IMG/VR virus record: IMGVR_UViG_3300035698_005240
Span: 1 to 52,332 of that record
Strand: one strand, 5' to 3'
DNA from: a virus
DNA: 52,332 bases
The notes under the pieces are model-generated. The model ran no database searches. It worked only from the letters and a program-made list of their open reading frames with translations, and had not been told where the DNA came from. Position 1 is the first letter of the stretch. Each line of letters opens with the position of its first letter. The translations under genes were made by a program, and so were the position numbers. Positions 1 through 52,332 of this stretch are shown piece by piece.

Positions 1-2
1 GT

Positions 3-464
3 CTCGGCGTAGCTTTCAGTCCCTCGGGTACTGAGATGGCCCTAGCCCACGGCACAAGCCCCTTCGTCTCTGCTTATACTTGGAGTGCTTCAGGTTTTGG
101 AACTAAATTTGCTAACCCAGGCACTTTACCACAAACATTAGGGTACGACGTAGCTTTTAGCCCTGCTGGTACTGAGATAGCTGTAGCTGACTGGGGAGGG
201 GCCTTCGTCTCTGCTTATCCTTGGAGTGCCTCAGGTTTTGGAACTAAATTTGCTAACCCCGCCACTCCGCCGACAGGCCTTAGCTACGGCGTAGGTTTCA
301 GTCCCCCGGGTACCGAGATAGTGGTAGGTCACGACGTAAGCCCCTTCGTCTCTGCTTATCCGTGGAGTACTTCGGGGTTTGGAACTAAATTTGCTAACCC
401 AACCACTTTACCGACAGGAATTGGTTTCGGCGTAGCTTTCACTGCCCTAGAAAATGAAACATAA
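3..464 (+). CDS. beta-propeller tail-fibre protein, C-terminal part (cut by window edge)
   Basis: The reading frame is open to the left edge, so this is the 3' end of a longer gene. Three full repeats of about 46 residues are visible, each with the core SAY(P/T)WS(A/T)SGFGTKFANP followed by VAFSPxGTE. They match the blades of the complete fibre at 1481-3286, so the two are paralogues. The last blade ends in VAFTAL, as in the other fibre, but runs four residues further (ENET) to TAA. It is probably a host-recognition fibre or tip; that role is inferred from position and architecture. Confidence 0.75.
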   Translation, partial: LGVAFSPSGTEMALAHGTSPFVSAYTWSASGFGTKFANPGTLPQTLGYDVAFSPAGTEIAVADWGGAFVSAYPWSASGFGTKFANPATPPTGLSYGVGFSPPGTEIVVGHDVSPFVSAYPWSTSGFGTKFANPTTLPTGIGFGVAFTALENET

Positions 465-533
465 ACTAAATCTGCTAATACTAGCACTTTACCAACAGAA
501 AACGGCTACAACGTAGCTTTAACCGCACTATAA
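465..533 (+). pseudogene. relic of a further propeller blade after the stop codon
   Basis: Directly after the TAA at 462-464 and in the same frame, 22 codons read TKSANTSTLPTE then NGYNVALTAL and a second TAA. This is a recognisable but decayed copy of the blade segment GTKFANPxTLPTG...VAFTAL. It looks like the end of a duplicated repeat unit cut off by the new stop. Only readthrough could make it protein. Confidence 0.6.
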
Positions 534-542
534 GGAATAAAA

Positions 543-854
543 ATGAAATATAAACAACTACCAAGCACCTACAAAGCAGACACTATTGCTAGCGCAATGT
601 ACGCAAGAGAGATTGAATATTTCCATTATGAGTTTGATGCCACTAACTTCAAGCATCTGATCAATAACGCCCCAGAAGGCGCAGACACAAAGGATATTCA
701 AGAAAGGCTTGCGTCTACGTTAGAACAAATGGTGGCGGTAGATAACACCTATAAAGCCTTAGAGGGTCAAATAATTGATCAAGACGAGCACGAAGCGGCG
801 GTAATTAGAACTGCTAGGGAGAGAGAAGAAGATGCGCTACATTCAGACAAATAA
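543..854 (+). CDS. small fibre-associated protein, unknown function
   Basis: 103 residues, starting MKYKQLPSTYKADTIASA, acidic and mostly helical by composition, with no recognised domain. It follows the fibre gene by 9 bp and overlaps the next gene by 23 bp. That position is typical of tail-fibre assembly or chaperone genes, a role suggested only by context. A decayed copy of its first 16 codons lies behind the second fibre gene (3287-3345), so gene and fibre were duplicated together. Confidence 0.75.
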   Translation: MKYKQLPSTYKADTIASAMYAREIEYFHYEFDATNFKHLINNAPEGADTKDIQERLASTLEQMVAVDNTYKALEGQIIDQDEHEAAVIRTAREREEDALHSDK

Positions 855-1377
855 AGGAATTTTTGTCCGCCATATTTTTAATGAATTTGAAATCATTAAG
901 TGGGACGAAAGCCATAAAACTTCTGTTAGAAAACTGCCTGAAGACAAGCGCGTGGAGTTTGGCATATCCCGGCTACAAATGGTCACACCGCCTGCCTGCG
1001 ATAGAGCCTCACAGACAAGAAGCGAGGTTGACGCCGTTCTTATAGAGGGCGTATGGACTCAAAGCTGGCTGGTGACTGATCTTGAAGGAGACGAATTGGC
1101 AGCTGCGCAATTAGAGGGAGAGGACACGGACACAAAAAACTCTAAGTTTACAGGCATAGAGATACTAGGCGTTATGTGTTCGGCTACTGGCAAGGACCAA
1201 GATAAGTTAGCGGCAGTTGCAATAGGCGTTCTACTTATACGCGCTAAGGGCGAAAAATTCCCTGCTAGCGTTTTCGAGTTTAAAAACGGCAACGAGCTAG
1301 TTATAACAGATGAAAACTTTGATGTTATTTACCCTATTTGGTTTAATTTCAGGCAGTCGTTTTTCCCCGTTAAATAA
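832..1377 (+). CDS. putative tail-fibre assembly-like protein
   Basis: 181 residues. The start ATG lies inside the preceding gene behind a purine-rich GGAGAGAGAAGAAG ribosome site. Residues about 70-90 (VWTQSWLVTDLEGDELAAA) resemble the short segment, aromatic residues then a Dlt-Ee motif, often seen in tail-fibre assembly proteins. The C-terminal half (IYPIWFNF near the end) is not recognised. It sits between two fibre genes. Function is inferred from context and is uncertain. Confidence 0.7.
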   Translation: MRYIQTNKGIFVRHIFNEFEIIKWDESHKTSVRKLPEDKRVEFGISRLQMVTPPACDRASQTRSEVDAVLIEGVWTQSWLVTDLEGDELAAAQLEGEDTDTKNSKFTGIEILGVMCSATGKDQDKLAAVAIGVLLIRAKGEKFPASVFEFKNGNELVITDENFDVIYPIWFNFRQSFFPVK

Positions 1378-1480
1378 AAAGTTTTATAGCAAATATAAAC
1401 AACTACAACCAATAGCTCTGAGGCGGCTTTGCTAATACCGCCTACACAGCACCATAAAGCATAAATGGAGATACAGCGTA

Positions 1481-3286
1481 ATGGCTGATTTAATACAAAT
1501 ACGCCGAGACACAGCGGCGAACTGGACTTCTGCAAACCCTACGCTGGCTCAAGGCGAACTGGGTGCAGAGATAGACACTAATAAAGTTAAGATAGGTGAT
1601 GCGTCTACAGCTTGGAATAGCTTGGACTATCTAATTGATACTCTCCCCTCTTTCATAGCGGGTGACGATATAGCCTCGGCAACTGCGATAGATTTAACAC
1701 AGGCCACGGGTAGTACTGTAGTTATTACAGGTACAACGGAATCAACTAGCTTGGTAATGACCTCTGGACAGCAAATAACCTTGCTTCCCTCTGGTACATG
1801 GCCAATGACGTTTGATGCCACAACAATGAACATCAACGGTGGCGTGGACTATACTTGCTCACCGGGTGATAGAATTCTTGCCGTTAAAGATTTAGCAGGT
1901 GTTATTCGCGTCACTGTCATAAAGCAGGATGGTACTGCTCTTGTTGCTGCGGCAGCAGGCGTTAGATACCCACAAAACTCACAGTCGGCAGACTACACGC
2001 TAGTCATAGGCGATGCAGGCAAGAGTATTTTCCACCCCGAGTCTGACACTGATGAAAGAACTTTCACCATACCTGCAAACGCAAGCGTTGCTTTTGATAT
2101 CGGCACAATTATTCTTTTTATGAACGAATATGGCGCTGGAAGTCTTGATGTGGCCATAAATGCGGACACAATAGAAGATTCAAGCGGAAATACAGGAACC
2201 GTCACGCTTCGAGACGGCAATGTTTTAACTGCATTGAAAGTAACTTCAACGAAATGGATGGTATGGGCCGAAAACGAAATAGCAGACCCTTCATATGCGT
2301 TGGCTATTGCTCAGCAGTCAGCCCCTGGCGCAATAGCTTACATGTGGAGTAGTGCGGGGTTTGGAACCAGATTTGCCGATCACGGCACTGCGTCCTTTAA
2401 CTCGGCCTACGACATAGCTTTCAGCCCAAGTGGCACTGAGCTGGTAGTCGCTGGACAATCGGCCCCTTACATCGTTGTCTTTGCTTGGAGTGCCTCAGGT
2501 TTTGGAACTAGATTTGCCGACCCGGCCACTTTGCCAACAGGAACTGGCCAAAGCGTAGCTTTCAGCCCCGCCGGAACTGAGGTGGCTATATCTCACACCA
2601 CAAGCCCCCTCGTCACTGCTTATCCATGGAGTGCTTCAGGGTTCGGAACCAAATTCGCCAACCCCTCCACTCTACCAGTGGGAAGTCAGGCGGAAGCCTT
2701 AGCTTTCAGCCCCGCCGGAACCGAGTTGGTCGTGGGTCACATTAACAACCCCTACATCACTGCTTATGCTTGGAGTGCTTCAGGATTCGGGACCAAATTC
2801 GCCAATCCGGCCCCAGGGCTACCGAACAGGGTTTACGGCGGCCTAGCTTTCAGCCCCGCCGGAACTGAGCTGGCCGTCGCCCACCTCAACAGCCCCTACG
2901 TCACTGCTTATGCTTGGAGTGCTTCAGGTTTCGGAACCAAATTTGCGAACCCAAGCACTTTGCCGACAGGGGGTGGTTCCGGCGTAGTTTTCAGCCCCGC
3001 CGGAACTGAGGTGATCGTGGGTCACAGCTCAAGCCCTTACGTCTCTGCTTATCCGTGGAGTACTTCGGGGTTTGGAACTAAATTCGCCAATCCGGCCACT
3101 TTGCCGACAGGGGATGGTAACGGCTTTGCTTTCAGTCCCACCGGCACTGAGTTGATCGTGGCGCACAGCACAGCCCCTTGGGTCACTGGTTATCCGTGGA
3201 GTGCTTCAGGGTTCGGAACCAAATTCGCCAACCCAGCCACTATACCAACTGCTGTTGGAAAAGGCGCGGCTTTCACTGCCATATAA
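1481..3286 (+). CDS. tail fibre with Mtd-like N-terminus and seven-bladed beta-propeller
   Basis: 601 residues. Residues 1-50 (IQIRRDTAANW, TLAQGELGAE, KIGDASTAWNSL) match the N-terminal domain found in Mtd-type and other phage receptor-binding proteins. Residues about 60-265 look like beta-rich shaft. Residues about 272-601 hold seven repeats of about 46 residues, each with (A/P)W S.SGFGT(K/R)FA(N/D)P then AFSPxGTE.xV. The first repeat is preceded by a lone strand YALAIAQQS, and the last lacks the TELxVAH strand and ends FTAI. This fits a seven-bladed propeller closed by a velcro strand from the N-terminal side. Expected to sit at the tail and bind the host surface. Confidence 0.85.
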   Translation: MADLIQIRRDTAANWTSANPTLAQGELGAEIDTNKVKIGDASTAWNSLDYLIDTLPSFIAGDDIASATAIDLTQATGSTVVITGTTESTSLVMTSGQQITLLPSGTWPMTFDATTMNINGGVDYTCSPGDRILAVKDLAGVIRVTVIKQDGTALVAAAAGVRYPQNSQSADYTLVIGDAGKSIFHPESDTDERTFTIPANASVAFDIGTIILFMNEYGAGSLDVAINADTIEDSSGNTGTVTLRDGNVLTALKVTSTKWMVWAENEIADPSYALAIAQQSAPGAIAYMWSSAGFGTRFADHGTASFNSAYDIAFSPSGTELVVAGQSAPYIVVFAWSASGFGTRFADPATLPTGTGQSVAFSPAGTEVAISHTTSPLVTAYPWSASGFGTKFANPSTLPVGSQAEALAFSPAGTELVVGHINNPYITAYAWSASGFGTKFANPAPGLPNRVYGGLAFSPAGTELAVAHLNSPYVTAYAWSASGFGTKFANPSTLPTGGGSGVVFSPAGTEVIVGHSSSPYVSAYPWSTSGFGTKFANPATLPTGDGNGFAFSPTGTELIVAHSTAPWVTGYPWSASGFGTKFANPATIPTAVGKGAAFTAI

Positions 3287-3345
3287 GGAATAAAATACGA
3301 ACAACTACCAAGCACTTATAAATCTGACACTATTGCCAGAGACTG
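3287..3345 (+). pseudogene. decayed start of a copy of the 543-854 gene
   Basis: Right after the fibre stop, the DNA repeats the sequence that follows the upstream fibre: GGAATAAAA, then a frame reading YEQLPSTYKSDTIARD and TGA. The intact gene has YKQLPSTYKADTIASA. The ATG and the following A are missing, so this copy cannot start. It shows that the unit fibre plus small gene was once tandemly duplicated. Confidence 0.7.
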
Positions 3346-3367
3346 ACAGTACTTATAAAACTTTTAT

Positions 3368-3411
3368 AAAGACAATAAAAAGCCCCGATTAAGGGGCTTT
3401 TTATTGTCTTT
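3368..3411. terminator. bidirectional terminator between fibre genes and reductase operon
   Basis: A perfect 19-bp stem with a six-base loop (GATTAA); the lower part gives A-run/T-run tails on both strands and the core is AGCCCC/GGGGCT. It lies exactly where the + fibre unit and the - early unit converge, so it can stop transcription from both sides. Confidence 0.9.
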
Positions 3412-3748
3412 ATATTTCTACTACTTCAACATATAGCCCCAGTAAGCGAGCTATTTTTATCATATCTTTCGTTCCAGAAGATCGACCATCCCAAAAGGCT
3501 ATAAGACGGTCTGCATACTCGGCCATCTCAGCATTCCTTGCAGCACCTGCTGCTTTCCCATACCTACCCCAATCTGCGGGGAAAAGAATAACTGGAATAT
3601 CGTAGTATATTCCATATTGTTGTCCTAAGGTATCCGCCCCTCTAGCTCCTCCACATACTATCTCTGATATATCTTGGTAGTAGCTAACTACAGCGTCTAC
3701 GACACTGTAGTCCTCAAAGTCCCTACCTCCAGCTATAATGGTTTTAAT
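3410..3748 (-). CDS. SLOG-superfamily (DUF2493/YpsA-like) protein, apparent ATT start
   Basis: 112 residues. It begins (I)KTIIAGGRDFEDY, followed by CGGARGADTLG near residue 37, ILFPADWGRYGKAAG and RNAEMAEYAD: the nucleotide-binding pattern of the DprA/YpsA-like SLOG family found in many phages. There is no in-frame ATG, GTG or TTG between the upstream stop and the conserved first strand; the only start giving the usual M(K/R)xIIAG N-terminus is ATT at 3748-3746, just behind the reductase stop. The stop codon lies at the edge of the terminator stem. Function probably nucleotide or ligand sensing; exact role unknown. Confidence 0.75.
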   Translation of the reverse strand: MKTIIAGGRDFEDYSVVDAVVSYYQDISEIVCGGARGADTLGQQYGIYYDIPVILFPADWGRYGKAAGAARNAEMAEYADRLIAFWDGRSSGTKDMIKIARLLGLYVEVVEI

Positions 3749-3753
3749 TACAC

Positions 3754-5670
3754 CTATAGCTCACAAGCTCCTCCGACACAGGCTAGTTCCTGGCTGCCTG
3801 TCGTCATATCAGTTAGCTCATACTTAGCTAACTCTTCCCACTTAAAGTCAGGCATCTTAGCTAATAGCTCAGTATATCCTTCCTCTGTGCACGCTTGATA
3901 TGGCGCTTGCTGGTATGTGTGATCACTTTTAGGTAGTAGAGATATACCACTCATGAAATCAAAGTTCTTCCATACCCAAGAGCACACATCTAAAAACTCT
4001 TCGTCTGTGTAATATATAGTCACACTAGGCTTATGCTCACACCAGCTATCTTGGTACTGCTTCCACAGTTTGATCTGTTCTATAGCAGTAACATCATCTA
4101 CAGTAACACAATCTTCTGGTGCTTTGACCGGAAAGCTAAATACTAGATTGCTGTCTTTAGTAACGTCTGTCTCACACGGAAATCCTTCTTGTTCCATGTA
4201 CTGAGCCATTGGGTCTTTCTTATCTGCTCTAACCGTTCTGATGTAGTACTGGCTAAAGCGCGGGTGAATACCTGAAGCAGAGTTTACTAACTGCGATACG
4301 GTGCCAGAAGGCTTAACGCAAGTTATTGCAGCAGATTGGTTGATACCAAGCTTAGCAGCCCATACCTTGTTAGTATGGATAGCACTTTGTTTTAACCTAT
4401 CTAACATCTGTTCTGTTGCTACTGAAACGCTACCTGTTAGCTTATTATCTGTTATGCCCGTTAAAGACAATCCCAGCAAAGCTTCTTCAGCTGTATTAGT
4501 TTGCCACTTTTTACGCAGGTATCTAAAGTCAGTAAGAGTAGCTTGTAGTGTACCTAATATTGCAGCTAGGCGTACCTTGCGTTGCAAATCTTCTTCAGTA
4601 TCATCAGCTCTAATAACAACTTCGCTCAAGTTACAGAATTGGTTAGGTCTAAGTATTATCTCGGAACAAGGATTTGTACCAAAAGCATAAGTATTATCTC
4701 TTCTTCCATTAAGACCAGCGATGTTCTGTGCAGCTTTGCGGCTAAATAATCCACGCTCTCCTGCCTTGCTTTCATATAACGCCCTCATTTCATCTAGGAA
4801 AAAATCAAACTCTGGCTTATCAGTGTAGCAAGCAGAGTTGTTTGCTAAAGCTCTTTGACCATCAGTAACCCACCACTGACCTGTTTTAGCCGTTCTAAGT
4901 CTGCCATCTGAAGGGTTAGACAGACTAATAAGAGCAGAACGACGAACGCCTCCAACTACTATTACTTCTGCTATCTTACAGCATAGATCGTGACACTCTA
5001 ATGAGGTTAACTTTCTGCCTGCGGCTTTTTTGAACATCTCTACAGTAAAGGAGAATAGGCCTGTAAGAGGGTCACTTCCACTAGCGCGGCCTCCGAAAGT
5101 CTTAAGTCTAGCGCCTGCGGGTCTGACTCTGCTAACGTCCCAGCTGGGTACTTGACCGGCATATAATAGACTAAGCAGTTCTCGCATAGATTTAGCCCAT
5201 CCAATCTTGCTGTCGTCTACATTAATAACAGTTTCTGTTGCGTAAAGCTCTTCGGCTACTTCTGGTAAGCTGCCTACGTACTGTCTTTCTACAGAGAATC
5301 CTACTCCTGTGCCGCACATAAGAATGTACATAAGCTCATCAAAAGCTCTAACACTGTCTATCGGCAGGTAACTACAGTTAAAGCCCGCTACGTTATCTCT
5401 GTCCAATGCCTTTCCAGCAGTCATAAGGCACCGCATACTAGGCATAACCTCTAGATTTGTTATAGCCAATCGTAGCTCTTCCGCTGTTTCAGCGTCTAAT
5501 CCTCCTCGTGCTACAAAGAAGTCTATATATCTCTGTACAGTTTCTGGCCAGGTTTCTCTACGCTCTTCTTGGTCGTCCCATCGCGCATATCTTGATGCGG
5601 CTATATATTTTTGATAATTATCCAATCTACTTAATCTCCTGTCTTTCCTCGGCCTTTTCAGTGCAGCCAC
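3754..5670 (-). CDS. nrdJ: adenosylcobalamin-dependent (class II) ribonucleoside-triphosphate reductase
   Basis: 638 residues. It reduces ribonucleotides to deoxyribonucleotides using a radical from coenzyme B12. Visible signatures: FNCSYLPIDS and MCGTGVGFSVE (substrate/effector region), GGVRRSALISLSN, NPCSEI with the radical-site cysteine near residue 340, CNLSEV, and the C-terminal redox pair in CVGGAC. It resembles the monomeric Lactobacillus-type enzyme. The frame starts with GTG at 5670; the ribosome site is weak and the exact N-terminus uncertain, but the conserved RRETWPETVQRY lies well inside. It lets the phage make dNTPs with or without oxygen if cobalamin is available. Confidence 0.95.
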   Translation of the reverse strand: MAALKRPRKDRRLSRLDNYQKYIAASRYARWDDQEERRETWPETVQRYIDFFVARGGLDAETAEELRLAITNLEVMPSMRCLMTAGKALDRDNVAGFNCSYLPIDSVRAFDELMYILMCGTGVGFSVERQYVGSLPEVAEELYATETVINVDDSKIGWAKSMRELLSLLYAGQVPSWDVSRVRPAGARLKTFGGRASGSDPLTGLFSFTVEMFKKAAGRKLTSLECHDLCCKIAEVIVVGGVRRSALISLSNPSDGRLRTAKTGQWWVTDGQRALANNSACYTDKPEFDFFLDEMRALYESKAGERGLFSRKAAQNIAGLNGRRDNTYAFGTNPCSEIILRPNQFCNLSEVVIRADDTEEDLQRKVRLAAILGTLQATLTDFRYLRKKWQTNTAEEALLGLSLTGITDNKLTGSVSVATEQMLDRLKQSAIHTNKVWAAKLGINQSAAITCVKPSGTVSQLVNSASGIHPRFSQYYIRTVRADKKDPMAQYMEQEGFPCETDVTKDSNLVFSFPVKAPEDCVTVDDVTAIEQIKLWKQYQDSWCEHKPSVTIYYTDEEFLDVCSWVWKNFDFMSGISLLPKSDHTYQQAPYQACTEEGYTELLAKMPDFKWEELAKYELTDMTTGSQELACVGGACEL

Positions 5671-5723
5671 ATGCTGCCACAGGCATCGTTTTACTACTGT
5701 TCCTGGGGCACTATTTTGTTGTT

Positions 5724-6566
5724 CTAACTGTTTACAGTCATCATCTTCTGCTGTATTTCTAGGCAGTTCGAGGAACCTATCGCATCATCGCAATAAGTTA
5801 ATAGGTCCATCAACTCATAATTAAGAGGTATTATTTCACCACTATTATTTAATGATTGAATGTATTTATACTTACTATCTATAGGCAGAGCATCATAAAT
5901 GTCCATAGCACTGCCATATTGTTGTACTAAGCCTGAGGCTCTTTTAGGCCCTATCCCTGCTACACCCATAACTCCATCTCCAGGGTCTCCGATTAGGCAC
6001 TTATAAGAGATATATTCTTCTGGAGAAACATCGTAATGCTCAGACCAGTTATCTAGTGTTATCTCTTTCCTAGTGATATAGGAGAACCTGTTTACTGTAT
6101 CCGATATTAGTAAATCCCAATCTCGGTCAGTCGATATAAGCCATATATAATCTAAGTTATACTTATCCTTATACCGTACTAAATGCGCTGCAATATCGTC
6201 CGCTTCTACTTTGTCAAATCGCAGCACCTCGTATTCCTCGGCTAAAAGCTCTAGCGTGGCTTCGAACTCTTCGAAGAAATCTATAAAAGCCTGACGCTCT
6301 GCTTCTGTTTGCTCCTTAAACTTATCTTTACGATTTTGTTTATAATCGGGGCTAAGTCCCTTCCTAAAGGAAGAAGAGCCCTGATCGGCAGTAATAATGA
6401 TTCTACCACATTTGTATGATTGAGCCAAAGATTTAACCGTAGTCACGTAGTCATTTCGGAAGTCTACGCTACCTTTATGTTTCCACCTAAAAGCTAGGTT
6501 TAAAGCGTCTACTACTAGCACTCTATTCTCTGACTTAGAAGTTGCTTGACTAAAAGTCTTCGCCAT
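5724..6566 (-). CDS. T5 D15-type 5'-3' flap exonuclease
   Basis: 280 residues, colinear with the T5 flap endonuclease: VVDALNLAFRWKH (N-terminal metal site), FRKGLSPDYKQNR (clamp region), VEADDIAAHL, LISTDRDWDLL and the helix-hairpin-helix GVAGIGPKRASGL. It removes flaps and primers and degrades DNA 5'-3' in replication and recombination. The ATG at 6566 is chosen because AAGGAG lies six bases upstream; the frame opens further but has no better start. Confidence 0.95.
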   Translation of the reverse strand: MAKTFSQATSKSENRVLVVDALNLAFRWKHKGSVDFRNDYVTTVKSLAQSYKCGRIIITADQGSSSFRKGLSPDYKQNRKDKFKEQTEAERQAFIDFFEEFEATLELLAEEYEVLRFDKVEADDIAAHLVRYKDKYNLDYIWLISTDRDWDLLISDTVNRFSYITRKEITLDNWSEHYDVSPEEYISYKCLIGDPGDGVMGVAGIGPKRASGLVQQYGSAMDIYDALPIDSKYKYIQSLNNSGEIIPLNYELMDLLTYCDDAIGSSNCLEIQQKMMTVNS

Positions 6567-6741
6567 CGTCTTCTCCTTCTTTAAACATCCACCAAGTACT
6601 AAGTACTGCACCAATCACACCTAAAGCCGCAAAATAAAATGGATTAGTGGTTCCCAAGGCTTCAGCGCAAAATATTATGGTAAGTACTAGTACAACTAAG
6701 CATACAAAGAACTTACTTTCTTTCTCAGTAAATAAAAAAAT
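6550..6741 (-). CDS. small two-helix membrane protein, apparent ATT start
   Basis: 63 residues. Two hydrophobic segments (FFVCLVVLVLTIIFCA, residues about 11-26; FYFAALGVIGAVLSTWW, about 35-51) are followed by an acidic tail. No canonical start precedes the first helix; an ATT at 6741 follows GAGGAGAAGG with normal spacing and is the only plausible start. The gene overlaps the resolvase stop and the exonuclease start, as expected for a translationally coupled member of the operon. Function unknown. Confidence 0.55.
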   Translation of the reverse strand: MFLFTEKESKFFVCLVVLVLTIIFCAEALGTTNPFYFAALGVIGAVLSTWWMFKEGEDDGEDF

Positions 6742-7186
6742 CTACCTTCTCCTCTTTTAGCCATTCATCCGCTACCATTACATAACAGCTTAGCCAGTTT
6801 ATTTCTATAAATTGCTTTGTCGCTGCTGGTTTTATATTTGTAACTACAAATACTTTGGAACGGTTATATTTAAAGAATAATAAAGGCTCTTGTGTACCGC
6901 CTTTAGCTTGTTGTTCTACTTTTACCCACCATCTGATTAAATTATTAGTCTTTGGCTGGGTAAACAGTTTGTCTGATAAAGGAGAGTCAGCGTAGTTTTT
7001 GACTTCTATACAAAATCTATTCCTACGCATCACGCCTTCGCCTTTGTCAGGGACATATAAGTCCCCCTTTAGATATTCTAGTGCGCCAGAGGCAGGAACT
7101 CTTTCAAATTTCTCACCTGTAGCTTCCCGTAGCATATCTCTTACTAAGTACTCCCCCCGTGCTCCTTTTGCTCTTGAATCTACCAT
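6725..7186 (-). CDS. Hjc-type Holliday-junction resolvase-like endonuclease
   Basis: 153 residues. The order SRAKGARGEYLV..ML near the N-terminus, RVPASGAL, KGDLYVP and FCIEVKNY is the catalytic pattern (E...GD...ExK) of archaeal-type resolvases of the PD-(D/E)xK fold. T5-like phages carry such a gene (D14) in the same place between the exonuclease and the SbcC homologue. It probably resolves branched recombination or replication intermediates before packaging. Confidence 0.85.
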   Translation of the reverse strand: MVDSRAKGARGEYLVRDMLREATGEKFERVPASGALEYLKGDLYVPDKGEGVMRRNRFCIEVKNYADSPLSDKLFTQPKTNNLIRWWVKVEQQAKGGTQEPLLFFKYNRSKVFVVTNIKPAATKQFIEINWLSCYVMVADEWLKEEKVDFFIY

Positions 7187-7189
7187 ACA

Positions 7190-8992
7190 CTATCCTTCTA
7201 TACAGCTTACATTGCCCACTTTGACTATTTCGATCTTGTCTAGTAGTGGGTGTTGCCAACCGTGTGAAACCACATAGGTGTTTAGCTGTTCTTCGCCGAG
7301 TAAAACTTCTACGAGCTTCTCGCGGCCTACATCATCTAGTACGCTTATTACTTCGTCCAAAAATAACACGTTGATTCGACTTTTAGAAATACTACTCATT
7401 AGCTTTCTTATGGCAATTAATGTAGCAGTATTAACCCTAGCCAACTCTCCCGAAGATAGTGCAGATATGTCGACTATGTTCCCATTGTCCGTAATTTGCA
7501 CGTTTAGCTTATCGTTTGAAACTACAAACTCTAGCGTAAATCTTCCATCCGATAGTTCCGCTAAGTAAGTGTTAGTCAGCTCTTCTAGCTCTTTGACTAG
7601 ATTTTCTATCTTATAGGCTATAAGCCCGTTTGTGCTGAAAGCCTTTTTCAGTATTTCTAAGCTGCTGGCTTGTTTTTCTTCTACAGCTAATTGCTTTCTT
7701 GCACTATTAAGGCGTATTTGAAACGAGTCAGACTGTTCTTGAATTACTTGGATTCGTGTGTTTTGTCTAGTTCTTTTTTGGTTTTCGGCTGTAAGCTTTT
7801 GCAAACTTGTTTTTTTATCTGTAAGCTCTTTCTGTAACTCTTGTAACCTCTTATCCAGCTCGTTACGGTCAGAAAGCACTTTAGGAAGAGAGCGATCAAT
7901 AGAACGGTACAAGTTCTCCCAATCCTCTTGTACTCTATTTTTCTGTTCGATCTGTGCATTATTTTTCTTTATCCTTTCTATCTCAACAAGAATAGTTTTA
8001 TTCAACTCTTCTTGCGCTTTCCGCAATTTGTTCTGTTCTTCGGATATGTAATCGTTTTTCCACTCTTGATCTACCTGCTGCTCGCAAGTAGGGCAAGTTA
8101 ACCCTAATTTCTCTAATTTTGATAAGGCCTGTGTAGACCCCGCTGCGATTTGCCTAAGCTGCCCTCCCCTTTCTTGTAGAGAATCATAAGACTCAAACTT
8201 GGTCGCTTTTATACTGTTATTCTCTTCTAGGTTAATCTTATTTAACATCGAATAATGCTGATTATTTCTAGAGATTTTTTTGTTTCTCTCCGAGATATTC
8301 TCAATTTCAGACGTTACTCGACCTATATGTTTCTGGGTTTCATCCGTCTGAATATCTATATCTAGCATAGGCTGTATGTTCGTATCACTCAAAATATTAT
8401 CTTTCAACCATGTTTCTACGGTTGAAACAACTCCACCTACTTCGGCGATACGTATGCCTGATTGTCTTGAAGCTTCTTTGAATATTTCAAATAACTTTAC
8501 ATAATCTTCTAGATGCAGTAGATCAATTAAAAACTTCTTTCTGTTTGTATCTGTAGCAGTTAAAAACTGTAAGCTAGCATTAGTATTCTGGTACACTAGC
8601 TGAGAGAATGTTTTAAAGTCTACTCCCATTATGTCCTGGATAGTCTTATAGGTATTAGTAGCAGTATGGCTGCTAATATCGTCTCCATTCATTTCTAACT
8701 TAACTTTAATTGACGATTTTCTTATCACAGTTACTACGTATTCGTTCTGGTCTTTAGAAAACTCTAAGGATATAGAATAGCCGTCGTTGATATATCTATT
8801 TGGTATATCTGCTTTCTTGATTCCTTTTGAATTCTTATTAAACAGAGCTTCCTCAACGATTAAAGGGATGGAAGACTTACCCATCCCGTTAACGCCGATA
8901 ATTTGTGTAACTACGTTCTCGTCTAGCAGTAGTACGTTATCTGGCCCGTAGCTGAAGCAGTTACTCCAGCTAAGTTTTTTGAGTAAAATCAT
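7190..8992 (-). CDS. SbcC/Rad50-like recombination ATPase (T5 D13 type)
   Basis: 600 residues. Walker A GVNGMGKSS near residue 34; a long coiled coil on both sides of a zinc hook CPTC near residue 295; the ABC signature LSSGELARVN near residue 507; Walker B INVLFLDEV followed by a D-loop. It pairs with the SbcD-like nuclease just downstream to form a Mre11-Rad50-type end-processing complex for recombination-dependent replication. Confidence 0.95.
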   Translation of the reverse strand: MILLKKLSWSNCFSYGPDNVLLLDENVVTQIIGVNGMGKSSIPLIVEEALFNKNSKGIKKADIPNRYINDGYSISLEFSKDQNEYVVTVIRKSSIKVKLEMNGDDISSHTATNTYKTIQDIMGVDFKTFSQLVYQNTNASLQFLTATDTNRKKFLIDLLHLEDYVKLFEIFKEASRQSGIRIAEVGGVVSTVETWLKDNILSDTNIQPMLDIDIQTDETQKHIGRVTSEIENISERNKKISRNNQHYSMLNKINLEENNSIKATKFESYDSLQERGGQLRQIAAGSTQALSKLEKLGLTCPTCEQQVDQEWKNDYISEEQNKLRKAQEELNKTILVEIERIKKNNAQIEQKNRVQEDWENLYRSIDRSLPKVLSDRNELDKRLQELQKELTDKKTSLQKLTAENQKRTRQNTRIQVIQEQSDSFQIRLNSARKQLAVEEKQASSLEILKKAFSTNGLIAYKIENLVKELEELTNTYLAELSDGRFTLEFVVSNDKLNVQITDNGNIVDISALSSGELARVNTATLIAIRKLMSSISKSRINVLFLDEVISVLDDVGREKLVEVLLGEEQLNTYVVSHGWQHPLLDKIEIVKVGNVSCIEG

Positions 8993-9010
8993 ATTTGTTT
9001 CCTTTTTACC

Positions 9011-9961
9011 CTATTCAGCCTGTTGTACACTATAATCATTGAACACTCCAACTATATCGGGTATTTTATTTTCTGGCAATTCTAGTATGTACAGCAGGTA
9101 TTCTACTAGCTCGTCCGAAACACTCATATCTTTGTCTAATACTAGAGTCGCTTCGGAACTTCGTTTTACTACTTTCTTATCTAGTAAATCAGAGTTTTTA
9201 ACAGACGCCAAATCCTGTAAGTCACCTTCTATCTCATAGATAGTGTGGTCATATACAGTTGGGACCATATCCACAGGGTCGGTAACTGTCAACCTTATTA
9301 ACTGCGGGAGGCTAATCTCTGTCCATGTCCAAGACCAATCAGTTTCATCAATAAGAATACAACCTGTATGTACGGCTGTGCGATGAAAAGAAGTAGTCAT
9401 AGGGCTACCTGGGTATATAATATTTTTTTGTGTGTTGCTGTGGGAGTGTAAATCTCCTGCGAACACCATAGGGAATTTCGTAAACCTGTCTAGGTCTACC
9501 TCTGGCTTAACATGAGGGGGAATCTCACCCCTAACATGTGTAAACAAAGGCTTGGTTGAGTCTAGTGCTTCGATGGAACCTTTTCTGTGTAACTCAGTAT
9601 ATGGAAGTATAGTAAACCTAGGGTCTTCGTATACTTCATATATTATAGTTACTAAAGGATTGAGCTTTTCTGTTGCGGCTTTTAATGTTGTAAAGAAGGT
9701 TTTATGTTTCTTGGTGGCTTCATGATTACCATCGTAGATGATGGTAGGGATGGTAACGCCCATTATAAACTTCCAGTAAAGCTCTTGTTCTTCCAAGGTA
9801 GGCACTCTATCAAAGAGGTCTCCCCCTACGATATGTAAGTCGCACTTAGCTTCAAGTTCTGTTAGCTTTGCGAAAAACATATCATAGCGTTGAGAGGCCC
9901 AAGCAACTGGGACGTTCTTCTGTCCCAGCTTTATATGCCAATCTGCGGAAAATAAGATCAT
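9011..9961 (-). CDS. SbcD/Mre11-like nuclease subunit (T5 D12 type)
   Basis: 316 residues of the calcineurin-like phosphoesterase fold: FSADWH at residues 4-9, GGDLFDR near 46, YDGNHE near 77 and AGDLHSHS near 169 supply the two-metal ligands. The start follows the upstream stop directly (TAAATG). Together with the ATPase at 7190-8992 it should form the double-strand-end nuclease. Confidence 0.95.
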   Translation of the reverse strand: MILFSADWHIKLGQKNVPVAWASQRYDMFFAKLTELEAKCDLHIVGGDLFDRVPTLEEQELYWKFIMGVTIPTIIYDGNHEATKKHKTFFTTLKAATEKLNPLVTIIYEVYEDPRFTILPYTELHRKGSIEALDSTKPLFTHVRGEIPPHVKPEVDLDRFTKFPMVFAGDLHSHSNTQKNIIYPGSPMTTSFHRTAVHTGCILIDETDWSWTWTEISLPQLIRLTVTDPVDMVPTVYDHTIYEIEGDLQDLASVKNSDLLDKKVVKRSSEATLVLDKDMSVSDELVEYLLYILELPENKIPDIVGVFNDYSVQQAE

Positions 9962-10618
9962 TTACGAAATGTCTATGTCGTTTGTAGCATCTTCGCCAAA
10001 TTCAGAGTCTAATGTGTCGTCAACTTCTTCTCCGGCAGAGCTAGTAATACGATCTAGTAACTCTTTTTGAGCGTCAGCGGTAGGACGAGGCATAACATCA
10101 TCCATTGAACGAAGCTCTTTTATAGCGTCTCTTTCTTCTGCTGTAAGCGCACGTGGCTTGCACTTAAGAGGCATTAACTGGTACTCAACGTTGTACGCTA
10201 AAGGACCGGTCTTAACACGCTTGAACATTACATCCCAGCCTGTTTCTAAATCAGTAGGATCGCCTAGGTCTTCTGCGGCAACTATAATTTGTTCCCAAAG
10301 CTTTTTCTTAAGGTTAACTACTTTAAGAGTACCATCTTTAGGGTCAATAACCTGGGTAGCGTAGCTCCAGCCACACTTAAGATCTGGGTAAAACTCTTTA
10401 ATCCAATCTTTTTCTTTGTTGTTAAAGGCTTCTACATCTCTGTCAAATGCTAAGCACTCGAAAGGGATATTCTTTTTGTTCTCACCTTCTATCCAATAAA
10501 CGTATCGGGCTAGAATATCTCCTACTAGGCGGAAACTTTGGTTTCCATCTACCATTTTATAAGAGTTTACTGATGATTTTTGAGCCGCGCCTTTTTGCTT
10601 GCCGAATGATACTGCCAT
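9962..10618 (-). CDS. single-stranded DNA-binding protein (gp32-like)
   Basis: 218 residues. Basic N-terminus, a central core with many aromatic residues (FRLVGDILARYVYWIEG, PFECLAFDR, YPDLKCGWSYATQV) and a strongly acidic C-terminal tail ending EFGEDATNDIDIS, the form of phage SSBs that recruit replication partners through the tail. It lies directly upstream of the SbcD homologue, as in T5-like genomes. GGAG precedes the ATG. Confidence 0.85.
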   Translation of the reverse strand: MAVSFGKQKGAAQKSSVNSYKMVDGNQSFRLVGDILARYVYWIEGENKKNIPFECLAFDRDVEAFNNKEKDWIKEFYPDLKCGWSYATQVIDPKDGTLKVVNLKKKLWEQIIVAAEDLGDPTDLETGWDVMFKRVKTGPLAYNVEYQLMPLKCKPRALTAEERDAIKELRSMDDVMPRPTADAQKELLDRITSSAGEEVDDTLDSEFGEDATNDIDIS

Positions 10619-11019
10619 TTTTGCTTCTCCGTGGGGACTTCTTCATACAAAAAATGTATTTGTTCATCTTTAATATGCAGTAGCCTATTTTGGTTATATA
10701 ATTCTGGACTGAGTACTGAATGGAAACAGTCCAGTGAGGTTTTGTGATACACTACAAAGTCACCGAGGTTTCTTAACGAAGCCAGCAGTAAATATGCACA
10801 TATCTCTTTGGACGTGTACCTAAAGGCATTGTAGGCCAGAAGGTCGGGTCTTACTAAGAAACTTCCACCCGAAAAGTCTCTATCAACGTATTTATAATTA
10901 GGGTCGCTCCTGTTTCTTGGAAGGTTCTTTGATGTCAGGTACTTGAAGATACGAACACATTCTGAGCTGCTCCCTTTTGAAGCCCTATAAATTTTTTTCC
11001 AATCGTATAAAAGAAGCAT
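10567..11019 (-). CDS. conserved protein of unknown function upstream of SSB
   Basis: 150 residues, rich in aromatic and basic residues (DWKKIYRASKG at the start, SGGSFLVRPDLL near 50), with no recognised domain. It overlaps the SSB gene by 52 bp. The ATG abuts the -10 hexamer of a promoter, and no other in-frame ATG exists, so transcripts from that promoter would start inside the gene; full-length product needs readthrough from upstream. Confidence 0.75.
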   Translation of the reverse strand: MLLLYDWKKIYRASKGSSSECVRIFKYLTSKNLPRNRSDPNYKYVDRDFSGGSFLVRPDLLAYNAFRYTSKEICAYLLLASLRNLGDFVVYHKTSLDCFHSVLSPELYNQNRLLHIKDEQIHFLYEEVPTEKQKWQYHSASKKARLKNHQ

Positions 11020-11048
11020 ATTATATCAATTTCTCACTTAGATGTCAA
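11020..11048 (-). promoter_or_regulatory. sigma-70 promoter upstream of the SSB unit
   Basis: TTGACA, 17-bp spacer, TATAAT on the - strand. The -10 ends one base before the ATG of the 10567-11019 gene. It most likely serves SSB and the SbcCD genes below. Confidence 0.8.
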
Positions 11049-11059
11049 CTACTATTTTT

Positions 11060-12343
11060 TTAAAGGTAAGATATCTCGTATCCCTGCTTTATATAATAGC
11101 CCATCCTATTTGAAGCCTGTCGTCTAGCTGTCGTGCCTTTTAGGTTTATGTCTACAACAATAGGCTGCTTTTTCCCTTTTTTCTCTCTAACTACGCGTCC
11201 AATTAACTGTGTAAGTAAAGGCTCGTTATTAACGGGAGTGCCTAGTATCAGACAGCTTAAAGCATCTACTGAAATACCTTCAGAAAATATAGACTGAGTA
11301 CCGCATAAAACATTTACCTTTCCATTGCCTATCTGGGCCACTAAGATTTCTCTCTGATCTGACTCAATCTCCCCTATAACGCAAACTGAACTGTCTCCTA
11401 TCAACTCCGAGACAGCTTTTAGAAAATGTACTCTATCACATACAACTAGAACATTGTGTCCTTTTGCAGCGTATCCCGCAGCCATCATAGAGACTAAGGT
11501 GCGGTAGTTAGGGTCATTACATAAGGTACTAACCTTAGTGGCCCATGGTGTGCTTGTTCCGTCCGTAAACCTAATATCCGGTCGAATTACTACTATTTTA
11601 GGGACCATGTAGTTTTCTTTAGGTGGCTGGAATATCTTCGACCCAAAGTAGTCTCTAAATACTACATGTTTTCCGTCTTTTCTTTCTATCGTACCTGAAA
11701 GCCCTATCTTATACCTAGCATAATTGGTATCTAAAATCCTTGAAAAAGTAGGGCTACTAACATGATGCATCTCGTCCAGTATAACCGTGCCAAACTCTTT
11801 ACGTATTTTGTCCACGTTCTTATAAAGGGTTTGAGTATTTCCTATAACTATAGGGCCATCTAACTCCATCCTACCACTGCCTATTATACTAGGAGTTATA
11901 CCGAATACTTTTTCGGCTTCCTTGGCCCACTGGTTGCGTAGAGCTACAGTATGCGTGACTATTAACGTTTTTTGTCCTAACTTCGCTGCGATTGCTAGCC
12001 CCGTGAAAGTTTTACCCCAAGATACCCACGCATTTATTATGCAAGAGTCTTCAAGCTCATCATGTACCTTTTGCTGACTGGTCCTTAGCTTAAATTTAAA
12101 TTCAGGAAATTCAGCTGGAACCCTCATTCTTTTATCTATAATTTCATAGTGTTCAGGTATTAGGTCAAGTCTACCTGTAGGTATAGATACCAAACCGGGC
12201 CTCACTCTAGCCATATTTTTAATAACTAGAGGAGGGTCTGTCGGGTTGTAAGATGGAATGCTGTATGTAAGTTCTTTGTCTATATCTGTTTGTTGAGTTG
12301 CATCAGCACTCATATATATCCTATTACTTAAAACAGCTTTCAT
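11060..12343 (-). CDS. superfamily 2 helicase (UvsW / T5 D10 type)
   Basis: 427 residues. NAWVSWGKTFTG near residue 103 is a Walker A variant (the P-loop reads SWGKT), LIVTHT is motif Ia, ILDEMHH the DExH box, GLSGT motif III; FSEGISVDAL and QLIGRVVR near 380 are motifs V and VI. It belongs to the UvsW-like enzymes that remodel branched DNA. It overlaps neither neighbour but follows the PhoH-like gene by one base, so the two are co-translated. Confidence 0.9.
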   Translation of the reverse strand: MKAVLSNRIYMSADATQQTDIDKELTYSIPSYNPTDPPLVIKNMARVRPGLVSIPTGRLDLIPEHYEIIDKRMRVPAEFPEFKFKLRTSQQKVHDELEDSCIINAWVSWGKTFTGLAIAAKLGQKTLIVTHTVALRNQWAKEAEKVFGITPSIIGSGRMELDGPIVIGNTQTLYKNVDKIRKEFGTVILDEMHHVSSPTFSRILDTNYARYKIGLSGTIERKDGKHVVFRDYFGSKIFQPPKENYMVPKIVVIRPDIRFTDGTSTPWATKVSTLCNDPNYRTLVSMMAAGYAAKGHNVLVVCDRVHFLKAVSELIGDSSVCVIGEIESDQREILVAQIGNGKVNVLCGTQSIFSEGISVDALSCLILGTPVNNEPLLTQLIGRVVREKKGKKQPIVVDINLKGTTARRQASNRMGYYIKQGYEISYL

Positions 12344-12344
12344 T

Positions 12345-13046
12345 TTACTTTATTCCTAGGGTTAGTTTTGCTACTATATAGGTTTTTACGAATTCACTTC
12401 TAACGATATCGTCTACTGTGTACTCTACAATATCAAATTGCTTCATCTCTTTTAGGATTCGCATAAACGGGTTAAACCCACTATCGCCTAGATCAGACTG
12501 CTGAAAGTCTCCACAAAAGAATATTCTACAGTCTATACCCACTCGGGTAATTACTGTGTCTAACTCATGTAGAGTCATGTTCTGGCACTCATCTACTACA
12601 ACGGCACAACTGTCCATAGTTAGGCCACGAAGAAAAGAAGTAGATCGAAACTCTACTAATCCTTTGTTCTTCATTAGATCGTAGGCGTCCCCCCTGTTGA
12701 AGATGTTTGTACATAGCTCTCTGTACGGCTCTTCATACACAGAAGCTTTTTCATGCTCGTCTCCAGGAAGGAATCCTATATCTCGGGTCGGCACGGTACT
12801 CCTAATTATAACTACTTTTTTATATTCGGCGCTATTTTCTTCTACGAGCTTGAAAGCCTTGTGTAAGGAAATAAAAGTTTTTCCTGTGCCCGCTACCCCA
12901 CAAGATATCATGTTATTAGTGCACTGTAACGCGACATCCTGTGTTTGTGTTAAAGGTTCTATATCAATAGCTTTAAGGTGATTTCCTGCCATGTTGCTTC
13001 GCTTATTGTTAGCCGAAGTATGTTTTCCGTAGCTTTTCTTGGTCAT
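12345..13046 (-). CDS. PhoH-like P-loop ATPase
   Basis: 233 residues. GVAGTGKT (Walker A, near residue 52), VIIRSTVPTRDIGFLPG, VVVDECQN (Walker B) and FFCGDFQQSD follow the PhoH order. PhoH-like ATPases are common in marine phages and act as RNA or DNA helicase-type enzymes; the phage role is not established. AGGAC precedes the ATG. Confidence 0.9.
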   Translation of the reverse strand: MTKKSYGKHTSANNKRSNMAGNHLKAIDIEPLTQTQDVALQCTNNMISCGVAGTGKTFISLHKAFKLVEENSAEYKKVVIIRSTVPTRDIGFLPGDEHEKASVYEEPYRELCTNIFNRGDAYDLMKNKGLVEFRSTSFLRGLTMDSCAVVVDECQNMTLHELDTVITRVGIDCRIFFCGDFQQSDLGDSGFNPFMRILKEMKQFDIVEYTVDDIVRSEFVKTYIVAKLTLGIK

Positions 13047-13055
13047 AAGTTCGTC

Positions 13056-13550
13056 CTATACTTTCCTTCGAGTATCTTTTTTATGTTCAGTAGAATACTC
13101 GTACAGTTTCCATGGATTACCTTTTAAATAAAGGACTCCTGCCCAGCCTCTGCCATCACTAGGGGGTCGTGGTATTGTAAAAGGAGCTCTTATTCCTTCT
13201 ACCCAAAGTAGTGAAGCTACGTTCTTGCGCTCCACTTTCTTTATTCTTTTGTACCTCAAAGAACAGTTAACTGTCTTTTCGTACGTAAATATAGCTCCGT
13301 TCGAGTCTATAAAATGTTTTGTGTGTTGTTTAAGCACGCCTGTTAAGTCATTAACTGCTCTAGGCAGCTTACGCAAGCCCTGTTGAGGTGTTTGCAGCCT
13401 ACGTAGCCCTAGAGTCTTTCCTGGCATATTTCTGTCGTCTATTAATGCGTTATCGATGTAAACTAGACCATCTTGAATATGGTAATTATCAGAAGGCAAT
13501 AAGTACACCGGAAAGGTAGCTCTGTTAATTGTCTTGTATGTAAGGGACAT
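13056..13550 (-). CDS. conserved phage protein, unknown function
   Basis: 164 residues. It contains PGKTLGLRRLQTP, FIDSNGAIFTYEKT and a C-terminal PWKLYEYS: a pattern that recurs in phage proteins without assigned function, usually near replication genes. The basic middle (RYKRIKKVERK) suggests nucleic-acid contact, which is only inference. It starts inside the upstream gene. Confidence 0.75.
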   Translation of the reverse strand: MSLTYKTINRATFPVYLLPSDNYHIQDGLVYIDNALIDDRNMPGKTLGLRRLQTPQQGLRKLPRAVNDLTGVLKQHTKHFIDSNGAIFTYEKTVNCSLRYKRIKKVERKNVASLLWVEGIRAPFTIPRPPSDGRGWAGVLYLKGNPWKLYEYSTEHKKDTRRKV

Positions 13551-13740
13551 AGAATTCAGCTCCTTGCTGAACCTCTATGATTTCAGCATCCGTTGATGAT
13601 ACAAAGTTAATATACCCTGCTTTTTCTATGCTTTTGTACTCGTTAGGATATGGGTTTTCCCTAAAGGGTACAATGCATCCAACATAGGGGGCGTACCATT
13701 TATGGTCGTCTAAGCACTTGTTAAGCAGCAATGCTTTCAT
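13525..13740 (-). CDS. small protein between polymerase and 13056 gene
   Basis: 71 residues, no recognised domain. It overlaps the polymerase stop by 20 bp and the next gene by 26 bp; these nested overlaps support it as a translated operon member. Confidence 0.65.
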   Translation of the reverse strand: MKALLLNKCLDDHKWYAPYVGCIVPFRENPYPNEYKSIEKAGYINFVSSTDAEIIEVQQGAEFYVPYIQDN

Positions 13741-15997
13741 ATTTGGCCTCGTATTTACCTAGAGAGTAGTCGTCTGCTACATCAAAATCGCAGCCTACGG
13801 GGCATCCTGGTATAGACACTCCTCGATCTGTCTGCACAAATTTTAGTAGAAGGGCAGAGTACTCATCAACCTGATCTTCCCTAACCTCGGCTAAGATAGA
13901 GTCATGTACTAGCGCAAATATTTGAGCATCCATTTTTGTAGCTTTGATGTGCTCACCCATGTCAACAGCTCCCATAAGGTTAATGTCACTAGCCGCCGAC
14001 TGTACTAGAAAGTTAAGGCCAGAGCGTATGTTTTGCCCTACAATTCCATTATCTTTAGAGTCTACGTTTGGTAGTCTACGCTTGCGTCCAAAACAGCTGT
14101 ATATAAATCCGTTTTGCTTAATGAATTTCTGGTTCTTACTTATCCACTCTTTTAGTTTGTAGAACTCTTCGAAGTAATCATCAATAACCTCTTGCGCCTC
14201 TTGAGGGCTAAAGAATACTCCAGAGTCTTTAGTAACTTGCTCACTGATCTTTTTAGGCCCAGCCCCATACATAATACCGAAAGTAACAGCCTTGGCTGCC
14301 TGTCTCTGTAGGCTATACAATGCCTTAACGTCTGAGACATCGCAAGAAAGCTTAAATACTTTGTGGGCAATACTTGAGTGGAAGTCTCCTCCGCTTCTAA
14401 ATACACCCATTAAGGCTTCATCTTTAGCCAGTACCGCCGCTACATACACTTCCGCAGTGGTTAAATCCATCGCGACAATCTTGTAGCCCTTCCTAGCTTT
14501 AATGCAACCTTTAATAATTGGGTTGTCTCTAGGAAGCTGCTGCATATTCAGTTTACCACTGCTAGATAGACGCCCAGAGGTTGTGGTATGTAGGTTGAAG
14601 TTAGTGCGCAGCCTAAAGTCTTTGTCTAGCTGCGGTATGATCTTGTCCAGATACGTATTCTTAATCTTAGACTTCTGGCGTATATTCAGAATAAGCTGAG
14701 GTATCTCAGATATCTGGCTAAGCTCCTCTAGTACCTCTGCATCCGTGCTGTTCTGTCCAGTAGCAGTCTTTTTACCTGTAGGCTTTAACCCGATAAAGTC
14801 AAATAACAGTGTTCGTAGCTGTACTACGCTATTAGGATTAAAATCTTTCCCTTGGTGAGCCTCAAACTTGTGTATAGCTTTATGGCTATACAGCTCTGCA
14901 ATAGCTTCATCAATCTGAACTTGCATTAATTTCTGGGACTTCTTCAGCCTAGACATGTCGAAAGGAACCCCATTGTCTTGTATATCCGTAAGGAATCTAC
15001 AACCTGGTATTAATATGTTCTCATATACCCAACGAAGTTTGGCATTTTCTTTAATTACCTTAAATTTATCGAATAAAATGAAGGTCGCTATAGCATCAAT
15101 AGCCGCGTAGTCTTTCATTATATCAAAAGGTATGTTGTCCCACGTAAAATCTTTCTTTAGAACTCCGTGCGATTTACAGTATTCCGTAATCCACACATAC
15201 ATTTCTTTTTCGTAGTCTCCATACTTAGTATGCTTTAGCACGCTCTGCTTAAGGCCGTGAGTTCCTGGATTTTCATCTATACAGTAATGAAGAAGCATGG
15301 CATCTTCAAAGACAGGAAATTTAAAGTTGAAATGGTACTCGAAAAATGCAAGGTCGAATTTAGCGTTCCAAAATACTACTACTTTCTTGTCAAAAAGCTC
15401 TTGCAGTAGTTCTTCTGTTCTAAAGTCAAAGCAATTAGTGTCTATGTAAGCGCCGTGATCGGCCTCATAAGACAAAGAAATACCTATAATATGCCCATTT
15501 CTAGGATATAAGGCTGAGGTCTCTGAGTCTAAAGCTATAAAGGGAGAAGGCGCATCAATAGCGGCTTGTATAAATTTATTACACGTTTCCGTGTCGCTTA
15601 TACCATACGCTAGGTTGGGGTCTACTACGAAGTCTACTTCTTCGCCTCTTATGTGCTTAATGATAGATTCTTTGGATTCATCCCAAGAACGCTTCATTTC
15701 AGGCTTAAAAGCTAGCATAGCTGGATTTAGTACGGGCAGGTATTTACCCTCTACTTTTTTACCAGAGTACTCTACTACTGAGTTAATTTTGGTAAAGTAC
15801 TTTAAAGCGTCACTACCTACTAGTATAATGTAGTCATAGTCGTCAATATTGATCTGTATATCACAGTCTCGTTTTAGTACTTTTTTTAAGGAGGGGTCAG
15901 AACACAACTGATACTGATCGAATTCGAACTCGTATTCGAATTCCGCTGAAAAGTTAGTTCTGCTCTGTTTAGTTTCTACTAAGGCTACTCTAGGCAT
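13721..15997 (-). CDS. family A DNA polymerase with 3'-5' exonuclease
   Basis: 758 residues. Residues about 150-340 form the DnaQ-like proofreading domain (ALDSETSALYP, VFWNAKFDLAFFEYHF, DYAAIDAIATF). Polymerase motif A is MDLTTAEVYVAAVLA, motif B RQAAKAVTFGIMYG, motif C VHDS. Residues 1-120 (ILVGSDALKYF, LPVLNPAML) resemble the uracil-DNA-glycosylase-like fold seen at the front of some phage polymerases. It is the replicative polymerase, T5 type. Confidence 0.95.
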   Translation of the reverse strand: MPRVALVETKQSRTNFSAEFEYEFEFDQYQLCSDPSLKKVLKRDCDIQINIDDYDYIILVGSDALKYFTKINSVVEYSGKKVEGKYLPVLNPAMLAFKPEMKRSWDESKESIIKHIRGEEVDFVVDPNLAYGISDTETCNKFIQAAIDAPSPFIALDSETSALYPRNGHIIGISLSYEADHGAYIDTNCFDFRTEELLQELFDKKVVVFWNAKFDLAFFEYHFNFKFPVFEDAMLLHYCIDENPGTHGLKQSVLKHTKYGDYEKEMYVWITEYCKSHGVLKKDFTWDNIPFDIMKDYAAIDAIATFILFDKFKVIKENAKLRWVYENILIPGCRFLTDIQDNGVPFDMSRLKKSQKLMQVQIDEAIAELYSHKAIHKFEAHQGKDFNPNSVVQLRTLLFDFIGLKPTGKKTATGQNSTDAEVLEELSQISEIPQLILNIRQKSKIKNTYLDKIIPQLDKDFRLRTNFNLHTTTSGRLSSSGKLNMQQLPRDNPIIKGCIKARKGYKIVAMDLTTAEVYVAAVLAKDEALMGVFRSGGDFHSSIAHKVFKLSCDVSDVKALYSLQRQAAKAVTFGIMYGAGPKKISEQVTKDSGVFFSPQEAQEVIDDYFEEFYKLKEWISKNQKFIKQNGFIYSCFGRKRRLPNVDSKDNGIVGQNIRSGLNFLVQSAASDINLMGAVDMGEHIKATKMDAQIFALVHDSILAEVREDQVDEYSALLLKFVQTDRGVSIPGCPVGCDFDVADDYSLGKYEAKYESIAA

Positions 15998-16829
15998 TTA
16001 TATTCTCGTATAGTTTATTTTTAAGTCCAGTAACCCGCGCCTGTGTTAGCTCGCCTGGGTCAGTGTCTTTTATATTTATATTTCTGTGTGCTAAGTCTGA
16101 AGCGTCACACAGGTTAGCTACATTCTCAGCAGCTTCTTGTCCTGCTTTATCGCCATCAAAAAAGATGTCTACAGTATCTACGCCTTGTATAGATAGCATA
16201 CGTAATTTATCTTCGTTTATGTTTTTAGTGCCGAAGCAGCACACAGCATTAGTCAGGCCTTTGTCGTGTAAGTTTACCATGTCAAAGATTCCTTCTACCA
16301 AAAGTATGTGGCCGCGTATAGGCTCTACGCGTGGATACAAAGGCAGTTTAGCTTTTACAGGGTTTACTTGATATTTGGGTGTCCCTTGGGTAGTGTGTCT
16401 TCCTATGAAAGCTCTAATCCTACCGGAAAGGTCTCGGATAGGGAACACTAGCCTTCCTATAAAATCCGAGTCATGATGCTCAAAAGCCTCAAAGTTCTTA
16501 TAGGTCTCTGGCTTTATATTTCTCCAGTCTCCTTCATAAGGCACGTAGCCTATAGGCATTGCAATGCCCACACTTTCAGCTCTTTTCTGGGATATAGTTC
16601 TTCGTAACAGCTCTCTTCTAATTTGCAGCTGATTTCCCTTCTCTCCGAAATGTGTAAATAAGTTGCCTTTAGTAGCGCAGGAGAAACATTGATATATTCC
16701 AGTTACCTGGTCGATACGCATACTAGGATGTTTGTCTGGGTGATCTGGGTTTAGGCACGAGATTAAGAAGTCTGCACCCTTCTGCGTAAAAGGTATGTCT
16801 TTCTGTGTTAGCAAGTCTTCTACGTTCAT
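15990..16829 (-). CDS. DnaG-type primase
   Basis: 279 residues. A CHC2-type zinc ribbon (CLNPDHPDKHPS then YQCFSC) occupies residues about 30-53; the TOPRIM core shows LLVEGIFDMVNL near 175 and IFFDGDKAGQEA near 217. It lacks the helicase-interaction tail of bacterial DnaG and works with the separate DnaB-like helicase at 16899-18248. It overlaps the polymerase start by 8 bp. Confidence 0.93.
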   Translation of the reverse strand: MNVEDLLTQKDIPFTQKGADFLISCLNPDHPDKHPSMRIDQVTGIYQCFSCATKGNLFTHFGEKGNQLQIRRELLRRTISQKRAESVGIAMPIGYVPYEGDWRNIKPETYKNFEAFEHHDSDFIGRLVFPIRDLSGRIRAFIGRHTTQGTPKYQVNPVKAKLPLYPRVEPIRGHILLVEGIFDMVNLHDKGLTNAVCCFGTKNINEDKLRMLSIQGVDTVDIFFDGDKAGQEAAENVANLCDASDLAHRNINIKDTDPGELTQARVTGLKNKLYENINA

Positions 16830-16861
16830 CTAATAATTACCTAATATTGTATTTAAAGTAC

Positions 16862-16890
16862 ATTATACTCTGATTTACTGTGCGAGTCAA
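16862..16890 (-). promoter_or_regulatory. sigma-70 promoter for primase-polymerase unit
   Basis: TTGACT, 17 bp, TATAAT on the - strand, 33 bp before the primase start and just after the helicase stop; it gives the primase and polymerase their own transcript. Confidence 0.85.
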
Positions 16891-16898
16891 GAATTATT

Positions 16899-18248
16899 TT
16901 ATAAGTCGTCTATTGACTCGCCCGTTTTAGCATCGTCTTCACTCTTCTCGATAGGGTTCTCTACACTTTCTGGCCCTATTTTTAATGTTTCCCAGTCTAC
17001 ATATGAGGTAAAGTCGCCCATAGCAGAGTTTCTGGCTTTGACGCATGAAAAAGTCATAGCATTATCTTCTTGACTGTGCGAATTAAGCGTGTAGGCTGCA
17101 TCAGCCGCATCAAGAATACCTTTAGCAAATCTAGCCTCTCCTGACGCATCAATTTGGTAAGGAGATATTATCGTTACTTCGTACTCTTGTGCCATGGATT
17201 TTAAGGCTTTGCTGACTTCTATCTGTTCTGTCCAGTCGTACTGACCGCCTCTAGAGGGCATACTAGAGCGTTTTACTTGGTTCAAGTAATCTACTACGAT
17301 CACGGAGGGCTTTAGTATATTTATCTTCTTATCTAGTTCGGCGCGAATGCGAGATAAGGTTAAGGACGGGTCGTATATAACTTCTAGCTGGTGCTCTTTC
17401 TTTAGCTCACAGCTTGTTGTAAGGGTGTGATGAAATCTCTCAAAATCATGGTCGCTTTTATACTGTTTAAGGCAGTCTTCGCTGCCAGCAAACCGAGCTG
17501 ACCACCACTCGGCTATCTTACCCCATTCAGTGACATTAAGCTGTTTAGTGCGTAGTCTTGAAAAGGGTACTCCCACGGACGCTGCGCAACACCTTTGAAG
17601 TATTGAACGGCTATCCATTTCTATGGTAAAGTAAATGGCAGACTTTCCAGAATCAAAAGCTGCATTTACAATATTACCACAAGCCAAGGATTTACCGGCA
17701 CCACGTTTACCACCAATAAGAACTAAGTCTCGGGGGGAGAACTTTATCTCATAGTCGTAGGCTGCGTTTAATCCAAGTGGGAGATACTTTGCTATGTCTT
17801 CGTCTGACTCGAACAGGGTAATACGTTGCATACTTTCCTGTGGCTTTTCGAGTTCTACCTTGTCTTCTACATCTAGTACTATTTGGTGTAGGTGGGCGAC
17901 GGATTCTTCTGCATTCTCAAACGAAACAGAATTTTGGACATAATTATCTAGGGATATGAGTATCTCTTTCTGCGTATACTCATTTTTAAGGTATTCTAGT
18001 AGCATATATGCGTCCACGTCAACTTCTACGCTTTCGATCGCATATAATTTTTCTAAGGTCGCGCTATCGCGTATCCCAAATTTTAGGTCGTCAAATGTTG
18101 GCATTTTGTGAAAGTTTTCACAATGCTTTTCGACCACAGAATACAGTGAGTGGTATTCTGGAGGTAAGTAGTGTTGGCGTATCTCACTCCAAGTATCAAA
18201 GTCTTGAAGAGAAATTGCCTGCTTGATTAAAGCACTAGCAATGTTCAA
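16899..18248 (-). CDS. DnaB-like replicative helicase, TTG start
   Basis: 449 residues. The RecA-like core has LVLIGGKRGAGKS (Walker A, near residue 175), IYFTIEMDSRS, VIVVDYLNQVK (Walker B, near 318) and IISPYQIDASGEARF (motif H4-like). Residues 1-140 form the helical N-terminal domain. The start is TTG at 18248 behind GGGGGA. A strong terminator lies directly upstream with no promoter between, so expression depends on terminator readthrough. Confidence 0.92.
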   Translation of the reverse strand: MNIASALIKQAISLQDFDTWSEIRQHYLPPEYHSLYSVVEKHCENFHKMPTFDDLKFGIRDSATLEKLYAIESVEVDVDAYMLLEYLKNEYTQKEILISLDNYVQNSVSFENAEESVAHLHQIVLDVEDKVELEKPQESMQRITLFESDEDIAKYLPLGLNAAYDYEIKFSPRDLVLIGGKRGAGKSLACGNIVNAAFDSGKSAIYFTIEMDSRSILQRCCAASVGVPFSRLRTKQLNVTEWGKIAEWWSARFAGSEDCLKQYKSDHDFERFHHTLTTSCELKKEHQLEVIYDPSLTLSRIRAELDKKINILKPSVIVVDYLNQVKRSSMPSRGGQYDWTEQIEVSKALKSMAQEYEVTIISPYQIDASGEARFAKGILDAADAAYTLNSHSQEDNAMTFSCVKARNSAMGDFTSYVDWETLKIGPESVENPIEKSEDDAKTGESIDDL

Positions 18249-18269
18249 TTAGAAATGTCCCCCGACAAA

Positions 18270-18303
18270 AAAGCAACTACTAAGTCTCCCTAGTAGTTGC
18301 TTT
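18270..18303 (-). terminator. intrinsic terminator between D5-like and helicase genes
   Basis: 13-bp perfect stem (AAAGCAACTACTA and its complement) with an 8-base loop, followed on the - strand by a run of Ts. It probably sets the ratio of the abundant DNA-binding protein upstream to the helicase downstream. Confidence 0.88.
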
Positions 18304-18338
18304 ACTTTTTACAACTATCTATCTTATATTACTATCGC

Positions 18339-19091
18339 TTATGCAGTAGCAGACGCTGCCTTTTCTGCTTTTGCAGCACCGTTATAATCGGATGCTACTA
18401 GGCTACGGCGAGTAAGCATAGTCTTGACACCGCGAGGTGTTTTACCAATTACTTCGGCAATAGCTTCTACAGTCATTTCGGCCAGGTTTTCAATATCTGC
18501 TAGTGGGTCTTCTTTAGTTGTGTTTTTTGTGTGTTCTTGCTTAGGGATAGCTTCAATCTCACCCGCACGAAGTAAGCTAAGAGCTTTACCACGAATGCTG
18601 TTAACACTACGGTCTAACTCGGCTGCGATAGCTTCTACGAATGCACCAGCTTTAACCATCTTAACGAAAGTTGCATCTTCTGCTTCAGAGTAAGTACGAA
18701 CAGACTCTGGCTTAGGAGCAGCTTTCACATGGCTAGTAAGTTCCATTGACAGAATCTTACCTTGTACTGATTTTGCACTGAACGCGCCTTCTGCGAAATG
18801 CTCAGAGATTTGGGCATATGTAAACTCACCTGAGTTATCTTGTACAAAAGCACCAAGAGTTGCTTCTTGTGCATCTGTGTAGGCTTTTGTGGCTGTAGTT
18901 GAAGCTAGCTCAACGTCATAACCAAGTTTGCGTAGCTTGCTAGAGATAGAACGTGTAGAGGTTTCTAGATTCTCTGCTGCGCCAGCTACCGTGCCTTGTG
19001 ATACAGGAGATTCGTCCCCTACATATGTAACTAAGGTTGCTGTACGGGCTTCATCCCACTTAGGTACTACTACTTTTGTTGTTGCTGTCAT
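18339..19091 (-). CDS. D5-like DNA-binding protein with repeated Myb/SANT-like modules
   Basis: 250 residues. Three or four similar modules of about 55-60 residues (PKWDEARTATLVTYV, YTDAQEATLGAFVQD, YSEAEDATFVKMVKA) each end in a recognition-helix-like segment (RSISSKLRKLG, KSVQGKILSM, NSIRGKALSL, RGVKTMLTRR). The position beside the ligase genes and the size match T5 D5, a DNA-coating regulator of late transcription. A terminator follows, fitting high expression. Equivalence to D5 is inferred. Confidence 0.75.
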   Translation of the reverse strand: MTATTKVVVPKWDEARTATLVTYVGDESPVSQGTVAGAAENLETSTRSISSKLRKLGYDVELASTTATKAYTDAQEATLGAFVQDNSGEFTYAQISEHFAEGAFSAKSVQGKILSMELTSHVKAAPKPESVRTYSEAEDATFVKMVKAGAFVEAIAAELDRSVNSIRGKALSLLRAGEIEAIPKQEHTKNTTKEDPLADIENLAEMTVEAIAEVIGKTPRGVKTMLTRRSLVASDYNGAAKAEKAASATA

Positions 19092-19094
19092 AAT

Positions 19095-19844
19095 TTATTC
19101 TCCGATAAAATCTTTTAGGTTTATTACTATTTGAGTGCCAGATTCTCTGGCTTTTAGGGTTTTTGCTGATTCTACGCCACTTTCGTTTACTAGAATCGTT
19201 ACGTCTTTCGTTATACTACTTTTGACAGTGTATCCCGCAGCCGCCAATGCATCTGATGCTTCTGCTTTCGTTTTATAGCTCTTTAGCCTACCCGAAATGC
19301 AAACGATGCCTTTTACTTCTGAAGGCGTACTGCGTTGTTCAAAGTCGAAACTAAAAGGCATATGAATTAAAAAAGGTAAATCATATACAATCCAGTTGGT
19401 CAAACTCTCAGTGGCTTTGGGGCCTAACCCTGCTTTATCACAGCTGTATCTGTCAATGTCATGTATGTTTTTACAGACTTTAGCTAGTTTTTCTGCGGCA
19501 GTGTTACCTATTAGCGGTATGCTGAAGGCTGGGAGTAGTACATTTAGGGGAGCACTTTTGGACCGCTCAAGCTCTAAAAAGACTTTATAAGCTAAACGCT
19601 TAGAGCCAATTTTATCAAATATGTCGTCTTCTTCTAGTGTATAGAGTTCGTCTACAGAGTTGAGATTTAGTTTAGAGATCATAGAGGGGCCAAGACCTTT
19701 TATCTTTAAAGCCTTAGCAAAGTGTTCTATTCTTTTGTGTATCTTAGCACCGCAAGAACTATCCTCGCAGTATAAAATAAAGTTACGCTGTGCCAAGTGA
19801 GAGTCACAAGACGGGCAGGTAGTTGGGGGTATGATTTGTAACAA
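19095..19844 (-). CDS. ligB: NAD+-dependent DNA ligase, C-terminal subunit
   Basis: 249 residues. A four-cysteine zinc finger (CPSC...CEDSSC, residues about 10-31), helix-hairpin-helix segments (IKGLGPSMISKL, IPLIGNTAAEKLA, GLGPKATESL) and a C-terminal BRCT domain (VKGIVCISGRLKSYKTKAEA). This is the second half of a LigA-type ligase. T5 likewise splits its ligase into two genes. Confidence 0.92.
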   Translation of the reverse strand: MLQIIPPTTCPSCDSHLAQRNFILYCEDSSCGAKIHKRIEHFAKALKIKGLGPSMISKLNLNSVDELYTLEEDDIFDKIGSKRLAYKVFLELERSKSAPLNVLLPAFSIPLIGNTAAEKLAKVCKNIHDIDRYSCDKAGLGPKATESLTNWIVYDLPFLIHMPFSFDFEQRSTPSEVKGIVCISGRLKSYKTKAEASDALAAAGYTVKSSITKDVTILVNESGVESAKTLKARESGTQIVINLKDFIGE

Positions 19845-19873
19845 AAGAATACTTCTCCTAAATTTGAAATACT

Positions 19874-19902
19874 ATTATACTGTTGTTTTGGGTTTTTGTC
19901 AA
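19874..19902 (-). promoter_or_regulatory. sigma-70 promoter for ligB and D5-like gene
   Basis: TTGACA, 17 bp, TATAAT on the - strand in the 105-bp gap between the two ligase genes; ligB and the D5-like gene can be made independently of ligA. Confidence 0.88.
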
Positions 19903-19949
19903 GAATTAAAATATCAGAGGTTAGCTCTGAAGAAAACAATGAAGAGGTA

Positions 19950-20903
19950 CTATGGTGACCTCTTCAAAACTCTAGGAATAATTTCTCCAGCTCTGATAAT
20001 CTCTACGTTGCAGCCTATCTCTAAATTAAGGTCGTTTATATACTTAATATTGTGTAGAGTAGCTCTGGATACCGTTGCGTCCCCTACAAGTACTGGCTCA
20101 AGGATAGCCACAGGACTTACAACCCCGCTTTTGCCTACCTGCCAAACTACATCTAACAGTTTGGTAATTACTCCCTGTGGCATTTCTTTTAAAGCAAATG
20201 CACCTTTTGGGTGATGTGAGGTGTTACCGAGTGACCGGTACTCTGCGTAGCTGTCTACTCTATACACTACTCCATCTGTAGGGAAAGCGTCAATAGTATA
20301 CGTGTTATCTCCTATACCGCGTACAATATAGTCTAGCACTGTATTGAACTCTTTATACTCCAATGAAAGCATCTGGCTAGAGTATAAAGGCTGAGTATTG
20401 GGAGTACACTCATACGCTATAAAGGCAATTTCTCTCTCTAAAAATTCTTCTGTCTTCTTTAGATTGAGAGCACCAGAAGCGTAGTTTCGTGCATTAAGTA
20501 TACTTGAGGGAGCTACTACTTCGCCTGTTATTTGTACCATAGTTTTAGTACTTATGCTGCTAGGGACTAGGTATGCTAGTTTATCTGTAATGTCTCTACC
20601 AATCTTTCCGTCTCCTCTAGTTAGCCCCTGCACAAACTTACCTCCTACATAAAGCAGGGACACGGCAGCACCGTCTAGCTTAGGGGTCTTGACTAAGCCA
20701 GTTATGCTTATAGGAGCATCTTTAATGTCAAAGACTTTCTGGAGAGAAGACATGGGGAATGTGTGTGGTACTCCATCTGTAATAGTATACCCAACCCTAT
20801 CGCCATAGTTATGCTTGTCGGCTAGTATATCGAACTCTGCATCAGATATAATAGGCTCTCCAGAGTAATAGGCCTCGCTAGCTGTATCTAAAAAGTCTTT
20901 CAT
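19950..20903 (-). CDS. ligA: NAD+-dependent DNA ligase, adenylation subunit
   Basis: 317 residues. YYSGEPIISDAEFD is the NAD+-binding Ia segment, TPKLDGAAVSLLY carries the KLDG nucleophile lysine, then GDGKIGRDIT, VQITGEV and an OB-fold (GCNVEIIRAGEIIPRV). The ATG at 20903 is chosen because AGGAAAG precedes it and it overlaps the upstream stop as ATGA. Works with the 19095-19844 product as one split ligase. Confidence 0.92.
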   Translation of the reverse strand: MKDFLDTASEAYYSGEPIISDAEFDILADKHNYGDRVGYTITDGVPHTFPMSSLQKVFDIKDAPISITGLVKTPKLDGAAVSLLYVGGKFVQGLTRGDGKIGRDITDKLAYLVPSSISTKTMVQITGEVVAPSSILNARNYASGALNLKKTEEFLEREIAFIAYECTPNTQPLYSSQMLSLEYKEFNTVLDYIVRGIGDNTYTIDAFPTDGVVYRVDSYAEYRSLGNTSHHPKGAFALKEMPQGVITKLLDVVWQVGKSGVVSPVAILEPVLVGDATVSRATLHNIKYINDLNLEIGCNVEIIRAGEIIPRVLKRSP

Positions 20904-21103
20904 GTATTCTTTCCTGTAACAGATCTGGCGGGCGGTGGTGAAGGTGGTTTTTTGTATGTAACTCTTAGCGCGCAAGTAGAATCATGCATAGGGGGATACT
21001 CTGAACAAAGCCTAGCCCCCATACCATACAGACTTCTTTTGATGTCTGTATTAGTACACCAAGCGCCTCTGTCGTTGAACATACAATTAATCTTAATGTT
21101 CAT
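20900..21103 (-). CDS. small conserved cysteine-containing phage protein
   Basis: 67 residues with NDRGAWCTN, IKRSLYGMGARLC and a proline/basic tail. The CxN-IKRS-GxGARLC pattern recurs in small phage proteins of unknown role and may bind metal. AAGGAAAT precedes the ATG and the stop overlaps ligA as ATGA. Confidence 0.75.
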   Translation of the reverse strand: MNIKINCMFNDRGAWCTNTDIKRSLYGMGARLCSEYPPMHDSTCALRVTYKKPPSPPPARSVTGKNT

Positions 21104-21131
21104 GTATTTCCTTAATTCTCAATTATTAGTT

Positions 21132-21160
21132 ATTATACGGCAAATAGGCTACTAGGTCAA
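21132..21160 (-). promoter_or_regulatory. sigma-70 promoter for ligA unit
   Basis: TTGACC, 17 bp, TATAAT on the - strand, directly upstream of the 20900-21103 gene and ligA. Confidence 0.85.
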
Positions 21161-21163
21161 GAA

Positions 21164-21463
21164 CTATTTATACAAATCCTTTATTAAATCTCCAAAGTTT
21201 TCCTCTATAACTTCTTTAGATTCCGCTAGGGATATAATCTCCACTAAACCTGCGAACATTTCTCTAGCATTATTGAAATCTAGAGGCATGTTTACTCCCT
21301 CCGGAGTAGGTTTCCACTCTTCGTTAAAATCTAAATAGTACTTGCGTACAGACAGGTATTCCACTCCTCTAAAGGTTGATACCACAAGTCGTACTTGCAC
21401 TTCTTTAAATTCATCATAGTGTATTACTTTATAGTACATTTCAGGAACTTCATGTAATTCCAT
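21164..21463 (-). CDS. PC4/YdbC-like ssDNA-binding protein
   Basis: 99 residues. VRLVVSTFRGVEYLSVRKYY then PTPEGVNMPL and a C-terminal helix match the transcriptional coactivator PC4 fold, in which strands with RG-x-YLxIR and PTxxGI bind single-stranded DNA as a dimer. In phages such proteins act in replication, recombination or transcription. It is two bases from the upstream gene. Confidence 0.8.
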   Translation of the reverse strand: MELHEVPEMYYKVIHYDEFKEVQVRLVVSTFRGVEYLSVRKYYLDFNEEWKPTPEGVNMPLDFNNAREMFAGLVEIISLAESKEVIEENFGDLIKDLYK

Positions 21464-21465
21464 GA

Positions 21466-21735
21466 TTATCGTCCCTGATTTTTTAATACCGAAGCAAGAG
21501 GTATTACGCTAGTTACACTATCATACTTAAGAAGCCTATAAGAGTCCGTATCCCAGCAGAACAACAATAAAGTGTCTTCTGTTTCTTTGGCTCTATTGTT
21601 TTTCTCTAGGATGTAAGGCGTACTAAAGTTTAAAGTGCATACATTGTATTTCAACTTCTTCGATTGTTCACTACGAAATGTTATTATTGCGTCCCCATAA
21701 CCGGTGACTAGACGTACTAATTCTTGCTTCTTCAC
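21466..21735 (-). CDS. WYL-like small phage protein
   Basis: 89 residues. It begins with an aromatic/basic beta segment (YGDAIITFRSEQSKKLKYNVCTL, seen in parts) and ends LLLFCWDTDSYRLLKYDSVTSVIPL, a pattern of the WYL-like SH3 barrel proteins common in phages. Ligand and role unknown. It forms an operon with the PC4-like gene. Confidence 0.7.
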   Translation of the reverse strand: MKKQELVRLVTGYGDAIITFRSEQSKKLKYNVCTLNFSTPYILEKNNRAKETEDTLLLFCWDTDSYRLLKYDSVTSVIPLASVLKNQGR

Positions 21736-21808
21736 AATATCTCCTTATGGCAGGTTAGCAAAATCTTTTACATTGCTGTCTTGAAGGTGAATTCTGTAGA
21801 TACAAAAA

Positions 21809-21852
21809 ACCCGCCAGTTTGAGGATTCTCCTAAGAGTTAGCCTTGGCGGGT
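21809..21852 (-). terminator. intrinsic terminator after the 21860-22219 gene
   Basis: ACCCGCCA pairs with TGGCGGGT, with a nested AGGAGAATCCT hairpin inside, followed by six Ts on the - strand. Genes below it need readthrough. Confidence 0.85.
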
Positions 21853-21859
21853 ATTATTA

Positions 21860-22219
21860 TTATGTGTTGATGGCTGTGATTAAAGCTGTGAAATACTGAG
21901 AAGCCTTACCAGTCAGCTTTGAAGTAATGTCTGAATCAGCCGTTTGGCCTGCATCTTCAATGGCTTTGATAAGAGCTTCTTCAGCGGCAGCTTTAGAAAC
22001 ACGAGTACTTGCAGCGGCTGTAGCAGGTTTAGCAGCAGCGGGGCCAGCTACTTTTTTGACGTATACTTCTGCTTTAGAGAGTATAATGCGCACGCCGTTA
22101 GGAGACTCTTCCATGTCGTCCGCAATCTGTTTGACTATCTCCATAGAGTTTTCGGGGGTAGGGTCTGCTGCTAGGTACGCTTCTACTGCTTCGGTCTTCC
22201 GTTCGTCTGTCCATGCCAT
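21860..22219 (-). CDS. Myb/HTH-like DNA-binding protein, paralogue of 47229-47678
   Basis: 119 residues. Residues 1-55 (WTDERKTEAVEAYL, IVKQIADDMEESPNGVRIILSK) form a helix-turn-helix module with the WT(D)E opening; an alanine/proline linker leads to a second helical domain (LIKAIEDAGQTADSD). The protein at 47229-47678 has the same two-domain plan. Each has its own strong promoter. Probably an early regulator or nucleoid-like protein (inference). Confidence 0.75.
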   Translation of the reverse strand: MAWTDERKTEAVEAYLAADPTPENSMEIVKQIADDMEESPNGVRIILSKAEVYVKKVAGPAAAKPATAAASTRVSKAAAEEALIKAIEDAGQTADSDITSKLTGKASQYFTALITAINT

Positions 22220-22285
22220 GAAAATGGTTCCTTAAATTAATATTAATAAAAAAAAAAAAATCTTGTTGCCTAAATTTTAAATACT

Positions 22286-22314
22286 ATTATACGAGATTTA
22301 ACCGTGCCTGTCAA
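22286..22314 (-). promoter_or_regulatory. sigma-70 promoter for 21860-22219
   Basis: TTGACA, 17 bp, TATAAT on the - strand. A run of about 14 As lies between it and the gene (+ strand 22245-22260). Confidence 0.88.
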
Positions 22315-22317
22315 GAA

Positions 22318-22863
22318 CTATTTCTCGCTACTATAGATGAATGGAGGATTTACCCCCGCCGAAAAATTTGCGGCAGCTTTTAAAGACAAAGATAATCTAT
22401 CTAGGCTTAGTATGTCCATATCTTCCGTGGTATGTAGTGAGCCTAGAGCTATATCTGCTCCACAGCCTACAGAGGCATAATTCTCTCTGGTCTCGCCAAT
22501 TTGATAGTCGTCTTCTACAGAGAATATTCGTCCTCTATACCCTACAATGAAAGTACCTCCTTTTTCTTGGCCTGCATTTAAAGTCATGAAACCTCCAGCA
22601 GCAAAGCAATTTCTTACTTCATTTATGAATAGAGTATTCATATACTGTTCGGTAGTCATTGATTTTTTATGCTTAGGAAGATTTAGGCTGTATCCCAGCA
22701 ACTGCCCCATTCTGTAAGAGCTAGTGTACCCAATTAGCATTTTCCCTACTTTATATATTTTAGGGTCAATACGATCTTGTATAGAATAGCCCCCTACTCC
22801 GGCACTGTCTGCGCCCATTATTACTTTACCGCTCTCGCCTACAATTGCTACTATACAAGTCAT
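22318..22863 (-). CDS. proteasome/HslV-like Ntn hydrolase
   Basis: 181 residues. It begins MTCIVAIVGE, placing a threonine after the initiator Met as in Ntn hydrolases, then VIMGADSAGVGGY, DPKIYKVGKMLIGYTSSYRMGQLL and the GCGADIALG region. The match is to the HslV/proteasome beta-subunit fold. It could be a phage-encoded peptidase or an inactive regulator. ATGA overlap links it to the next gene up. Confidence 0.8.
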   Translation of the reverse strand: MTCIVAIVGESGKVIMGADSAGVGGYSIQDRIDPKIYKVGKMLIGYTSSYRMGQLLGYSLNLPKHKKSMTTEQYMNTLFINEVRNCFAAGGFMTLNAGQEKGGTFIVGYRGRIFSVEDDYQIGETRENYASVGCGADIALGSLHTTEDMDILSLDRLSLSLKAAANFSAGVNPPFIYSSEK

Positions 22864-23402
22864 TCTATCTCCAATGCTTTACTAAGTCTAGGCTCTGCTA
22901 GACCTGTAGCATAAATCCATTTTATGTTTCCATATTCGCGCATTCCATAAGAACCCACTTCTATGCCATTTACTTCTAATTCTACTTCATCTATAGTTTC
23001 GCGTACAACTATCTCAGGCTTTGCTCCCTCCTGAACTAGGAACTTGCGAACATTTGCTAGCGTTCTAGTCATTTCAGAGGGAGACACTACATCGTTTTGA
23101 TATATCTCTACTTTCATAAAGGTCTTGTTGTGTGTATCGTCCTTTACGTCATCTCTAAAGCAGGGCGTACATGCTACATACTTACCTTTAGGAAGATTTC
23201 TCTTTCCATCTCTTTCTATGAACGCCTGCTCTGCGGAACCTACTAGAAACCCTAGGTCGGAATTCAGCATATGCACTCTGCCTATAGTGGCCTGCATATA
23301 GTTTTCCGAAGCAGTCCAAGGAAGCTCTACATAGGTATAGCCTAGAGCTTTGTAAAACTCCACAGCTCTGCCTATTCTACCCCAATTAATCTCTGTGTCC
23401 AT
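22860..23402 (-). CDS. stand-alone class II aminoacyl-tRNA-synthetase-like core (SerRS-like)
   Basis: 180 residues. YVELPWTASENYM resembles motif 1 surroundings, LPKGKYVACTPCFRDD...HNKTFMKVEIYQ matches class IIa motif 2 (FR-E...h-F-KvE), and IYATGLAEPRLSKALE matches motif 3 (GLA-x-x-R). SerRS is the closest pattern I recognise. There is no tRNA-binding arm or anticodon domain, so it may act on a small molecule or protein rather than tRNA. ATG at 23402 is preferred over a TTG two codons earlier. Confidence 0.7.
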   Translation of the reverse strand: MDTEINWGRIGRAVEFYKALGYTYVELPWTASENYMQATIGRVHMLNSDLGFLVGSAEQAFIERDGKRNLPKGKYVACTPCFRDDVKDDTHNKTFMKVEIYQNDVVSPSEMTRTLANVRKFLVQEGAKPEIVVRETIDEVELEVNGIEVGSYGMREYGNIKWIYATGLAEPRLSKALEIE

Positions 23403-23718
23403 TATCAAAAGCCCTCTTAGTTACTACAGACATTGCCTTTAGGTCGTGGAGACTTATAGACTTATGATACTTTACTAGGTAGGCTTCTATAGCACCTACC
23501 ATATCACTCAGCTCTAGAAGCGCCATGATGGGCACTTTTTGATTGACTGCATCCATAAACTCCTGGCACTCTTCTTTTACTTTACTAGCTTCGCCTAAAG
23601 CTCCTTTTTCTATAGAGCTTATATGGTATCCATGCTTCTTGTTATACTTACAACCATCTACATAATGGTCTTTGGGGTCAGTAATATCTCTATTGCACCA
23701 ATTACAGCATATTATCAT
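23386..23718 (-). CDS. MazG-like NTP pyrophosphohydrolase with N-terminal zinc finger
   Basis: 110 residues. Residues 1-25 carry CCNWC..D...C, a probable zinc knuckle; residues about 38-100 (LGEASKVKEECQEFMDAV, ALLELSDMVGAIEAYL) show the ExxE...ExxD metal sites of all-alpha NTP pyrophosphatases. It may clean up unusual nucleotides or lower (p)ppGpp-like signals. It overlaps both neighbours. Confidence 0.8.
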   Translation of the reverse strand: MIICCNWCNRDITDPKDHYVDGCKYNKKHGYHISSIEKGALGEASKVKEECQEFMDAVNQKVPIMALLELSDMVGAIEAYLVKYHKSISLHDLKAMSVVTKRAFDNGHRD

Positions 23719-23908
23719 TGTCTTCTTTCCTTTTTAATCGTTGGGCAACTTGCTCTCTACTCCATTTTAAACAAGAACAGTCAGGGTACTCGCAGCCCTT
23801 GCAGTAATTTTTTGCGTATTTACATTCTCTATGGCATAGATCACAGTATATTAAAAGGGGTTTTTTAAGCATTGGAGGGACGGGTTCGTGGCAAAGACAA
23901 CACTTCAT
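23702..23908 (-). CDS. small cysteine-rich (zinc-binding) protein
   Basis: 68 residues with ten cysteines in CCLC, CDLCHREC, CKGCEYPDCSC, then a basic tail. It probably binds two zinc ions. ATGA overlap with the gene above and 17 bp with the MazG-like gene below. Confidence 0.75.
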   Translation of the reverse strand: MKCCLCHEPVPPMLKKPLLIYCDLCHRECKYAKNYCKGCEYPDCSCLKWSREQVAQRLKRKEDNDNML

Positions 23909-24606
23909 ATCTTCTGTAGCTCCACGCCGTATGTAGTTAAGTGTTGTAAGCTACCCAAATCGTAGGCAGCTACTGACGCGAAGAAACCTCCAGAAGTTAC
24001 AGCTGGGAACAGAGAATTTTCGCCGGTTACTTCTTCAGTAACGTATACGGTGTAAACCTTACCCAAGTATTTTGTGGCATAGTCTGTTTCTGCTATACCT
24101 TTCATTCTTTTCGTGTAATCTGGGGTAATTTCTGATCGGATGCAGGCAATAGTGTGGTATCGTGCAGACCATACTAGCTCTCCAATTTCGAAGGACTCTG
24201 CGATACATTGCTCGGGAATTAAGTTTACGTGGGATTTCTCTTCCGCATTTGCTCCTCGTTTTGGTACTCCCACATTCTCAATGACAGCTTTTACGAAGCC
24301 TGTAGATCGAAACACACCCGCTGCGATTTGTGCAACGGATATACCTTGAAGGTACTCGGTAATGATCTCTTTAATCTCTAGGTTAGAAGCAGGCTTGCCT
24401 CTGTTTTTAGCTAGTCGGGCACTGCGGTATGCAATATCTGCAACGTGTACGTCTATGATTTTAGTTAGACGCGTGGTGTTGTAGGAAATATTTAAAATCC
24501 CACACGCCTCTTTCTTAGTTATAGGCTTTTCGGCTGCTAGTAGGTCAATAACCTTGGCTATATTTTCGTCACTAAGGTTTTCATGCGACTTCTTTTTAAC
24601 TGCCAC
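23905..24606 (-). CDS. HTH-containing DNA-binding protein
   Basis: 233 residues. Two helix-turn-helix-like segments occur at residues about 25-52 (PITKKEACGILNISYNTTRL) and 76-108 (EIITEYLQGISVAQIAAGVF), with a beta-rich C-terminal half that is not recognised. It is the second gene after the promoter at 24824-24852. Probably an early regulator. Confidence 0.75.
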   Translation of the reverse strand: MAVKKKSHENLSDENIAKVIDLLAAEKPITKKEACGILNISYNTTRLTKIIDVHVADIAYRSARLAKNRGKPASNLEIKEIITEYLQGISVAQIAAGVFRSTGFVKAVIENVGVPKRGANAEEKSHVNLIPEQCIAESFEIGELVWSARYHTIACIRSEITPDYTKRMKGIAETDYATKYLGKVYTVYVTEEVTGENSLFPAVTSGGFFASVAAYDLGSLQHLTTYGVELQKI

Positions 24607-24793
24607 TTATAGCCACTCCTATCAGTATACCTATTGTTATTCCTACGGATAAGCCAACAACTAAGCCCAAGCCTACGCCCATCATTACTACCCCTCGTTG
24701 TTCTTTCTCTTGTGCGTTAGATAGTGGTTCCGTACTGTTCATACACTCCAAAATGTCATCGAAATCCTCAACCTTTTCATGTGGTTTACTCAT
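24596..24793 (-). CDS. small membrane protein with glycine-rich helix
   Basis: 65 residues: an acidic N-terminal half and a C-terminal glycine-zipper membrane helix (VVMMGVGLGLVVGLSVGITI and on). First gene of its transcript. It overlaps the HTH gene by 11 bp. Function unknown. Confidence 0.75.
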   Translation of the reverse strand: MSKPHEKVEDFDDILECMNSTEPLSNAQEKEQRGVVMMGVGLGLVVGLSVGITIGILIGVAISGS

Positions 24794-24823
24794 GTGATTG
24801 CTCCTTTATCTATTTATTGTAAT

Positions 24824-24852
24824 ATTATACGCCAGTATAGGGTATATGTCAA
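24824..24852 (-). promoter_or_regulatory. sigma-70 promoter for the 24793-22318 operon
   Basis: TTGACA, 17 bp, TATAAT on the - strand, just downstream of the tmRNA terminator; it starts the operon running to the Ntn hydrolase. Confidence 0.88.
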
Positions 24853-24911
24853 GAATTATTAACCACATGTGTAACTTTAAACCGAACTAAATTTAGCTTA
24901 TCGGCGCAGCA

Positions 24912-24942
24912 TAAAAAACGGGAGCTTATTAGGGCTCCCGTT
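24912..24942 (-). terminator. terminator of the tmRNA locus
   Basis: AACGGGAGC and GCTCCCGTT form a 9-bp stem followed by TTTTTT on the - strand. It ends the coding piece of the permuted tmRNA. Confidence 0.9.
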
Positions 24943-25106
24943 AGTACTATTGATAATCAGGCGTTACCCTGAGGGAGATTATGCAGCTAGTGCAGTCTCA
25001 CCAAACGTTTCATCGTTTGCGGTTATAACATTCTTCGCGGTTAAGGTCGCTTAGATCACCTATTCTCCACTTCACTATTCCCGTCCGTCGAATCCTGATC
25101 GCCCCC
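24943..25106 (-). ncRNA. ssrA: circularly permuted tmRNA, coding (5') piece
   Basis: The 5' end at 25106 begins GGGGGCG then ATCAGGATTCGACGG, the conserved tmRNA 5' end and D-loop. A pseudoknot-like AGGT/ACCT plus GCG/CGC segment precedes the tag. The tag frame at 25020-24979 reads ANDETFGETALAA and stops with TAA; resume codon GCA. A TCAGG/CCTGA hairpin (24972-24957) and the terminator follow. The 3' acceptor half is not downstream but upstream in the same transcript, so the gene is permuted and would be processed to two RNAs. With SmpB it would free stalled ribosomes and tag proteins for proteolysis. Confidence 0.92.
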
Positions 25107-25187
25107 TTCAAAAATACTCTAACCAGACTTTAACTGGTGTTAGCTTTAGGTTTCCCTAAGCTAAGGTGCCTTACACTAGAGTACTTA
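25107..25187 (-). other. internal transcribed spacer of the permuted tmRNA
   Basis: 81 nt between the acceptor CCA and the coding-piece G1. It folds on paper into a closing TACTCTA/TAGAGTA stem enclosing two hairpins: TTAGCTTAGG-GAAA-CCTAAAGCTAA (one bulge) and CCAG/CTGG. It must be removed for CCA charging; the structure may guide RNase P and 3' nucleases. Confidence 0.75.
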
Positions 25188-25243
25188 TGGTGGAGGCGGC
25201 TGGAATCGAACCAGCGTCCGTCCGATCTTCATGTTGCTTCATC
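25188..25243 (-). ncRNA. ssrA: circularly permuted tmRNA, acceptor (3') piece
   Basis: Ends GCCGCCTCCACCA with encoded CCA at 25190-25188. The T-arm GCTGG-TTCGATT-CCAGC (25215-25199) is perfect. CGCCTCC (25198-25192) pairs over 7 bp, with one G-U, to GGGGGCG at the 5' end of the coding piece 80 nt downstream. Upstream CGGAC matches the segment before the T-arm in bacterial tmRNA. No anticodon arm is present. Its 5' boundary is not defined by sequence; the HNH stop codon is at 25244-25242. Confidence 0.9.
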
Positions 25244-25604
25244 AAATTCTATCGTGGGTTATTGCATGGCAATTAGCACACAGTATTACACATAATTTTA
25301 TTTCTTTGGTCAAGCTCTCCACACTTCTGGTAGTACCACTAGAAATCTCGAAATTCTTTTCTTTTGTAATATGATGAAACTGTAGTGCCGCAAAATTATC
25401 GTCATAACCACAATTTGTACATTCCATAAGTCTGCCTAAAGAGCGCACTATCTCATCTAATCTTTTTCTATACTGAGCTTTTGTCTGCGACATAGTACAA
25501 GGCTTACAGTTGGGTTTATATTTTTTAGTCCCTTTAGGCGTATAACCGTTAGAGAAAAACTCTGTAAGCTCTTTTTCTGTGTCACATTTATTACAAATTT
25601 TCAT
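25242..25604 (-). CDS. HNH endonuclease abutting the tmRNA
   Basis: 120 residues. N-terminal CNKCDTEKEL and CKPCTMS zinc ligands; the HNH core is CTNCGYDDNFAALQFHHI with CANCHAITHD at the end. Free-standing HNH genes of this type are mobile in phages. Its last codons touch the tmRNA acceptor piece, so the two are transcribed together. Its start overlaps a 15-codon frame described at 25591-25638. Confidence 0.88.
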   Translation of the reverse strand: MKICNKCDTEKELTEFFSNGYTPKGTKKYKPNCKPCTMSQTKAQYRKRLDEIVRSLGRLMECTNCGYDDNFAALQFHHITKEKNFEISSGTTRSVESLTKEIKLCVILCANCHAITHDRI

Positions 25605-25638
25605 CGAATTCTAGTTTCTCCAGCTCTTCTTCTGTCAT
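25591..25638 (-). pseudogene. 15-codon frame cut short at the HNH start, possible gene remnant
   Basis: ATG overlaps the upstream stop as ATGA, the coupling used by real genes here, but the frame ends after 15 codons (MTEEELEKLEFDENL). The HNH ATG lies within its last codons. It may be the front of a gene broken by arrival of the HNH/tmRNA segment, or simply a coupling leader. Confidence 0.35.
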
Positions 25639-26204
25639 TCTATCCACCAGTTGGGAGCGCCTCTCTTAGTCCATACTGCTATATGAGATTTATCAAGTTG
25701 ATAATATAGACGATATGCTTCTATCGGGTCTTCCTGTTTATATTCATCTGGCATTGACATACCAAAAGGAGTTAGGTTAGGTTCATCTAGGTCGTATGGG
25801 ATTGGCATTTCTCGTAGCACTTCCATAGATTTGTGTGGCTTAAAGCCTCTATAGAGTGCCTCGGTTTGCATAGCTTCAGTAAGCTCGATTAGCCACTCCC
25901 AATTAGATAAACTTGAGCGTACCCATATACAACTAGGATGGTTGATGCCAAAAGGTAAATATTCAGCAGGAAAGCCTTCTGCGATTCTAGTTCCAAGGGG
26001 CACATACCTAGCAGCGGTTGCCAAGTCACGCACTTTTTTAGACTCAGCCGGAGTCAGGAATCTAGGTATGTACCCCAATATGTCTGTTACCCACTTAGAG
26101 GTACATAACAACTGAGCGGATTCTAAAATCATTTTGGTAACGTGCTTGTCCATATGTGCTTGAGCGCACTTGGTTATATCATTATCTAATACAAATATGT
26201 TCAT
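25635..26204 (-). CDS. conserved phage protein (FVLDND..DKHVTKM family), unknown function
   Basis: 189 residues. It begins MNIFVLDNDITKCAQAHMDK and HVTKMILESAQLL, with HPSCIWVRSSLSNWEWL in the middle and GFKPHKS further on. This conserved His/Trp-rich pattern is common in phages and has been loosely annotated as DNA glycosylase-like; I do not assign an activity. Confidence 0.8.
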   Translation of the reverse strand: MNIFVLDNDITKCAQAHMDKHVTKMILESAQLLCTSKWVTDILGYIPRFLTPAESKKVRDLATAARYVPLGTRIAEGFPAEYLPFGINHPSCIWVRSSLSNWEWLIELTEAMQTEALYRGFKPHKSMEVLREMPIPYDLDEPNLTPFGMSMPDEYKQEDPIEAYRLYYQLDKSHIAVWTKRGAPNWWIE

Positions 26205-26230
26205 TATAAGCTCTCTTAATTTCAGAAGAT

Positions 26231-26259
26231 ATTATAACAATAATTAAGATACTTGTCAA
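26231..26259 (-). promoter_or_regulatory. sigma-70 promoter driving 26204 to the tmRNA
   Basis: TTGACA, 17 bp, TATAAT on the - strand. It is the nearest promoter upstream of the HNH gene and the tmRNA, which probably come from this transcript. Confidence 0.87.
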
Positions 26260-26264
26260 GAACT

Positions 26265-26438
26265 TTATCGGTTCCTGTAGTACATGGCCTCGAACTCTTT
26301 TCTAGACTTCTTCAAGGCTTTTCTATTTTTAGAACTATTATCTTCGTGCCAAGCTGCTTCGGCTTGGGCACAATACTTACTCTGTGCTTCATAAAATTCT
26401 ACAGAGTGCGTCTCGCTGCTTAATATAGCTTTGTGCAT
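26265..26438 (-). CDS. small helical hypothetical protein
   Basis: 57 residues, mostly helical and basic at the C-terminus (RKALKKSRKEFEAMYYRNR). AAGGAGAT precedes the ATG at 26438. No recognised domain. Confidence 0.7.
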   Translation of the reverse strand: MHKAILSSETHSVEFYEAQSKYCAQAEAAWHEDNSSKNRKALKKSRKEFEAMYYRNR

Positions 26439-26456
26439 AGTATCTCCTTATTTCTT

Positions 26457-26533
26457 TGGGGTGACCGGAGGGACTCGAACCCTCGTCATGCCGAAGTCAC
26501 AGTTCGGGACTCTACCTGTTGAGTTACGGCCAC
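26457..26533 (-). tRNA. tRNA-His(GTG)
   Basis: Acceptor GTGGCCG/CGGTCAC, anticodon stem CCGAA/TTCGG with loop CTGTGAC, T-loop TTCGAGT. Discriminator C and CCA are encoded. The base before position 1 is T, so the G-1 expected of tRNA-His is not encoded. Confidence 0.93.
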
Positions 26534-26536
26534 ATA

Positions 26537-26640
26537 AAAACACTCTACTTCCGGGCTACGCGGCCAATGTACTAGTGATCTGCTAATACACTCAGAGTGT
26601 TTGTATCTGGTCATAAGTACCCGCAACTTAAGGCGGCGGG
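26537..26640 (-). ncRNA. structured RNA candidate between tRNA-Ser and tRNA-His
   Basis: On the - strand CCCGC/GCGGG forms a hairpin, and AAACACTCT pairs over 9 bp with AGAGTGTTT about 50 nt later. ACACTC can instead pair with the adjacent GAGTGT, giving two exclusive folds. It may be a tRNA processing spacer or a riboregulator. No open frame of note. Confidence 0.4.
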
Positions 26641-26657
26641 ACGGCCATTCCAGGGTT

Positions 26658-26747
26658 TGGAGGAAGATAGAGGAGTCGAACCCCTGCCGCTACTAACGAC
26701 ACGACGGTATTCAACACCGTTTGCCAGCCTACCCAGCCGTATCTTCC
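26658..26747 (-). tRNA. tRNA-Ser(TGA)
   Basis: Acceptor GGAAGAT/ATCTTCC, anticodon stem ACGGT/ACCGT with loop GTTGAAT, long variable arm, T-loop TTCGACT, encoded CCA. Confidence 0.92.
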
Positions 26748-26884
26748 GTAAAGTTTAGTTTGTTAAAGTACTTAGTTACTGTTTCCAGCAGTACTAGTTT
26801 TTCTGAAGAGGGTAGCTCGTTATCTGAGGCGAACTCCATCAAGTCTATAGTCATCTCGTCGTATACTTCTTGGTTCGTCATCAT
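26729..26884 (-). CDS. small acidic protein ending inside tRNA-Ser
   Basis: 51 residues, MMTNQEVYDEMT at the start, helical. AAGGAA precedes the double ATG. Its last six codons and stop lie within the 5' end of tRNA-Ser (26747-26729), so translation and tRNA processing compete on one transcript. Function unknown. Confidence 0.65.
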   Translation of the reverse strand: MMTNQEVYDEMTIDLMEFASDNELPSSEKLVLLETVTKYFNKLNFTEDTAG

Positions 26885-26893
26885 ACAAGTTCC

Positions 26894-27031
26894 TTAAATT
26901 TTCTCTATCTTGTGCATAATTTCACCTGTCAGCTCTAGAATATAAAGGAAAGAGTCTAGAATGTCGGAAGTTTCGCAAATTTCTACGTTTGTTTTGTTGG
27001 CTTTTCGGTTGTGGTAATAAACTTTGTACAT
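26894..27031 (-). CDS. small hypothetical protein
   Basis: 45 residues from the ATG at 27031 (MYKVYYHNRKANKTNV), ten bases behind GGAG. The frame is open upstream through the promoter and tRNA-like element, which cannot be coding. Function unknown. Confidence 0.6.
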   Translation of the reverse strand: MYKVYYHNRKANKTNVEICETSDILDSFLYILELTGEIMHKIEKI

Positions 27032-27058
27032 TTCATGTTTCTCCGCATTTGAAAAACC

Positions 27059-27087
27059 ATTATACACCCGTTGAGACCCCGCGTCAA
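27059..27087 (-). promoter_or_regulatory. sigma-70 promoter for the 27031-26265 unit
   Basis: TTGACG, 17 bp, TATAAT on the - strand; drives two small genes, tRNA-Ser, tRNA-His and beyond. The flanks CATTTGAAAAACC and ACCCGTTG recur at 31920-31945. Confidence 0.85.
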
Positions 27088-27101
27088 GGGTTAAATAAGC
27101 T

Positions 27102-27157
27102 GTCGGGCTTAAGGAATCGAACCTCTTGCTATAGCTTGCTACCACACATAGCCCGAC
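27102..27157 (-). other. tRNA-like element without anticodon arm
   Basis: 56 nt. A perfect 7-bp acceptor (GTCGGGC/GCCCGAC), a D-arm-like GTGTGGTAGCA and a T-loop TTCGATT, but only about 10 nt between D- and T-arms, so no anticodon arm, and no CCA. Either a deletion relic or a minimal processing signal. Confidence 0.55.
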
Positions 27158-27229
27158 ATAAAATTGTGGGACAGGGTTCTTTGTCAACAGAAGAGCCTCT
27201 CCAAGCTGGTTGTCAGCTATCGCGCGATT

Positions 27230-27303
27230 TGGTACTCAGTAAAGGATTCGAGCCTTTGTCTTCGGTATGTAAGACCGACGTTCTACCATTGAACTAACCG
27301 AGC
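27230..27303 (-). tRNA. tRNA-Val(TAC)
   Basis: Acceptor GCTCGGT/ACTGAGT (two G-U), anticodon stem TCGGT/ACCGA with loop CTTACAT, T-loop CTCGAAT, encoded CCA. Confidence 0.92.
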
Positions 27304-27311
27304 ATTAAAAT

Positions 27312-27389
27312 TGGAACTGGGAGTGAGATTCGAACTCACGTACATGACGGGTTGCAATCGCCTACCTAACCAGACTCGGCCATCCCAGC
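27312..27389 (-). tRNA. tRNA-Cys(GCA)
   Basis: Acceptor GCTGGGA/TCCCAGT, anticodon loop TTGCAAC on a GGCGA/CCGTC stem with one A-C mismatch at the top, T-arm GTGAG-TTCGAAT-CTCAC, encoded CCA. Confidence 0.85.
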
Positions 27390-27390
27390 A

Positions 27391-27630
27391 TTAAAAACCT
27401 CCGTGACACCAGCGAATGTCTCCGCTAGTCTTATCTATCCAAACCATATACTTAGCAGCGTTTGCTTCGCCCATCATATGTTTCGGTATTAACTTTATTT
27501 CTGCTCTAGCAGAAGTTACAGATGCCTCTACACGAACAGGCATTCTATGTATTGCTACTCTTTGTTTTATTAATAATAAAACGTCTTCCACTTTTTCTTT
27601 GAAGTCCTGCTTTATTGAGTCTGTAATCAT
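27391..27630 (-). CDS. hypothetical protein, 79 residues
   Basis: A helical N-terminal half and a beta-rich C-terminal half (KYMVWIDKTSGDIRWCHGGF). It overlaps the next gene up by one base (TAATG) and is two bases from tRNA-Cys. Not recognised. Confidence 0.65.
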   Translation of the reverse strand: MITDSIKQDFKEKVEDVLLLIKQRVAIHRMPVRVEASVTSARAEIKLIPKHMMGEANAAKYMVWIDKTSGDIRWCHGGF

Positions 27631-27908
27631 TAAAAGTAAGTTCCTGATATAACTACTAACTCACATAAGCTGTCTTCGTGGTATATGGCAAAACCCCCAG
27701 AAAACTCTAACTTTACGTCTTCGTTAGCAAATTCATCAAAGAGCACGATATCTGCAATTACCTTGAATCCTTCCCCTCTTATATTTGTAGCTGTCCCTAT
27801 TTCTTTGGACTGATCGTATCCGTAAACTACAGATAGATTACCACTGTGTCCCATCATATACCCTAGTTTTTCTACATCGTTAGGTATGTGTATCGTGAAA
27901 GTTGTCAA
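27630..27908 (-). CDS. hypothetical protein, 92 residues
   Basis: Beta-rich (TFTIHIPNDVEKLGYMMGH at the start, FAIYHEDSLCELVVISGTYF at the end). Co-translated with 27391-27630. The start sits directly behind tRNA-Arg. Not recognised. Confidence 0.65.
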   Translation of the reverse strand: MTTFTIHIPNDVEKLGYMMGHSGNLSVVYGYDQSKEIGTATNIRGEGFKVIADIVLFDEFANEDVKLEFSGGFAIYHEDSLCELVVISGTYF

Positions 27909-27910
27909 TT

Positions 27911-27982
27911 TGGTACTCCCGGAGGGACTCGAACCCCCAACTGCTGCCTTCGTAGGGCTGCTCCCATCCAGTTGGCGAGAGT
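27911..27982 (-). tRNA. tRNA-Arg(ACG)
   Basis: Acceptor ACTCTCG/CGGGAGT, anticodon stem CAGCC/GGCAG (one A-A mismatch) with loop CTACGAA, T-loop TTCGAGT, encoded CCA. A34 implies TadA editing to inosine. Confidence 0.88.
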
Positions 27983-27986
27983 GTTA

Positions 27987-28319
27987 TTAGTATATATCTG
28001 ACCAGATTCCTTTACGATACTTCTCTGGGCCGGATTCAAAGTAATCAAAATCTTCGTAATCTTCGGAGGTATACAGCTTTTGTCTTAGGTCTCTGGCACT
28101 TCTTCTTCTTTTTCGGCTGACTCGGTTAAAATACCATTGATGGCTTCTATAAGAGTAGCCACCGTGTCCTGCTCCTGAATCACTATAAGCTATAGCCAGC
28201 TCTTTTTTAGTAGGGGTCACTCTTACTATGTGATAAGTATACCCATAGCCTGTGTTTACTAGGTCTGTGTTTAAGAGATACTCTCGTGTTTCATCTATCT
28301 TTCTAACGGTTTTTGACAT
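27987..28319 (-). CDS. hypothetical protein, 110 residues, basic middle
   Basis: RVSRKRRRSARDLRQK near residue 70 and an aromatic-rich tail (YEDFDYFESGPEKYRKG). GGAG lies close before the ATG. Possibly nucleic-acid binding; not recognised. Confidence 0.65.
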   Translation of the reverse strand: MSKTVRKIDETREYLLNTDLVNTGYGYTYHIVRVTPTKKELAIAYSDSGAGHGGYSYRSHQWYFNRVSRKRRRSARDLRQKLYTSEDYEDFDYFESGPEKYRKGIWSDIY

Positions 28320-28369
28320 ATTATGTTCTCCTTTTTCAATTCAACATAATAATATCTCCTTTAATATAG

Positions 28370-28450
28370 TGGTGCTGGCAGACGGAATCGAACCCCCTTC
28401 TGAGCATTACAAAAGCCCTGCATCGGCTTTTCGCCCGTTCTGTATCCTTA
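28370..28450 (-). other. degenerate tRNA-like sequence (3' half only)
   Basis: An encoded CCA, discriminator A, acceptor 3' strand TGCCAGC and T-loop TTCGATT are present, with a T-stem holding one G-G mismatch. A TTTGTAA loop would give a Thr anticodon (TGT), but AAAAGCC/GGCTTTT forms a stronger competing hairpin. I find no 5' acceptor strand nearby, so I do not call a functional tRNA. Confidence 0.4.
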
Positions 28451-28476
28451 AACTATATACTACTTAAACAAAATTA

Positions 28477-28591
28477 AGGGAATGATCTGTCGGGGACATT
28501 GTGTTCTTACCCCACTATTGTCTCATTCTGGTTACGTCAGGACTTGTTAAAGCCGGTTTGTGCCAGAGCCTAGTCACGCAGATCATTCCCT
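28477..28591 (-). ncRNA. structured RNA closed by a perfect 13-bp stem
   Basis: AGGGAATGATCTG (28477-28489) is perfectly complementary to CAGATCATTCCCT (28579-28591). Inside, on the - strand, TCTGG/CCAGA and GGGG/CCCC make further helices, giving a branched fold of about 115 nt. It is the first element after the promoter at 28622-28650. No open frame. Confidence 0.6.
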
Positions 28592-28621
28592 AAATTTTGC
28601 TTTTCTTGATTTTATAAAGCT

Positions 28622-28650
28622 ATTATACGTTGATTTTAGCATTTTAGCAA
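28622..28650 (-). promoter_or_regulatory. promoter copy A (TTGCTA-17-TATAAT)
   Basis: TATAAT with a weaker -35 (TTGCTA), 17 bp apart, on the - strand. About 48 bp around it are identical to promoter copy B at 29047-29075. Confidence 0.75.
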
Positions 28651-28674
28651 GAAGTTTTTTGAACTTTTTAAATA

Positions 28675-28783
28675 TGGTGGTTTGGGAAGGATTCGAACCT
28701 CCATAGCCTGTAAAGGCCGGAGGGGTACCTCACACACTTCACGCGTGTGTCCTCCTTGACTCGCCAGCATTATCAGCCGCACC
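28675..28783 (-). other. aberrant Tyr-like tRNA element with enlarged anticodon region
   Basis: 109 nt. The 3' end (GGAGG-TTCGAAT-CCTTC, CCAAACC, A, CCA) resembles tRNA-Tyr. The 5' strand GGTGCGG pairs at five of seven positions. Where the anticodon arm should be there is a GGAGG/CCTCC helix carrying an internal ACACAC/GTGTGT hairpin. No usable anticodon loop. An intact tRNA-Tyr is at 31296-31381. Confidence 0.45.
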
Positions 28784-28789
28784 ATAAAG

Positions 28790-28863
28790 TGGTACTCAGT
28801 AGTGGTAACGATCCACTGTCTTGCGGTTATCAACCGCATGCTCTACCATTGAGCTAACCGAGC
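28790..28863 (-). tRNA. tRNA-Ile(GAT)
   Basis: Acceptor GCTCGGT/ACTGAGT, D-arm TAGCTCAATGGTAGAGC, anticodon stem TGCGG/CCGCA with loop TTGATAA, encoded CCA. The T-loop reads ATCGTTA rather than TTCRANN, which is unusual. Confidence 0.88.
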
Positions 28864-28867
28864 ATGA

Positions 28868-29035
28868 ATTTTCAAGATACTCACACGGAGCATATCAGAG
28901 ACGTCTTGAGTGGCCTCTTACGTATTTGAGGTGCTCACCCTTTCGAGTATCTCCATCGACTTTCTGCAGCGGTTCCTAGCTTTGGTCCGGCTTACCCAGT
29001 TTCGATGTGAAAAACTTTTGTACTCTTTTTTCCAA
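28868..29035 (-). ncRNA. structured RNA leader upstream of tRNA-Ile
   Basis: On the - strand AGATACTC pairs with GAGTATCT across about 60 nt, CATCGA pairs with TCGATG, and CCTC/GAGG nests inside. It fills the space between promoter copy B and tRNA-Ile and has no open frame. Confidence 0.5.
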
Positions 29036-29046
29036 CTTAGAAACCT

Positions 29047-29075
29047 ATTATACGTTGATTTTAGCATTTTAGCAA
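29047..29075 (-). promoter_or_regulatory. promoter copy B (TTGCTA-17-TATAAT)
   Basis: Identical to copy A at 28622-28650 including flanks. It would transcribe the 28868-29035 RNA, tRNA-Ile and what follows. Confidence 0.75.
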
Positions 29076-29097
29076 GAAGTTTTTTGAACTTTTGATT

Positions 29098-29171
29098 TGG
29101 AGCAGTGGAAGGGAGTCGAACCCTTGTCTCTACGTTGGCAACGTAGCGTTGAGCCTCTCAACTACCTCTGC
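29098..29171 (-). tRNA. tRNA-Gly(GCC)
   Basis: Acceptor GCAGAGG/CCACTGC with one A-A mismatch, anticodon stem CTACG/CGTAG with loop TTGCCAA, T-loop TTCGACT, encoded CCA. Confidence 0.9.
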
Positions 29172-29177
29172 ATAATT

Positions 29178-29254
29178 TGGTCCGAGATGTGAGATTCGAA
29201 CTCACGGCCCCTCCGTCCCAAACGGAGTGCGCTATCAGGCTGCGCTAATCTTGG
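29178..29254 (-). tRNA. tRNA-Pro(TGG)
   Basis: Acceptor CCAAGAT/ATCTCGG (one A-C mismatch), anticodon stem CTCCG/CGGAG with loop TTTGGGA, T-loop TTCGAAT, encoded CCA. The cupin gene upstream ends inside its 5' strand. Confidence 0.9.
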
Positions 29255-29655
29255 TTAAACTGGTTTACTTTAGTAACCTTTCTGCCATTCGTTAAGGTAC
29301 TAACAGTATTCTTATCTTTATCTACTTCTCTCCACTCGGAAGACCACGGGCCTCTAACTGTAAAGCACCAGCTATCTTTAAAAGCTGTAACTCTGTGGTT
29401 TGTAGTTCTTTTAGTAACTTTAGGCATCAGGAACCTGTCATATTGATAAAAGTCTCCTGTGTCGCAGTCTTCTTCTATTAAGTCTCCTGATACTAGCCAC
29501 GTTAACGCATTGAAGGCGTGAGTGTGAAACTGCTCTCTTCTTCCTTTGTGGAACTTCAAAAGTGCTATAGAAAATACACTCTTCCATTCAACTAGGAAGT
29601 AGGCATCTACCGGAGACTCTTGGCCCCCATCTTTAACTTTTGATAGTATTCTCAT
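29245..29655 (-). CDS. cupin-like phage protein
   Basis: 136 residues. FHTHAFNALTWLVSGDLIEE supplies the HxH of a cupin metal site; ILSKVKDGGQESPV, MPKVTKRTTNHRV and WCFTVRGPW are conserved in the phage family. It is probably a small metal-binding beta-barrel; substrate unknown. The stop lies within tRNA-Pro, and the start overlaps the upstream stop (ATGA). Confidence 0.85.
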   Translation of the reverse strand: MRILSKVKDGGQESPVDAYFLVEWKSVFSIALLKFHKGRREQFHTHAFNALTWLVSGDLIEEDCDTGDFYQYDRFLMPKVTKRTTNHRVTAFKDSWCFTVRGPWSSEWREVDKDKNTVSTLTNGRKVTKVNQFNQD

Positions 29656-29807
29656 CGTGTAGCTCTACGTTTGATTTTAGACTCTAGAACGTCTCTTGAT
29701 ATATTGTGCATGTCCTGCCAAGTAACAGCTTCTGAGTAGCTAGAACATGGTTTAATCGTCCAGGTTCCTGGGTTGTGTCCTAGCCTGTACATTACTATAT
29801 AGTTCAC
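29652..29807 (-). CDS. small basic protein, GTG start
   Basis: 51 residues (MNYIVMYRLGHNPGTW...). GTG at 29807 overlaps the previous TAG and lies seven bases behind GGAG; an internal ATG is the alternative. Basic C-terminus KIKRRATR. Unknown function. Confidence 0.6.
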   Translation of the reverse strand: MNYIVMYRLGHNPGTWTIKPCSSYSEAVTWQDMHNISRDVLESKIKRRATR

Positions 29808-30013
29808 TAATAATCTCCATCTTGGTGATATAATATTACTGCTGTCTCTTTTATCTTTTTTATCAATATCTTTTCAGGAGTCTCGTGCAAGTCCTCCAAA
29901 AATACCCAGCACTGTGCAGAAGCGGCTGCTATAGCACATTGCTTATTTTTAGCTCGTAGGATTATTACTCCTCCAATCGAAACTCCTGGGAATGTTATTT
30001 TGTATGTTTTCAA
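29807..30013 (-). CDS. small protein translated from a site inside tRNA-Leu
   Basis: 68 residues from a TTG at 30013. The ribosome site AGGAG is the acceptor 3' strand of tRNA-Leu(TAA), seven bases upstream, so the message must retain the tRNA end. Residues 10-35 include a hydrophobic stretch (GVSIGGVIILRA). Unknown function. Confidence 0.55.
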   Translation of the reverse strand: MKTYKITFPGVSIGGVIILRAKNKQCAIAAASAQCWVFLEDLHETPEKILIKKIKETAVILYHQDGDY

Positions 30014-30015
30014 TC

Positions 30016-30098
30016 TGGTACTCCTAGTGGGATTCGAACCCACATGACTATGTCGTTACGTTTTAAGCGTAGTGTGTATGCCGTTCCACCATAGGAGC
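30016..30098 (-). tRNA. tRNA-Leu(TAA)
   Basis: Acceptor GCTCCTA/TAGGAGT, anticodon loop CTTAAAA on a TACG/CGTA stem, long variable arm, T-arm GTGGG-TTCGAAT-CCCAC, encoded CCA. Confidence 0.9.
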
Positions 30099-30099
30099 A

Positions 30100-30390
30100 T
30101 TATTTGCTGGCTTCTATAGCCTCTTTAAACCACTCCTGTTTTTCTAATAAAGTAGCTTTCCTAAGGGGTCGTACTGTACCGAAGGGAGCCCCCTTATCAT
30201 AATGGTACTCTATATCTATAAATGTCGTACCGAATTTTTCGCGTACTCCTTCGAAGCCTTCTATAACCTGCATAAACAAGGCTATTTTAAAGTTGCGGGC
30301 ATCTACTATGTAGACTTCTTTATCTACTAAGTCTTCGTATGCTATGAAGTTGCCTTCTCTGCCTTTGAGCCACAAATCGTGGTATTCCAT
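30100..30390 (-). CDS. hypothetical protein, 96 residues
   Basis: Starts MEYHDLWLKGREGNF; central EVYIVDARNFKIALFMQV and VREKFGTTFIDIEY suggest an alpha/beta fold. The ATG at 30390 is chosen because the open frame upstream runs through tRNA-Gln. Not recognised. Confidence 0.65.
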   Translation of the reverse strand: MEYHDLWLKGREGNFIAYEDLVDKEVYIVDARNFKIALFMQVIEGFEGVREKFGTTFIDIEYHYDKGAPFGTVRPLRKATLLEKQEWFKEAIEASK

Positions 30391-30408
30391 TATAATATCC
30401 CGTAAATT

Positions 30409-30487
30409 TGGAAGCCCCTGAGAGAATCGAACTCTTATACTGACGAGGTTCAAAGCCTCGCGCCGGAACCATCCAGCTACAGGAGCA
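30409..30487 (-). tRNA. tRNA-Gln(TTG)
   Basis: Anticodon stem CGAGG/CCTCG with loop CTTTGAA, T-loop TTCGATT, encoded CCA. Position 1 is T facing T72, a weak first pair like the U1-A72 of other tRNA-Gln. Confidence 0.88.
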
Positions 30488-30499
30488 ATTATTAGTCGG

Positions 30500-30660
30500 C
30501 TAAGCGTTTTACTGCGCCGTGATCTTGGAAGCCGTTCCAACTTGACCACCGTGTTAATTAGTACAGCCTTAGGTTCCAAAGTCTGTATAAGTGAGGGTCC
30601 TAGACCGGCTTATGGCTCATTTATCTTATACAGTGCTGTAATGCTTCGTTTAGGTACTTA
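30500..30660 (-). ncRNA. structured RNA candidate between tRNA-like elements and tRNA-Gln
   Basis: CTGTATAAG (30583-30591) is perfectly complementary to CTTATACAG (30625-30633), enclosing TGAG/CTCA and GGTC/GACC helices. No open frame of note in this 180-bp gap. Confidence 0.5.
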
Positions 30661-30670
30661 GTACATAAAT

Positions 30671-30728
30671 TGGGGGTAAGTTATTGGAATCGAACCAAAT
30701 CTGCTACTGCCCTACCACTGGGCCATAC
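30671..30728 (-). other. tRNA-like element without anticodon arm (copy 1)
   Basis: 58 nt with D-arm GGCCCAGTGGTAGGGC, then only AGTAGCAGA before a T-arm with loop TTCGATT. The acceptor strands match at four of seven positions; a CCA is present. Near-copy of 30731-30786. Confidence 0.5.
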
Positions 30729-30730
30729 AT

Positions 30731-30786
30731 GAATCATGCTGCTGGAATCGAACCAGCTCTTCTACTGCCCTACCACTGGGCCAACT
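30731..30786 (-). other. tRNA-like element without anticodon arm (copy 2)
   Basis: The same D-arm as copy 1, AGTAGAAGA as the only linker, and a perfect T-arm GCTGG-TTCGATT-CCAGC. No matching acceptor strands and no CCA. The shared deletion of the anticodon arm shows duplication after, or selection for, the shortened form. Confidence 0.5.
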
Positions 30787-30796
30787 CACCATTGTT

Positions 30797-30880
30797 TGGT
30801 ACTCCTAGAGAGATTCGAACTCTCAATCCCTTCGGCCCTGATTTCTAAAACCAGTGTGTATACCATTCCACCACAGGAGC
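30797..30880 (-). tRNA. tRNA-Leu(TAG)
   Basis: Acceptor GCTCCTG/TAGGAGT, anticodon stem CTGGT/ATCAG with loop TTTAGAA, long variable arm, T-arm GAGAG-TTCGAAT-CTCTC, encoded CCA. Confidence 0.92.
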
Positions 30881-30885
30881 ATTAA

Positions 30886-31098
30886 TTATCCAAAACTTCT
30901 TCGGGCGTCTGCTTCGTTATCAAAAAGCCTGCAACCCCAATAAGTTAATTTTTCTTTTTTGTAAAAATTTTTGTGGTCTTTAAATTTTTCGTCACATGCA
31001 GCTTGAAAACTTTCTGCTGTGACGGTTCCGCACCACGTAGCATTACTTACTTGCCCTGTAGATATAAAGCCTTCACTCCATATTTCGTATTGCTGCAT
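30886..31098 (-). CDS. small conserved phage protein (YEIWSEGF family)
   Basis: 70 residues, MQQYEIWSEGFISTGQ then AESFQAACDEKF and a Trp/Cys-containing end. This pattern is common in small proteins of large lytic phages. Function unknown. Confidence 0.75.
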   Translation of the reverse strand: MQQYEIWSEGFISTGQVSNATWCGTVTAESFQAACDEKFKDHKNFYKKEKLTYWGCRLFDNEADARRSFG

Positions 31099-31099
31099 A

Positions 31100-31290
31100 A
31101 AATTACCTAAAGTATAATTAGACTAGGACTTACGTTACTTTTATTCGCCTCACAGTTACTTTTGTTCACTGCCTAGGGTCTGTTCTTTACCTACCGCCAT
31201 TATAGTCCGATGCGGTCGTCGCTCCCGATCAACGGGTTAGTATCTAGGAAGGTTTTTAATCCTTCTATCGCTTACGCGCCACCTACTAGA
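31100..31290 (-). ncRNA. structured RNA candidate upstream of tRNA-Tyr
   Basis: A 190-bp gap without genes. The - strand has hairpins GAAGG/CCTTC, CCCG/CGGG, GCG/CGC and CAGT/ACTG, and AGACCCTAGG can pair with CCTAGTCT (one bulge). No promoter of the usual type is seen. Confidence 0.4.
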
Positions 31291-31295
31291 GTAAT

Positions 31296-31381
31296 TGGTG
31301 AGGAGAGTAGGAATCGAACCTACCGTGTCCGAAGACTGGCGGGTTACAGCCGCCTTGCGCACCTTGCTAATCGTTCTCCCC
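31296..31381 (-). tRNA. tRNA-Tyr(GTA)
   Basis: Acceptor GGGGAGA/TCTCCTC, anticodon stem GGCGG/CCGCC with loop CTGTAAC, long variable arm, T-arm GTAGG-TTCGATT-CCTAC, encoded CCA. Confidence 0.94.
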
Positions 31382-31386
31382 GTGGT

Positions 31387-31686
31387 TTAGTAATATATTC
31401 CTGTTCCGAAAGCGTAAAGCTCACAGTTTGGGAACAGTTCCATCAATGTTTCTGCTTCGAGCTTTGTTATCTCTCTAATGGTAAAGTCTTTTAGCAGCTC
31501 GGACATGCCGACATAAAATATGTCTTCATTAGAGCCAAAGCCGAACGCTACTTCGTCATTATCGCTATGCTCAAACTCTTCTTTGAAGTTAGCTAGAGCA
31601 TTTGCCCACTGTGCTTCTGTCATTAAACGAAATGAGTTACAATCAAACTCGTCTGAGTAGTTACCTTCAAACTTTACTAAGAGCAT
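31387..31686 (-). CDS. small conserved acidic protein
   Basis: 99 residues; MLLVKFEGNYSDEFD at the start, EVAFGFGSNEDIF and a C-terminal CELYAFGTGIYY. Alpha/beta composition; the family is known to me only as hypothetical phage protein. It overlaps the next gene by 10 bp. Confidence 0.7.
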   Translation of the reverse strand: MLLVKFEGNYSDEFDCNSFRLMTEAQWANALANFKEEFEHSDNDEVAFGFGSNEDIFYVGMSELLKDFTIREITKLEAETLMELFPNCELYAFGTGIYY

Positions 31687-31904
31687 TTCAACTCCTTTTT
31701 TAAATCTAGGGCTATCTGCTCTCCAGCGAAGTATTCATAAACGTATAATAGTGCTTTAAACTCTTTCTTCGCTTCTTTAATATCTTTCTTGTAATAAAAC
31801 TTTTTAGCATGTACTAATTCTTGGTATGATAGTTTTATATTAAGTTTTAGTTCTTCACAAATTATATGGTCCACAGAAGCGTCTGTGATTGTTGCTGATG
31901 TCAT
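31677..31904 (-). CDS. small helical protein
   Basis: 75 residues, lysine/glutamate rich (AKKFYYKKDIKEAKKEFK). First gene after the promoter at 31932-31960. Function unknown. Confidence 0.65.
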   Translation of the reverse strand: MTSATITDASVDHIICEELKLNIKLSYQELVHAKKFYYKKDIKEAKKEFKALLYVYEYFAGEQIALDLKKELKCS

Positions 31905-31931
31905 TTTTTATTTCTCCGCATTTGAAAAACC

Positions 31932-31960
31932 ATTATACACCCGTTGCGATTGTTTGTCAA
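31932..31960 (-). promoter_or_regulatory. sigma-70 promoter for 31904 and below
   Basis: TTGACA, 17 bp, TATAAT on the - strand, between tRNA-Asn and the 31677-31904 gene. Confidence 0.88.
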
Positions 31961-31982
31961 GAACTAAATGACTTTCCTTATT

Positions 31983-32059
31983 TGGCTAGTAGCAGAGGAC
32001 TCGAACCTCCCACGTCCTGGTTAACAGCCAGGTGCCCCCACCTGGAGGGCCCGCTACCA
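31983..32059 (-). tRNA. tRNA-Asn(GTT)
   Basis: Acceptor TGGTAGC/GCTACTA, anticodon stem CCTGG/CCAGG with loop CTGTTAA, T-loop TTCGAGT, discriminator G, encoded CCA. Confidence 0.93.
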
Positions 32060-32079
32060 ATTAATTGTATTCATAAATT

Positions 32080-32155
32080 TGGTGGAACTGAAGGGAGTCG
32101 AACCCTCAACCTTCTCCTTGCAAAAGAGGTGCACTCCCAGTTGTGCTACAGCCCC
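32080..32155 (-). tRNA. tRNA-Ala(TGC)
   Basis: Acceptor GGGGCTG/CAGTTCC, anticodon loop TTTGCAA on a CCTCT/GGAGA stem (one mismatch), T-arm GAGGG-TTCGACT-CCCTT, encoded CCA. Confidence 0.88.
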
Positions 32156-32161
32156 AAATTC

Positions 32162-32314
32162 TTATTCTATCGTGTTTCTTATTAGGTCAAACTTTTCTGC
32201 TACTAACGCATCTATTTGCTGTTGTAGATCGGATATAGCTACGCTTAATGGTACTAAAGAGTGTACATCCATAGTTTTTGCCTGTTCACCTACCTTCTCT
32301 AATTCGTCAAACAT
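32162..32314 (-). CDS. small helical protein
   Basis: 50 residues, MFDELEKVGEQAKTMD and a coiled-coil-like LQQQIDALVAEKFDLI. GGAG precedes the ATG. It lies behind a terminator, so it depends on readthrough. Unknown function. Confidence 0.65.
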   Translation of the reverse strand: MFDELEKVGEQAKTMDVHSLVPLSVAISDLQQQIDALVAEKFDLIRNTIE

Positions 32315-32331
32315 TAATTTCTCCGATAAAA

Positions 32332-32358
32332 AAACCCGAGGTTTTGAGGCTCGGGTTT
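32332..32358 (-). terminator. intrinsic terminator after the 32389-32481 gene
   Basis: AAACCCGAG and CTCGGGTTT form a 9-bp stem with a 9-base loop, then TTTT on the - strand. Confidence 0.88.
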
Positions 32359-32388
32359 ATTGTTGATTAAGACATAAAGACTCTTACT

Positions 32389-32481
32389 TCAAACAAACAC
32401 CCTTTTTAAGCCAAGCTGATTCGCAAGCCCAATATACAAGGGGGCCGGTTGATTGCTTGGTAATGTCGCTTGAGTATTCAT
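32389..32481 (-). CDS. 30-residue peptide gene
   Basis: MNTQATLPSNQPAPLY then IGLANQLGLKRVFV. AAGGA lies seven bases before the ATG. It has its own promoter and terminator, making a compact one-gene unit. An overlapping frame ending YWACESAWLKKGVCLK lacks a canonical start and is the alternative reading. Confidence 0.5.
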   Translation of the reverse strand: MNTQATLPSNQPAPLYIGLANQLGLKRVFV

Positions 32482-32525
32482 TTTTAAATCCTTAAATCCT
32501 TGGTGTTTCTTAAGTTTATGAAGCT

Positions 32526-32554
32526 ATTATACGCACATTTGACCATACTGTCAA
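32526..32554 (-). promoter_or_regulatory. sigma-70 promoter for the 30-residue peptide unit
   Basis: TTGACA, 17 bp, TATAAT on the - strand; shares the flank TTTATGAAGCTATTATACG with promoters at 34412, 46074 and 47710. Confidence 0.88.
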
Positions 32555-32563
32555 GAAGTATTT

Positions 32564-33022
32564 TTAGGTGGGGAGGTCATAAATAGTAACATCGAAGCCT
32601 GCCAGAGCACTAGAGATTATACCCTGAACTACTTTCCAATCACCTCCTCCTCTGCCACATCCTATTCTAGGCATACCTATTTTTATTATTTCCAGCCCCT
32701 GTAAGGTATCGCCCATACAGAGAAGAGCTGAAAACATAGCTCTATAATCTGTATACTGAGTTGGGCCTTTTCCGTACCTATACTGAGAATAGAGGTTAAA
32801 TACCATACCACAGCGTACAAGAGCCTGTGTTGTAGTACCTAGTTTAGAGATATCGCCTTTGGTAGTTGCAGCATCAACCTCCCTTACTCCAGGAAAAGCG
32901 TTTGCAATTTGAGGCGCTATACCAGACTGCATAGTATTGAAACAATTAGTCTGGTGTGCTATAACATTAACTTCGCCTGCTAGGAAGGCATCAATTAAGT
33001 TTCCTTCTATATATTTAAGCAT
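32564..33022 (-). CDS. macro-domain (ADP-ribose-binding) protein
   Basis: 152 residues from the ATG at 33022 (MLKYIEGNLIDAF). VNVIAHQTNCFNTMQSGIAP forms the ADP-ribose pocket, IKIGMPRIGCGRGGGDW the phosphate loop. It resembles poly- or mono-ADP-ribose hydrolases/Appr-1p phosphatases. It may remove ADP-ribose placed by host defence or phage enzymes, or process tRNA-splicing-type phosphates; the substrate is not shown. Confidence 0.85.
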   Translation of the reverse strand: MLKYIEGNLIDAFLAGEVNVIAHQTNCFNTMQSGIAPQIANAFPGVREVDAATTKGDISKLGTTTQALVRCGMVFNLYSQYRYGKGPTQYTDYRAMFSALLCMGDTLQGLEIIKIGMPRIGCGRGGGDWKVVQGIISSALAGFDVTIYDLPT

Positions 33023-33091
33023 CTTCTGGGGTATCCGTATTAAAAGAACCTCTCCATAGCCCGAAGGAAAGAGGGAGAGGTTGTGTTTGTT

Positions 33092-33168
33092 TGGCAAGTC
33101 GTGAGGGAATCGAACCCCCGTTGCAGGCGTTTGGAGTGCCGCGTGTTTCCATTTTTCACTAACAACTC
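33092..33168 (-). tRNA. tRNA-Trp(CCA)
   Basis: Acceptor GAGTTGT/ACGACTT, D-arm GTGAAAAATGGAAACAC, anticodon loop CTCCAAA (stem imperfect at both ends), T-arm GGGGG-TTCGATT-CCCTC, discriminator G, encoded CCA. Confidence 0.85.
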
Positions 33169-33178
33169 ATTGATTTTA

Positions 33179-33685
33179 CTAGGCTGCGTTTTGTTCTCGT
33201 AGAACGCGGTCCAGCCGGTCTGCGGTAAAGGAAGCTGCGAATGCATCAGGTTTGGCTAGAGGCATAACATTAATTGTACCCATTACCATACCGATAGCAG
33301 CTTTCAAGGCACAAGAGCTGCCTTCGCTTTCTTTAGGATTAATATCTAGGTGAACCTCTGGCTCGAAACCATACTCTACCATGATGTCTTCTGTACGCTG
33401 GTACATTTCGATAGCTTGAGTAGTCTCTCGAATCATGCGATTAAAGGGCTTGTTTAGCCGCTCTACAGGGGCAGGTTCACGGAGAACTTCTCCGAATACT
33501 TTACACCCGTGGCAACCATCAATGTGAACTACAATAGCTACGCAGTATTCTACAACATCAACTCCGCGTACTCTAAAACACTCTGAATCTGACCCGATGT
33601 ATACTTTAGTTTCAGGCGAGCAAGTGCTAAGAAAGCTTTCTAGCTCCCTAGTTTTTAATGGTCGTCTTAGTTCTGATGTAGACAT
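33179..33685 (-). CDS. RNase H-like protein (YkuK/DUF458 type)
   Basis: 168 residues. KVYIGSDSEC near residue 28, YCVAIVVHIDGCHGCKVFG and LDINPKESEGSS follow the DUF458 (YkuK) pattern, an RNase H-like fold. The acidic residues D33, D35 and D115 could be catalytic. Role unknown. Stop codon of the upstream small gene overlaps its ATG. Confidence 0.8.
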   Translation of the reverse strand: MSTSELRRPLKTRELESFLSTCSPETKVYIGSDSECFRVRGVDVVEYCVAIVVHIDGCHGCKVFGEVLREPAPVERLNKPFNRMIRETTQAIEMYQRTEDIMVEYGFEPEVHLDINPKESEGSSCALKAAIGMVMGTINVMPLAKPDAFAASFTADRLDRVLREQNAA

Positions 33686-33861
33686 TATTTTAACTCCAGC
33701 TCTACGATTTCGGCATAGAGATGCGCTGATTTATCATTTTCGTTCTTTTGTCGCTGTATTTTTAAAGCGGCAAGTGCCTGCTTTTCATCACTGTATAAGC
33801 CTGCATTACCATACGGGCCTTCATAAATGTTTCCGTACTCTACTAAATAAACTTTCGGCAT
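33685..33861 (-). CDS. small protein, 58 residues
   Basis: MPKVYLVEYGNIYEGPYG then a helical SDEKQALAALKIQRQK. Stop overlaps the next start (TAATG). The opening xVYLVEYGxIYEG pattern is shared with small phage proteins of unknown role. Confidence 0.7.
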   Translation of the reverse strand: MPKVYLVEYGNIYEGPYGNAGLYSDEKQALAALKIQRQKNENDKSAHLYAEIVELELK

Positions 33862-33875
33862 TATAATAGCTTATT

Positions 33876-33962
33876 TGGAGGAAGATGAGGGGGTTGAACC
33901 CTCGTACCCTTTCGAGCGCCTCTAATTAGCAATCAGGCACATTACCACTCTGTCAATCTTCC
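33876..33962 (-). tRNA. tRNA-Ser(GCT)
   Basis: Acceptor GGAAGAT/ATCTTCC, anticodon loop TTGCTAA, long variable arm, T-arm GAGGG-TTCAACC-CCCTC, encoded CCA. Confidence 0.88.
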
Positions 33963-34033
33963 GTTAATTTTGTACCGCCATTAAAGTCCCTAGGCGGAGT
34001 TGTGGACTACTCATCCCGAGAAGGAGAGAGGTT

Positions 34034-34108
34034 TGGAACGGATTAGGGGACTCGAACCCCTGACGAACTGGGTGGAAACCAGACACTCTGCCGCTGAGCT
34101 AAACCCGC
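34034..34108 (-). tRNA. tRNA-Gly(TCC)
   Basis: Acceptor GCGGGTT/AATCCGT, D-arm TAGCTCAGCGGCAGAGT, anticodon stem CTGG/CCAG with loop TTTCCAC, T-arm AGGGG-TTCGAGT-CCCCT, encoded CCA. A CCGCC/GGCGG hairpin lies in the gap behind it (33973-33997). Confidence 0.93.
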
Positions 34109-34109
34109 A

Positions 34110-34382
34110 TTAATCTTTTTCTTGGTAAATATGGTACACTTCAGCTATCTCTGTTATGATTACCGTATCTATAAACTCTAGGTCCATAAATCCAGGTACT
34201 TTATAACCTGTCGGGAAGATGTAAATAGTTCTACCTGTAAACACTTTATCGTCAGGGTCTACTTCGGCCCATATAGATATTCGGCCTTTTATAGAACCTG
34301 CTGACAGTATCTTAGCACTAGAGGATAACTGTACTTGCTGCTTTGCGATTATGCTGAGGTCGTACTTGTAAATTGTCTTCAT
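34110..34382 (-). CDS. conserved small beta-rich phage protein
   Basis: 90 residues. MKTIYKYDLSI, AKILSAGSIKGRISIWAEVDP and TGYKVPGFMDLEFIDTV match a widespread hypothetical phage family (DUF7352-like). First gene after the promoter at 34412-34440. Confidence 0.75.
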   Translation of the reverse strand: MKTIYKYDLSIIAKQQVQLSSSAKILSAGSIKGRISIWAEVDPDDKVFTGRTIYIFPTGYKVPGFMDLEFIDTVIITEIAEVYHIYQEKD

Positions 34383-34411
34383 CTGTGCCTCTTTCTCAAG
34401 TTTATGAAGCT

Positions 34412-34440
34412 ATTATACGGACTTTTAAGCAGGCTGTCAA
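34412..34440 (-). promoter_or_regulatory. sigma-70 promoter for the 34382 unit
   Basis: TTGACA, 17 bp, TATAAT on the - strand, just after the endolysin stop. Confidence 0.88.
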
Positions 34441-34451
34441 GAACTTTTTAA

Positions 34452-34919
34452 TTACCAGCTCACTTCTATATGAGGCAAATCTACGAAAGGTTCTCTACCT
34501 TGCGACTTTCGTAACTCTATGTACTCTCTGCTGGCTTCTTCTGCCGTGCCATTGTACTTAGTTATGTCAGGGATGTGCCATGCGCCTCCCCATCGAATAG
34601 GTAGCTCTACATTTGTAGCTATCTCTATAAGACAGTCTAGCAGCTCGTAGTAAACATCAGGCTCCCAGGTTCCTTTGCCTTGTTTATAGGCTCTAAGGTC
34701 TACAGCTCTACCGTCCAAGTGTTTAGAGTTCATAGTCTGACTTGCTCCGGACTTTACGTTCTCTCTTTGGGTTTCTATCGTTTTTACTCCTGCTAAGACA
34801 GCAAAGTCTATAGGGGTTCTATCTATGCCTATATAAAGTAAGGCTCTTAAGGGCTTTACAACCCCGCTGAGATTTTCTAGAGAAAACTCACTTAGTTTAA
34901 AGTTGTTTAGCTTGAACAT
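34452..34919 (-). CDS. endolysin, M15-family L-alanyl-D-glutamate peptidase (T5 type)
   Basis: 155 residues. SKHLDGRAVDLRAY gives the HxxxxxxD zinc ligands and DLPHIEV the third histidine; the fold is that of VanY/T5 Lys. It cuts the peptidoglycan stem peptide at lysis. It overlaps the holin-like gene by one base (TAATG). Confidence 0.92.
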   Translation of the reverse strand: MFKLNNFKLSEFSLENLSGVVKPLRALLYIGIDRTPIDFAVLAGVKTIETQRENVKSGASQTMNSKHLDGRAVDLRAYKQGKGTWEPDVYYELLDCLIEIATNVELPIRWGGAWHIPDITKYNGTAEEASREYIELRKSQGREPFVDLPHIEVSW

Positions 34920-35302
34920 TAACTCTCCTTAGGCGGCTTAACTCTCGTTTTGTTAAACCCAATAGCCGACCTAACTCCAAAAGAAGCTGCGACAATTACA
35001 CTTAAAGTATACTGATACCATTCTGGCATGTTTGTTAAGACTACAAACCCTGCTTGAACATAAACAACCATGCCAGGTATAAATGCCATTATTAAAGGTA
35101 TGCTAAATAACAGGGTTAGCCACTCGTCTTTCCAGCTTGTGCCCGAATTCTTAGCCATTACGTATTCCCAGTCTGCTACGCTTTCTGCAGCTGTTACCAT
35201 TACTCTTGCTTCTGCCTCTGCTCTTGCTTTAATCTTGGTATTACGGCCTTCTATCCAAGTCATGCCTAGCTTGGCTAGGCTATTAAATATAAATCCCCAC
35301 AT
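34919..35302 (-). CDS. holin-like membrane protein
   Basis: 127 residues from the ATG at 35302, seven bases behind AGGAG. An N-terminal amphipathic helix, a charged middle (KARAEAEARVM), WKDEWLTLLFSIPLIMAFIP, and at least two further hydrophobic helices. Position before the endolysin supports a holin; the subtype is not certain. Confidence 0.75.
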   Translation of the reverse strand: MWGFIFNSLAKLGMTWIEGRNTKIKARAEAEARVMVTAAESVADWEYVMAKNSGTSWKDEWLTLLFSIPLIMAFIPGMVVYVQAGFVVLTNMPEWYQYTLSVIVAASFGVRSAIGFNKTRVKPPKES

Positions 35303-35336
35303 GGGCAATCTCCTTTCTTTCCTTTAGGTTTAAAAC

Positions 35337-35510
35337 CTACTGTTCTCCTTCTTCCTCTTCTAGGTCTATCAATCCCTCTTCATATAGATGAGTTACTGCT
35401 AACGCTATGCCTTCCTTTTTCCCTAAAGACCAAGAGGAAGCCCCTACCCCAAAGATACAGACAGCTGATATTACTATACTAGTCATACTAGTCATACTAG
35501 GCCAATCCAA
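35337..35510 (-). CDS. small membrane protein of the lysis unit, TTG start
   Basis: 57 residues: one hydrophobic helix (IVISAVCIFGVGAS) followed by SWSLGKKEGIALAV and an acidic end. TTG at 35510 lies seven bases behind AAGGAG; internal ATGs are weaker. This family is common beside phage lysis genes. Confidence 0.7.
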   Translation of the reverse strand: MDWPSMTSMTSIVISAVCIFGVGASSWSLGKKEGIALAVTHLYEEGLIDLEEEEGEQ

Positions 35511-35550
35511 ATTTATTCTCCTTGTAGTTAATTATATCTCTCAGTGTACT

Positions 35551-35579
35551 ATTATAGTTAAGTTTAACATAAATGTCAA
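35551..35579 (-). promoter_or_regulatory. sigma-70 promoter for the lysis unit
   Basis: TTGACA, 17 bp, TATAAT on the - strand; diverges from the + promoter at 35610-35638. Confidence 0.88.
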
Positions 35580-35609
35580 GAAATTTTTTTTGCATTCTTT
35601 AAAAATACC

Positions 35610-35638
35610 TTGACAAAACTCCTTAACGGTCGTATAAT
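35610..35638 (+). promoter_or_regulatory. sigma-70 promoter, start of the + small-gene array
   Basis: TTGACA, 17 bp, TATAAT. The ATG of the next gene begins 7 bp after the -10, about where transcription should start, so the mRNA is probably leaderless. Confidence 0.88.
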
Positions 35639-35645
35639 ATACAGT

Positions 35646-35822
35646 ATGAAAATTTATAAAAACAAGCCTTGGCACGATGGAGAACGTAAAATCCTACAAG
35701 AAAACTATCTATCAGTAAGTGTAGAGGAACTAACAATTTTATTACCTGGACGTACTACTAACTCTATTTACAAGCAAGTAGGTAGTATGCGTAAAAGGGG
35801 TTGGAAATTCAAAGCAAAATAA
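35646..35822 (+). CDS. small Myb/SANT-like DNA-binding protein
   Basis: 58 residues. KPWHDGERKILQENYL, VEELTILLPGRTTNSIYKQ and a basic end (RKRGWKFKAK) match one SANT/Myb module: tryptophan plus acid in helix 1 and GRTxNSI in the recognition helix. Likely leaderless and the first product of the array, so a candidate early regulator. Confidence 0.8.
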   Translation: MKIYKNKPWHDGERKILQENYLSVSVEELTILLPGRTTNSIYKQVGSMRKRGWKFKAK

Positions 35823-35833
35823 GGACCAAGAAG

Positions 35834-36124
35834 ATGAACAGAGAAGAAATGTTGTTAACTCAACTAAGCGAAGAATGTGGTGAACTTGTGCAGATTATCT
35901 CTAAGATACAGCGTTTCGGTAGAGATAATATATGCCCAGGTATGACTAAGACTAACTCTGAGAGACTTACAGAGGAGTTTAATGATTTGCTAGGCATAGG
36001 TTTTATGCTTACAGAAGACGGCTACAAACTTAGCCCTAACACTGTGTCAATTCACGCCAAGACACTGAAAGTTGAAAGATACCTTGAATTTTCTAAGCAA
36101 CTAGGAACTCTTACAGATGATTAG
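35834..36124 (+). CDS. MazG-like NTP pyrophosphohydrolase
   Basis: 96 residues from ATG 35834, behind AAGGACC. QLSEECGELVQIISKIQRFG and RLTEEFNDLLGIGF show the paired ExxE and ExxD motifs of all-alpha NTP pyrophosphatases. Second of three in the window. Confidence 0.85.
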   Translation: MNREEMLLTQLSEECGELVQIISKIQRFGRDNICPGMTKTNSERLTEEFNDLLGIGFMLTEDGYKLSPNTVSIHAKTLKVERYLEFSKQLGTLTDD

Positions 36125-36467
36125 TAAAAAAGACATAGACGACCTCAAAGATTACTTAGCCTCAGAAGGTATACCTGTAGAGGTAAGAAAGAGGATATGG
36201 TTTTTTATAGACAAAGTATCTGACTTGATAGAAGTTAACAAGTCTTTGGTGGCTGGTATGAAGGGAGCACAGAAAAGTACAAATTTGTGCCTAGAAAAAA
36301 CTTACCAAGCCGTAATCAAATACACCTGCCTAAAAGAACAGTACGCTGAATATGCTGATATTAGCTGTGATGCTATAGAAGAATGGGCTGTTGCTGAAGC
36401 AAATAAACAGCTCCTAATTCTATCAGGCAAAGAATTTTCTACGTTTGAATCTGACCTGCTACACTAA
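36117..36467 (+). CDS. hypothetical helical protein, 116 residues
   Basis: Overlaps the MazG-like gene by 8 bp. Mostly helical with a conserved-looking DKVSDLIEVNKSLVAGMKGA. No recognised domain. Confidence 0.7.
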   Translation: MISKKDIDDLKDYLASEGIPVEVRKRIWFFIDKVSDLIEVNKSLVAGMKGAQKSTNLCLEKTYQAVIKYTCLKEQYAEYADISCDAIEEWAVAEANKQLLILSGKEFSTFESDLLH

Positions 36468-36484
36468 GATGTTTGAAATACTTC

Positions 36485-36513
36485 TTGACAAACAACCCGA
36501 ACAGAGGTATAAT
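36485..36513 (+). promoter_or_regulatory. sigma-70 promoter for the bS21 unit
   Basis: TTGACA, 17 bp, TATAAT, 45 bp before the 36559 gene. Confidence 0.88.
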
Positions 36514-36558
36514 ATCTTCTGAAATTTAGAAACCCAACAAAATAATTAAGGAATTAAA

Positions 36559-36774
36559 ATGGCACACCGAAAAACACGAAAGTCTCGCACTAGCAAAGGC
36601 ATCCATGGCTCTCCTTCTAAGGTAGGAAAGAAAGATGGTATGGCTCGACTGTTAAACCAGTTGGATGCTTATCTAAAAGGCAAGAACACACGAGTTACTG
36701 TTGAAGGCAAAGAGTCCAACAGAGCTTTTCATAAAGTAGACGGCAGTGAGCTGTTTGCAGTAAAAGGGAAGTAG
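36559..36774 (+). CDS. basic protein upstream of bS21
   Basis: 71 residues, very basic N-terminus (MAHRKTRKSRTSKGIHGS). AAGGAA precedes the ATG. It is co-transcribed with bS21 and ends one codon before it, suggesting an RNA- or ribosome-related role (inference). Confidence 0.7.
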   Translation: MAHRKTRKSRTSKGIHGSPSKVGKKDGMARLLNQLDAYLKGKNTRVTVEGKESNRAFHKVDGSELFAVKGK

Positions 36775-36963
36775 ATGAAAGTATCAGTAAGGAACGGAAA
36801 CATTGAGCAGGCTTTGCGAAGTCTTAAACGAAAAGTACAAGACGATGGTATGCTCAATGTAGTCAGGTCTAAAGAATTTTTTGAGAAACCCTGTGATAAG
36901 CGCACTAGAAAAAGACAGGCGGCTTTAGTTAGGGAAAGGAAACGAAACGATGGTGATAAGTAA
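36775..36963 (+). CDS. rpsU: ribosomal protein bS21 homologue
   Basis: 62 residues. MKVSVRNGNIEQALRSLKRK, GMLNVVRSKEFFEKP and the basic RTRKRQAALVRERKR align along the whole length with bacterial S21 (V-x-NE-x-x-xALR-x-KR, EF(Y/F)EKP). In the ribosome bS21 sits on the 30S platform near the anti-Shine-Dalgarno sequence and affects initiation. A phage copy may replace the host protein and favour phage messages. Starts directly after the upstream stop (TAGATG). Confidence 0.88.
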   Translation: MKVSVRNGNIEQALRSLKRKVQDDGMLNVVRSKEFFEKPCDKRTRKRQAALVRERKRNDGDK

Positions 36964-37171
36964 CTTCAGAGACCTTAAAGTTTACGACGAGAACTTATCT
37001 ACAGCTTTAGTAGACATTACGAAAACACACTGGTTTTCTACAAAAACGGAAACCCGCACGGTAGCATTAGAGACTTTTTGCTGGCGCTTTGCAAATACAG
37101 GCAGATTCTGCCCAGGAAGGCAGGTAGACATACTTGCCGCAAAATACAAGGAAGAAAATGAAGCTAACTAA
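36950..37171 (+). CDS. hypothetical protein, 73 residues
   Basis: Overlaps bS21 by 14 bp. DLKVYDENLSTALVDITKTH and ALETFCWRFANTGRFCPGRQ; not recognised. Overlaps the next gene too. Confidence 0.65.
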   Translation: MVISNFRDLKVYDENLSTALVDITKTHWFSTKTETRTVALETFCWRFANTGRFCPGRQVDILAAKYKEENEAN

Positions 37172-37544
37172 TTTTGAGAAAGTAGAAGATTTTATGACCA
37201 CAATGGGCCAAGAAGTTAAGACATTGCCCGAACTCCCAGACCCAGCCATAGTAGAAATGCGACTGGACTTAATCCGCGAAGAAGTTACAGAGCTTGAAGA
37301 AGCTGTATCAAAAGGATGCTTAGTAGAAATTGCTGACGCCCTTGCAGATATTATATATGTATCTTACGGAATGGGACATGCTTGCGGCCTTGACATAGAT
37401 GCCTGTACAGATGAAGTACATGACTCAAATATGTCTAAGCTAGAAGATGGAATTGTCTTATATAGAGACGACGGCAAGGTTTTGAAAGGCAGAGATTACT
37501 TTCCTCCAGACCTAGAAAAGGTCTTACAAATTAAAAAGGTGTAA
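37158..37544 (+). CDS. MazG/HisE-like NTP pyrophosphohydrolase
   Basis: 128 residues from ATG 37158 behind AAGGAAG. LIREEVTELEEAV and EIADALADIIYVSYG carry the metal motifs; DEVHDSNMSKL and DDGKVLKGRDYFPPDL are typical of the phage branch of this family. Third such enzyme here, with a different substrate pocket from the two others. Confidence 0.88.
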   Translation: MKLTNFEKVEDFMTTMGQEVKTLPELPDPAIVEMRLDLIREEVTELEEAVSKGCLVEIADALADIIYVSYGMGHACGLDIDACTDEVHDSNMSKLEDGIVLYRDDGKVLKGRDYFPPDLEKVLQIKKV

Positions 37545-37545
37545 C

Positions 37546-37719
37546 ATGAACGCTTACAAGTATAAAATTACCCACGCTAATGGCATGTATTGCATTGCAG
37601 ACCCTGTTTGCGGGGTGATATTTGCCGAAGTTAAAACTTTCGCAGAGATCACACCTGCTATAAAGCATCACGAAAGCCAGCTTGACACCCAAATTGGCGA
37701 GCAGTGGTCTGAGGTATAA
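37546..37719 (+). CDS. small hypothetical protein, 57 residues
   Basis: MNAYKYKITHANGMY, ADPVCGVIFAEVKTFAEI. Packed between stop and start codons of its neighbours. Unknown function. Confidence 0.7.
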   Translation: MNAYKYKITHANGMYCIADPVCGVIFAEVKTFAEITPAIKHHESQLDTQIGEQWSEV

Positions 37720-38061
37720 ATGGAATATACAGACCCTTTAATTCTGTCCTCAGTGTTTGCTTTGCATTTTGTAGGAGACTTCGTTATGCAGACGCGAACT
37801 ATGGCAGAAAACAAAAGTACTAGTATTAAATGGCTTTCTAGCCATGTTGCAGTATACTCCATGTTTCTGCTTCCCTTTGGTGTATGGTTTGCTTTACTAA
37901 ACGGTATACTACATTTTGCTACAGATTACGTCACCTCCCGACTTACAAGTAAGGCTTGGAAGGAAAAGAAAACACATAAATTTTTTACTATAATCGGAGT
38001 CGATCAACTAATCCACTCATTGTGCTTAGTTTGGTCCTTGTACTTCTTAGGCATCATCTAA
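37720..38061 (+). CDS. DUF3307-type membrane protein
   Basis: 113 residues with three or four hydrophobic helices. FALHFVGDFVMQTRTMAENKS, LNGILHFATDYVTSRL and KFFTIIGVDQLIH are the conserved charged segments of the phage DUF3307 family. Located in the host inner membrane; role unknown. Confidence 0.85.
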   Translation: MEYTDPLILSSVFALHFVGDFVMQTRTMAENKSTSIKWLSSHVAVYSMFLLPFGVWFALLNGILHFATDYVTSRLTSKAWKEKKTHKFFTIIGVDQLIHSLCLVWSLYFLGII

Positions 38062-38768
38062 TGTCAGAAACATTTGTAATTAGTGATTTACATTTAAATC
38101 ACCGCAATATTATCAAGTACCGTCCGCAATTCAGTACAGTTGAAGAGCATGACGCGACCATCACACAGAACGTCCTAGAAACAGTCTCTAAAAAAGATAG
38201 CTTATGGCTTCTTGGAGATTGTTTCTTTGACGAACCTTCCATACAGCTTTTAAGGCTCCTCAAAGACAAAGGTGTTATAGTTAATTGGGTTCTAGGGAAC
38301 CATGATACCGACAACGCAAAGCGCCAACGATTAATCCGACAAATCCTGCAAGAAGACTTAGTGTTTCGAGTGGGCAGTCTATTTAAGCGTGGTGGATTTT
38401 GGTTTTCACATCACCCTGTGCATCCCTTAGAGTTGAGAAATTCTTTCAATGTGCATGGACACGTTCATGCGGCTACTCTCCCAGACAACAGGTACTATAA
38501 CGTATCTTGCGAGAACTTGAATTATACCCCAATCAGCTACTTTTACCTTAAAGAACTCTTTTACGGAAATGGCGAAAATAACTATATCGCCCCCGAAAAT
38601 ATAACACCAGCAAACACCACGTCTAATCGACCTAAGTTTAGATGTGATTGGTGTGGCGCGCCTTGCAAAGAGAGTGGAGTGCAAATACCCCTAGATGAGA
38701 TTCCTTGTCTAGAAGAGTACGACGAAACTGAAACTAAGCCCACAACATGTAATAATTGTAAGCCATAA
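38061..38768 (+). CDS. calcineurin-like phosphoesterase with C-terminal zinc finger
   Basis: 235 residues from ATG 38061 (TAATG overlap). ISDLHLNHRN, LLGDCFF, VLGNHD, FSHHP and VHGHVH are the five phosphoesterase motifs. Residues about 195-235 add CDWCGAPC...CNNC, a likely zinc ribbon. Phage enzymes of this type hydrolyse nucleotide or RNA phosphoesters; substrate unknown. Confidence 0.85.
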   Translation: MSETFVISDLHLNHRNIIKYRPQFSTVEEHDATITQNVLETVSKKDSLWLLGDCFFDEPSIQLLRLLKDKGVIVNWVLGNHDTDNAKRQRLIRQILQEDLVFRVGSLFKRGGFWFSHHPVHPLELRNSFNVHGHVHAATLPDNRYYNVSCENLNYTPISYFYLKELFYGNGENNYIAPENITPANTTSNRPKFRCDWCGAPCKESGVQIPLDEIPCLEEYDETETKPTTCNNCKP

Positions 38769-38780
38769 AAGGAACATAAA

Positions 38781-39269
38781 ATGTTTAGACGTAAAGAAGA
38801 AGTGGTAGTATTAACAGTAGCAGAACAAATAGCGCAAGCGAAGAGTCAGCTAGAGGAACTAGAGGGCGCTCAGTCCTTAGTAGACCAGGTTGTAGACTTA
38901 ACCGACACAGTAGAAAGGCTGAAAAAAGATAAAGCTAACGCGGATAGAAAACTTGATTACAGCAAAGAACTAGCGGACAACCTGAATCTTGAGATACTAG
39001 CTCTTAAGAACGAGCATAAAATGGCGACAGAAGACCTGGCTCACATGATTAAGATGAAGTCCGAACGTGCTGCGCTAGAACAAGATAAGTTTAAAGCTGC
39101 ACAAGAAAAGAAGTTCGCTACAGACCTAGCGGAAGCTACTAAGTCTCACCAGAATGCTCTTACAGACATCCTTAAGTCTCAGATAGAAAAAGGCGATGCC
39201 TTAGTTGAGCGCATTATCGCAAGACTACCAGACGCTAGCATTGCTATTAAGCACAAGACTAAAGACTAG
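38781..39269 (+). CDS. coiled-coil protein, 162 residues
   Basis: Long heptad-rich stretch (residues about 12-125), charged, no membrane segment. AAAGGAAC precedes the ATG. Structural or scaffold role possible; not recognised. Confidence 0.7.
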   Translation: MFRRKEEVVVLTVAEQIAQAKSQLEELEGAQSLVDQVVDLTDTVERLKKDKANADRKLDYSKELADNLNLEILALKNEHKMATEDLAHMIKMKSERAALEQDKFKAAQEKKFATDLAEATKSHQNALTDILKSQIEKGDALVERIIARLPDASIAIKHKTKD

Positions 39270-39742
39270 TGCATAAAGAGAAGCGCTGTGTGCTGGAAAG
39301 TAAGGCATATGCCAAGTCTAGGAATGTAGGCTTGGCATTTGACTTCTGCCACATGAGATGCGTGTGGTACCTAGACGCTACTTTAGGCTTTTACACAACT
39401 AGAAAGGTATTACCCCTCGTCGAAGAAGACTACATGATTCTCCTTGTTCAGAACATGTGCGAAGCACTTGAGGAGCAGCTCAAGAACAGCAACCAGTATT
39501 CGGCTATTAGTGAAAACCCTAGATTCCGCGAAAGGAAATACCACGGGCCTGTAAGTATAAGTTCAAGTACATATGGTTCTGACCTTCAATACCAGCTCAG
39601 ACAAAACCGGGATAAGCAAGAGGCCGAAAAAATATCTTGGACTGAACATCGTAGACGTGAAGAAGAAAAGAAAGCACCAGCAAGCAACGTACCGCTACGA
39701 GAGCAACTTCAACAGGAGACAGACACATGGCTAAAAGATTAG
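39269..39742 (+). CDS. hypothetical protein with C-terminal LREQLQ..TDTWL motif
   Basis: 157 residues, GTG start overlapping the previous TAG. The C-terminal 16 residues (PLREQLQQETDTWLKD) match the end of the next gene product (SFREILQKQTDLWLGD), as does the basic beta-rich middle. The two look like diverged tandem paralogues. Unknown function. Confidence 0.65.
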   Translation: MHKEKRCVLESKAYAKSRNVGLAFDFCHMRCVWYLDATLGFYTTRKVLPLVEEDYMILLVQNMCEALEEQLKNSNQYSAISENPRFRERKYHGPVSISSSTYGSDLQYQLRQNRDKQEAEKISWTEHRRREEEKKAPASNVPLREQLQQETDTWLKD

Positions 39743-40173
39743 TCGAGTACTCGTATGAAAACCCTAAGAATCCTAATAGCAAAACAGTTAACTTGGATGA
39801 GGAGAGATATAGGGGGCGTATTAACATCTACATAGCTAGTGCATCCAGGCAGGTAGCTATTAATGAAAATTGCACTATCTCCCTAAAGTATGTCAAAAAA
39901 CTTAATTTGTGGGAAGTTACTGTTCGAAGACAGGGATTCTTCAGACGGGCCAAGGTTAAGCAAATTAACATAAGCTCTATGCCTAGACACGTATATGCCA
40001 TGTGTAGGTTTGTTAGACGGAGAGAAGTAGAAACTAACAAATCTCTTTCAGTAGCAAACTGGGATGAATGGAATGACCGTGTAGCTAGGGAGAGGGAAGA
40101 GAAGCCTGTAGTTTTGAGCTTTCGAGAAATATTACAAAAACAAACAGACCTATGGTTAGGGGACGCAATATGA
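39727..40173 (+). CDS. paralogue of 39269-39742
   Basis: 148 residues. Basic, beta-rich core (LNLWEVTVRRQGFFRRAK) and the shared C-terminal FREILQKQTDLWL segment. Its start lies inside the previous gene. Unknown function. Confidence 0.65.
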   Translation: MAKRLVEYSYENPKNPNSKTVNLDEERYRGRINIYIASASRQVAINENCTISLKYVKKLNLWEVTVRRQGFFRRAKVKQINISSMPRHVYAMCRFVRRREVETNKSLSVANWDEWNDRVAREREEKPVVLSFREILQKQTDLWLGDAI

Positions 40174-40370
40174 AATCTGTGCTAACAGGAAACACTCGGT
40201 TTAGAGCAGAAACCAGATGGTTTAAGCCACCTCTAGTAGTTTTACAACTTGAGATGAGAGGTAACCACCCCGACCATGACGTTTACCATTTATGGGCGGA
40301 AGAATGCACTTGGTGGGTAGATGCTGAACCCCAGCAAGTTATGCCCTCCTCACTAGTATTAGTTGTATGA
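40170..40370 (+). CDS. small protein, 66 residues
   Basis: ATG 40170 overlaps the upstream TGA and follows GGGGA. Tryptophan-rich (ETRWFKPPLVVLQL, YHLWAEECTWWVD). Unknown function. Confidence 0.6.
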   Translation: MKSVLTGNTRFRAETRWFKPPLVVLQLEMRGNHPDHDVYHLWAEECTWWVDAEPQQVMPSSLVLVV

Positions 40371-40485
40371 CTGTAGTAATACACATACTTGGATTACTTC
40401 GATAGTTGTGTCTGAGTGTAAACAATTAGACCGGAAGTGCCCTAGATGCGGCCTTGACGGTAAAGAGCTTAGGAGAAACAAATGA
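40363..40485 (+). CDS. 40-residue zinc-ribbon protein
   Basis: DCSNTHTW, VSECKQLDRKCPRCGLDG: a C-x3-H...C-x6-CPxCG zinc site. The frame opens right after a TAG; TTG at 40363 is the only start that keeps the first Cys-His pair (GTG at 40408 would lose it). Stop overlaps the next ATG (ATGA), which supports translation. Confidence 0.6.
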   Translation: MYDCSNTHTWITSIVVSECKQLDRKCPRCGLDGKELRRNK

Positions 40486-40883
40486 CAATAAGTATGAAAG
40501 CAGACCCCTCAACAACACTAACAAAACCAAAAATCAATGCATTCAGCTTCTGCCTAAAAGACGCTGAAACTGCTGCGCTTGAGATTTCTAGTGAGGGCAT
40601 CTTCCGAGTAAATGGTAGGGTTGTTACTAGAGATGCGGAGATTTACCACTCTTTAGTGCAGTTTTTCAGCGACTCTATCGAGCAAAAACAAGGTAAGCTA
40701 TGGAATGTAGTAGCTGATGCGGGACACCCCGCACTAAGCACAATCGTGTGGTATTACACAGCAGATGGCTTTGTAAACTATGGTATGTACTTAGGAGATA
40801 ACGAGTACTCAGGAATCTACGGAGGCCATAGCAACGTGACTCACTGGATGATGGCCCCTCCGACCCCGCCTCAAGAAATCTAG
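40482..40883 (+). CDS. DUF551-containing protein
   Basis: 133 residues. The C-terminal third, LWNVVADAGHPAL, VWYYTADGFVNYGMYLG and VTHWMMAPPTPP, is the DUF551 pattern (WxxV...P...DG...VTHWMPLPxPP) common in phage and prophage genes. Function unknown. Confidence 0.8.
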   Translation: MTISMKADPSTTLTKPKINAFSFCLKDAETAALEISSEGIFRVNGRVVTRDAEIYHSLVQFFSDSIEQKQGKLWNVVADAGHPALSTIVWYYTADGFVNYGMYLGDNEYSGIYGGHSNVTHWMMAPPTPPQEI

Positions 40884-40903
40884 TGCATATACCTAAACAA
40901 CAG

Positions 40904-40932
40904 TTGACTTTATACTCAATATTTGAGATAAT
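40904..40932 (+). promoter_or_regulatory. sigma-70 promoter for 40961 onward
   Basis: TTGACT, 17 bp, GATAAT. The GATAAT form with ATATACAT after it recurs at 51378-51383. Confidence 0.8.
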
Positions 40933-40960
40933 ATACATGTTGAAAAGTTAAGGAAGTAGC

Positions 40961-41089
40961 ATGAAAGAAGATATAAAATGCGTAAATTGTGGTCAAGAAG
41001 CACGATGGTGTGATTCTGTGGCTACGGAATACATTCGTAAGCACTTAGCTGCTATTGAAGAAGGAAAGACAGACAATGACCGAAGTTAA
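40961..41089 (+). CDS. 42-residue zinc-binding-like protein
   Basis: MKEDIKCVNCGQEARWC, a CxxC...C knuckle, then a helix. AAGGAAG precedes the ATG. Unknown function. Confidence 0.65.
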   Translation: MKEDIKCVNCGQEARWCDSVATEYIRKHLAAIEEGKTDNDRS

Positions 41090-41246
41090 AGTAGATAAAG
41101 TGTCGTACGACAAAGGGTTACGCGATGGAGCGCAGGCAATTATAGATGCTTTTACAGCAGACCCACAAATGACTACATTCGATACGCAGATGATGCTAAT
41201 AGCAATCGCTAACAGCGCACAAGGGAGATTAGATGCCGTCAAATAA
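41076..41246 (+). CDS. small helical protein, 56 residues
   Basis: ATG 41076 behind AAGGAAAG, overlapping the previous gene by 14 bp. KVSYDKGLRDGAQAIIDAF. Unknown. Confidence 0.65.
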   Translation: MTEVKVDKVSYDKGLRDGAQAIIDAFTADPQMTTFDTQMMLIAIANSAQGRLDAVK

Positions 41247-41445
41247 AAACGCCCTGTTTGAAGATGTAGCCCCAAAGCTTACCACAGACTTGACTAAAGA
41301 TCTGATGGATATGTACTACCAGGGTATTGACAATACTCTGGAAACTCTATTAAGTCTAGTAGAAGAAACTACTGATATTACTAGAGCTGAAATGATACAA
41401 GCTATAGAAAGCTTACAGAAGGTAAACCAAGAAAATGATAATTAA
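41233..41445 (+). CDS. small helical protein, 70 residues
   Basis: Overlaps both neighbours; acidic and helical (LETLLSLVEETTDITRAEM). Unknown. Confidence 0.65.
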   Translation: MPSNKNALFEDVAPKLTTDLTKDLMDMYYQGIDNTLETLLSLVEETTDITRAEMIQAIESLQKVNQENDN

Positions 41446-41860
41446 GGAAAAGAGTTTTTTAGGTAAGTTCTTAAACTTCGGAAATCTCACAATATACGAC
41501 AAGCCTTCTAACGCTTGTGACGTAGTACTTAGAACTGCCGCTCAGTTATCAATACTGGGCGGAGTAACATTTCTAGCAGTAGCACCTGTGTGGGTTATAG
41601 GCGTAGAATTATTACCTGGCGCTAATCATATACACGGTTACTTTTTCACCTTCTATGCGCTTATCGGACTAATGGAGCTTTTCTTAGCATTACTACTACC
41701 TGCATTTTTTGGCACTATGTTTTTGTGTGTAGCTAGTACGGAAGTAGTGCAAGGCTACTACTATAACAGCCCTAAACTCAGAGCAAAAGTACGTGCTACG
41801 AAAGAGAAAGTAGCTGTTTACTTCGAAGAAAACTGTGACCCAGTGGAGTGGAAAGACTAA
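41435..41860 (+). CDS. membrane protein, 141 residues
   Basis: Two strong hydrophobic helices (LGGVTFLAVAPVWVIGVELL; ALIGLMELFLALLLPAFFG) with a cytoplasmic, charged C-terminus. Unknown function. Confidence 0.7.
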   Translation: MIIKEKSFLGKFLNFGNLTIYDKPSNACDVVLRTAAQLSILGGVTFLAVAPVWVIGVELLPGANHIHGYFFTFYALIGLMELFLALLLPAFFGTMFLCVASTEVVQGYYYNSPKLRAKVRATKEKVAVYFEENCDPVEWKD

Positions 41861-42222
41861 TGTTTTACAAAGTAGATATGTCGAATAATAAAGAAGTATG
41901 GACGCACGAAGGCAGGCTTCACCGAGAGGGAGGGCTCCCCGCAGTAACTACACCGGAGGGCACTAAAGAGTATTGGGTTTCCGGAAAGCGTCACCGAGAG
42001 TCAGGCCCAGCGATTGAGGGAGTCTTCAGTAACGATGAATATTGGGTAAACGGGGAAGAGTACACGCAGTTCCAGTTTGAGAATCGACAAGGCTGCGTTA
42101 TCGAGTCCATGACAGTAGCGGGCGAGGTACTTTGGAAGATTAACGACGACCCCGCTGCGCTTAGCGACGTGCTGCGATTAGTCAACAGCTACCGTGATAA
42201 AAATAGCGGGAGTACGTACTAG
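41860..42222 (+). CDS. MORN-like repeat protein
   Basis: 120 residues from ATG 41860 (TAATG overlap). WTHEGRLHREGGLPAV, KEYWVSGKRHRESGPAI and DEYWVNGEEY form three short repeats of the (Y)W..G..HR..GPA type found in phage proteins of unknown function. Confidence 0.75.
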   Translation: MFYKVDMSNNKEVWTHEGRLHREGGLPAVTTPEGTKEYWVSGKRHRESGPAIEGVFSNDEYWVNGEEYTQFQFENRQGCVIESMTVAGEVLWKINDDPAALSDVLRLVNSYRDKNSGSTY

Positions 42223-42338
42223 TGGATAGTGCTACTAGATACACTTTGTCTCAGATGTTCAAGGCGTTTCTATCCGCTATAATACAAATCGCAGTCGCAG
42301 TCTGCCTAGTGCAGGTTGCGATTCTAATAATCAACTAA
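42222..42338 (+). CDS. 38-residue membrane peptide, GTG start
   Basis: GTG overlaps the previous TAG, nine bases behind GGGAG. One hydrophobic helix (FLSAIIQIAVAVCLVQVAIL). First of four tiny membrane genes in a row. Confidence 0.6.
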   Translation: MDSATRYTLSQMFKAFLSAIIQIAVAVCLVQVAILIIN

Positions 42339-42347
42339 GGAAAATCA

Positions 42348-42461
42348 ATGAATAAGTTGCATAATTTTTATCTAGGTATTGCAGCCAAAGTACTTATCTG
42401 TTTTGTAGTAGGACTCTGGATAGGCTTCGGCCTAGGCTATTTAATAATGGGGCCATTCTAA
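42348..42461 (+). CDS. 37-residue membrane peptide
   Basis: AAGGAAAA precedes the ATG. Helix KVLICFVVGLWIGFGLGYLI with glycine spacing. Second in the row. Confidence 0.6.
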   Translation: MNKLHNFYLGIAAKVLICFVVGLWIGFGLGYLIMGPF

Positions 42462-42565
42462 TGAGCAATAAAGCAGAAGTTGCTCTTTGGGTGGTGTTAT
42501 GGTTTGTGCTAGGAGTATGGGCCTGTAGGCTTTTCGGTTCTTTACTAATGAGTGGAGCAGCATAA
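42461..42565 (+). CDS. 34-residue membrane peptide
   Basis: TAATG overlap with the previous gene. Helix VALWVVLWFVLGVWACRLFG. Third in the row. Confidence 0.55.
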   Translation: MSNKAEVALWVVLWFVLGVWACRLFGSLLMSGAA

Positions 42566-42568
42566 AAA

Positions 42569-42667
42569 ATGAAAGAAGATATAATCTATGTATGCAGTAT
42601 TGTGGTCATAGTAATCTTATCTAGTATGTTAGGCAAGGCTTCAATCCAGTTTTTCTCAGCAGGCTAG
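42569..42667 (+). CDS. 32-residue membrane peptide
   Basis: ATG three bases after the previous stop. Helix IIYVCSIVVIVILSSMLG. Last gene before the terminator. Confidence 0.55.
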   Translation: MKEDIIYVCSIVVIVILSSMLGKASIQFFSAG

Positions 42668-42683
42668 AACGCAACAAAACAGA

Positions 42684-42712
42684 TAAGAGGGGCTTAATTG
42701 CCTCTTTTTATT
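42684..42712 (+). terminator. terminator of the + small-gene array
   Basis: AAGAG..GGC and GCC-TCTT form a stem with one bulge and a TTAATT loop, then TTTTT. Confidence 0.8.
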
Positions 42713-42786
42713 GCCTATTAAAATATTTCTACGTTTGTCTAGGCCTGCACAGATAGCTATTTCAACTCACCTATGGAAAATAATAC

Positions 42787-42815
42787 TTGTGTTCTGCCAA
42801 ATCTCATGGTATAAT
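42787..42815 (+). promoter_or_regulatory. promoter of the 42.8-43.3 kb non-coding transcript
   Basis: TTGTGT, 17 bp, TATAAT. No gene follows it on this strand. Confidence 0.65.
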
Positions 42816-42821
42816 AATAGT

Positions 42822-43352
42822 TCAGAATTGATGTGAAGCAAGAGCAACTTCCACTTTATATAACTCAATGCTAGCGAAATATTATCCTCTCTATTACTGC
42901 AATTATTCTTCTATGTAGCCTAAAGCGAAATAGAATCGAATGAATCCAGTAGATTAGAGTGACTTAATGTAAGCTAGCAGTAACCCAGAGATAACTTCGC
43001 TAATACGATATTTAATTCGTTTAAACAGCTCAAGTCTATCATAAATCTGGATAAGCCCGCATCAATATCTACACTGTCTTGTTTTAAGAAATACATTAAG
43101 AACTAATCATGCTGAATCCTCGTTATTCGTTTAAGCACCCCGGAAGACCCAATTTGGCCCTATTCGCGATTGGTCATTAAAAATCCTATTCACTTTAACT
43201 TAATTTATCTGAATTTACCTTGCTTGCTCCTCTCTAGCTGCTAGTTTATTCTTATTCCTCCTAGTTCTATAGACTTACTTTATTAGCGCTCGTATAGAGA
43301 TCGAAGATCTCATTATACAAGCAATAAAAAACCCTAGTTAAAGGGCTTTTGT
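42822..43352 (+). ncRNA. non-coding transcript or origin candidate
   Basis: About 530 bp with a promoter at one end, and at the other a GAGATC-GAA-GATCTC hairpin (43297-43311) and a terminator. Both strands are dense in stop codons and I see no credible gene. It separates divergent + and - transcription from the two sides, a position where an origin or a long regulatory RNA could sit. Repeated short words (GCTAGCGAAAT, AAAGCGAAAT, GTAAGCTAGC) are visible. Confidence 0.45.
43325..43352. terminator. bidirectional terminator at the end of the non-coding region
   Basis: AACCCT/AGGG stem with A-run on the left and CTTTT on the right, between the non-coding transcript and the convergent gene at 43355. 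Confidence 0.7.
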
Positions 43353-43354
43353 TG

Positions 43355-43624
43355 TTACTGCTGTAAAATATCTACCCACTCGTCTAGTTCAGTCCATAAA
43401 TCCGATCTAACTGTAGTCCCGTGCTTTGTTGTTACTATTCCAACCCCGCTGCGATTTATGTAAGAAAGAATTGCAGCGGGTGCGTATCCTAGTTCATCAC
43501 TGATTTGTATCACAGTTTCCATCTTCGGGGTTGTTGTTATTTTCTGGTCGATGTAGTCTAGTATTCTACGGCTAAACCTGTCTTCTATCTTCGTTATGTA
43601 ACTATAAGTGTCTGGTAGTGCCAT
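43355..43624 (-). CDS. HTH-like small protein, 89 residues
   Basis: MALPDTYSYITKIEDRF; ETVIQISDELGYAPAAILSYINRSG looks like a helix-turn-helix followed by a small wing (GIVTTKHGTTVRS). Possibly DNA binding. Overlaps the HAD gene by 23 bp. Confidence 0.65.
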   Translation of the reverse strand: MALPDTYSYITKIEDRFSRRILDYIDQKITTTPKMETVIQISDELGYAPAAILSYINRSGVGIVTTKHGTTVRSDLWTELDEWVDILQQ

Positions 43625-44057
43625 TTAGGAACCTCACTGCTTTCCATACGTGTGAACTAGATAAACCATACGACCCATCTATCTGCATAAAATTGTTACG
43701 TTGCCAATAGAGCATATCCGAGTCATCATCTATAATGAGATACTCTTCGTAGTCCTTATCTGCTAGGAATCTATGTATCTCATTGCCCCGTAGTGGGCCG
43801 GTTGTGTCAGTGAAGTCAGTAATCTCAAAGGTAAAACCTAATTGTTTAAATACTGAGTTCATGCTCTCTATGGTTTCACCTATCCTCCACGTACTAGAGA
43901 GAATAACGCTAACGCCAGTATCTTCTACGAGTACATTAAGGAACTTCACTTTCTCACTGTTGACTCGCCATATAGCTTTAGGGATTTTAACGTCATTTTC
44001 GATCTCCCTAGAGAAGCAATTAGCGACCCCGTCCATGCCTAAAAATAGATATTTCAT
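43602..44057 (-). CDS. HAD-superfamily protein with altered nucleophile motif
   Basis: 151 residues. KYLFLGMDGVANC sits where HAD enzymes have hhhDxDGV; the nucleophile Asp is Gly here. VSVILSSTWR gives the motif II Ser/Thr, and YLIIDDDSDML the acidic motif IV. It resembles the HAD domain of phage 5'-nucleotidase/RNA-repair-like proteins. Loss of the first Asp should abolish phosphatase activity. Confidence 0.75.
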   Translation of the reverse strand: MKYLFLGMDGVANCFSREIENDVKIPKAIWRVNSEKVKFLNVLVEDTGVSVILSSTWRIGETIESMNSVFKQLGFTFEITDFTDTTGPLRGNEIHRFLADKDYEEYLIIDDDSDMLYWQRNNFMQIDGSYGLSSSHVWKAVRFLNGTTRHL

Positions 44058-44216
44058 TTATGTCTCACCTCCTGATCTGAAGTGGCCTGTAGTGTTACGA
44101 AGATCGACAAATTTCTGTAGAGTGTTTATGACTTTCATAACATCTTCGTTTTGTGGGTTTTGCTCTGCACCTTCCACTAGGATTGCTATCTCTTCCTCAC
44201 TTATCAATGTATACAT
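44058..44216 (-). CDS. small helical protein, 52 residues
   Basis: MYTLISEEEIAILVEG, overlapping the previous stop as TAATG. Unknown function. Confidence 0.65.
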   Translation of the reverse strand: MYTLISEEEIAILVEGAEQNPQNEDVMKVINTLQKFVDLRNTTGHFRSGGET

Positions 44217-44371
44217 TATGTGTCTTCCTCTAGAACTTCCTCAAAGCCGTCTAGAATTGATTGCTGTTCTAGATACTCCAGAATGTCCAGATCACCTACT
44301 CTGGCACTGGTAAGTTCTATCAAGCGGGTAAGTGCTACCTTGTCAACTGTTACTGTATCTTTATTTGTCAT
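44216..44371 (-). CDS. small acidic protein, 51 residues
   Basis: MTNKDTVTVDKVALTRLIEL with an acidic end. GAGG precedes the ATG at 44371; the overlap with the gene above is 11 bp. Unknown. Confidence 0.6.
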   Translation of the reverse strand: MTNKDTVTVDKVALTRLIELTSARVGDLDILEYLEQQSILDGFEEVLEEDT

Positions 44372-44717
44372 AGGTGAAATCCTCAAAGGCAGGTGCATCA
44401 ATTAATTCAAGTATATACTCTTCTGCGTTACCACTTTCTGTTAGACTGATACGCACACAGGTAGCATATTCTATTAACTCCATGTCTACGTTATAAATAC
44501 CACCCTTCAAACCTACAAGCTCACGTATATTGTCGTTGTACGAGGCTTCCGTTGTATGTAGCTTTTTCTCTAGATGGTTGATCTGATCCATCAAATCATC
44601 TAAAGCAGCGTAGCCGTCTACTAATATGGCACTATCTAATTTTAGATGATCTTCTATTTGTTTTACTGTAAGTTTGACTGGTTCTTGCTTATTTGGAAAT
44701 TTAAGTAAATCGCCCAT
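44361..44717 (-). CDS. coiled-coil-like phage protein, 118 residues
   Basis: DLMDQINHLEKKLHTTEASY in the centre, acidic C-terminus. First gene after the promoter at 44745-44773. Unknown function. Confidence 0.7.
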   Translation of the reverse strand: MGDLLKFPNKQEPVKLTVKQIEDHLKLDSAILVDGYAALDDLMDQINHLEKKLHTTEASYNDNIRELVGLKGGIYNVDMELIEYATCVRISLTESGNAEEYILELIDAPAFEDFTYDK

Positions 44718-44744
44718 GTTTTGTGTTCTCCTATTTATAAAACC

Positions 44745-44773
44745 ATTATACGTTGTTTTGGGACTAAAGTCAA
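44745..44773 (-). promoter_or_regulatory. sigma-70 promoter for the 44717-43355 unit
   Basis: TTGACT, 17 bp, TATAAT on the - strand, directly below the terminator of the tRNA-Lys unit. Confidence 0.87.
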
Positions 44774-44778
44774 GACAT

Positions 44779-44809
44779 AAAAAAACCCACTGGGTTGAAT
44801 CAGTGGGCT
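44779..44809 (-). terminator. terminator after tRNA-Lys
   Basis: AGCCCACTG and CAGTGGGTT (9 bp) with an 8-base loop and a run of seven Ts on the - strand. Confidence 0.88.
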
Positions 44810-44881
44810 GAGATTTTGGCAGAACGCTTTATTTGTGTTCTTCTGAAACTACTATATATGCCAAAAGGTGGTTCTGAAAAA

Positions 44882-44958
44882 TGGTACCCCGAGAAGGATT
44901 CGAACCTTCGATCAATGAGTTAAAAGCTCACTGCTTTAGACCACTAAGCTACCGAGGC
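44882..44958 (-). tRNA. tRNA-Lys(TTT)
   Basis: Acceptor GCCTCGG/TCGGGGT (G-U rich), anticodon stem GTGAG/CTCAT with loop CTTTTAA, T-arm GAAGG-TTCGAAT-CCTTC, encoded CCA. The upstream gene ends inside it. Confidence 0.93.
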
Positions 44959-45113
44959 ATTAAAACTCTTTTGTGTTTCTGTACTATCTTTACCCATAAA
45001 GCATCAAGTTCTTGGTAGGACTCTTTTAGAAGTTCAAGTGCTTCCACTGTTTCTTCTATAGTGTAATCTTTCCCAGGCTTTGCTAGTAGCTCTTGAATTC
45101 TTTGATGGTTCAT
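44949..45113 (-). CDS. small helical protein ending inside tRNA-Lys
   Basis: 54 residues, MNHQRIQELLAKPGK and EEELLK-type helices (VEALELLKESYQELDALW). Its last codons ATG-CCT-CGG-TAG are the 5' end of tRNA-Lys. Unknown function. Confidence 0.65.
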   Translation of the reverse strand: MNHQRIQELLAKPGKDYTIEETVEALELLKESYQELDALWVKIVQKHKRVLMPR

Positions 45114-45137
45114 TATGGTTCCTTGATAGAAATAGAA

Positions 45138-45228
45138 TTAGTTTGATGAGTCTGCATACTCCTGCGTCAACAGGAGGCATCGCACGTTGACGCGCACAGG
45201 CCTTTTATAGGCCATCCCATCAAACTAA
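45138..45228 (-). ncRNA. pseudoknotted RNA closed by an 11-bp stem
   Basis: TTAGTTTGATG (45138-45148) pairs perfectly with CATCAAACTAA (45218-45228). Inside, CTCCT/AGGAG makes a hairpin whose eight-base loop GCGTCAAC (45164-45171) is the exact complement of GTTGACGC (45186-45193), so a pseudoknot is expected. A GGCCT/AGGCC hairpin completes it. Lies between tRNA-Glu and the 44949 gene; no open frame. Confidence 0.65.
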
Positions 45229-45231
45229 ATT

Positions 45232-45309
45232 TGGTACCCTAGACGAGGTTCGAACTTGCAATCGCCGCAGTGAAAGTGCAGTGCCTTAGTCCAGTTTGGC
45301 CACTAGGAT
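45232..45309 (-). tRNA. tRNA-Glu(TTC)
   Basis: Acceptor ATCCTAG/CTAGGGT, anticodon stem CTGCA/TGCGG with loop CTTTCAC, T-loop TTCGAAC (stem with one mismatch), encoded CCA. Confidence 0.88.
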
Positions 45310-45318
45310 GTTGTTTGG

Positions 45319-45492
45319 TTATTCAAAGCTGTCGATTTGATCTTCGGTAGCTTCTGACACTGATACGCTTACGCTTTCACATGCTGCCGCGTGAAATTCC
45401 GAATATACTTCATCAGGGTTATCACTTTCTACTATGTCATAACTTTCTGTGCCACAGTAGCCCATGTCTGTCTTTACTAAATATTTAGTCAT
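45319..45492 (-). CDS. small acidic protein, tandem paralogue of 45492-45716
   Basis: 57 residues, MTKYLVKTDMGYCGTESYDI and ESDNPDEVYSE, then a Ser/Val-rich acidic end. The gene just upstream has the same opening. Overlap TAATG. Unknown function. Confidence 0.65.
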   Translation of the reverse strand: MTKYLVKTDMGYCGTESYDIVESDNPDEVYSEFHAAACESVSVSVSEATEDQIDSFE

Positions 45493-45716
45493 TACTCAAA
45501 TTCCTTTAGTTCGCCTTCTGTGGCTTCTACCACATTGATTCGTATGCTATCAATAGCTTCTGATACTGATAGGTCTAACGCTAAAGCCACTCTCACAGCT
45601 ATTCCTGTGGATATAGCTAGTGCCTGTGAATATACTTCATCTACATTGTCGCTTTCTACAATGCGATACGCTTCTCCACTTCTATGCCCCATATCTGTAA
45701 TGACTAAATACTTCAT
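45492..45716 (-). CDS. small acidic protein, tandem paralogue of 45319-45492
   Basis: 74 residues from ATG 45716 (MKYLVITDMGHRSGEAYRIV, ESDNVDEVYSQ). A longer open frame upstream crosses tRNA-Asp and is not used. Unknown function. Confidence 0.65.
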   Translation of the reverse strand: MKYLVITDMGHRSGEAYRIVESDNVDEVYSQALAISTGIAVRVALALDLSVSEAIDSIRINVVEATEGELKEFE

Positions 45717-45732
45717 TTTAGTACCTTTTGTT

Positions 45733-45807
45733 TGGCGAGAGTAACGGGATTCGAACCCGCAGCCTGAAGGTAGACAACCCACTGCACAACCGTTGTGCTT
45801 CACTCCC
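45733..45807 (-). tRNA. tRNA-Asp(GTC)
   Basis: Acceptor GGGAGTG/TACTCTC, anticodon loop TTGTCTA (stem with one T-T mismatch), T-arm GCGGG-TTCGAAT-CCCGT, discriminator G, encoded CCA. Confidence 0.88.
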
Positions 45808-45849
45808 AGAATTAGTTTGCGCCCCTTCCCAACGTCTTCCATTACTTTC

Positions 45850-46067
45850 CCAAGCTCTGGCACCACCAAGTAACTACATTTTAGTAACTACGATGCAGTA
45901 CTGCATGTAGGAACAGGGTTAGTATTCACTTGTTAAATGTTAACCCGACGATCATCTTGTCGCTAGAAGTCTCCATTAACTTTTAAAGTGCATTACAGAG
46001 AAAGGGCACTTGTCCGGATTTAAGAGGCAGGACAATCCTCTGGGATTTGCTTGTTTCTTAAGTTTAT
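45850..46067 (-). ncRNA. structured leader RNA with a pseudoknot upstream of tRNA-Asp
   Basis: Transcribed from the promoter at 46074-46102. On the - strand AGAGG/CCTCT forms a hairpin whose loop contains TTGTCC, complementary to GGACAA eight bases later (H-type pseudoknot). GGGTTA/TAACCC and ATGCAG-TA-CTGCAT are further hairpins. No credible gene in the 260 bp. Confidence 0.55.
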
Positions 46068-46073
46068 AAAGCT

Positions 46074-46102
46074 ATTATACGCACGTTTAACCATTGTGTC
46101 AA
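46074..46102 (-). promoter_or_regulatory. sigma-70 promoter for the tRNA-Asp/Glu/Lys unit
   Basis: TTGACA, 17 bp, TATAAT on the - strand. Confidence 0.88.
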
Positions 46103-46105
46103 GAA

Positions 46106-46876
46106 TTAAATTGTAATAACCTTAAATTTATAACCATCTGCTTGAGGTTCGTGTCCTATATAACCCCTAGGATTTGATAGTATTCTCGTATTGCCAATAT
46201 CGTAGTCATGAGGCTCGTGAGAATGACCATGCAGCCATAACTTAGGCTGGCAATGTCTAATCTCTTCATCCAAGTGACTGGCATAAGCATGAGACATTAG
46301 AGGGTCGTTAGCATACTTGCTATGTACAGACCTCCAAGAAGGTAAGTGATGAGTCACAACTACAGTATCCTTATCCATGTTACCGAAAAGGTACTGGTAA
46401 GCAGTCTCAAAAAACTTCTTGGTGTGATAAGGATTCATCCTTTCGTACCCAATTTTAGTACAGTGATAATCGTTCATAGCCTGCCTAATTCTATTTAGGT
46501 CATAGCTATCTAACTGCCCCATATCAGTCCACATAGTAGAACCAACGAACTTCTGTCCCTTGATAATTATACTAGAGTTATCTAGTACATGTACATTATC
46601 AGGCAGTATATCCATGATAAGCTCTTTAGCTACAGTATACTCGCTGTTGTAGAACTCGTGATTACCGAATACGTATATAACATCGTCATACAACTCGGAT
46701 ACCTCTCGAAAGAACTCAATAGATATATCGCGGGTAACCATCTGTATCTCATTCTTCAGGGCTTGAGCCACTATAATGTCCCCAGGCAGTACAAGTGTCT
46801 TAACATCCTCTGCGGGGGTATCTAATTTCAACTCTCCAAACTCTAGATGGAGGTCACTTCCTACTGCAATCTTCAT
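46106..46876 (-). CDS. calcineurin-like phosphoesterase
   Basis: 256 residues from ATG 46876, six bases behind GGAG. VGSDLHLEF, VLPGDII, VFGNHEFY, VVTHHLPS and LWLHGHSHEP are the metal motifs. This branch is common in phages and acts on phosphodiesters of unknown identity. Its leader is the structured RNA at 46893-47113. Confidence 0.88.
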   Translation of the reverse strand: MKIAVGSDLHLEFGELKLDTPAEDVKTLVLPGDIIVAQALKNEIQMVTRDISIEFFREVSELYDDVIYVFGNHEFYNSEYTVAKELIMDILPDNVHVLDNSSIIIKGQKFVGSTMWTDMGQLDSYDLNRIRQAMNDYHCTKIGYERMNPYHTKKFFETAYQYLFGNMDKDTVVVTHHLPSWRSVHSKYANDPLMSHAYASHLDEEIRHCQPKLWLHGHSHEPHDYDIGNTRILSNPRGYIGHEPQADGYKFKVITI

Positions 46877-46892
46877 ATGTTTCTCCAATATT

Positions 46893-47113
46893 TATACAGT
46901 GTAGTGCTGGTTTTTAGGTTGACAAGCTGAACCACTTTCAAAGAGTGATAGCTCTACCAATCAGGACGGCATAACCGCGTATGTATTTATGTGGGGCGAT
47001 CAACCCCCTTTAATAACATAACTGCATACCACAAAATTACTTGCAAGATCTTTTGCGTTTCAGCTTCCTATACTTTGCCCTCGGGCAACGTCGTCCCAAC
47101 ACTACACTGTATA
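46893..47113 (-). ncRNA. large stem-closed RNA with tRNA-like core, 5' of the phosphoesterase
   Basis: TATACAGTGTAGTG (46893-46906) and CACTACACTGTATA (47100-47113) pair over 14 bp with a further TGG/CCA. Within it, the - strand reads TGATTGGTAGAGC (D-arm-like) and CACT-CTTTGAA-AGTG (an anticodon-arm-like hairpin with TTG), but no normal T-arm or acceptor. The stem starts eight bases from the phosphoesterase ribosome site, so it may control that gene. Confidence 0.55.
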
Positions 47114-47114
47114 A

Positions 47115-47219
47115 ATACTCAGAGCGTCTAATTGCAATATTATTGACTAATTGCACTCTTTATAAATACTAAATACTCATAGCGTCTAACTGCAATATTA
47201 TTGACTAATTGCGCTCATG
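47115..47219. repeat. two direct repeats of about 50 bp
   Basis: AAATACTCAGAGCGTCTAAT and the following TGCAATATTATTGACTAATT recur from 47169 with a few changes. Each copy contains TGCAAT/ATTGCA as a hairpin. They lie between the 47229 gene stop and the structured RNA; a terminator-like or binding role is possible. Confidence 0.7.
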
Positions 47220-47228
47220 TTGTACTGC

Positions 47229-47678
47229 CTAGAAATCTATGCCATCATCCTGCTTGACTGTAGGCACACTTTGATCTGCTGTTAGCATCGCTTTTGCACG
47301 CTCGACTTTATCTGTAACTGCGTCCTGCTTAGCCTGCTCTACTTGGGCAGGGTCTGCTGCGGGTACGAGAGCATCTACTAAACGCTGTAGGTCAGCTTTA
47401 CCAGCCTTGCTAAGAGTAGGAATCTCGATATCTAGGTGATCTTCGATAGCTTTCACTAGGTCACTTTTAGACACAATCTCTGCACCGCTTTTAGTGGTAC
47501 GAGGCTTTGCGATGTATACTTTCTCACGAGATAACTTCGCGATGATAGAACGAGTAGTCTTGCCCATGTCGTCTGCAATCTTTTTAACTGTATCCGCATT
47601 AGGATTTTCAGTGTAAAGAGCGACCATAGATTTAACTTGCTCATCTGTGTAATTAACTACTTTCTTTGCAATTGCCAT
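47229..47678 (-). CDS. Myb/HTH-like DNA-binding protein, paralogue of 21860-22219
   Basis: 149 residues. YTDEQVKSMVALY, TVKKIADDMGKTTRSIIAKLSREKVY is the DNA-binding module; SKSDLVKAIEDHLDIEIPTL and on form the second domain, followed by an acidic tail ending DDGIDF. Its own promoter lies upstream. Probably an abundant early DNA-binding protein. Confidence 0.78.
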   Translation of the reverse strand: MAIAKKVVNYTDEQVKSMVALYTENPNADTVKKIADDMGKTTRSIIAKLSREKVYIAKPRTTKSGAEIVSKSDLVKAIEDHLDIEIPTLSKAGKADLQRLVDALVPAADPAQVEQAKQDAVTDKVERAKAMLTADQSVPTVKQDDGIDF

Positions 47679-47709
47679 GTTTTTGTCTCTTTCTTAAGTT
47701 TATGAAGCT

Positions 47710-47738
47710 ATTATACGGGTTAACGAGCAAGTTGTCAA
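47710..47738 (-). promoter_or_regulatory. sigma-70 promoter for 47229-47678
   Basis: TTGACA, 17 bp, TATAAT on the - strand. Confidence 0.88.
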
Positions 47739-47745
47739 GTACTTT

Positions 47746-47934
47746 TTAAACGGCTGACCACTGAATTTGATTAATTTTACTTATCACTACATCTATAGGG
47801 CTGTTGATGGTAATAGAACCATGCTTGAACTTAATCTTAGTAGCATCGTTATTGGTCTCTGTCCTCACTCTACGCACATATACAATCTGAGATAGGTCGC
47901 AATGTAGTTCTGGTATTAGTTTATCTAACTTCAT
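47746..47934 (-). CDS. small protein, 62 residues
   Basis: MKLDKLIPELHCDL from ATG 47934 behind AAGGAAAG; beta-rich middle (VYVRRVRTETNN, IKFKHGSITI). TAATG overlap with SprT-like gene. Unknown. Confidence 0.65.
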   Translation of the reverse strand: MKLDKLIPELHCDLSQIVYVRRVRTETNNDATKIKFKHGSITINSPIDVVISKINQIQWSAV

Positions 47935-48443
47935 TATACTTTCCTTAAGGTTGTCTTGCACTTCGTGCATGAATAAGATCGAGTACCTTTTACGATACGG
48001 TTGTGTCGAATAGTAGATAATTCTTTAATTTCAGGGCATTCACAGCGGTATTGCCACTTACGCATGACTCTGGTTTTAGTAGTTTTCATATTATGTGTTC
48101 GGTTAGAGTCCACCCCTAGCATGTCACATATACGTTGGAATGAGACTCCATGAGGACGCCATCCTGATCTACCGTTTCGTCCCAATAGCTCTATATCTAC
48201 ATAATGAGCTAACTCATGGCCTAGAGTATGGAAGTATACTTCTGCACCATTCTCTTCAAGCAACTGCTTGTTCAGTTTAATGAAAGCAGGAGAACCTTGG
48301 TAAGCATAGTGAAACTGACCTGCTGTTTGTCCTCGTAGATCATAACGAATCTCAGGCACAGAGTCGAACTCAATGTTGTTTGCTGATAATCTGTCAATAA
48401 ACATCTTGAGTTGTTCAGCTACTTCGTTTTCGTATTTAATCAT
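47934..48443 (-). CDS. SprT-like zinc metalloprotease
   Basis: 169 residues from ATG 48443 behind GGAGAGC. HTLGHELAHYVD is the HExxH active site near residue 79; WRPHGVSFQRICD supplies the third ligand region; CEC...CTKC at the end is the zinc ribbon of SprT/Spartan proteins, which cleave proteins bound to DNA. Confidence 0.88.
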   Translation of the reverse strand: MIKYENEVAEQLKMFIDRLSANNIEFDSVPEIRYDLRGQTAGQFHYAYQGSPAFIKLNKQLLEENGAEVYFHTLGHELAHYVDIELLGRNGRSGWRPHGVSFQRICDMLGVDSNRTHNMKTTKTRVMRKWQYRCECPEIKELSTIRHNRIVKGTRSYSCTKCKTTLRKV

Positions 48444-48469
48444 CTTGCTCTCCGTCATTAATATAAACC

Positions 48470-48498
48470 ATTATATAGCAGGGGGAGCAAGTTGTCAA
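48470..48498 (-). promoter_or_regulatory. sigma-70 promoter for the SprT-like gene
   Basis: TTGACA, 17 bp, TATAAT on the - strand. Confidence 0.88.
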
Positions 48499-48505
48499 GT
48501 ACTTT

Positions 48506-48703
48506 TTAAAAAATAGCTTTTATTATATGAGCAAGAGAATACGCTATACCCCAGAAAAGACATAGAGCAGATATAAATGCACTAAGCCATAAACCACCGC
48601 AGCTTTCTCCCCTTATTGAGGCTACGAACAAAGCGTCACCTATATAACAAATACAAAATACACATACGACTGCTAATGCAACCGGCCCTAATATTTCCAT
48701 CAT
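48506..48703 (-). CDS. small membrane protein, 65 residues
   Basis: Two hydrophobic helices (VALAVVCVFCICYIGDALF; LSAFISALCLFWGIAYSLA). The ATG overlaps the TGA of the gene above (ATGA). Unknown function. Confidence 0.65.
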   Translation of the reverse strand: MMEILGPVALAVVCVFCICYIGDALFVASIRGESCGGLWLSAFISALCLFWGIAYSLAHIIKAIF

Positions 48704-48855
48704 GCTCTCCATTTAAAGTAAAAAGAACTTATCTGCTCTAAAGCAATACATATAAGCACTATTGCCATAATCAACAGTATAGCTGCGGAGAAAAGCAAGT
48801 ATAAGCCTATCCAAAGCCACATTAATATCAGGACAGATGTATCGAGTACTAGCAT
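48700..48855 (-). CDS. small membrane protein, 51 residues
   Basis: MLVLDTSVLILMWLWIGLYL and a second helix AILLIMAIVLICIAL. Coupled to its neighbours by overlaps at both ends. Unknown. Confidence 0.6.
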   Translation of the reverse strand: MLVLDTSVLILMWLWIGLYLLFSAAILLIMAIVLICIALEQISSFYFKWRA

Positions 48856-49022
48856 CCTACATACTCCCTGACCATCGAAACCAAGCCATCGAAATCCTCT
48901 GTTGAACCTAGAAGCATAGCTAGTTGCGTCACTGTTGAGTACTCTATGTTATAATCGTCGGCAAGGCTCTGTAAATACTCTGTTCTATTTTCAAAACCGT
49001 TCTGCACATAAATATTCGTCAT
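48849..49022 (-). CDS. small protein, 57 residues
   Basis: MTNIYVQNGFENRTEYLQSL, EYSTVTQLAMLLGSTEDFDGL: a small helical protein of a type common in phages. ATG overlaps the gene above. Unknown. Confidence 0.7.
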   Translation of the reverse strand: MTNIYVQNGFENRTEYLQSLADDYNIEYSTVTQLAMLLGSTEDFDGLVSMVREYVGC

Positions 49023-49309
49023 ACTGTCTCCGGTTGTTTAATTAGGCTTTCCATCAAATCTTTAAAGGACAGCTCACTCTTAGGGGGTAACGGATTTAGG
49101 CTTCCCTCTACGGTTAAGCTGCGGGGGTCTTGTCCCTCAGGTACTGGGTCTATGCCATAAACCCAACCTATATAATCTCTCCCATCAGCACACTTTCCAA
49201 CAAACCACTTAAAGCGGGTTACTGTAGTAAGCATAACAGGTATTTCTTTGCAAATAACGGATTTAAGAATAACCCGTTGTCCTACTTTATACTTAGGAGT
49301 ATCAGCCAT
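49019..49309 (-). CDS. small SH3-like protein, 96 residues
   Basis: YKVGQRVILKSVICKEIPVM and WFVGKCADGRDYIGWVYGID look like a small beta-barrel. Unknown function. Confidence 0.65.
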   Translation of the reverse strand: MADTPKYKVGQRVILKSVICKEIPVMLTTVTRFKWFVGKCADGRDYIGWVYGIDPVPEGQDPRSLTVEGSLNPLPPKSELSFKDLMESLIKQPETV

Positions 49310-49495
49310 TTAGTCCTCCAGCGTTCTTTCAAATACAACATAGCAGTTTAGTGACGCCTGCATTTCACCCGAATACTCTTCGTCATACATTTCGTCGAAC
49401 CACTCTGCTACTCCTTGCAAAGTGGTAAATACTCCTACAACATTGTCCCAGCCTAGCTCTAAACCTGTTACCACATATACACTGTTAGATTCCAC
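49310..49495 (-). CDS. small conserved phage protein (VYVVTGLELGWD), GTG start
   Basis: 61 residues. VYVVTGLELGWDNVVGVF is a recurrent opening among phage hypothetical proteins. GTG at 49495 follows AGGAG by nine bases. Confidence 0.7.
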   Translation of the reverse strand: MESNSVYVVTGLELGWDNVVGVFTTLQGVAEWFDEMYDEEYSGEMQASLNCYVVFERTLED

Positions 49496-49643
49496 CGGTA
49501 AATTCTCCTGTCAGTATAAAATCAAAGCTATTTTTATCACAGATGCCTACATTTACAAGCATCTCATCAAAAGTTAAACCTCTATCCACTCTAGTAGCGG
49601 GCAGGTTTAATCCGTCTGCATAAACCAGCATATCATATCTCAT
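49485..49643 (-). CDS. small protein, 52 residues
   Basis: MRYDMLVYADGLNLPATRVD, overlapping the genes on both sides. Unknown function. Confidence 0.65.
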   Translation of the reverse strand: MRYDMLVYADGLNLPATRVDRGLTFDEMLVNVGICDKNSFDFILTGEFTGGI

Positions 49644-49954
49644 TAGCATATATCCTTAAATTCTGCAATATCTCGATCGGTTGCTGTGTCTAAACATAGC
49701 ACTTTATTGAAGGCTTCATCGCACATAATTTCGTCTACGTGCTCGCACGCTTCCTGTTCCGTCAGCTCACCAGACTCAACGTAGTCTGCTACTGAATCGC
49801 ATCCGTCTACATAACCGATATAGTTATCTGCAAACTCTGCACAAGCCATATCCCAGGACCAATCTTCTGCCGCAGCTTCGTTTTCAAACTCCATTTCATC
49901 GTGGTAAATTTCAAAACCTTCGCTTGAAGCTCCCCAACATACTAAGAATATCAT
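49643..49954 (-). CDS. acidic protein, 103 residues
   Basis: Strongly acidic; MIFLVCWGASSEGFEIYHDE from ATG 49954 behind AAGGAACAG. Such highly acidic early proteins are sometimes DNA mimics or inhibitors; no evidence beyond composition. Confidence 0.7.
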   Translation of the reverse strand: MIFLVCWGASSEGFEIYHDEMEFENEAAAEDWSWDMACAEFADNYIGYVDGCDSVADYVESGELTEQEACEHVDEIMCDEAFNKVLCLDTATDRDIAEFKDIC

Positions 49955-49983
49955 ATCTGTTCCTTTTTCCAAATTATGTACAT

Positions 49984-50012
49984 ATTATACTGGGGTTAAG
50001 CATGTTTGTCAA
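49984..50012 (-). promoter_or_regulatory. sigma-70 promoter for the 49954-48506 unit
   Basis: TTGACA, 17 bp, TATAAT on the - strand; flank CCAAATTATGTACATATTAT is shared with the promoter at 50512-50540. Confidence 0.88.
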
Positions 50013-50036
50013 GTTATTTAGGGGGTATGGTAGCAA

Positions 50037-50291
50037 CTAAACTATATCTTTTAACTTATCTAGAGCTATCCTAGCTTTCGCCATCTTAGTAGCGTTCTTC
50101 ATCCTACTTATAGCATACTCCTCTGCTACCTCAGGTGAGCATTCTTCTATCCAACGCATTTCATTGAATATTTCTCGATCTGTCCACCCTTGGTCGTGTT
50201 TTTCTGCTATGTCTCTTTCCATAGCACTGACTGCCCTCATTGAAGGAGCCTCGTCCATCATCATAAGTAGCTTAAATAATACTGTATTCAT
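50037..50291 (-). CDS. helical hypothetical protein, 84 residues
   Basis: MNTVLFKLLMMMDEAPSMRA, then SAMERDIAEKHDQGWTDREI. Unknown function. Confidence 0.65.
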   Translation of the reverse strand: MNTVLFKLLMMMDEAPSMRAVSAMERDIAEKHDQGWTDREIFNEMRWIEECSPEVAEEYAISRMKNATKMAKARIALDKLKDIV

Positions 50292-50295
50292 TTTA

Positions 50296-50472
50296 TTACC
50301 TCAAAGCGTCGGATAGTAGGATTGACATTTGGGTAGACACAATGAAGCAACCACCCATTAGGAAGATATTCAAAAACACGCTAGTATCTTCGGGCCTAAT
50401 GACATCGTACATAATAACAGCCGTGTACACCACGAAGACCGCCTGCACTACTCGAAATACAATGTTTTTCAT
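50296..50472 (-). CDS. small membrane protein, 58 residues
   Basis: ATG 50472 six bases behind GGAG. Helices FRVVQAVFVVYTAVIMY and VFLNIFLMGGCFIVSTQMS. Unknown function. Confidence 0.65.
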   Translation of the reverse strand: MKNIVFRVVQAVFVVYTAVIMYDVIRPEDTSVFLNIFLMGGCFIVSTQMSILLSDALR

Positions 50473-50511
50473 GTGTTTCTCCAAATTTCTTTATTTCCAA
50501 ATTATGTACAT

Positions 50512-50540
50512 ATTATACGGAACTGGAGCACGCTTGTCAA
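50512..50540 (-). promoter_or_regulatory. sigma-70 promoter for the 50472-50037 unit
   Basis: TTGACA, 17 bp, TATAAT on the - strand; last - promoter before the terminal region. Confidence 0.88.
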
Positions 50541-50559
50541 GGTATTTTAGGGATACCCA

Positions 50560-50858
50560 CATAATTTAACCTACTCGAATTCCGGGGGGCCGTCCAAGCG
50601 ACGAAGTCAAGCTTTTTTTCCTCACAAAAGCAAATTAAAGCAAATTATCCTCAATTAAAGCAAATCGCAGCGGGAACAACACGAATTATCCTCAATTACC
50701 CTAAATTACCGTTGATTTGCAACTATATGCGCCTGAAATTCGCTCAGCTTTGGGTTTGCTTGTTTGCTTTGTAGAGCACCCGCTGGGAATGACATTGGTG
50801 TTATTGGTCTGTAGAGCACCCGCTGGGGCTACTCCACGCAATCGGGGCCACAAAGCAC
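50560..50858. repeat. gene-free stretch with short direct repeats
   Basis: No credible gene. AAAGCAAATTA-type words recur around 50626-50665, TATCCTCAATTA occurs twice (50647, 50687), and GTAGAGCACCCGCTGGG occurs at 50771 and again at 50811, 40 bp apart; an inverted relative (TAGCGGGT) is near 50872. Confidence 0.6.
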
Positions 50859-50888
50859 TTGACATACTCCTAGCGGGTATGGTAAAAT
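50859..50888 (+). promoter_or_regulatory. sigma-70-like promoter, + strand
   Basis: TTGACA, 18 bp, TAAAAT. Confidence 0.6.
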
Positions 50889-50918
50889 CGGCGCTGTTCC
50901 AGCATTTTTCAATATTTC

Positions 50919-50947
50919 TTGACAACTCTGCCCAAACTTGCGATAAT
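50919..50947 (+). promoter_or_regulatory. sigma-70 promoter for the 50976 gene
   Basis: TTGACA, 17 bp, GATAAT. The spacer (ACTCTGCCCAAACTTG) is nearly repeated in the promoter at 51138-51166. Confidence 0.85.
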
Positions 50948-50975
50948 AACTATATTGAAACTTAAGGAGCAAACC

Positions 50976-51134
50976 ATGCTAGAAGTAAATCTGAACATGA
51001 CCTACAGCAAATCTACTAAAGGCACTCACGTCTACACTAGCCCAGGTTCTGACATTCCTACGCTATACATCAAGAAAGAAGCGTTTGATGGCGAGGCTCC
51101 TGAATCTATCACTGTCACAGTTGCTGCTAAATAG
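50976..51134 (+). CDS. small beta-rich protein, 52 residues
   Basis: MLEVNLNMTYSKSTKGTHVY, PTLYIKKEAFDGEAP and SITVTVA. AAGGAGC lies before the ATG. A conserved-looking YxKSTKGTHVY pattern with an IxxLYIxK strand. The only gene I trust in the terminal region; candidate pre-early product. Confidence 0.75.
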   Translation: MLEVNLNMTYSKSTKGTHVYTSPGSDIPTLYIKKEAFDGEAPESITVTVAAK

Positions 51135-51137
51135 TTC

Positions 51138-51166
51138 TTGACAATTCTGCCCAAACTTGAGAGAAT
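51138..51166 (+). promoter_or_regulatory. sigma-70 promoter without an obvious gene
   Basis: TTGACA, 17 bp, GAGAAT. About 180 bp follow before the next promoter, with a CCCC-ACT-GGGG hairpin but no credible frame. Confidence 0.7.
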
Positions 51167-51354
51167 ATACATTCTGAAATTGAGACTTCAGAGCAAGAAA
51201 ACGTTTGAGGTTGCACTCAGCTGTAAAAATCCTGACGTAGACCCCACTGGGGCAGTTAGTCACGGAGGGTAAAAGAAAGTACGAGGACACGGGTCGCCCC
51301 TTATGATCAACTACTTTGCTTAATTCCCTTTTTGCACCTAATTCGAAATAAGAC

Positions 51355-51383
51355 TTGACACGAAGCTAGAAATTTGAGATAAT
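51355..51383 (+). promoter_or_regulatory. sigma-70 promoter for structured RNA
   Basis: TTGACA, 17 bp, GATAAT. Confidence 0.85.
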
Positions 51384-51572
51384 ATACATATTGAAAGTTA
51401 GAGACACTTTCAGAAAAGGAAAGCACGATCTAGGCTAACTAATGGGGATCTCACCCAAACAGGCCTTAGCATTGAGCTACTAAATCGTCCCATGTGGGTG
51501 TAGTTAGTCACTTCGAAGGAAAGCTCTGGGGGATACCCTTCTGCGGAACTACCGAAGTGCACGTTGAGAGGC

Positions 51573-51601
51573 TTGAGCAGCAATCGCCTCAGCACTATAA
51601 T
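51573..51601 (+). promoter_or_regulatory. promoter-like site within the structured region
   Basis: TTGAGC, 17 bp, TATAAT. Confidence 0.55.
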
Positions 51602-51702
51602 AACACAGACCGTATAAGCTTTATCTCCAACCTCTGTTGAGCTTCCTAGGCCAACACAATAGATAACATGCTTGACCTCGGTCTATAATAACACTACTTT
51701 AG

Positions 51703-51727
51703 TACCCCTTAATTGGGGTATTTTTTT
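51703..51727 (+). terminator. intrinsic terminator
   Basis: TACCCC-TTAATT-GGGGTA followed by seven Ts. Confidence 0.9.
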
Positions 51728-51759
51728 GCCTGAAATTTGAAGCAATATGCGGAAAGTAC

Positions 51760-51788
51760 TTGACAGCATCTCTTTGACACTGTATAAT
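51760..51788 (+). promoter_or_regulatory. sigma-70 promoter before the tandem repeats
   Basis: TTGACA, 17 bp, TATAAT, followed by GGCGCGGGGTCAGG. Confidence 0.85.
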
Positions 51789-51809
51789 CGGCGCGGGGTC
51801 AGGAAAAGA

Positions 51810-52010
51810 CATTGACTTTGCACTTCGTTTTTGCACTTTGGCGCATAGAGCATAGGTCCTTAAAATACATTGACTTTGCACTGGCGCAGAGCGTACAGGT
51901 GCTTAAAATACATTGACTTTGCACTTCGCTTTTCCACTTCGGCGCACAGGGCATAGGTGCTTAAAATACTTCACTTTAGCACTGGCGCAGAAAAACAGCT
52001 TATTTAAGGA
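51810..52010. repeat. four imperfect tandem repeats, alternating 58 and 43 bp
   Basis: Units begin at 51810, 51868, 51911 and 51969 with CATTGACTTTGCACT (last: CTTCACTTTAGCACT) and end AGGTGCTTAAAATA. Odd units carry an extra TTCG..TTTGCACTT segment. Each unit has TTGACT and TTAAAATA about 30-45 bp apart, so they could also be weak promoters or binding sites. Confidence 0.8.
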
Positions 52011-52061
52011 CTTTTTAAGAAATGGTGGAATGATTGGTCCAAATTCTGGAACGGCTGGTTG

Positions 52062-52078
52062 TTGGCATGATTCTTGCT
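52062..52078 (+). promoter_or_regulatory. sigma-54-type promoter 1
   Basis: TTGGCATG, four bases, TTGCT: GG (-24) and GC (-12) separated by exactly 10 bp. Matches the TTGGCACG-N4-TTGCW consensus at all but one position. Confidence 0.7.
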
Positions 52079-52092
52079 TAAAAAAAGAGTTG

Positions 52093-52106
52093 TGGAACGA
52101 CCGTTC
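52093..52106. promoter_or_regulatory. operator-like palindrome between the sigma-54-type promoters
   Basis: GGAACGACCGTTCC, perfect 6-bp arms around AC. A related GGAACG half-site lies at 52048. Confidence 0.5.
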
Positions 52107-52108
52107 CG

Positions 52109-52125
52109 TTGGCATGATTTTTGCA
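52109..52125 (+). promoter_or_regulatory. sigma-54-type promoter 2
   Basis: TTGGCATG, four bases, TTGCA, GG and GC again 10 bp apart, 47 bp after the first. Confidence 0.7.
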
Positions 52126-52205
52126 TAAAAAGAATTTACGATAGTTGTGGACAATTTGCAAATTAACCCGTAAAATGTAATAGTGGGAGATCGACCCCGC
52201 GAAAA

Positions 52206-52332
52206 CGGCGCTGAATGCGAATCATTCGCATTACCATTCGCATCCCAAACCGGCGCTGAATGCGAATCATTCGCATTACCATTCGCATCCCAAACCGGCG
52301 CTGAATGCGAATCATTCGCATTACCATTCGCA
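52206..52332. repeat. 45-bp iteron-like tandem array running off the window
   Basis: Units at 52206-52250, 52251-52295 and 52296-52332 (cut) are identical. Each has GGCGCTGAA, the palindrome TGCGAAT-C-ATTCGCA and a further ATTCGCA, so three copies of one heptamer per unit. Candidate binding array for a replication, packaging or terminal-repeat function. Confidence 0.9.

Follow-up and report, generated by a model that had tools for sequence, protein, structure and literature searches.

The permuted tmRNA locus

A circularly permuted tmRNA gene lies on the minus strand at positions 25250-24943 of the linear IMG/VR record IMGVR_UViG_3300035698_005240. This record is a 52-kb fragment of a T5-like phage, and its entire 52,332 nucleotides are called the window here. 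A tmRNA rescues stalled ribosomes and marks the incomplete protein for degradation with a tag, and the two-piece type is a rare, rearranged form of this RNA. The gene consists of an acceptor piece, an 81-nucleotide linker and a coding piece, in that order. The features of the locus, all on the minus strand, are as follows.

26231..26259, minus: sigma-70 promoter with a perfect consensus (TTGACA-17-TATAAT, extended by TG), where the unit probably begins; recognized by consensus match only
25635..26204, minus: DNA-binding protein ORF (phrog_624), in the same presumed unit as the HNH ORF and the tmRNA
25242..25604, minus: HNH endonuclease ORF (phrog_2255, E 4e-35), whose stop codon abuts the acceptor piece
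25188..25250, minus: acceptor piece (tRNA-like 3' half), starting with the clade motif ATTYGATGAAG; 5' end approximate (sequence, ARAGORN, Rfam)
25199..25215, minus: T-arm GCTGG-TTCGATT-CCAGC (sequence; T-stem covariation in relatives)
25188..25198, minus: 3' strand of the acceptor stem, CGCCTCC, with discriminator A (25191) and encoded CCA (25190-25188) (sequence, covariation)
25107..25187, minus: intervening 81-nt segment with a closing helix and three hairpins, predicted to be excised (folding)
24943..25106, minus: coding piece with a putative 3' end; RNase P is predicted to cut at its 5' end, GGGGGCG (sequence, ARAGORN, Rfam)
25085..25099, minus: D-loop region ATCAGGATTCGACGG, without a D stem (sequence, Rfam)
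25044..25061, minus: probable PK1 stem 1 (AGGU/ACCU), stem 2 uncertain (sequence reading and alignment of relatives)
24979..25020, minus: tag frame ANDETFGETALAA-stop, with the resume context TAACC just before it (ARAGORN, comparison of tags)
24917..24942, minus: intrinsic terminator, a 9-bp stem and then a T run (sequence)

A sequence-only reading had proposed a two-piece tmRNA at this site, and two programs agree. ARAGORN calls a permuted tmRNA at 24888-25280 on the minus strand, and the Rfam model RF04321 (tmRNA_permuted) matches with 93.8 bits (E 6e-17; curated cut-off 47 bits) over model positions 1-213, which is the full model including the coding piece. The betaproteobacterial model RF01850 (beta_tmRNA) also matches at full length, with 71.7 bits (E 1e-21), under its curated cut-off of 84 bits. 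The positions that the reading had assigned to the encoded CCA and the GGGGGCG start are exact base for base, and the tag with its TAA and the 7-bp acceptor stem are present as it described them.

The acceptor stem is formed across the two pieces by GGGGGCG (25106-25100) and CGCCTCC (25198-25192). It includes the pair G3-U70 (25104/25194), which is the alanine signal for alanyl-tRNA synthetase (AlaRS). Both a T-arm with a TTCRA-type loop and a D-loop of the form GG.TTCGAC lacking a D stem are present. The tag frame reads GCA AAC GAT GAA ACG TTT GGT GAG ACT GCA CTA GCT GCA TAA (25020-24979), and has the resume context and a hydrophobic, LAA-type end.

The tmRNA looks like the last gene of a short unit, predicted from the DNA to run from the promoter through the genes for the DNA-binding protein and the HNH endonuclease to the terminator. 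A second perfect sigma-70 promoter, likewise a consensus match only, is located beyond the terminator at 24852-24824. The tmRNA region adjoins a block of tRNA genes. ARAGORN finds 18 tRNA genes in the window, at 26457-34108 and 44882-45807, and these are interspersed with small ORFs in a T5-like arrangement.

The assignment to a T5-like phage, also made from sequence alone, is upheld by homologues of T5-like replication genes and by their order: the D5 regulator, DNA polymerase, primase, helicases, an NAD-dependent ligase and an SbcC-like protein. The DNA polymerase is only about 45% identical to the closest ones of cultured T5-like phages, so the phage represents a distant, uncultivated T5-like (Demerecviridae-like) branch. 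Neither the tmRNA locus nor the left 25 kb of the window has DNA similarity to cultured phages.

Folding and covariation of the two pieces

The acceptor stem is recovered without constraints, both when the two pieces are cofolded and when the whole precursor is folded. The precursor as a whole folds with a z-score of -4.5, and the linker folds at -27.1 kcal/mol (z -3.5), a value reached by none of 200 shuffled sequences. For the complete pair of pieces, cofolding gives no significant result (z -1.4).

Eight distinct T5-like sequences were used for covariation analysis; the sequence of contig L080, which has an odd T-arm, was omitted from this set and included in a separate analysis of the T stem. 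Pairing in the acceptor and T stems of these eight reaches 95.8% (77.4 on average after shuffling), and 17 cells are altered on both sides in a compensatory manner, compared with a shuffled mean of 6.0 and with no value as high in 500 shuffles. Within the acceptor stem, pairing is 100%, and G3-U70 is invariant. Because these stems covary among relatives and the linker folds at the z-score given above, the match exceeds what is expected by chance.

The long-range P2 helix, which helps to keep the two pieces of such a tmRNA joined, is weak in the window. Its predicted energy of -10.6 kcal/mol ranks sixth of ten against non-cognate partners, and the Rfam alignment flags several of its pairs as non-standard. 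P2 is clear in several relatives, in which cognate pieces average -15.9 kcal/mol versus -11.6 kcal/mol for mixed pairs. The poorly formed P2 modelled for the window is the main structural reservation. As to PK1, stem 1 is likely from reading the sequence and stem 2 is weak; RNAalifold returned no PK1 stem on ten T5-like coding pieces.

The weak P2 would also fit a decoy, that is, a phage RNA that binds host SmpB or AlaRS and damps the host tmRNA while performing no trans-translation itself, a role that has been proposed for the RNA of mycobacteriophage DS6A. A phage RNA consisting of little beyond the tRNA-like domain does exist, and a molecule of that type acts as a tmRNA inhibitor in E. coli (PMC4131195; PMC11915505). 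The DS6A domain is similarly phage-borne and tmRNA-derived, but it has no tag, whereas the RNA in the window has one (PMC4131195). A decoy would not need a tag frame, a resume context, a stop codon or an LAA or IAA end, yet all of these are kept in 11 of 11 T5-like tmRNAs (including a one-piece tmRNA in L071). We therefore regard a decoy as unlikely, and a working tmRNA as the preferred reading.

A tmRNA lineage in an environmental T5-like clade

Hundreds of IMG/VR contigs encode relatives of the window's DNA polymerase; the best are 72-75% identical. When about 194 T5-like contigs were scanned with RF04321, many of them too short or without the region, a permuted tmRNA scored over the cut-off in nine (L070, L080, L094, L102, L134, L146, L428, L466 and L469). 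Thus, the locus is no isolated case: a permuted tmRNA is carried by ten contigs, the window included, of a single environmental T5-like clade. A permuted tmRNA found by pattern in L061 was set aside, as that contig is not T5-like.

The window is a single metagenomic contig, as might raise the suspicion of a bacterial ssrA fused to phage sequence, but such an assembly or binning error is strongly disfavoured by the nine other contigs, one of them (L466; stretches L503-L508, G455) a 101-kb contig with overlapping ends, and by a tmRNA tree in which the closest relatives of the window's RNA come from other T5-like contigs and not from the bacteria included.

The four contigs tested (L070, L094, L102 and L146) are all syntenic with the window in gene content. 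In L070, L094 and L146, the tmRNA is found 4-8 kb upstream of the ligase gene, inside or bordering the tRNA/HNH region. In L102, it is further upstream of the ligase and has as its neighbour a gene homologous to the one at 47229 in the window. The position of the tmRNA gene thus moves. In the L102 tmRNA (L238), the CCA is separated from the 5' GGGGGAG by 4 nt (CGAT); the linkers of the bacterial permuted tmRNAs L379 and L409 are also 4 nt long. ARAGORN found no tRNA gene in the stretches of L466 that were read.

One further member of the clade, L071, carries a tmRNA in the same genome region but in the standard, one-piece form (RF00023, 98 bits), with the tag ADSQVEYALAA and an odd T-loop. The T-arm loops of L071 (L239:1227-1561) and L080 (L360) are GGCAGCA and GGCGGCT instead of TTCRA, and the bacterial tmRNAs L379 and L409 have an GGGGGCGGTACCC arm that resembles these odd T-arms. 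The idea that L080 and L071 are sisters between which the form switched was rejected; it is based on the shared odd T-arm, and the coding piece alone gives no support.

Neither form of tmRNA scores over the cut-off in any of 15 cultured T5-like phages, whose hosts include Aeromonas, Vibrio, Proteus, Serratia, Klebsiella, Pectobacterium, Escherichia, Salmonella and Enterobacter. Likewise, in most long contigs of the clade no permuted tmRNA reaches the cut-off, which implies that the gene is dispensable. Among Gammaproteobacteria, permuted tmRNAs are rare, with two of 229 genomes over the cut-off, and one of the two (L380) is a one-piece tmRNA according to ARAGORN.

The tree of tmRNAs places the window in one group with L094, L102, L134, L466 and L469 (support 95/99). 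Deeper branches are poorly supported, and L428 has a long branch of uncertain placement. A tree of five phage proteins contains the same pairs as the tmRNA tree (L070 with L146, L102 with L134, and L466 with L469). These phages are well diverged, as the five proteins are 42-74% identical to those of the window. The mostly matching trees indicate that the gene came down mainly by descent in the phage lineage, not by repeated acquisition.

The patchy presence of the gene across the clade and its differing site within a variable tRNA/HNH region are what might be expected of a passenger, a captured host gene that is decaying and has no function in the phage. However, the compensatory changes, the LAA or IAA tag ends, an intact terminator and the tmRNA tree that mostly follows the phage tree indicate that the gene is old and has been selectively maintained over a long time. 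A decaying passenger thus seems at least as unlikely as the decoy, and a functional tmRNA again accounts better for the conservation.

Diverse tags and proposed function

The tags of the T5-like tmRNAs vary from 10 to 28 residues, and all eleven end in LAA or IAA; three of the tags were read by eye. They include ANDETFGETALAA in the window and ANDSVYSLAA, ANDDVYQLAA, GNDDIYDIAA, ANDDIYALAA, ANDDIYTTAIAA and ANDDNYYQEMALAA elsewhere. L070, L146 and L080 have unusually long tags that start with Asp; one has 26 residues and the other two have 28. The tags of L070 and L146 are clearly related and keep the end FDDD.DFAM..ALAA.

Among 84,980 bacterial and archaeal species, none has an exact copy of the ANDETFGETALAA tag in its genome. 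A relaxed tag pattern matched 116 stretches, and all 80 among the matches listed are titled Pseudomonas. In these 80 of the 116 stretches, ARAGORN finds one-piece tmRNAs with the tags ANDETYGEYALAA (60), ANDETYGEQALAA (10) and ANDETYGDYALAA (5). In a comparison made post hoc, the window tag is identical to Pseudomonas ANDETYGEYALAA at 11 of 13 residues. It is identical at 12 of 13 to ANDETYGETALAA, the tag of a one-piece tmRNA in an IMG/VR element. The GET that the sequence-only reading had singled out as an unusual insertion is therefore no oddity, as the tag is simply Pseudomonas-like.

Despite its similar tag, the Pseudomonas tmRNA is a one-piece RNA that is not close in the tmRNA tree. The idea that the RNA in the window arose by recent permutation of a Pseudomonas tmRNA was rejected, since this RNA groups with T5-like tmRNAs, and the likeness of the tags must then reflect either host matching or chance. 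Perhaps the tag of this two-piece phage RNA was drawn towards that of a Pseudomonas-type host with a one-piece tmRNA, so that the phage would take over tagging and still be recognizable to the host's ClpXP and the adaptors of ClpXP, although we consider this doubtful. The C-terminal half of a tail-fibre-like protein (window 1481-3286) is 54% identical to a phage protein from a spring metagenome. Its other matches, in phages of Xanthomonas, Stutzerimonas and Pseudomonas, are weak, and the tail fibre is not decisive for the host.

The gene with its boundaries, acceptor and T stems and tag can be read from the DNA, as can its conservation, and these features make it probable that the phage encodes a working two-piece tmRNA. 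We infer that it is transcribed, cut, charged and used with SmpB, and that ribosome rescue benefits the phage. The gene would be transcribed last in the short unit, from the host-type promoter (26259-26231) to the terminator (24942-24917). In the precursor, the linker and the acceptor stem would join in one extended helix. Host RNase P would cleave just ahead of G25106, and the CCA at 25188 would be freed by the host enzymes that process tRNA 3' ends. The products would be a coding RNA of about 165 nt and, paired with it, an acceptor RNA some 55-65 nt long. The RNA would be charged with alanine by host AlaRS through G3-U70. No SmpB was found in 19 phage records, or by tblastn in the 101-kb relative, so host SmpB and ClpXP would serve. 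SmpB would deliver the RNA to ribosomes stalled on broken or stopless mRNAs during infection, translation would restart at GCA (25020), ANDETFGETALAA would be appended and the ribosome released, and ClpXP would degrade the product through its C-terminal ALAA. Judging from the role of tmRNA, the benefit is probably that ribosomes are kept free during a fast lytic burst, when phage and host nucleases cut mRNAs. Ribosomes might also be kept free under RNA-cutting defences.

Two-piece tmRNAs have been described in phages before. The Methylophilales phage Melnitz carries one, and in a survey, 402 phages yielded 133 unique tmRNAs, 53 of them two-piece according to ARAGORN, of which 50 came from marine or aquatic samples (PMC9004378). 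A 2025 database holds 79 unique phage tmRNAs (PMC11915505). Like the phage in the window, Melnitz and related marine phages are aquatic and have a complete permuted ssrA with the acceptor piece before the coding piece (PMC9004378). Melnitz differs in being a myophage whose tmRNA is of the alphaproteobacterial type and in having a predicted glutamine riboswitch, whereas the window is T5-like, is closest among older models to the betaproteobacterial one, and contains no riboswitch detectable with Rfam. The betaproteobacterial RNAs (RF01850; merged model RF04321) share the order of the pieces, the tRNA domain and the tag context. However, the window's RNA scores below the RF01850 cut-off and belongs to a separate group, and most T5-like tmRNAs carry a common GGAGAAT.GG element.

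The sequence-only reading knew of no such gene in this phage group. No report of a tmRNA in T5-like phages was found in the literature, with subscription journals mostly outside coverage, and the cultured T5-like phages agree with this part of the claim. Because a two-piece phage tmRNA was already published (PMC9004378), the kind is not new, and the phage lineage is. Phage-borne two-piece tmRNA is thereby extended to an environmental T5-like clade, as a largely inherited lineage with varied tags and one one-piece relative. With its own tmRNA lineage and diverse tags, this clade opens two questions to testing: what makes a lytic phage retain a ribosome-rescue RNA of its own, and whether the tags adapt to host proteases.
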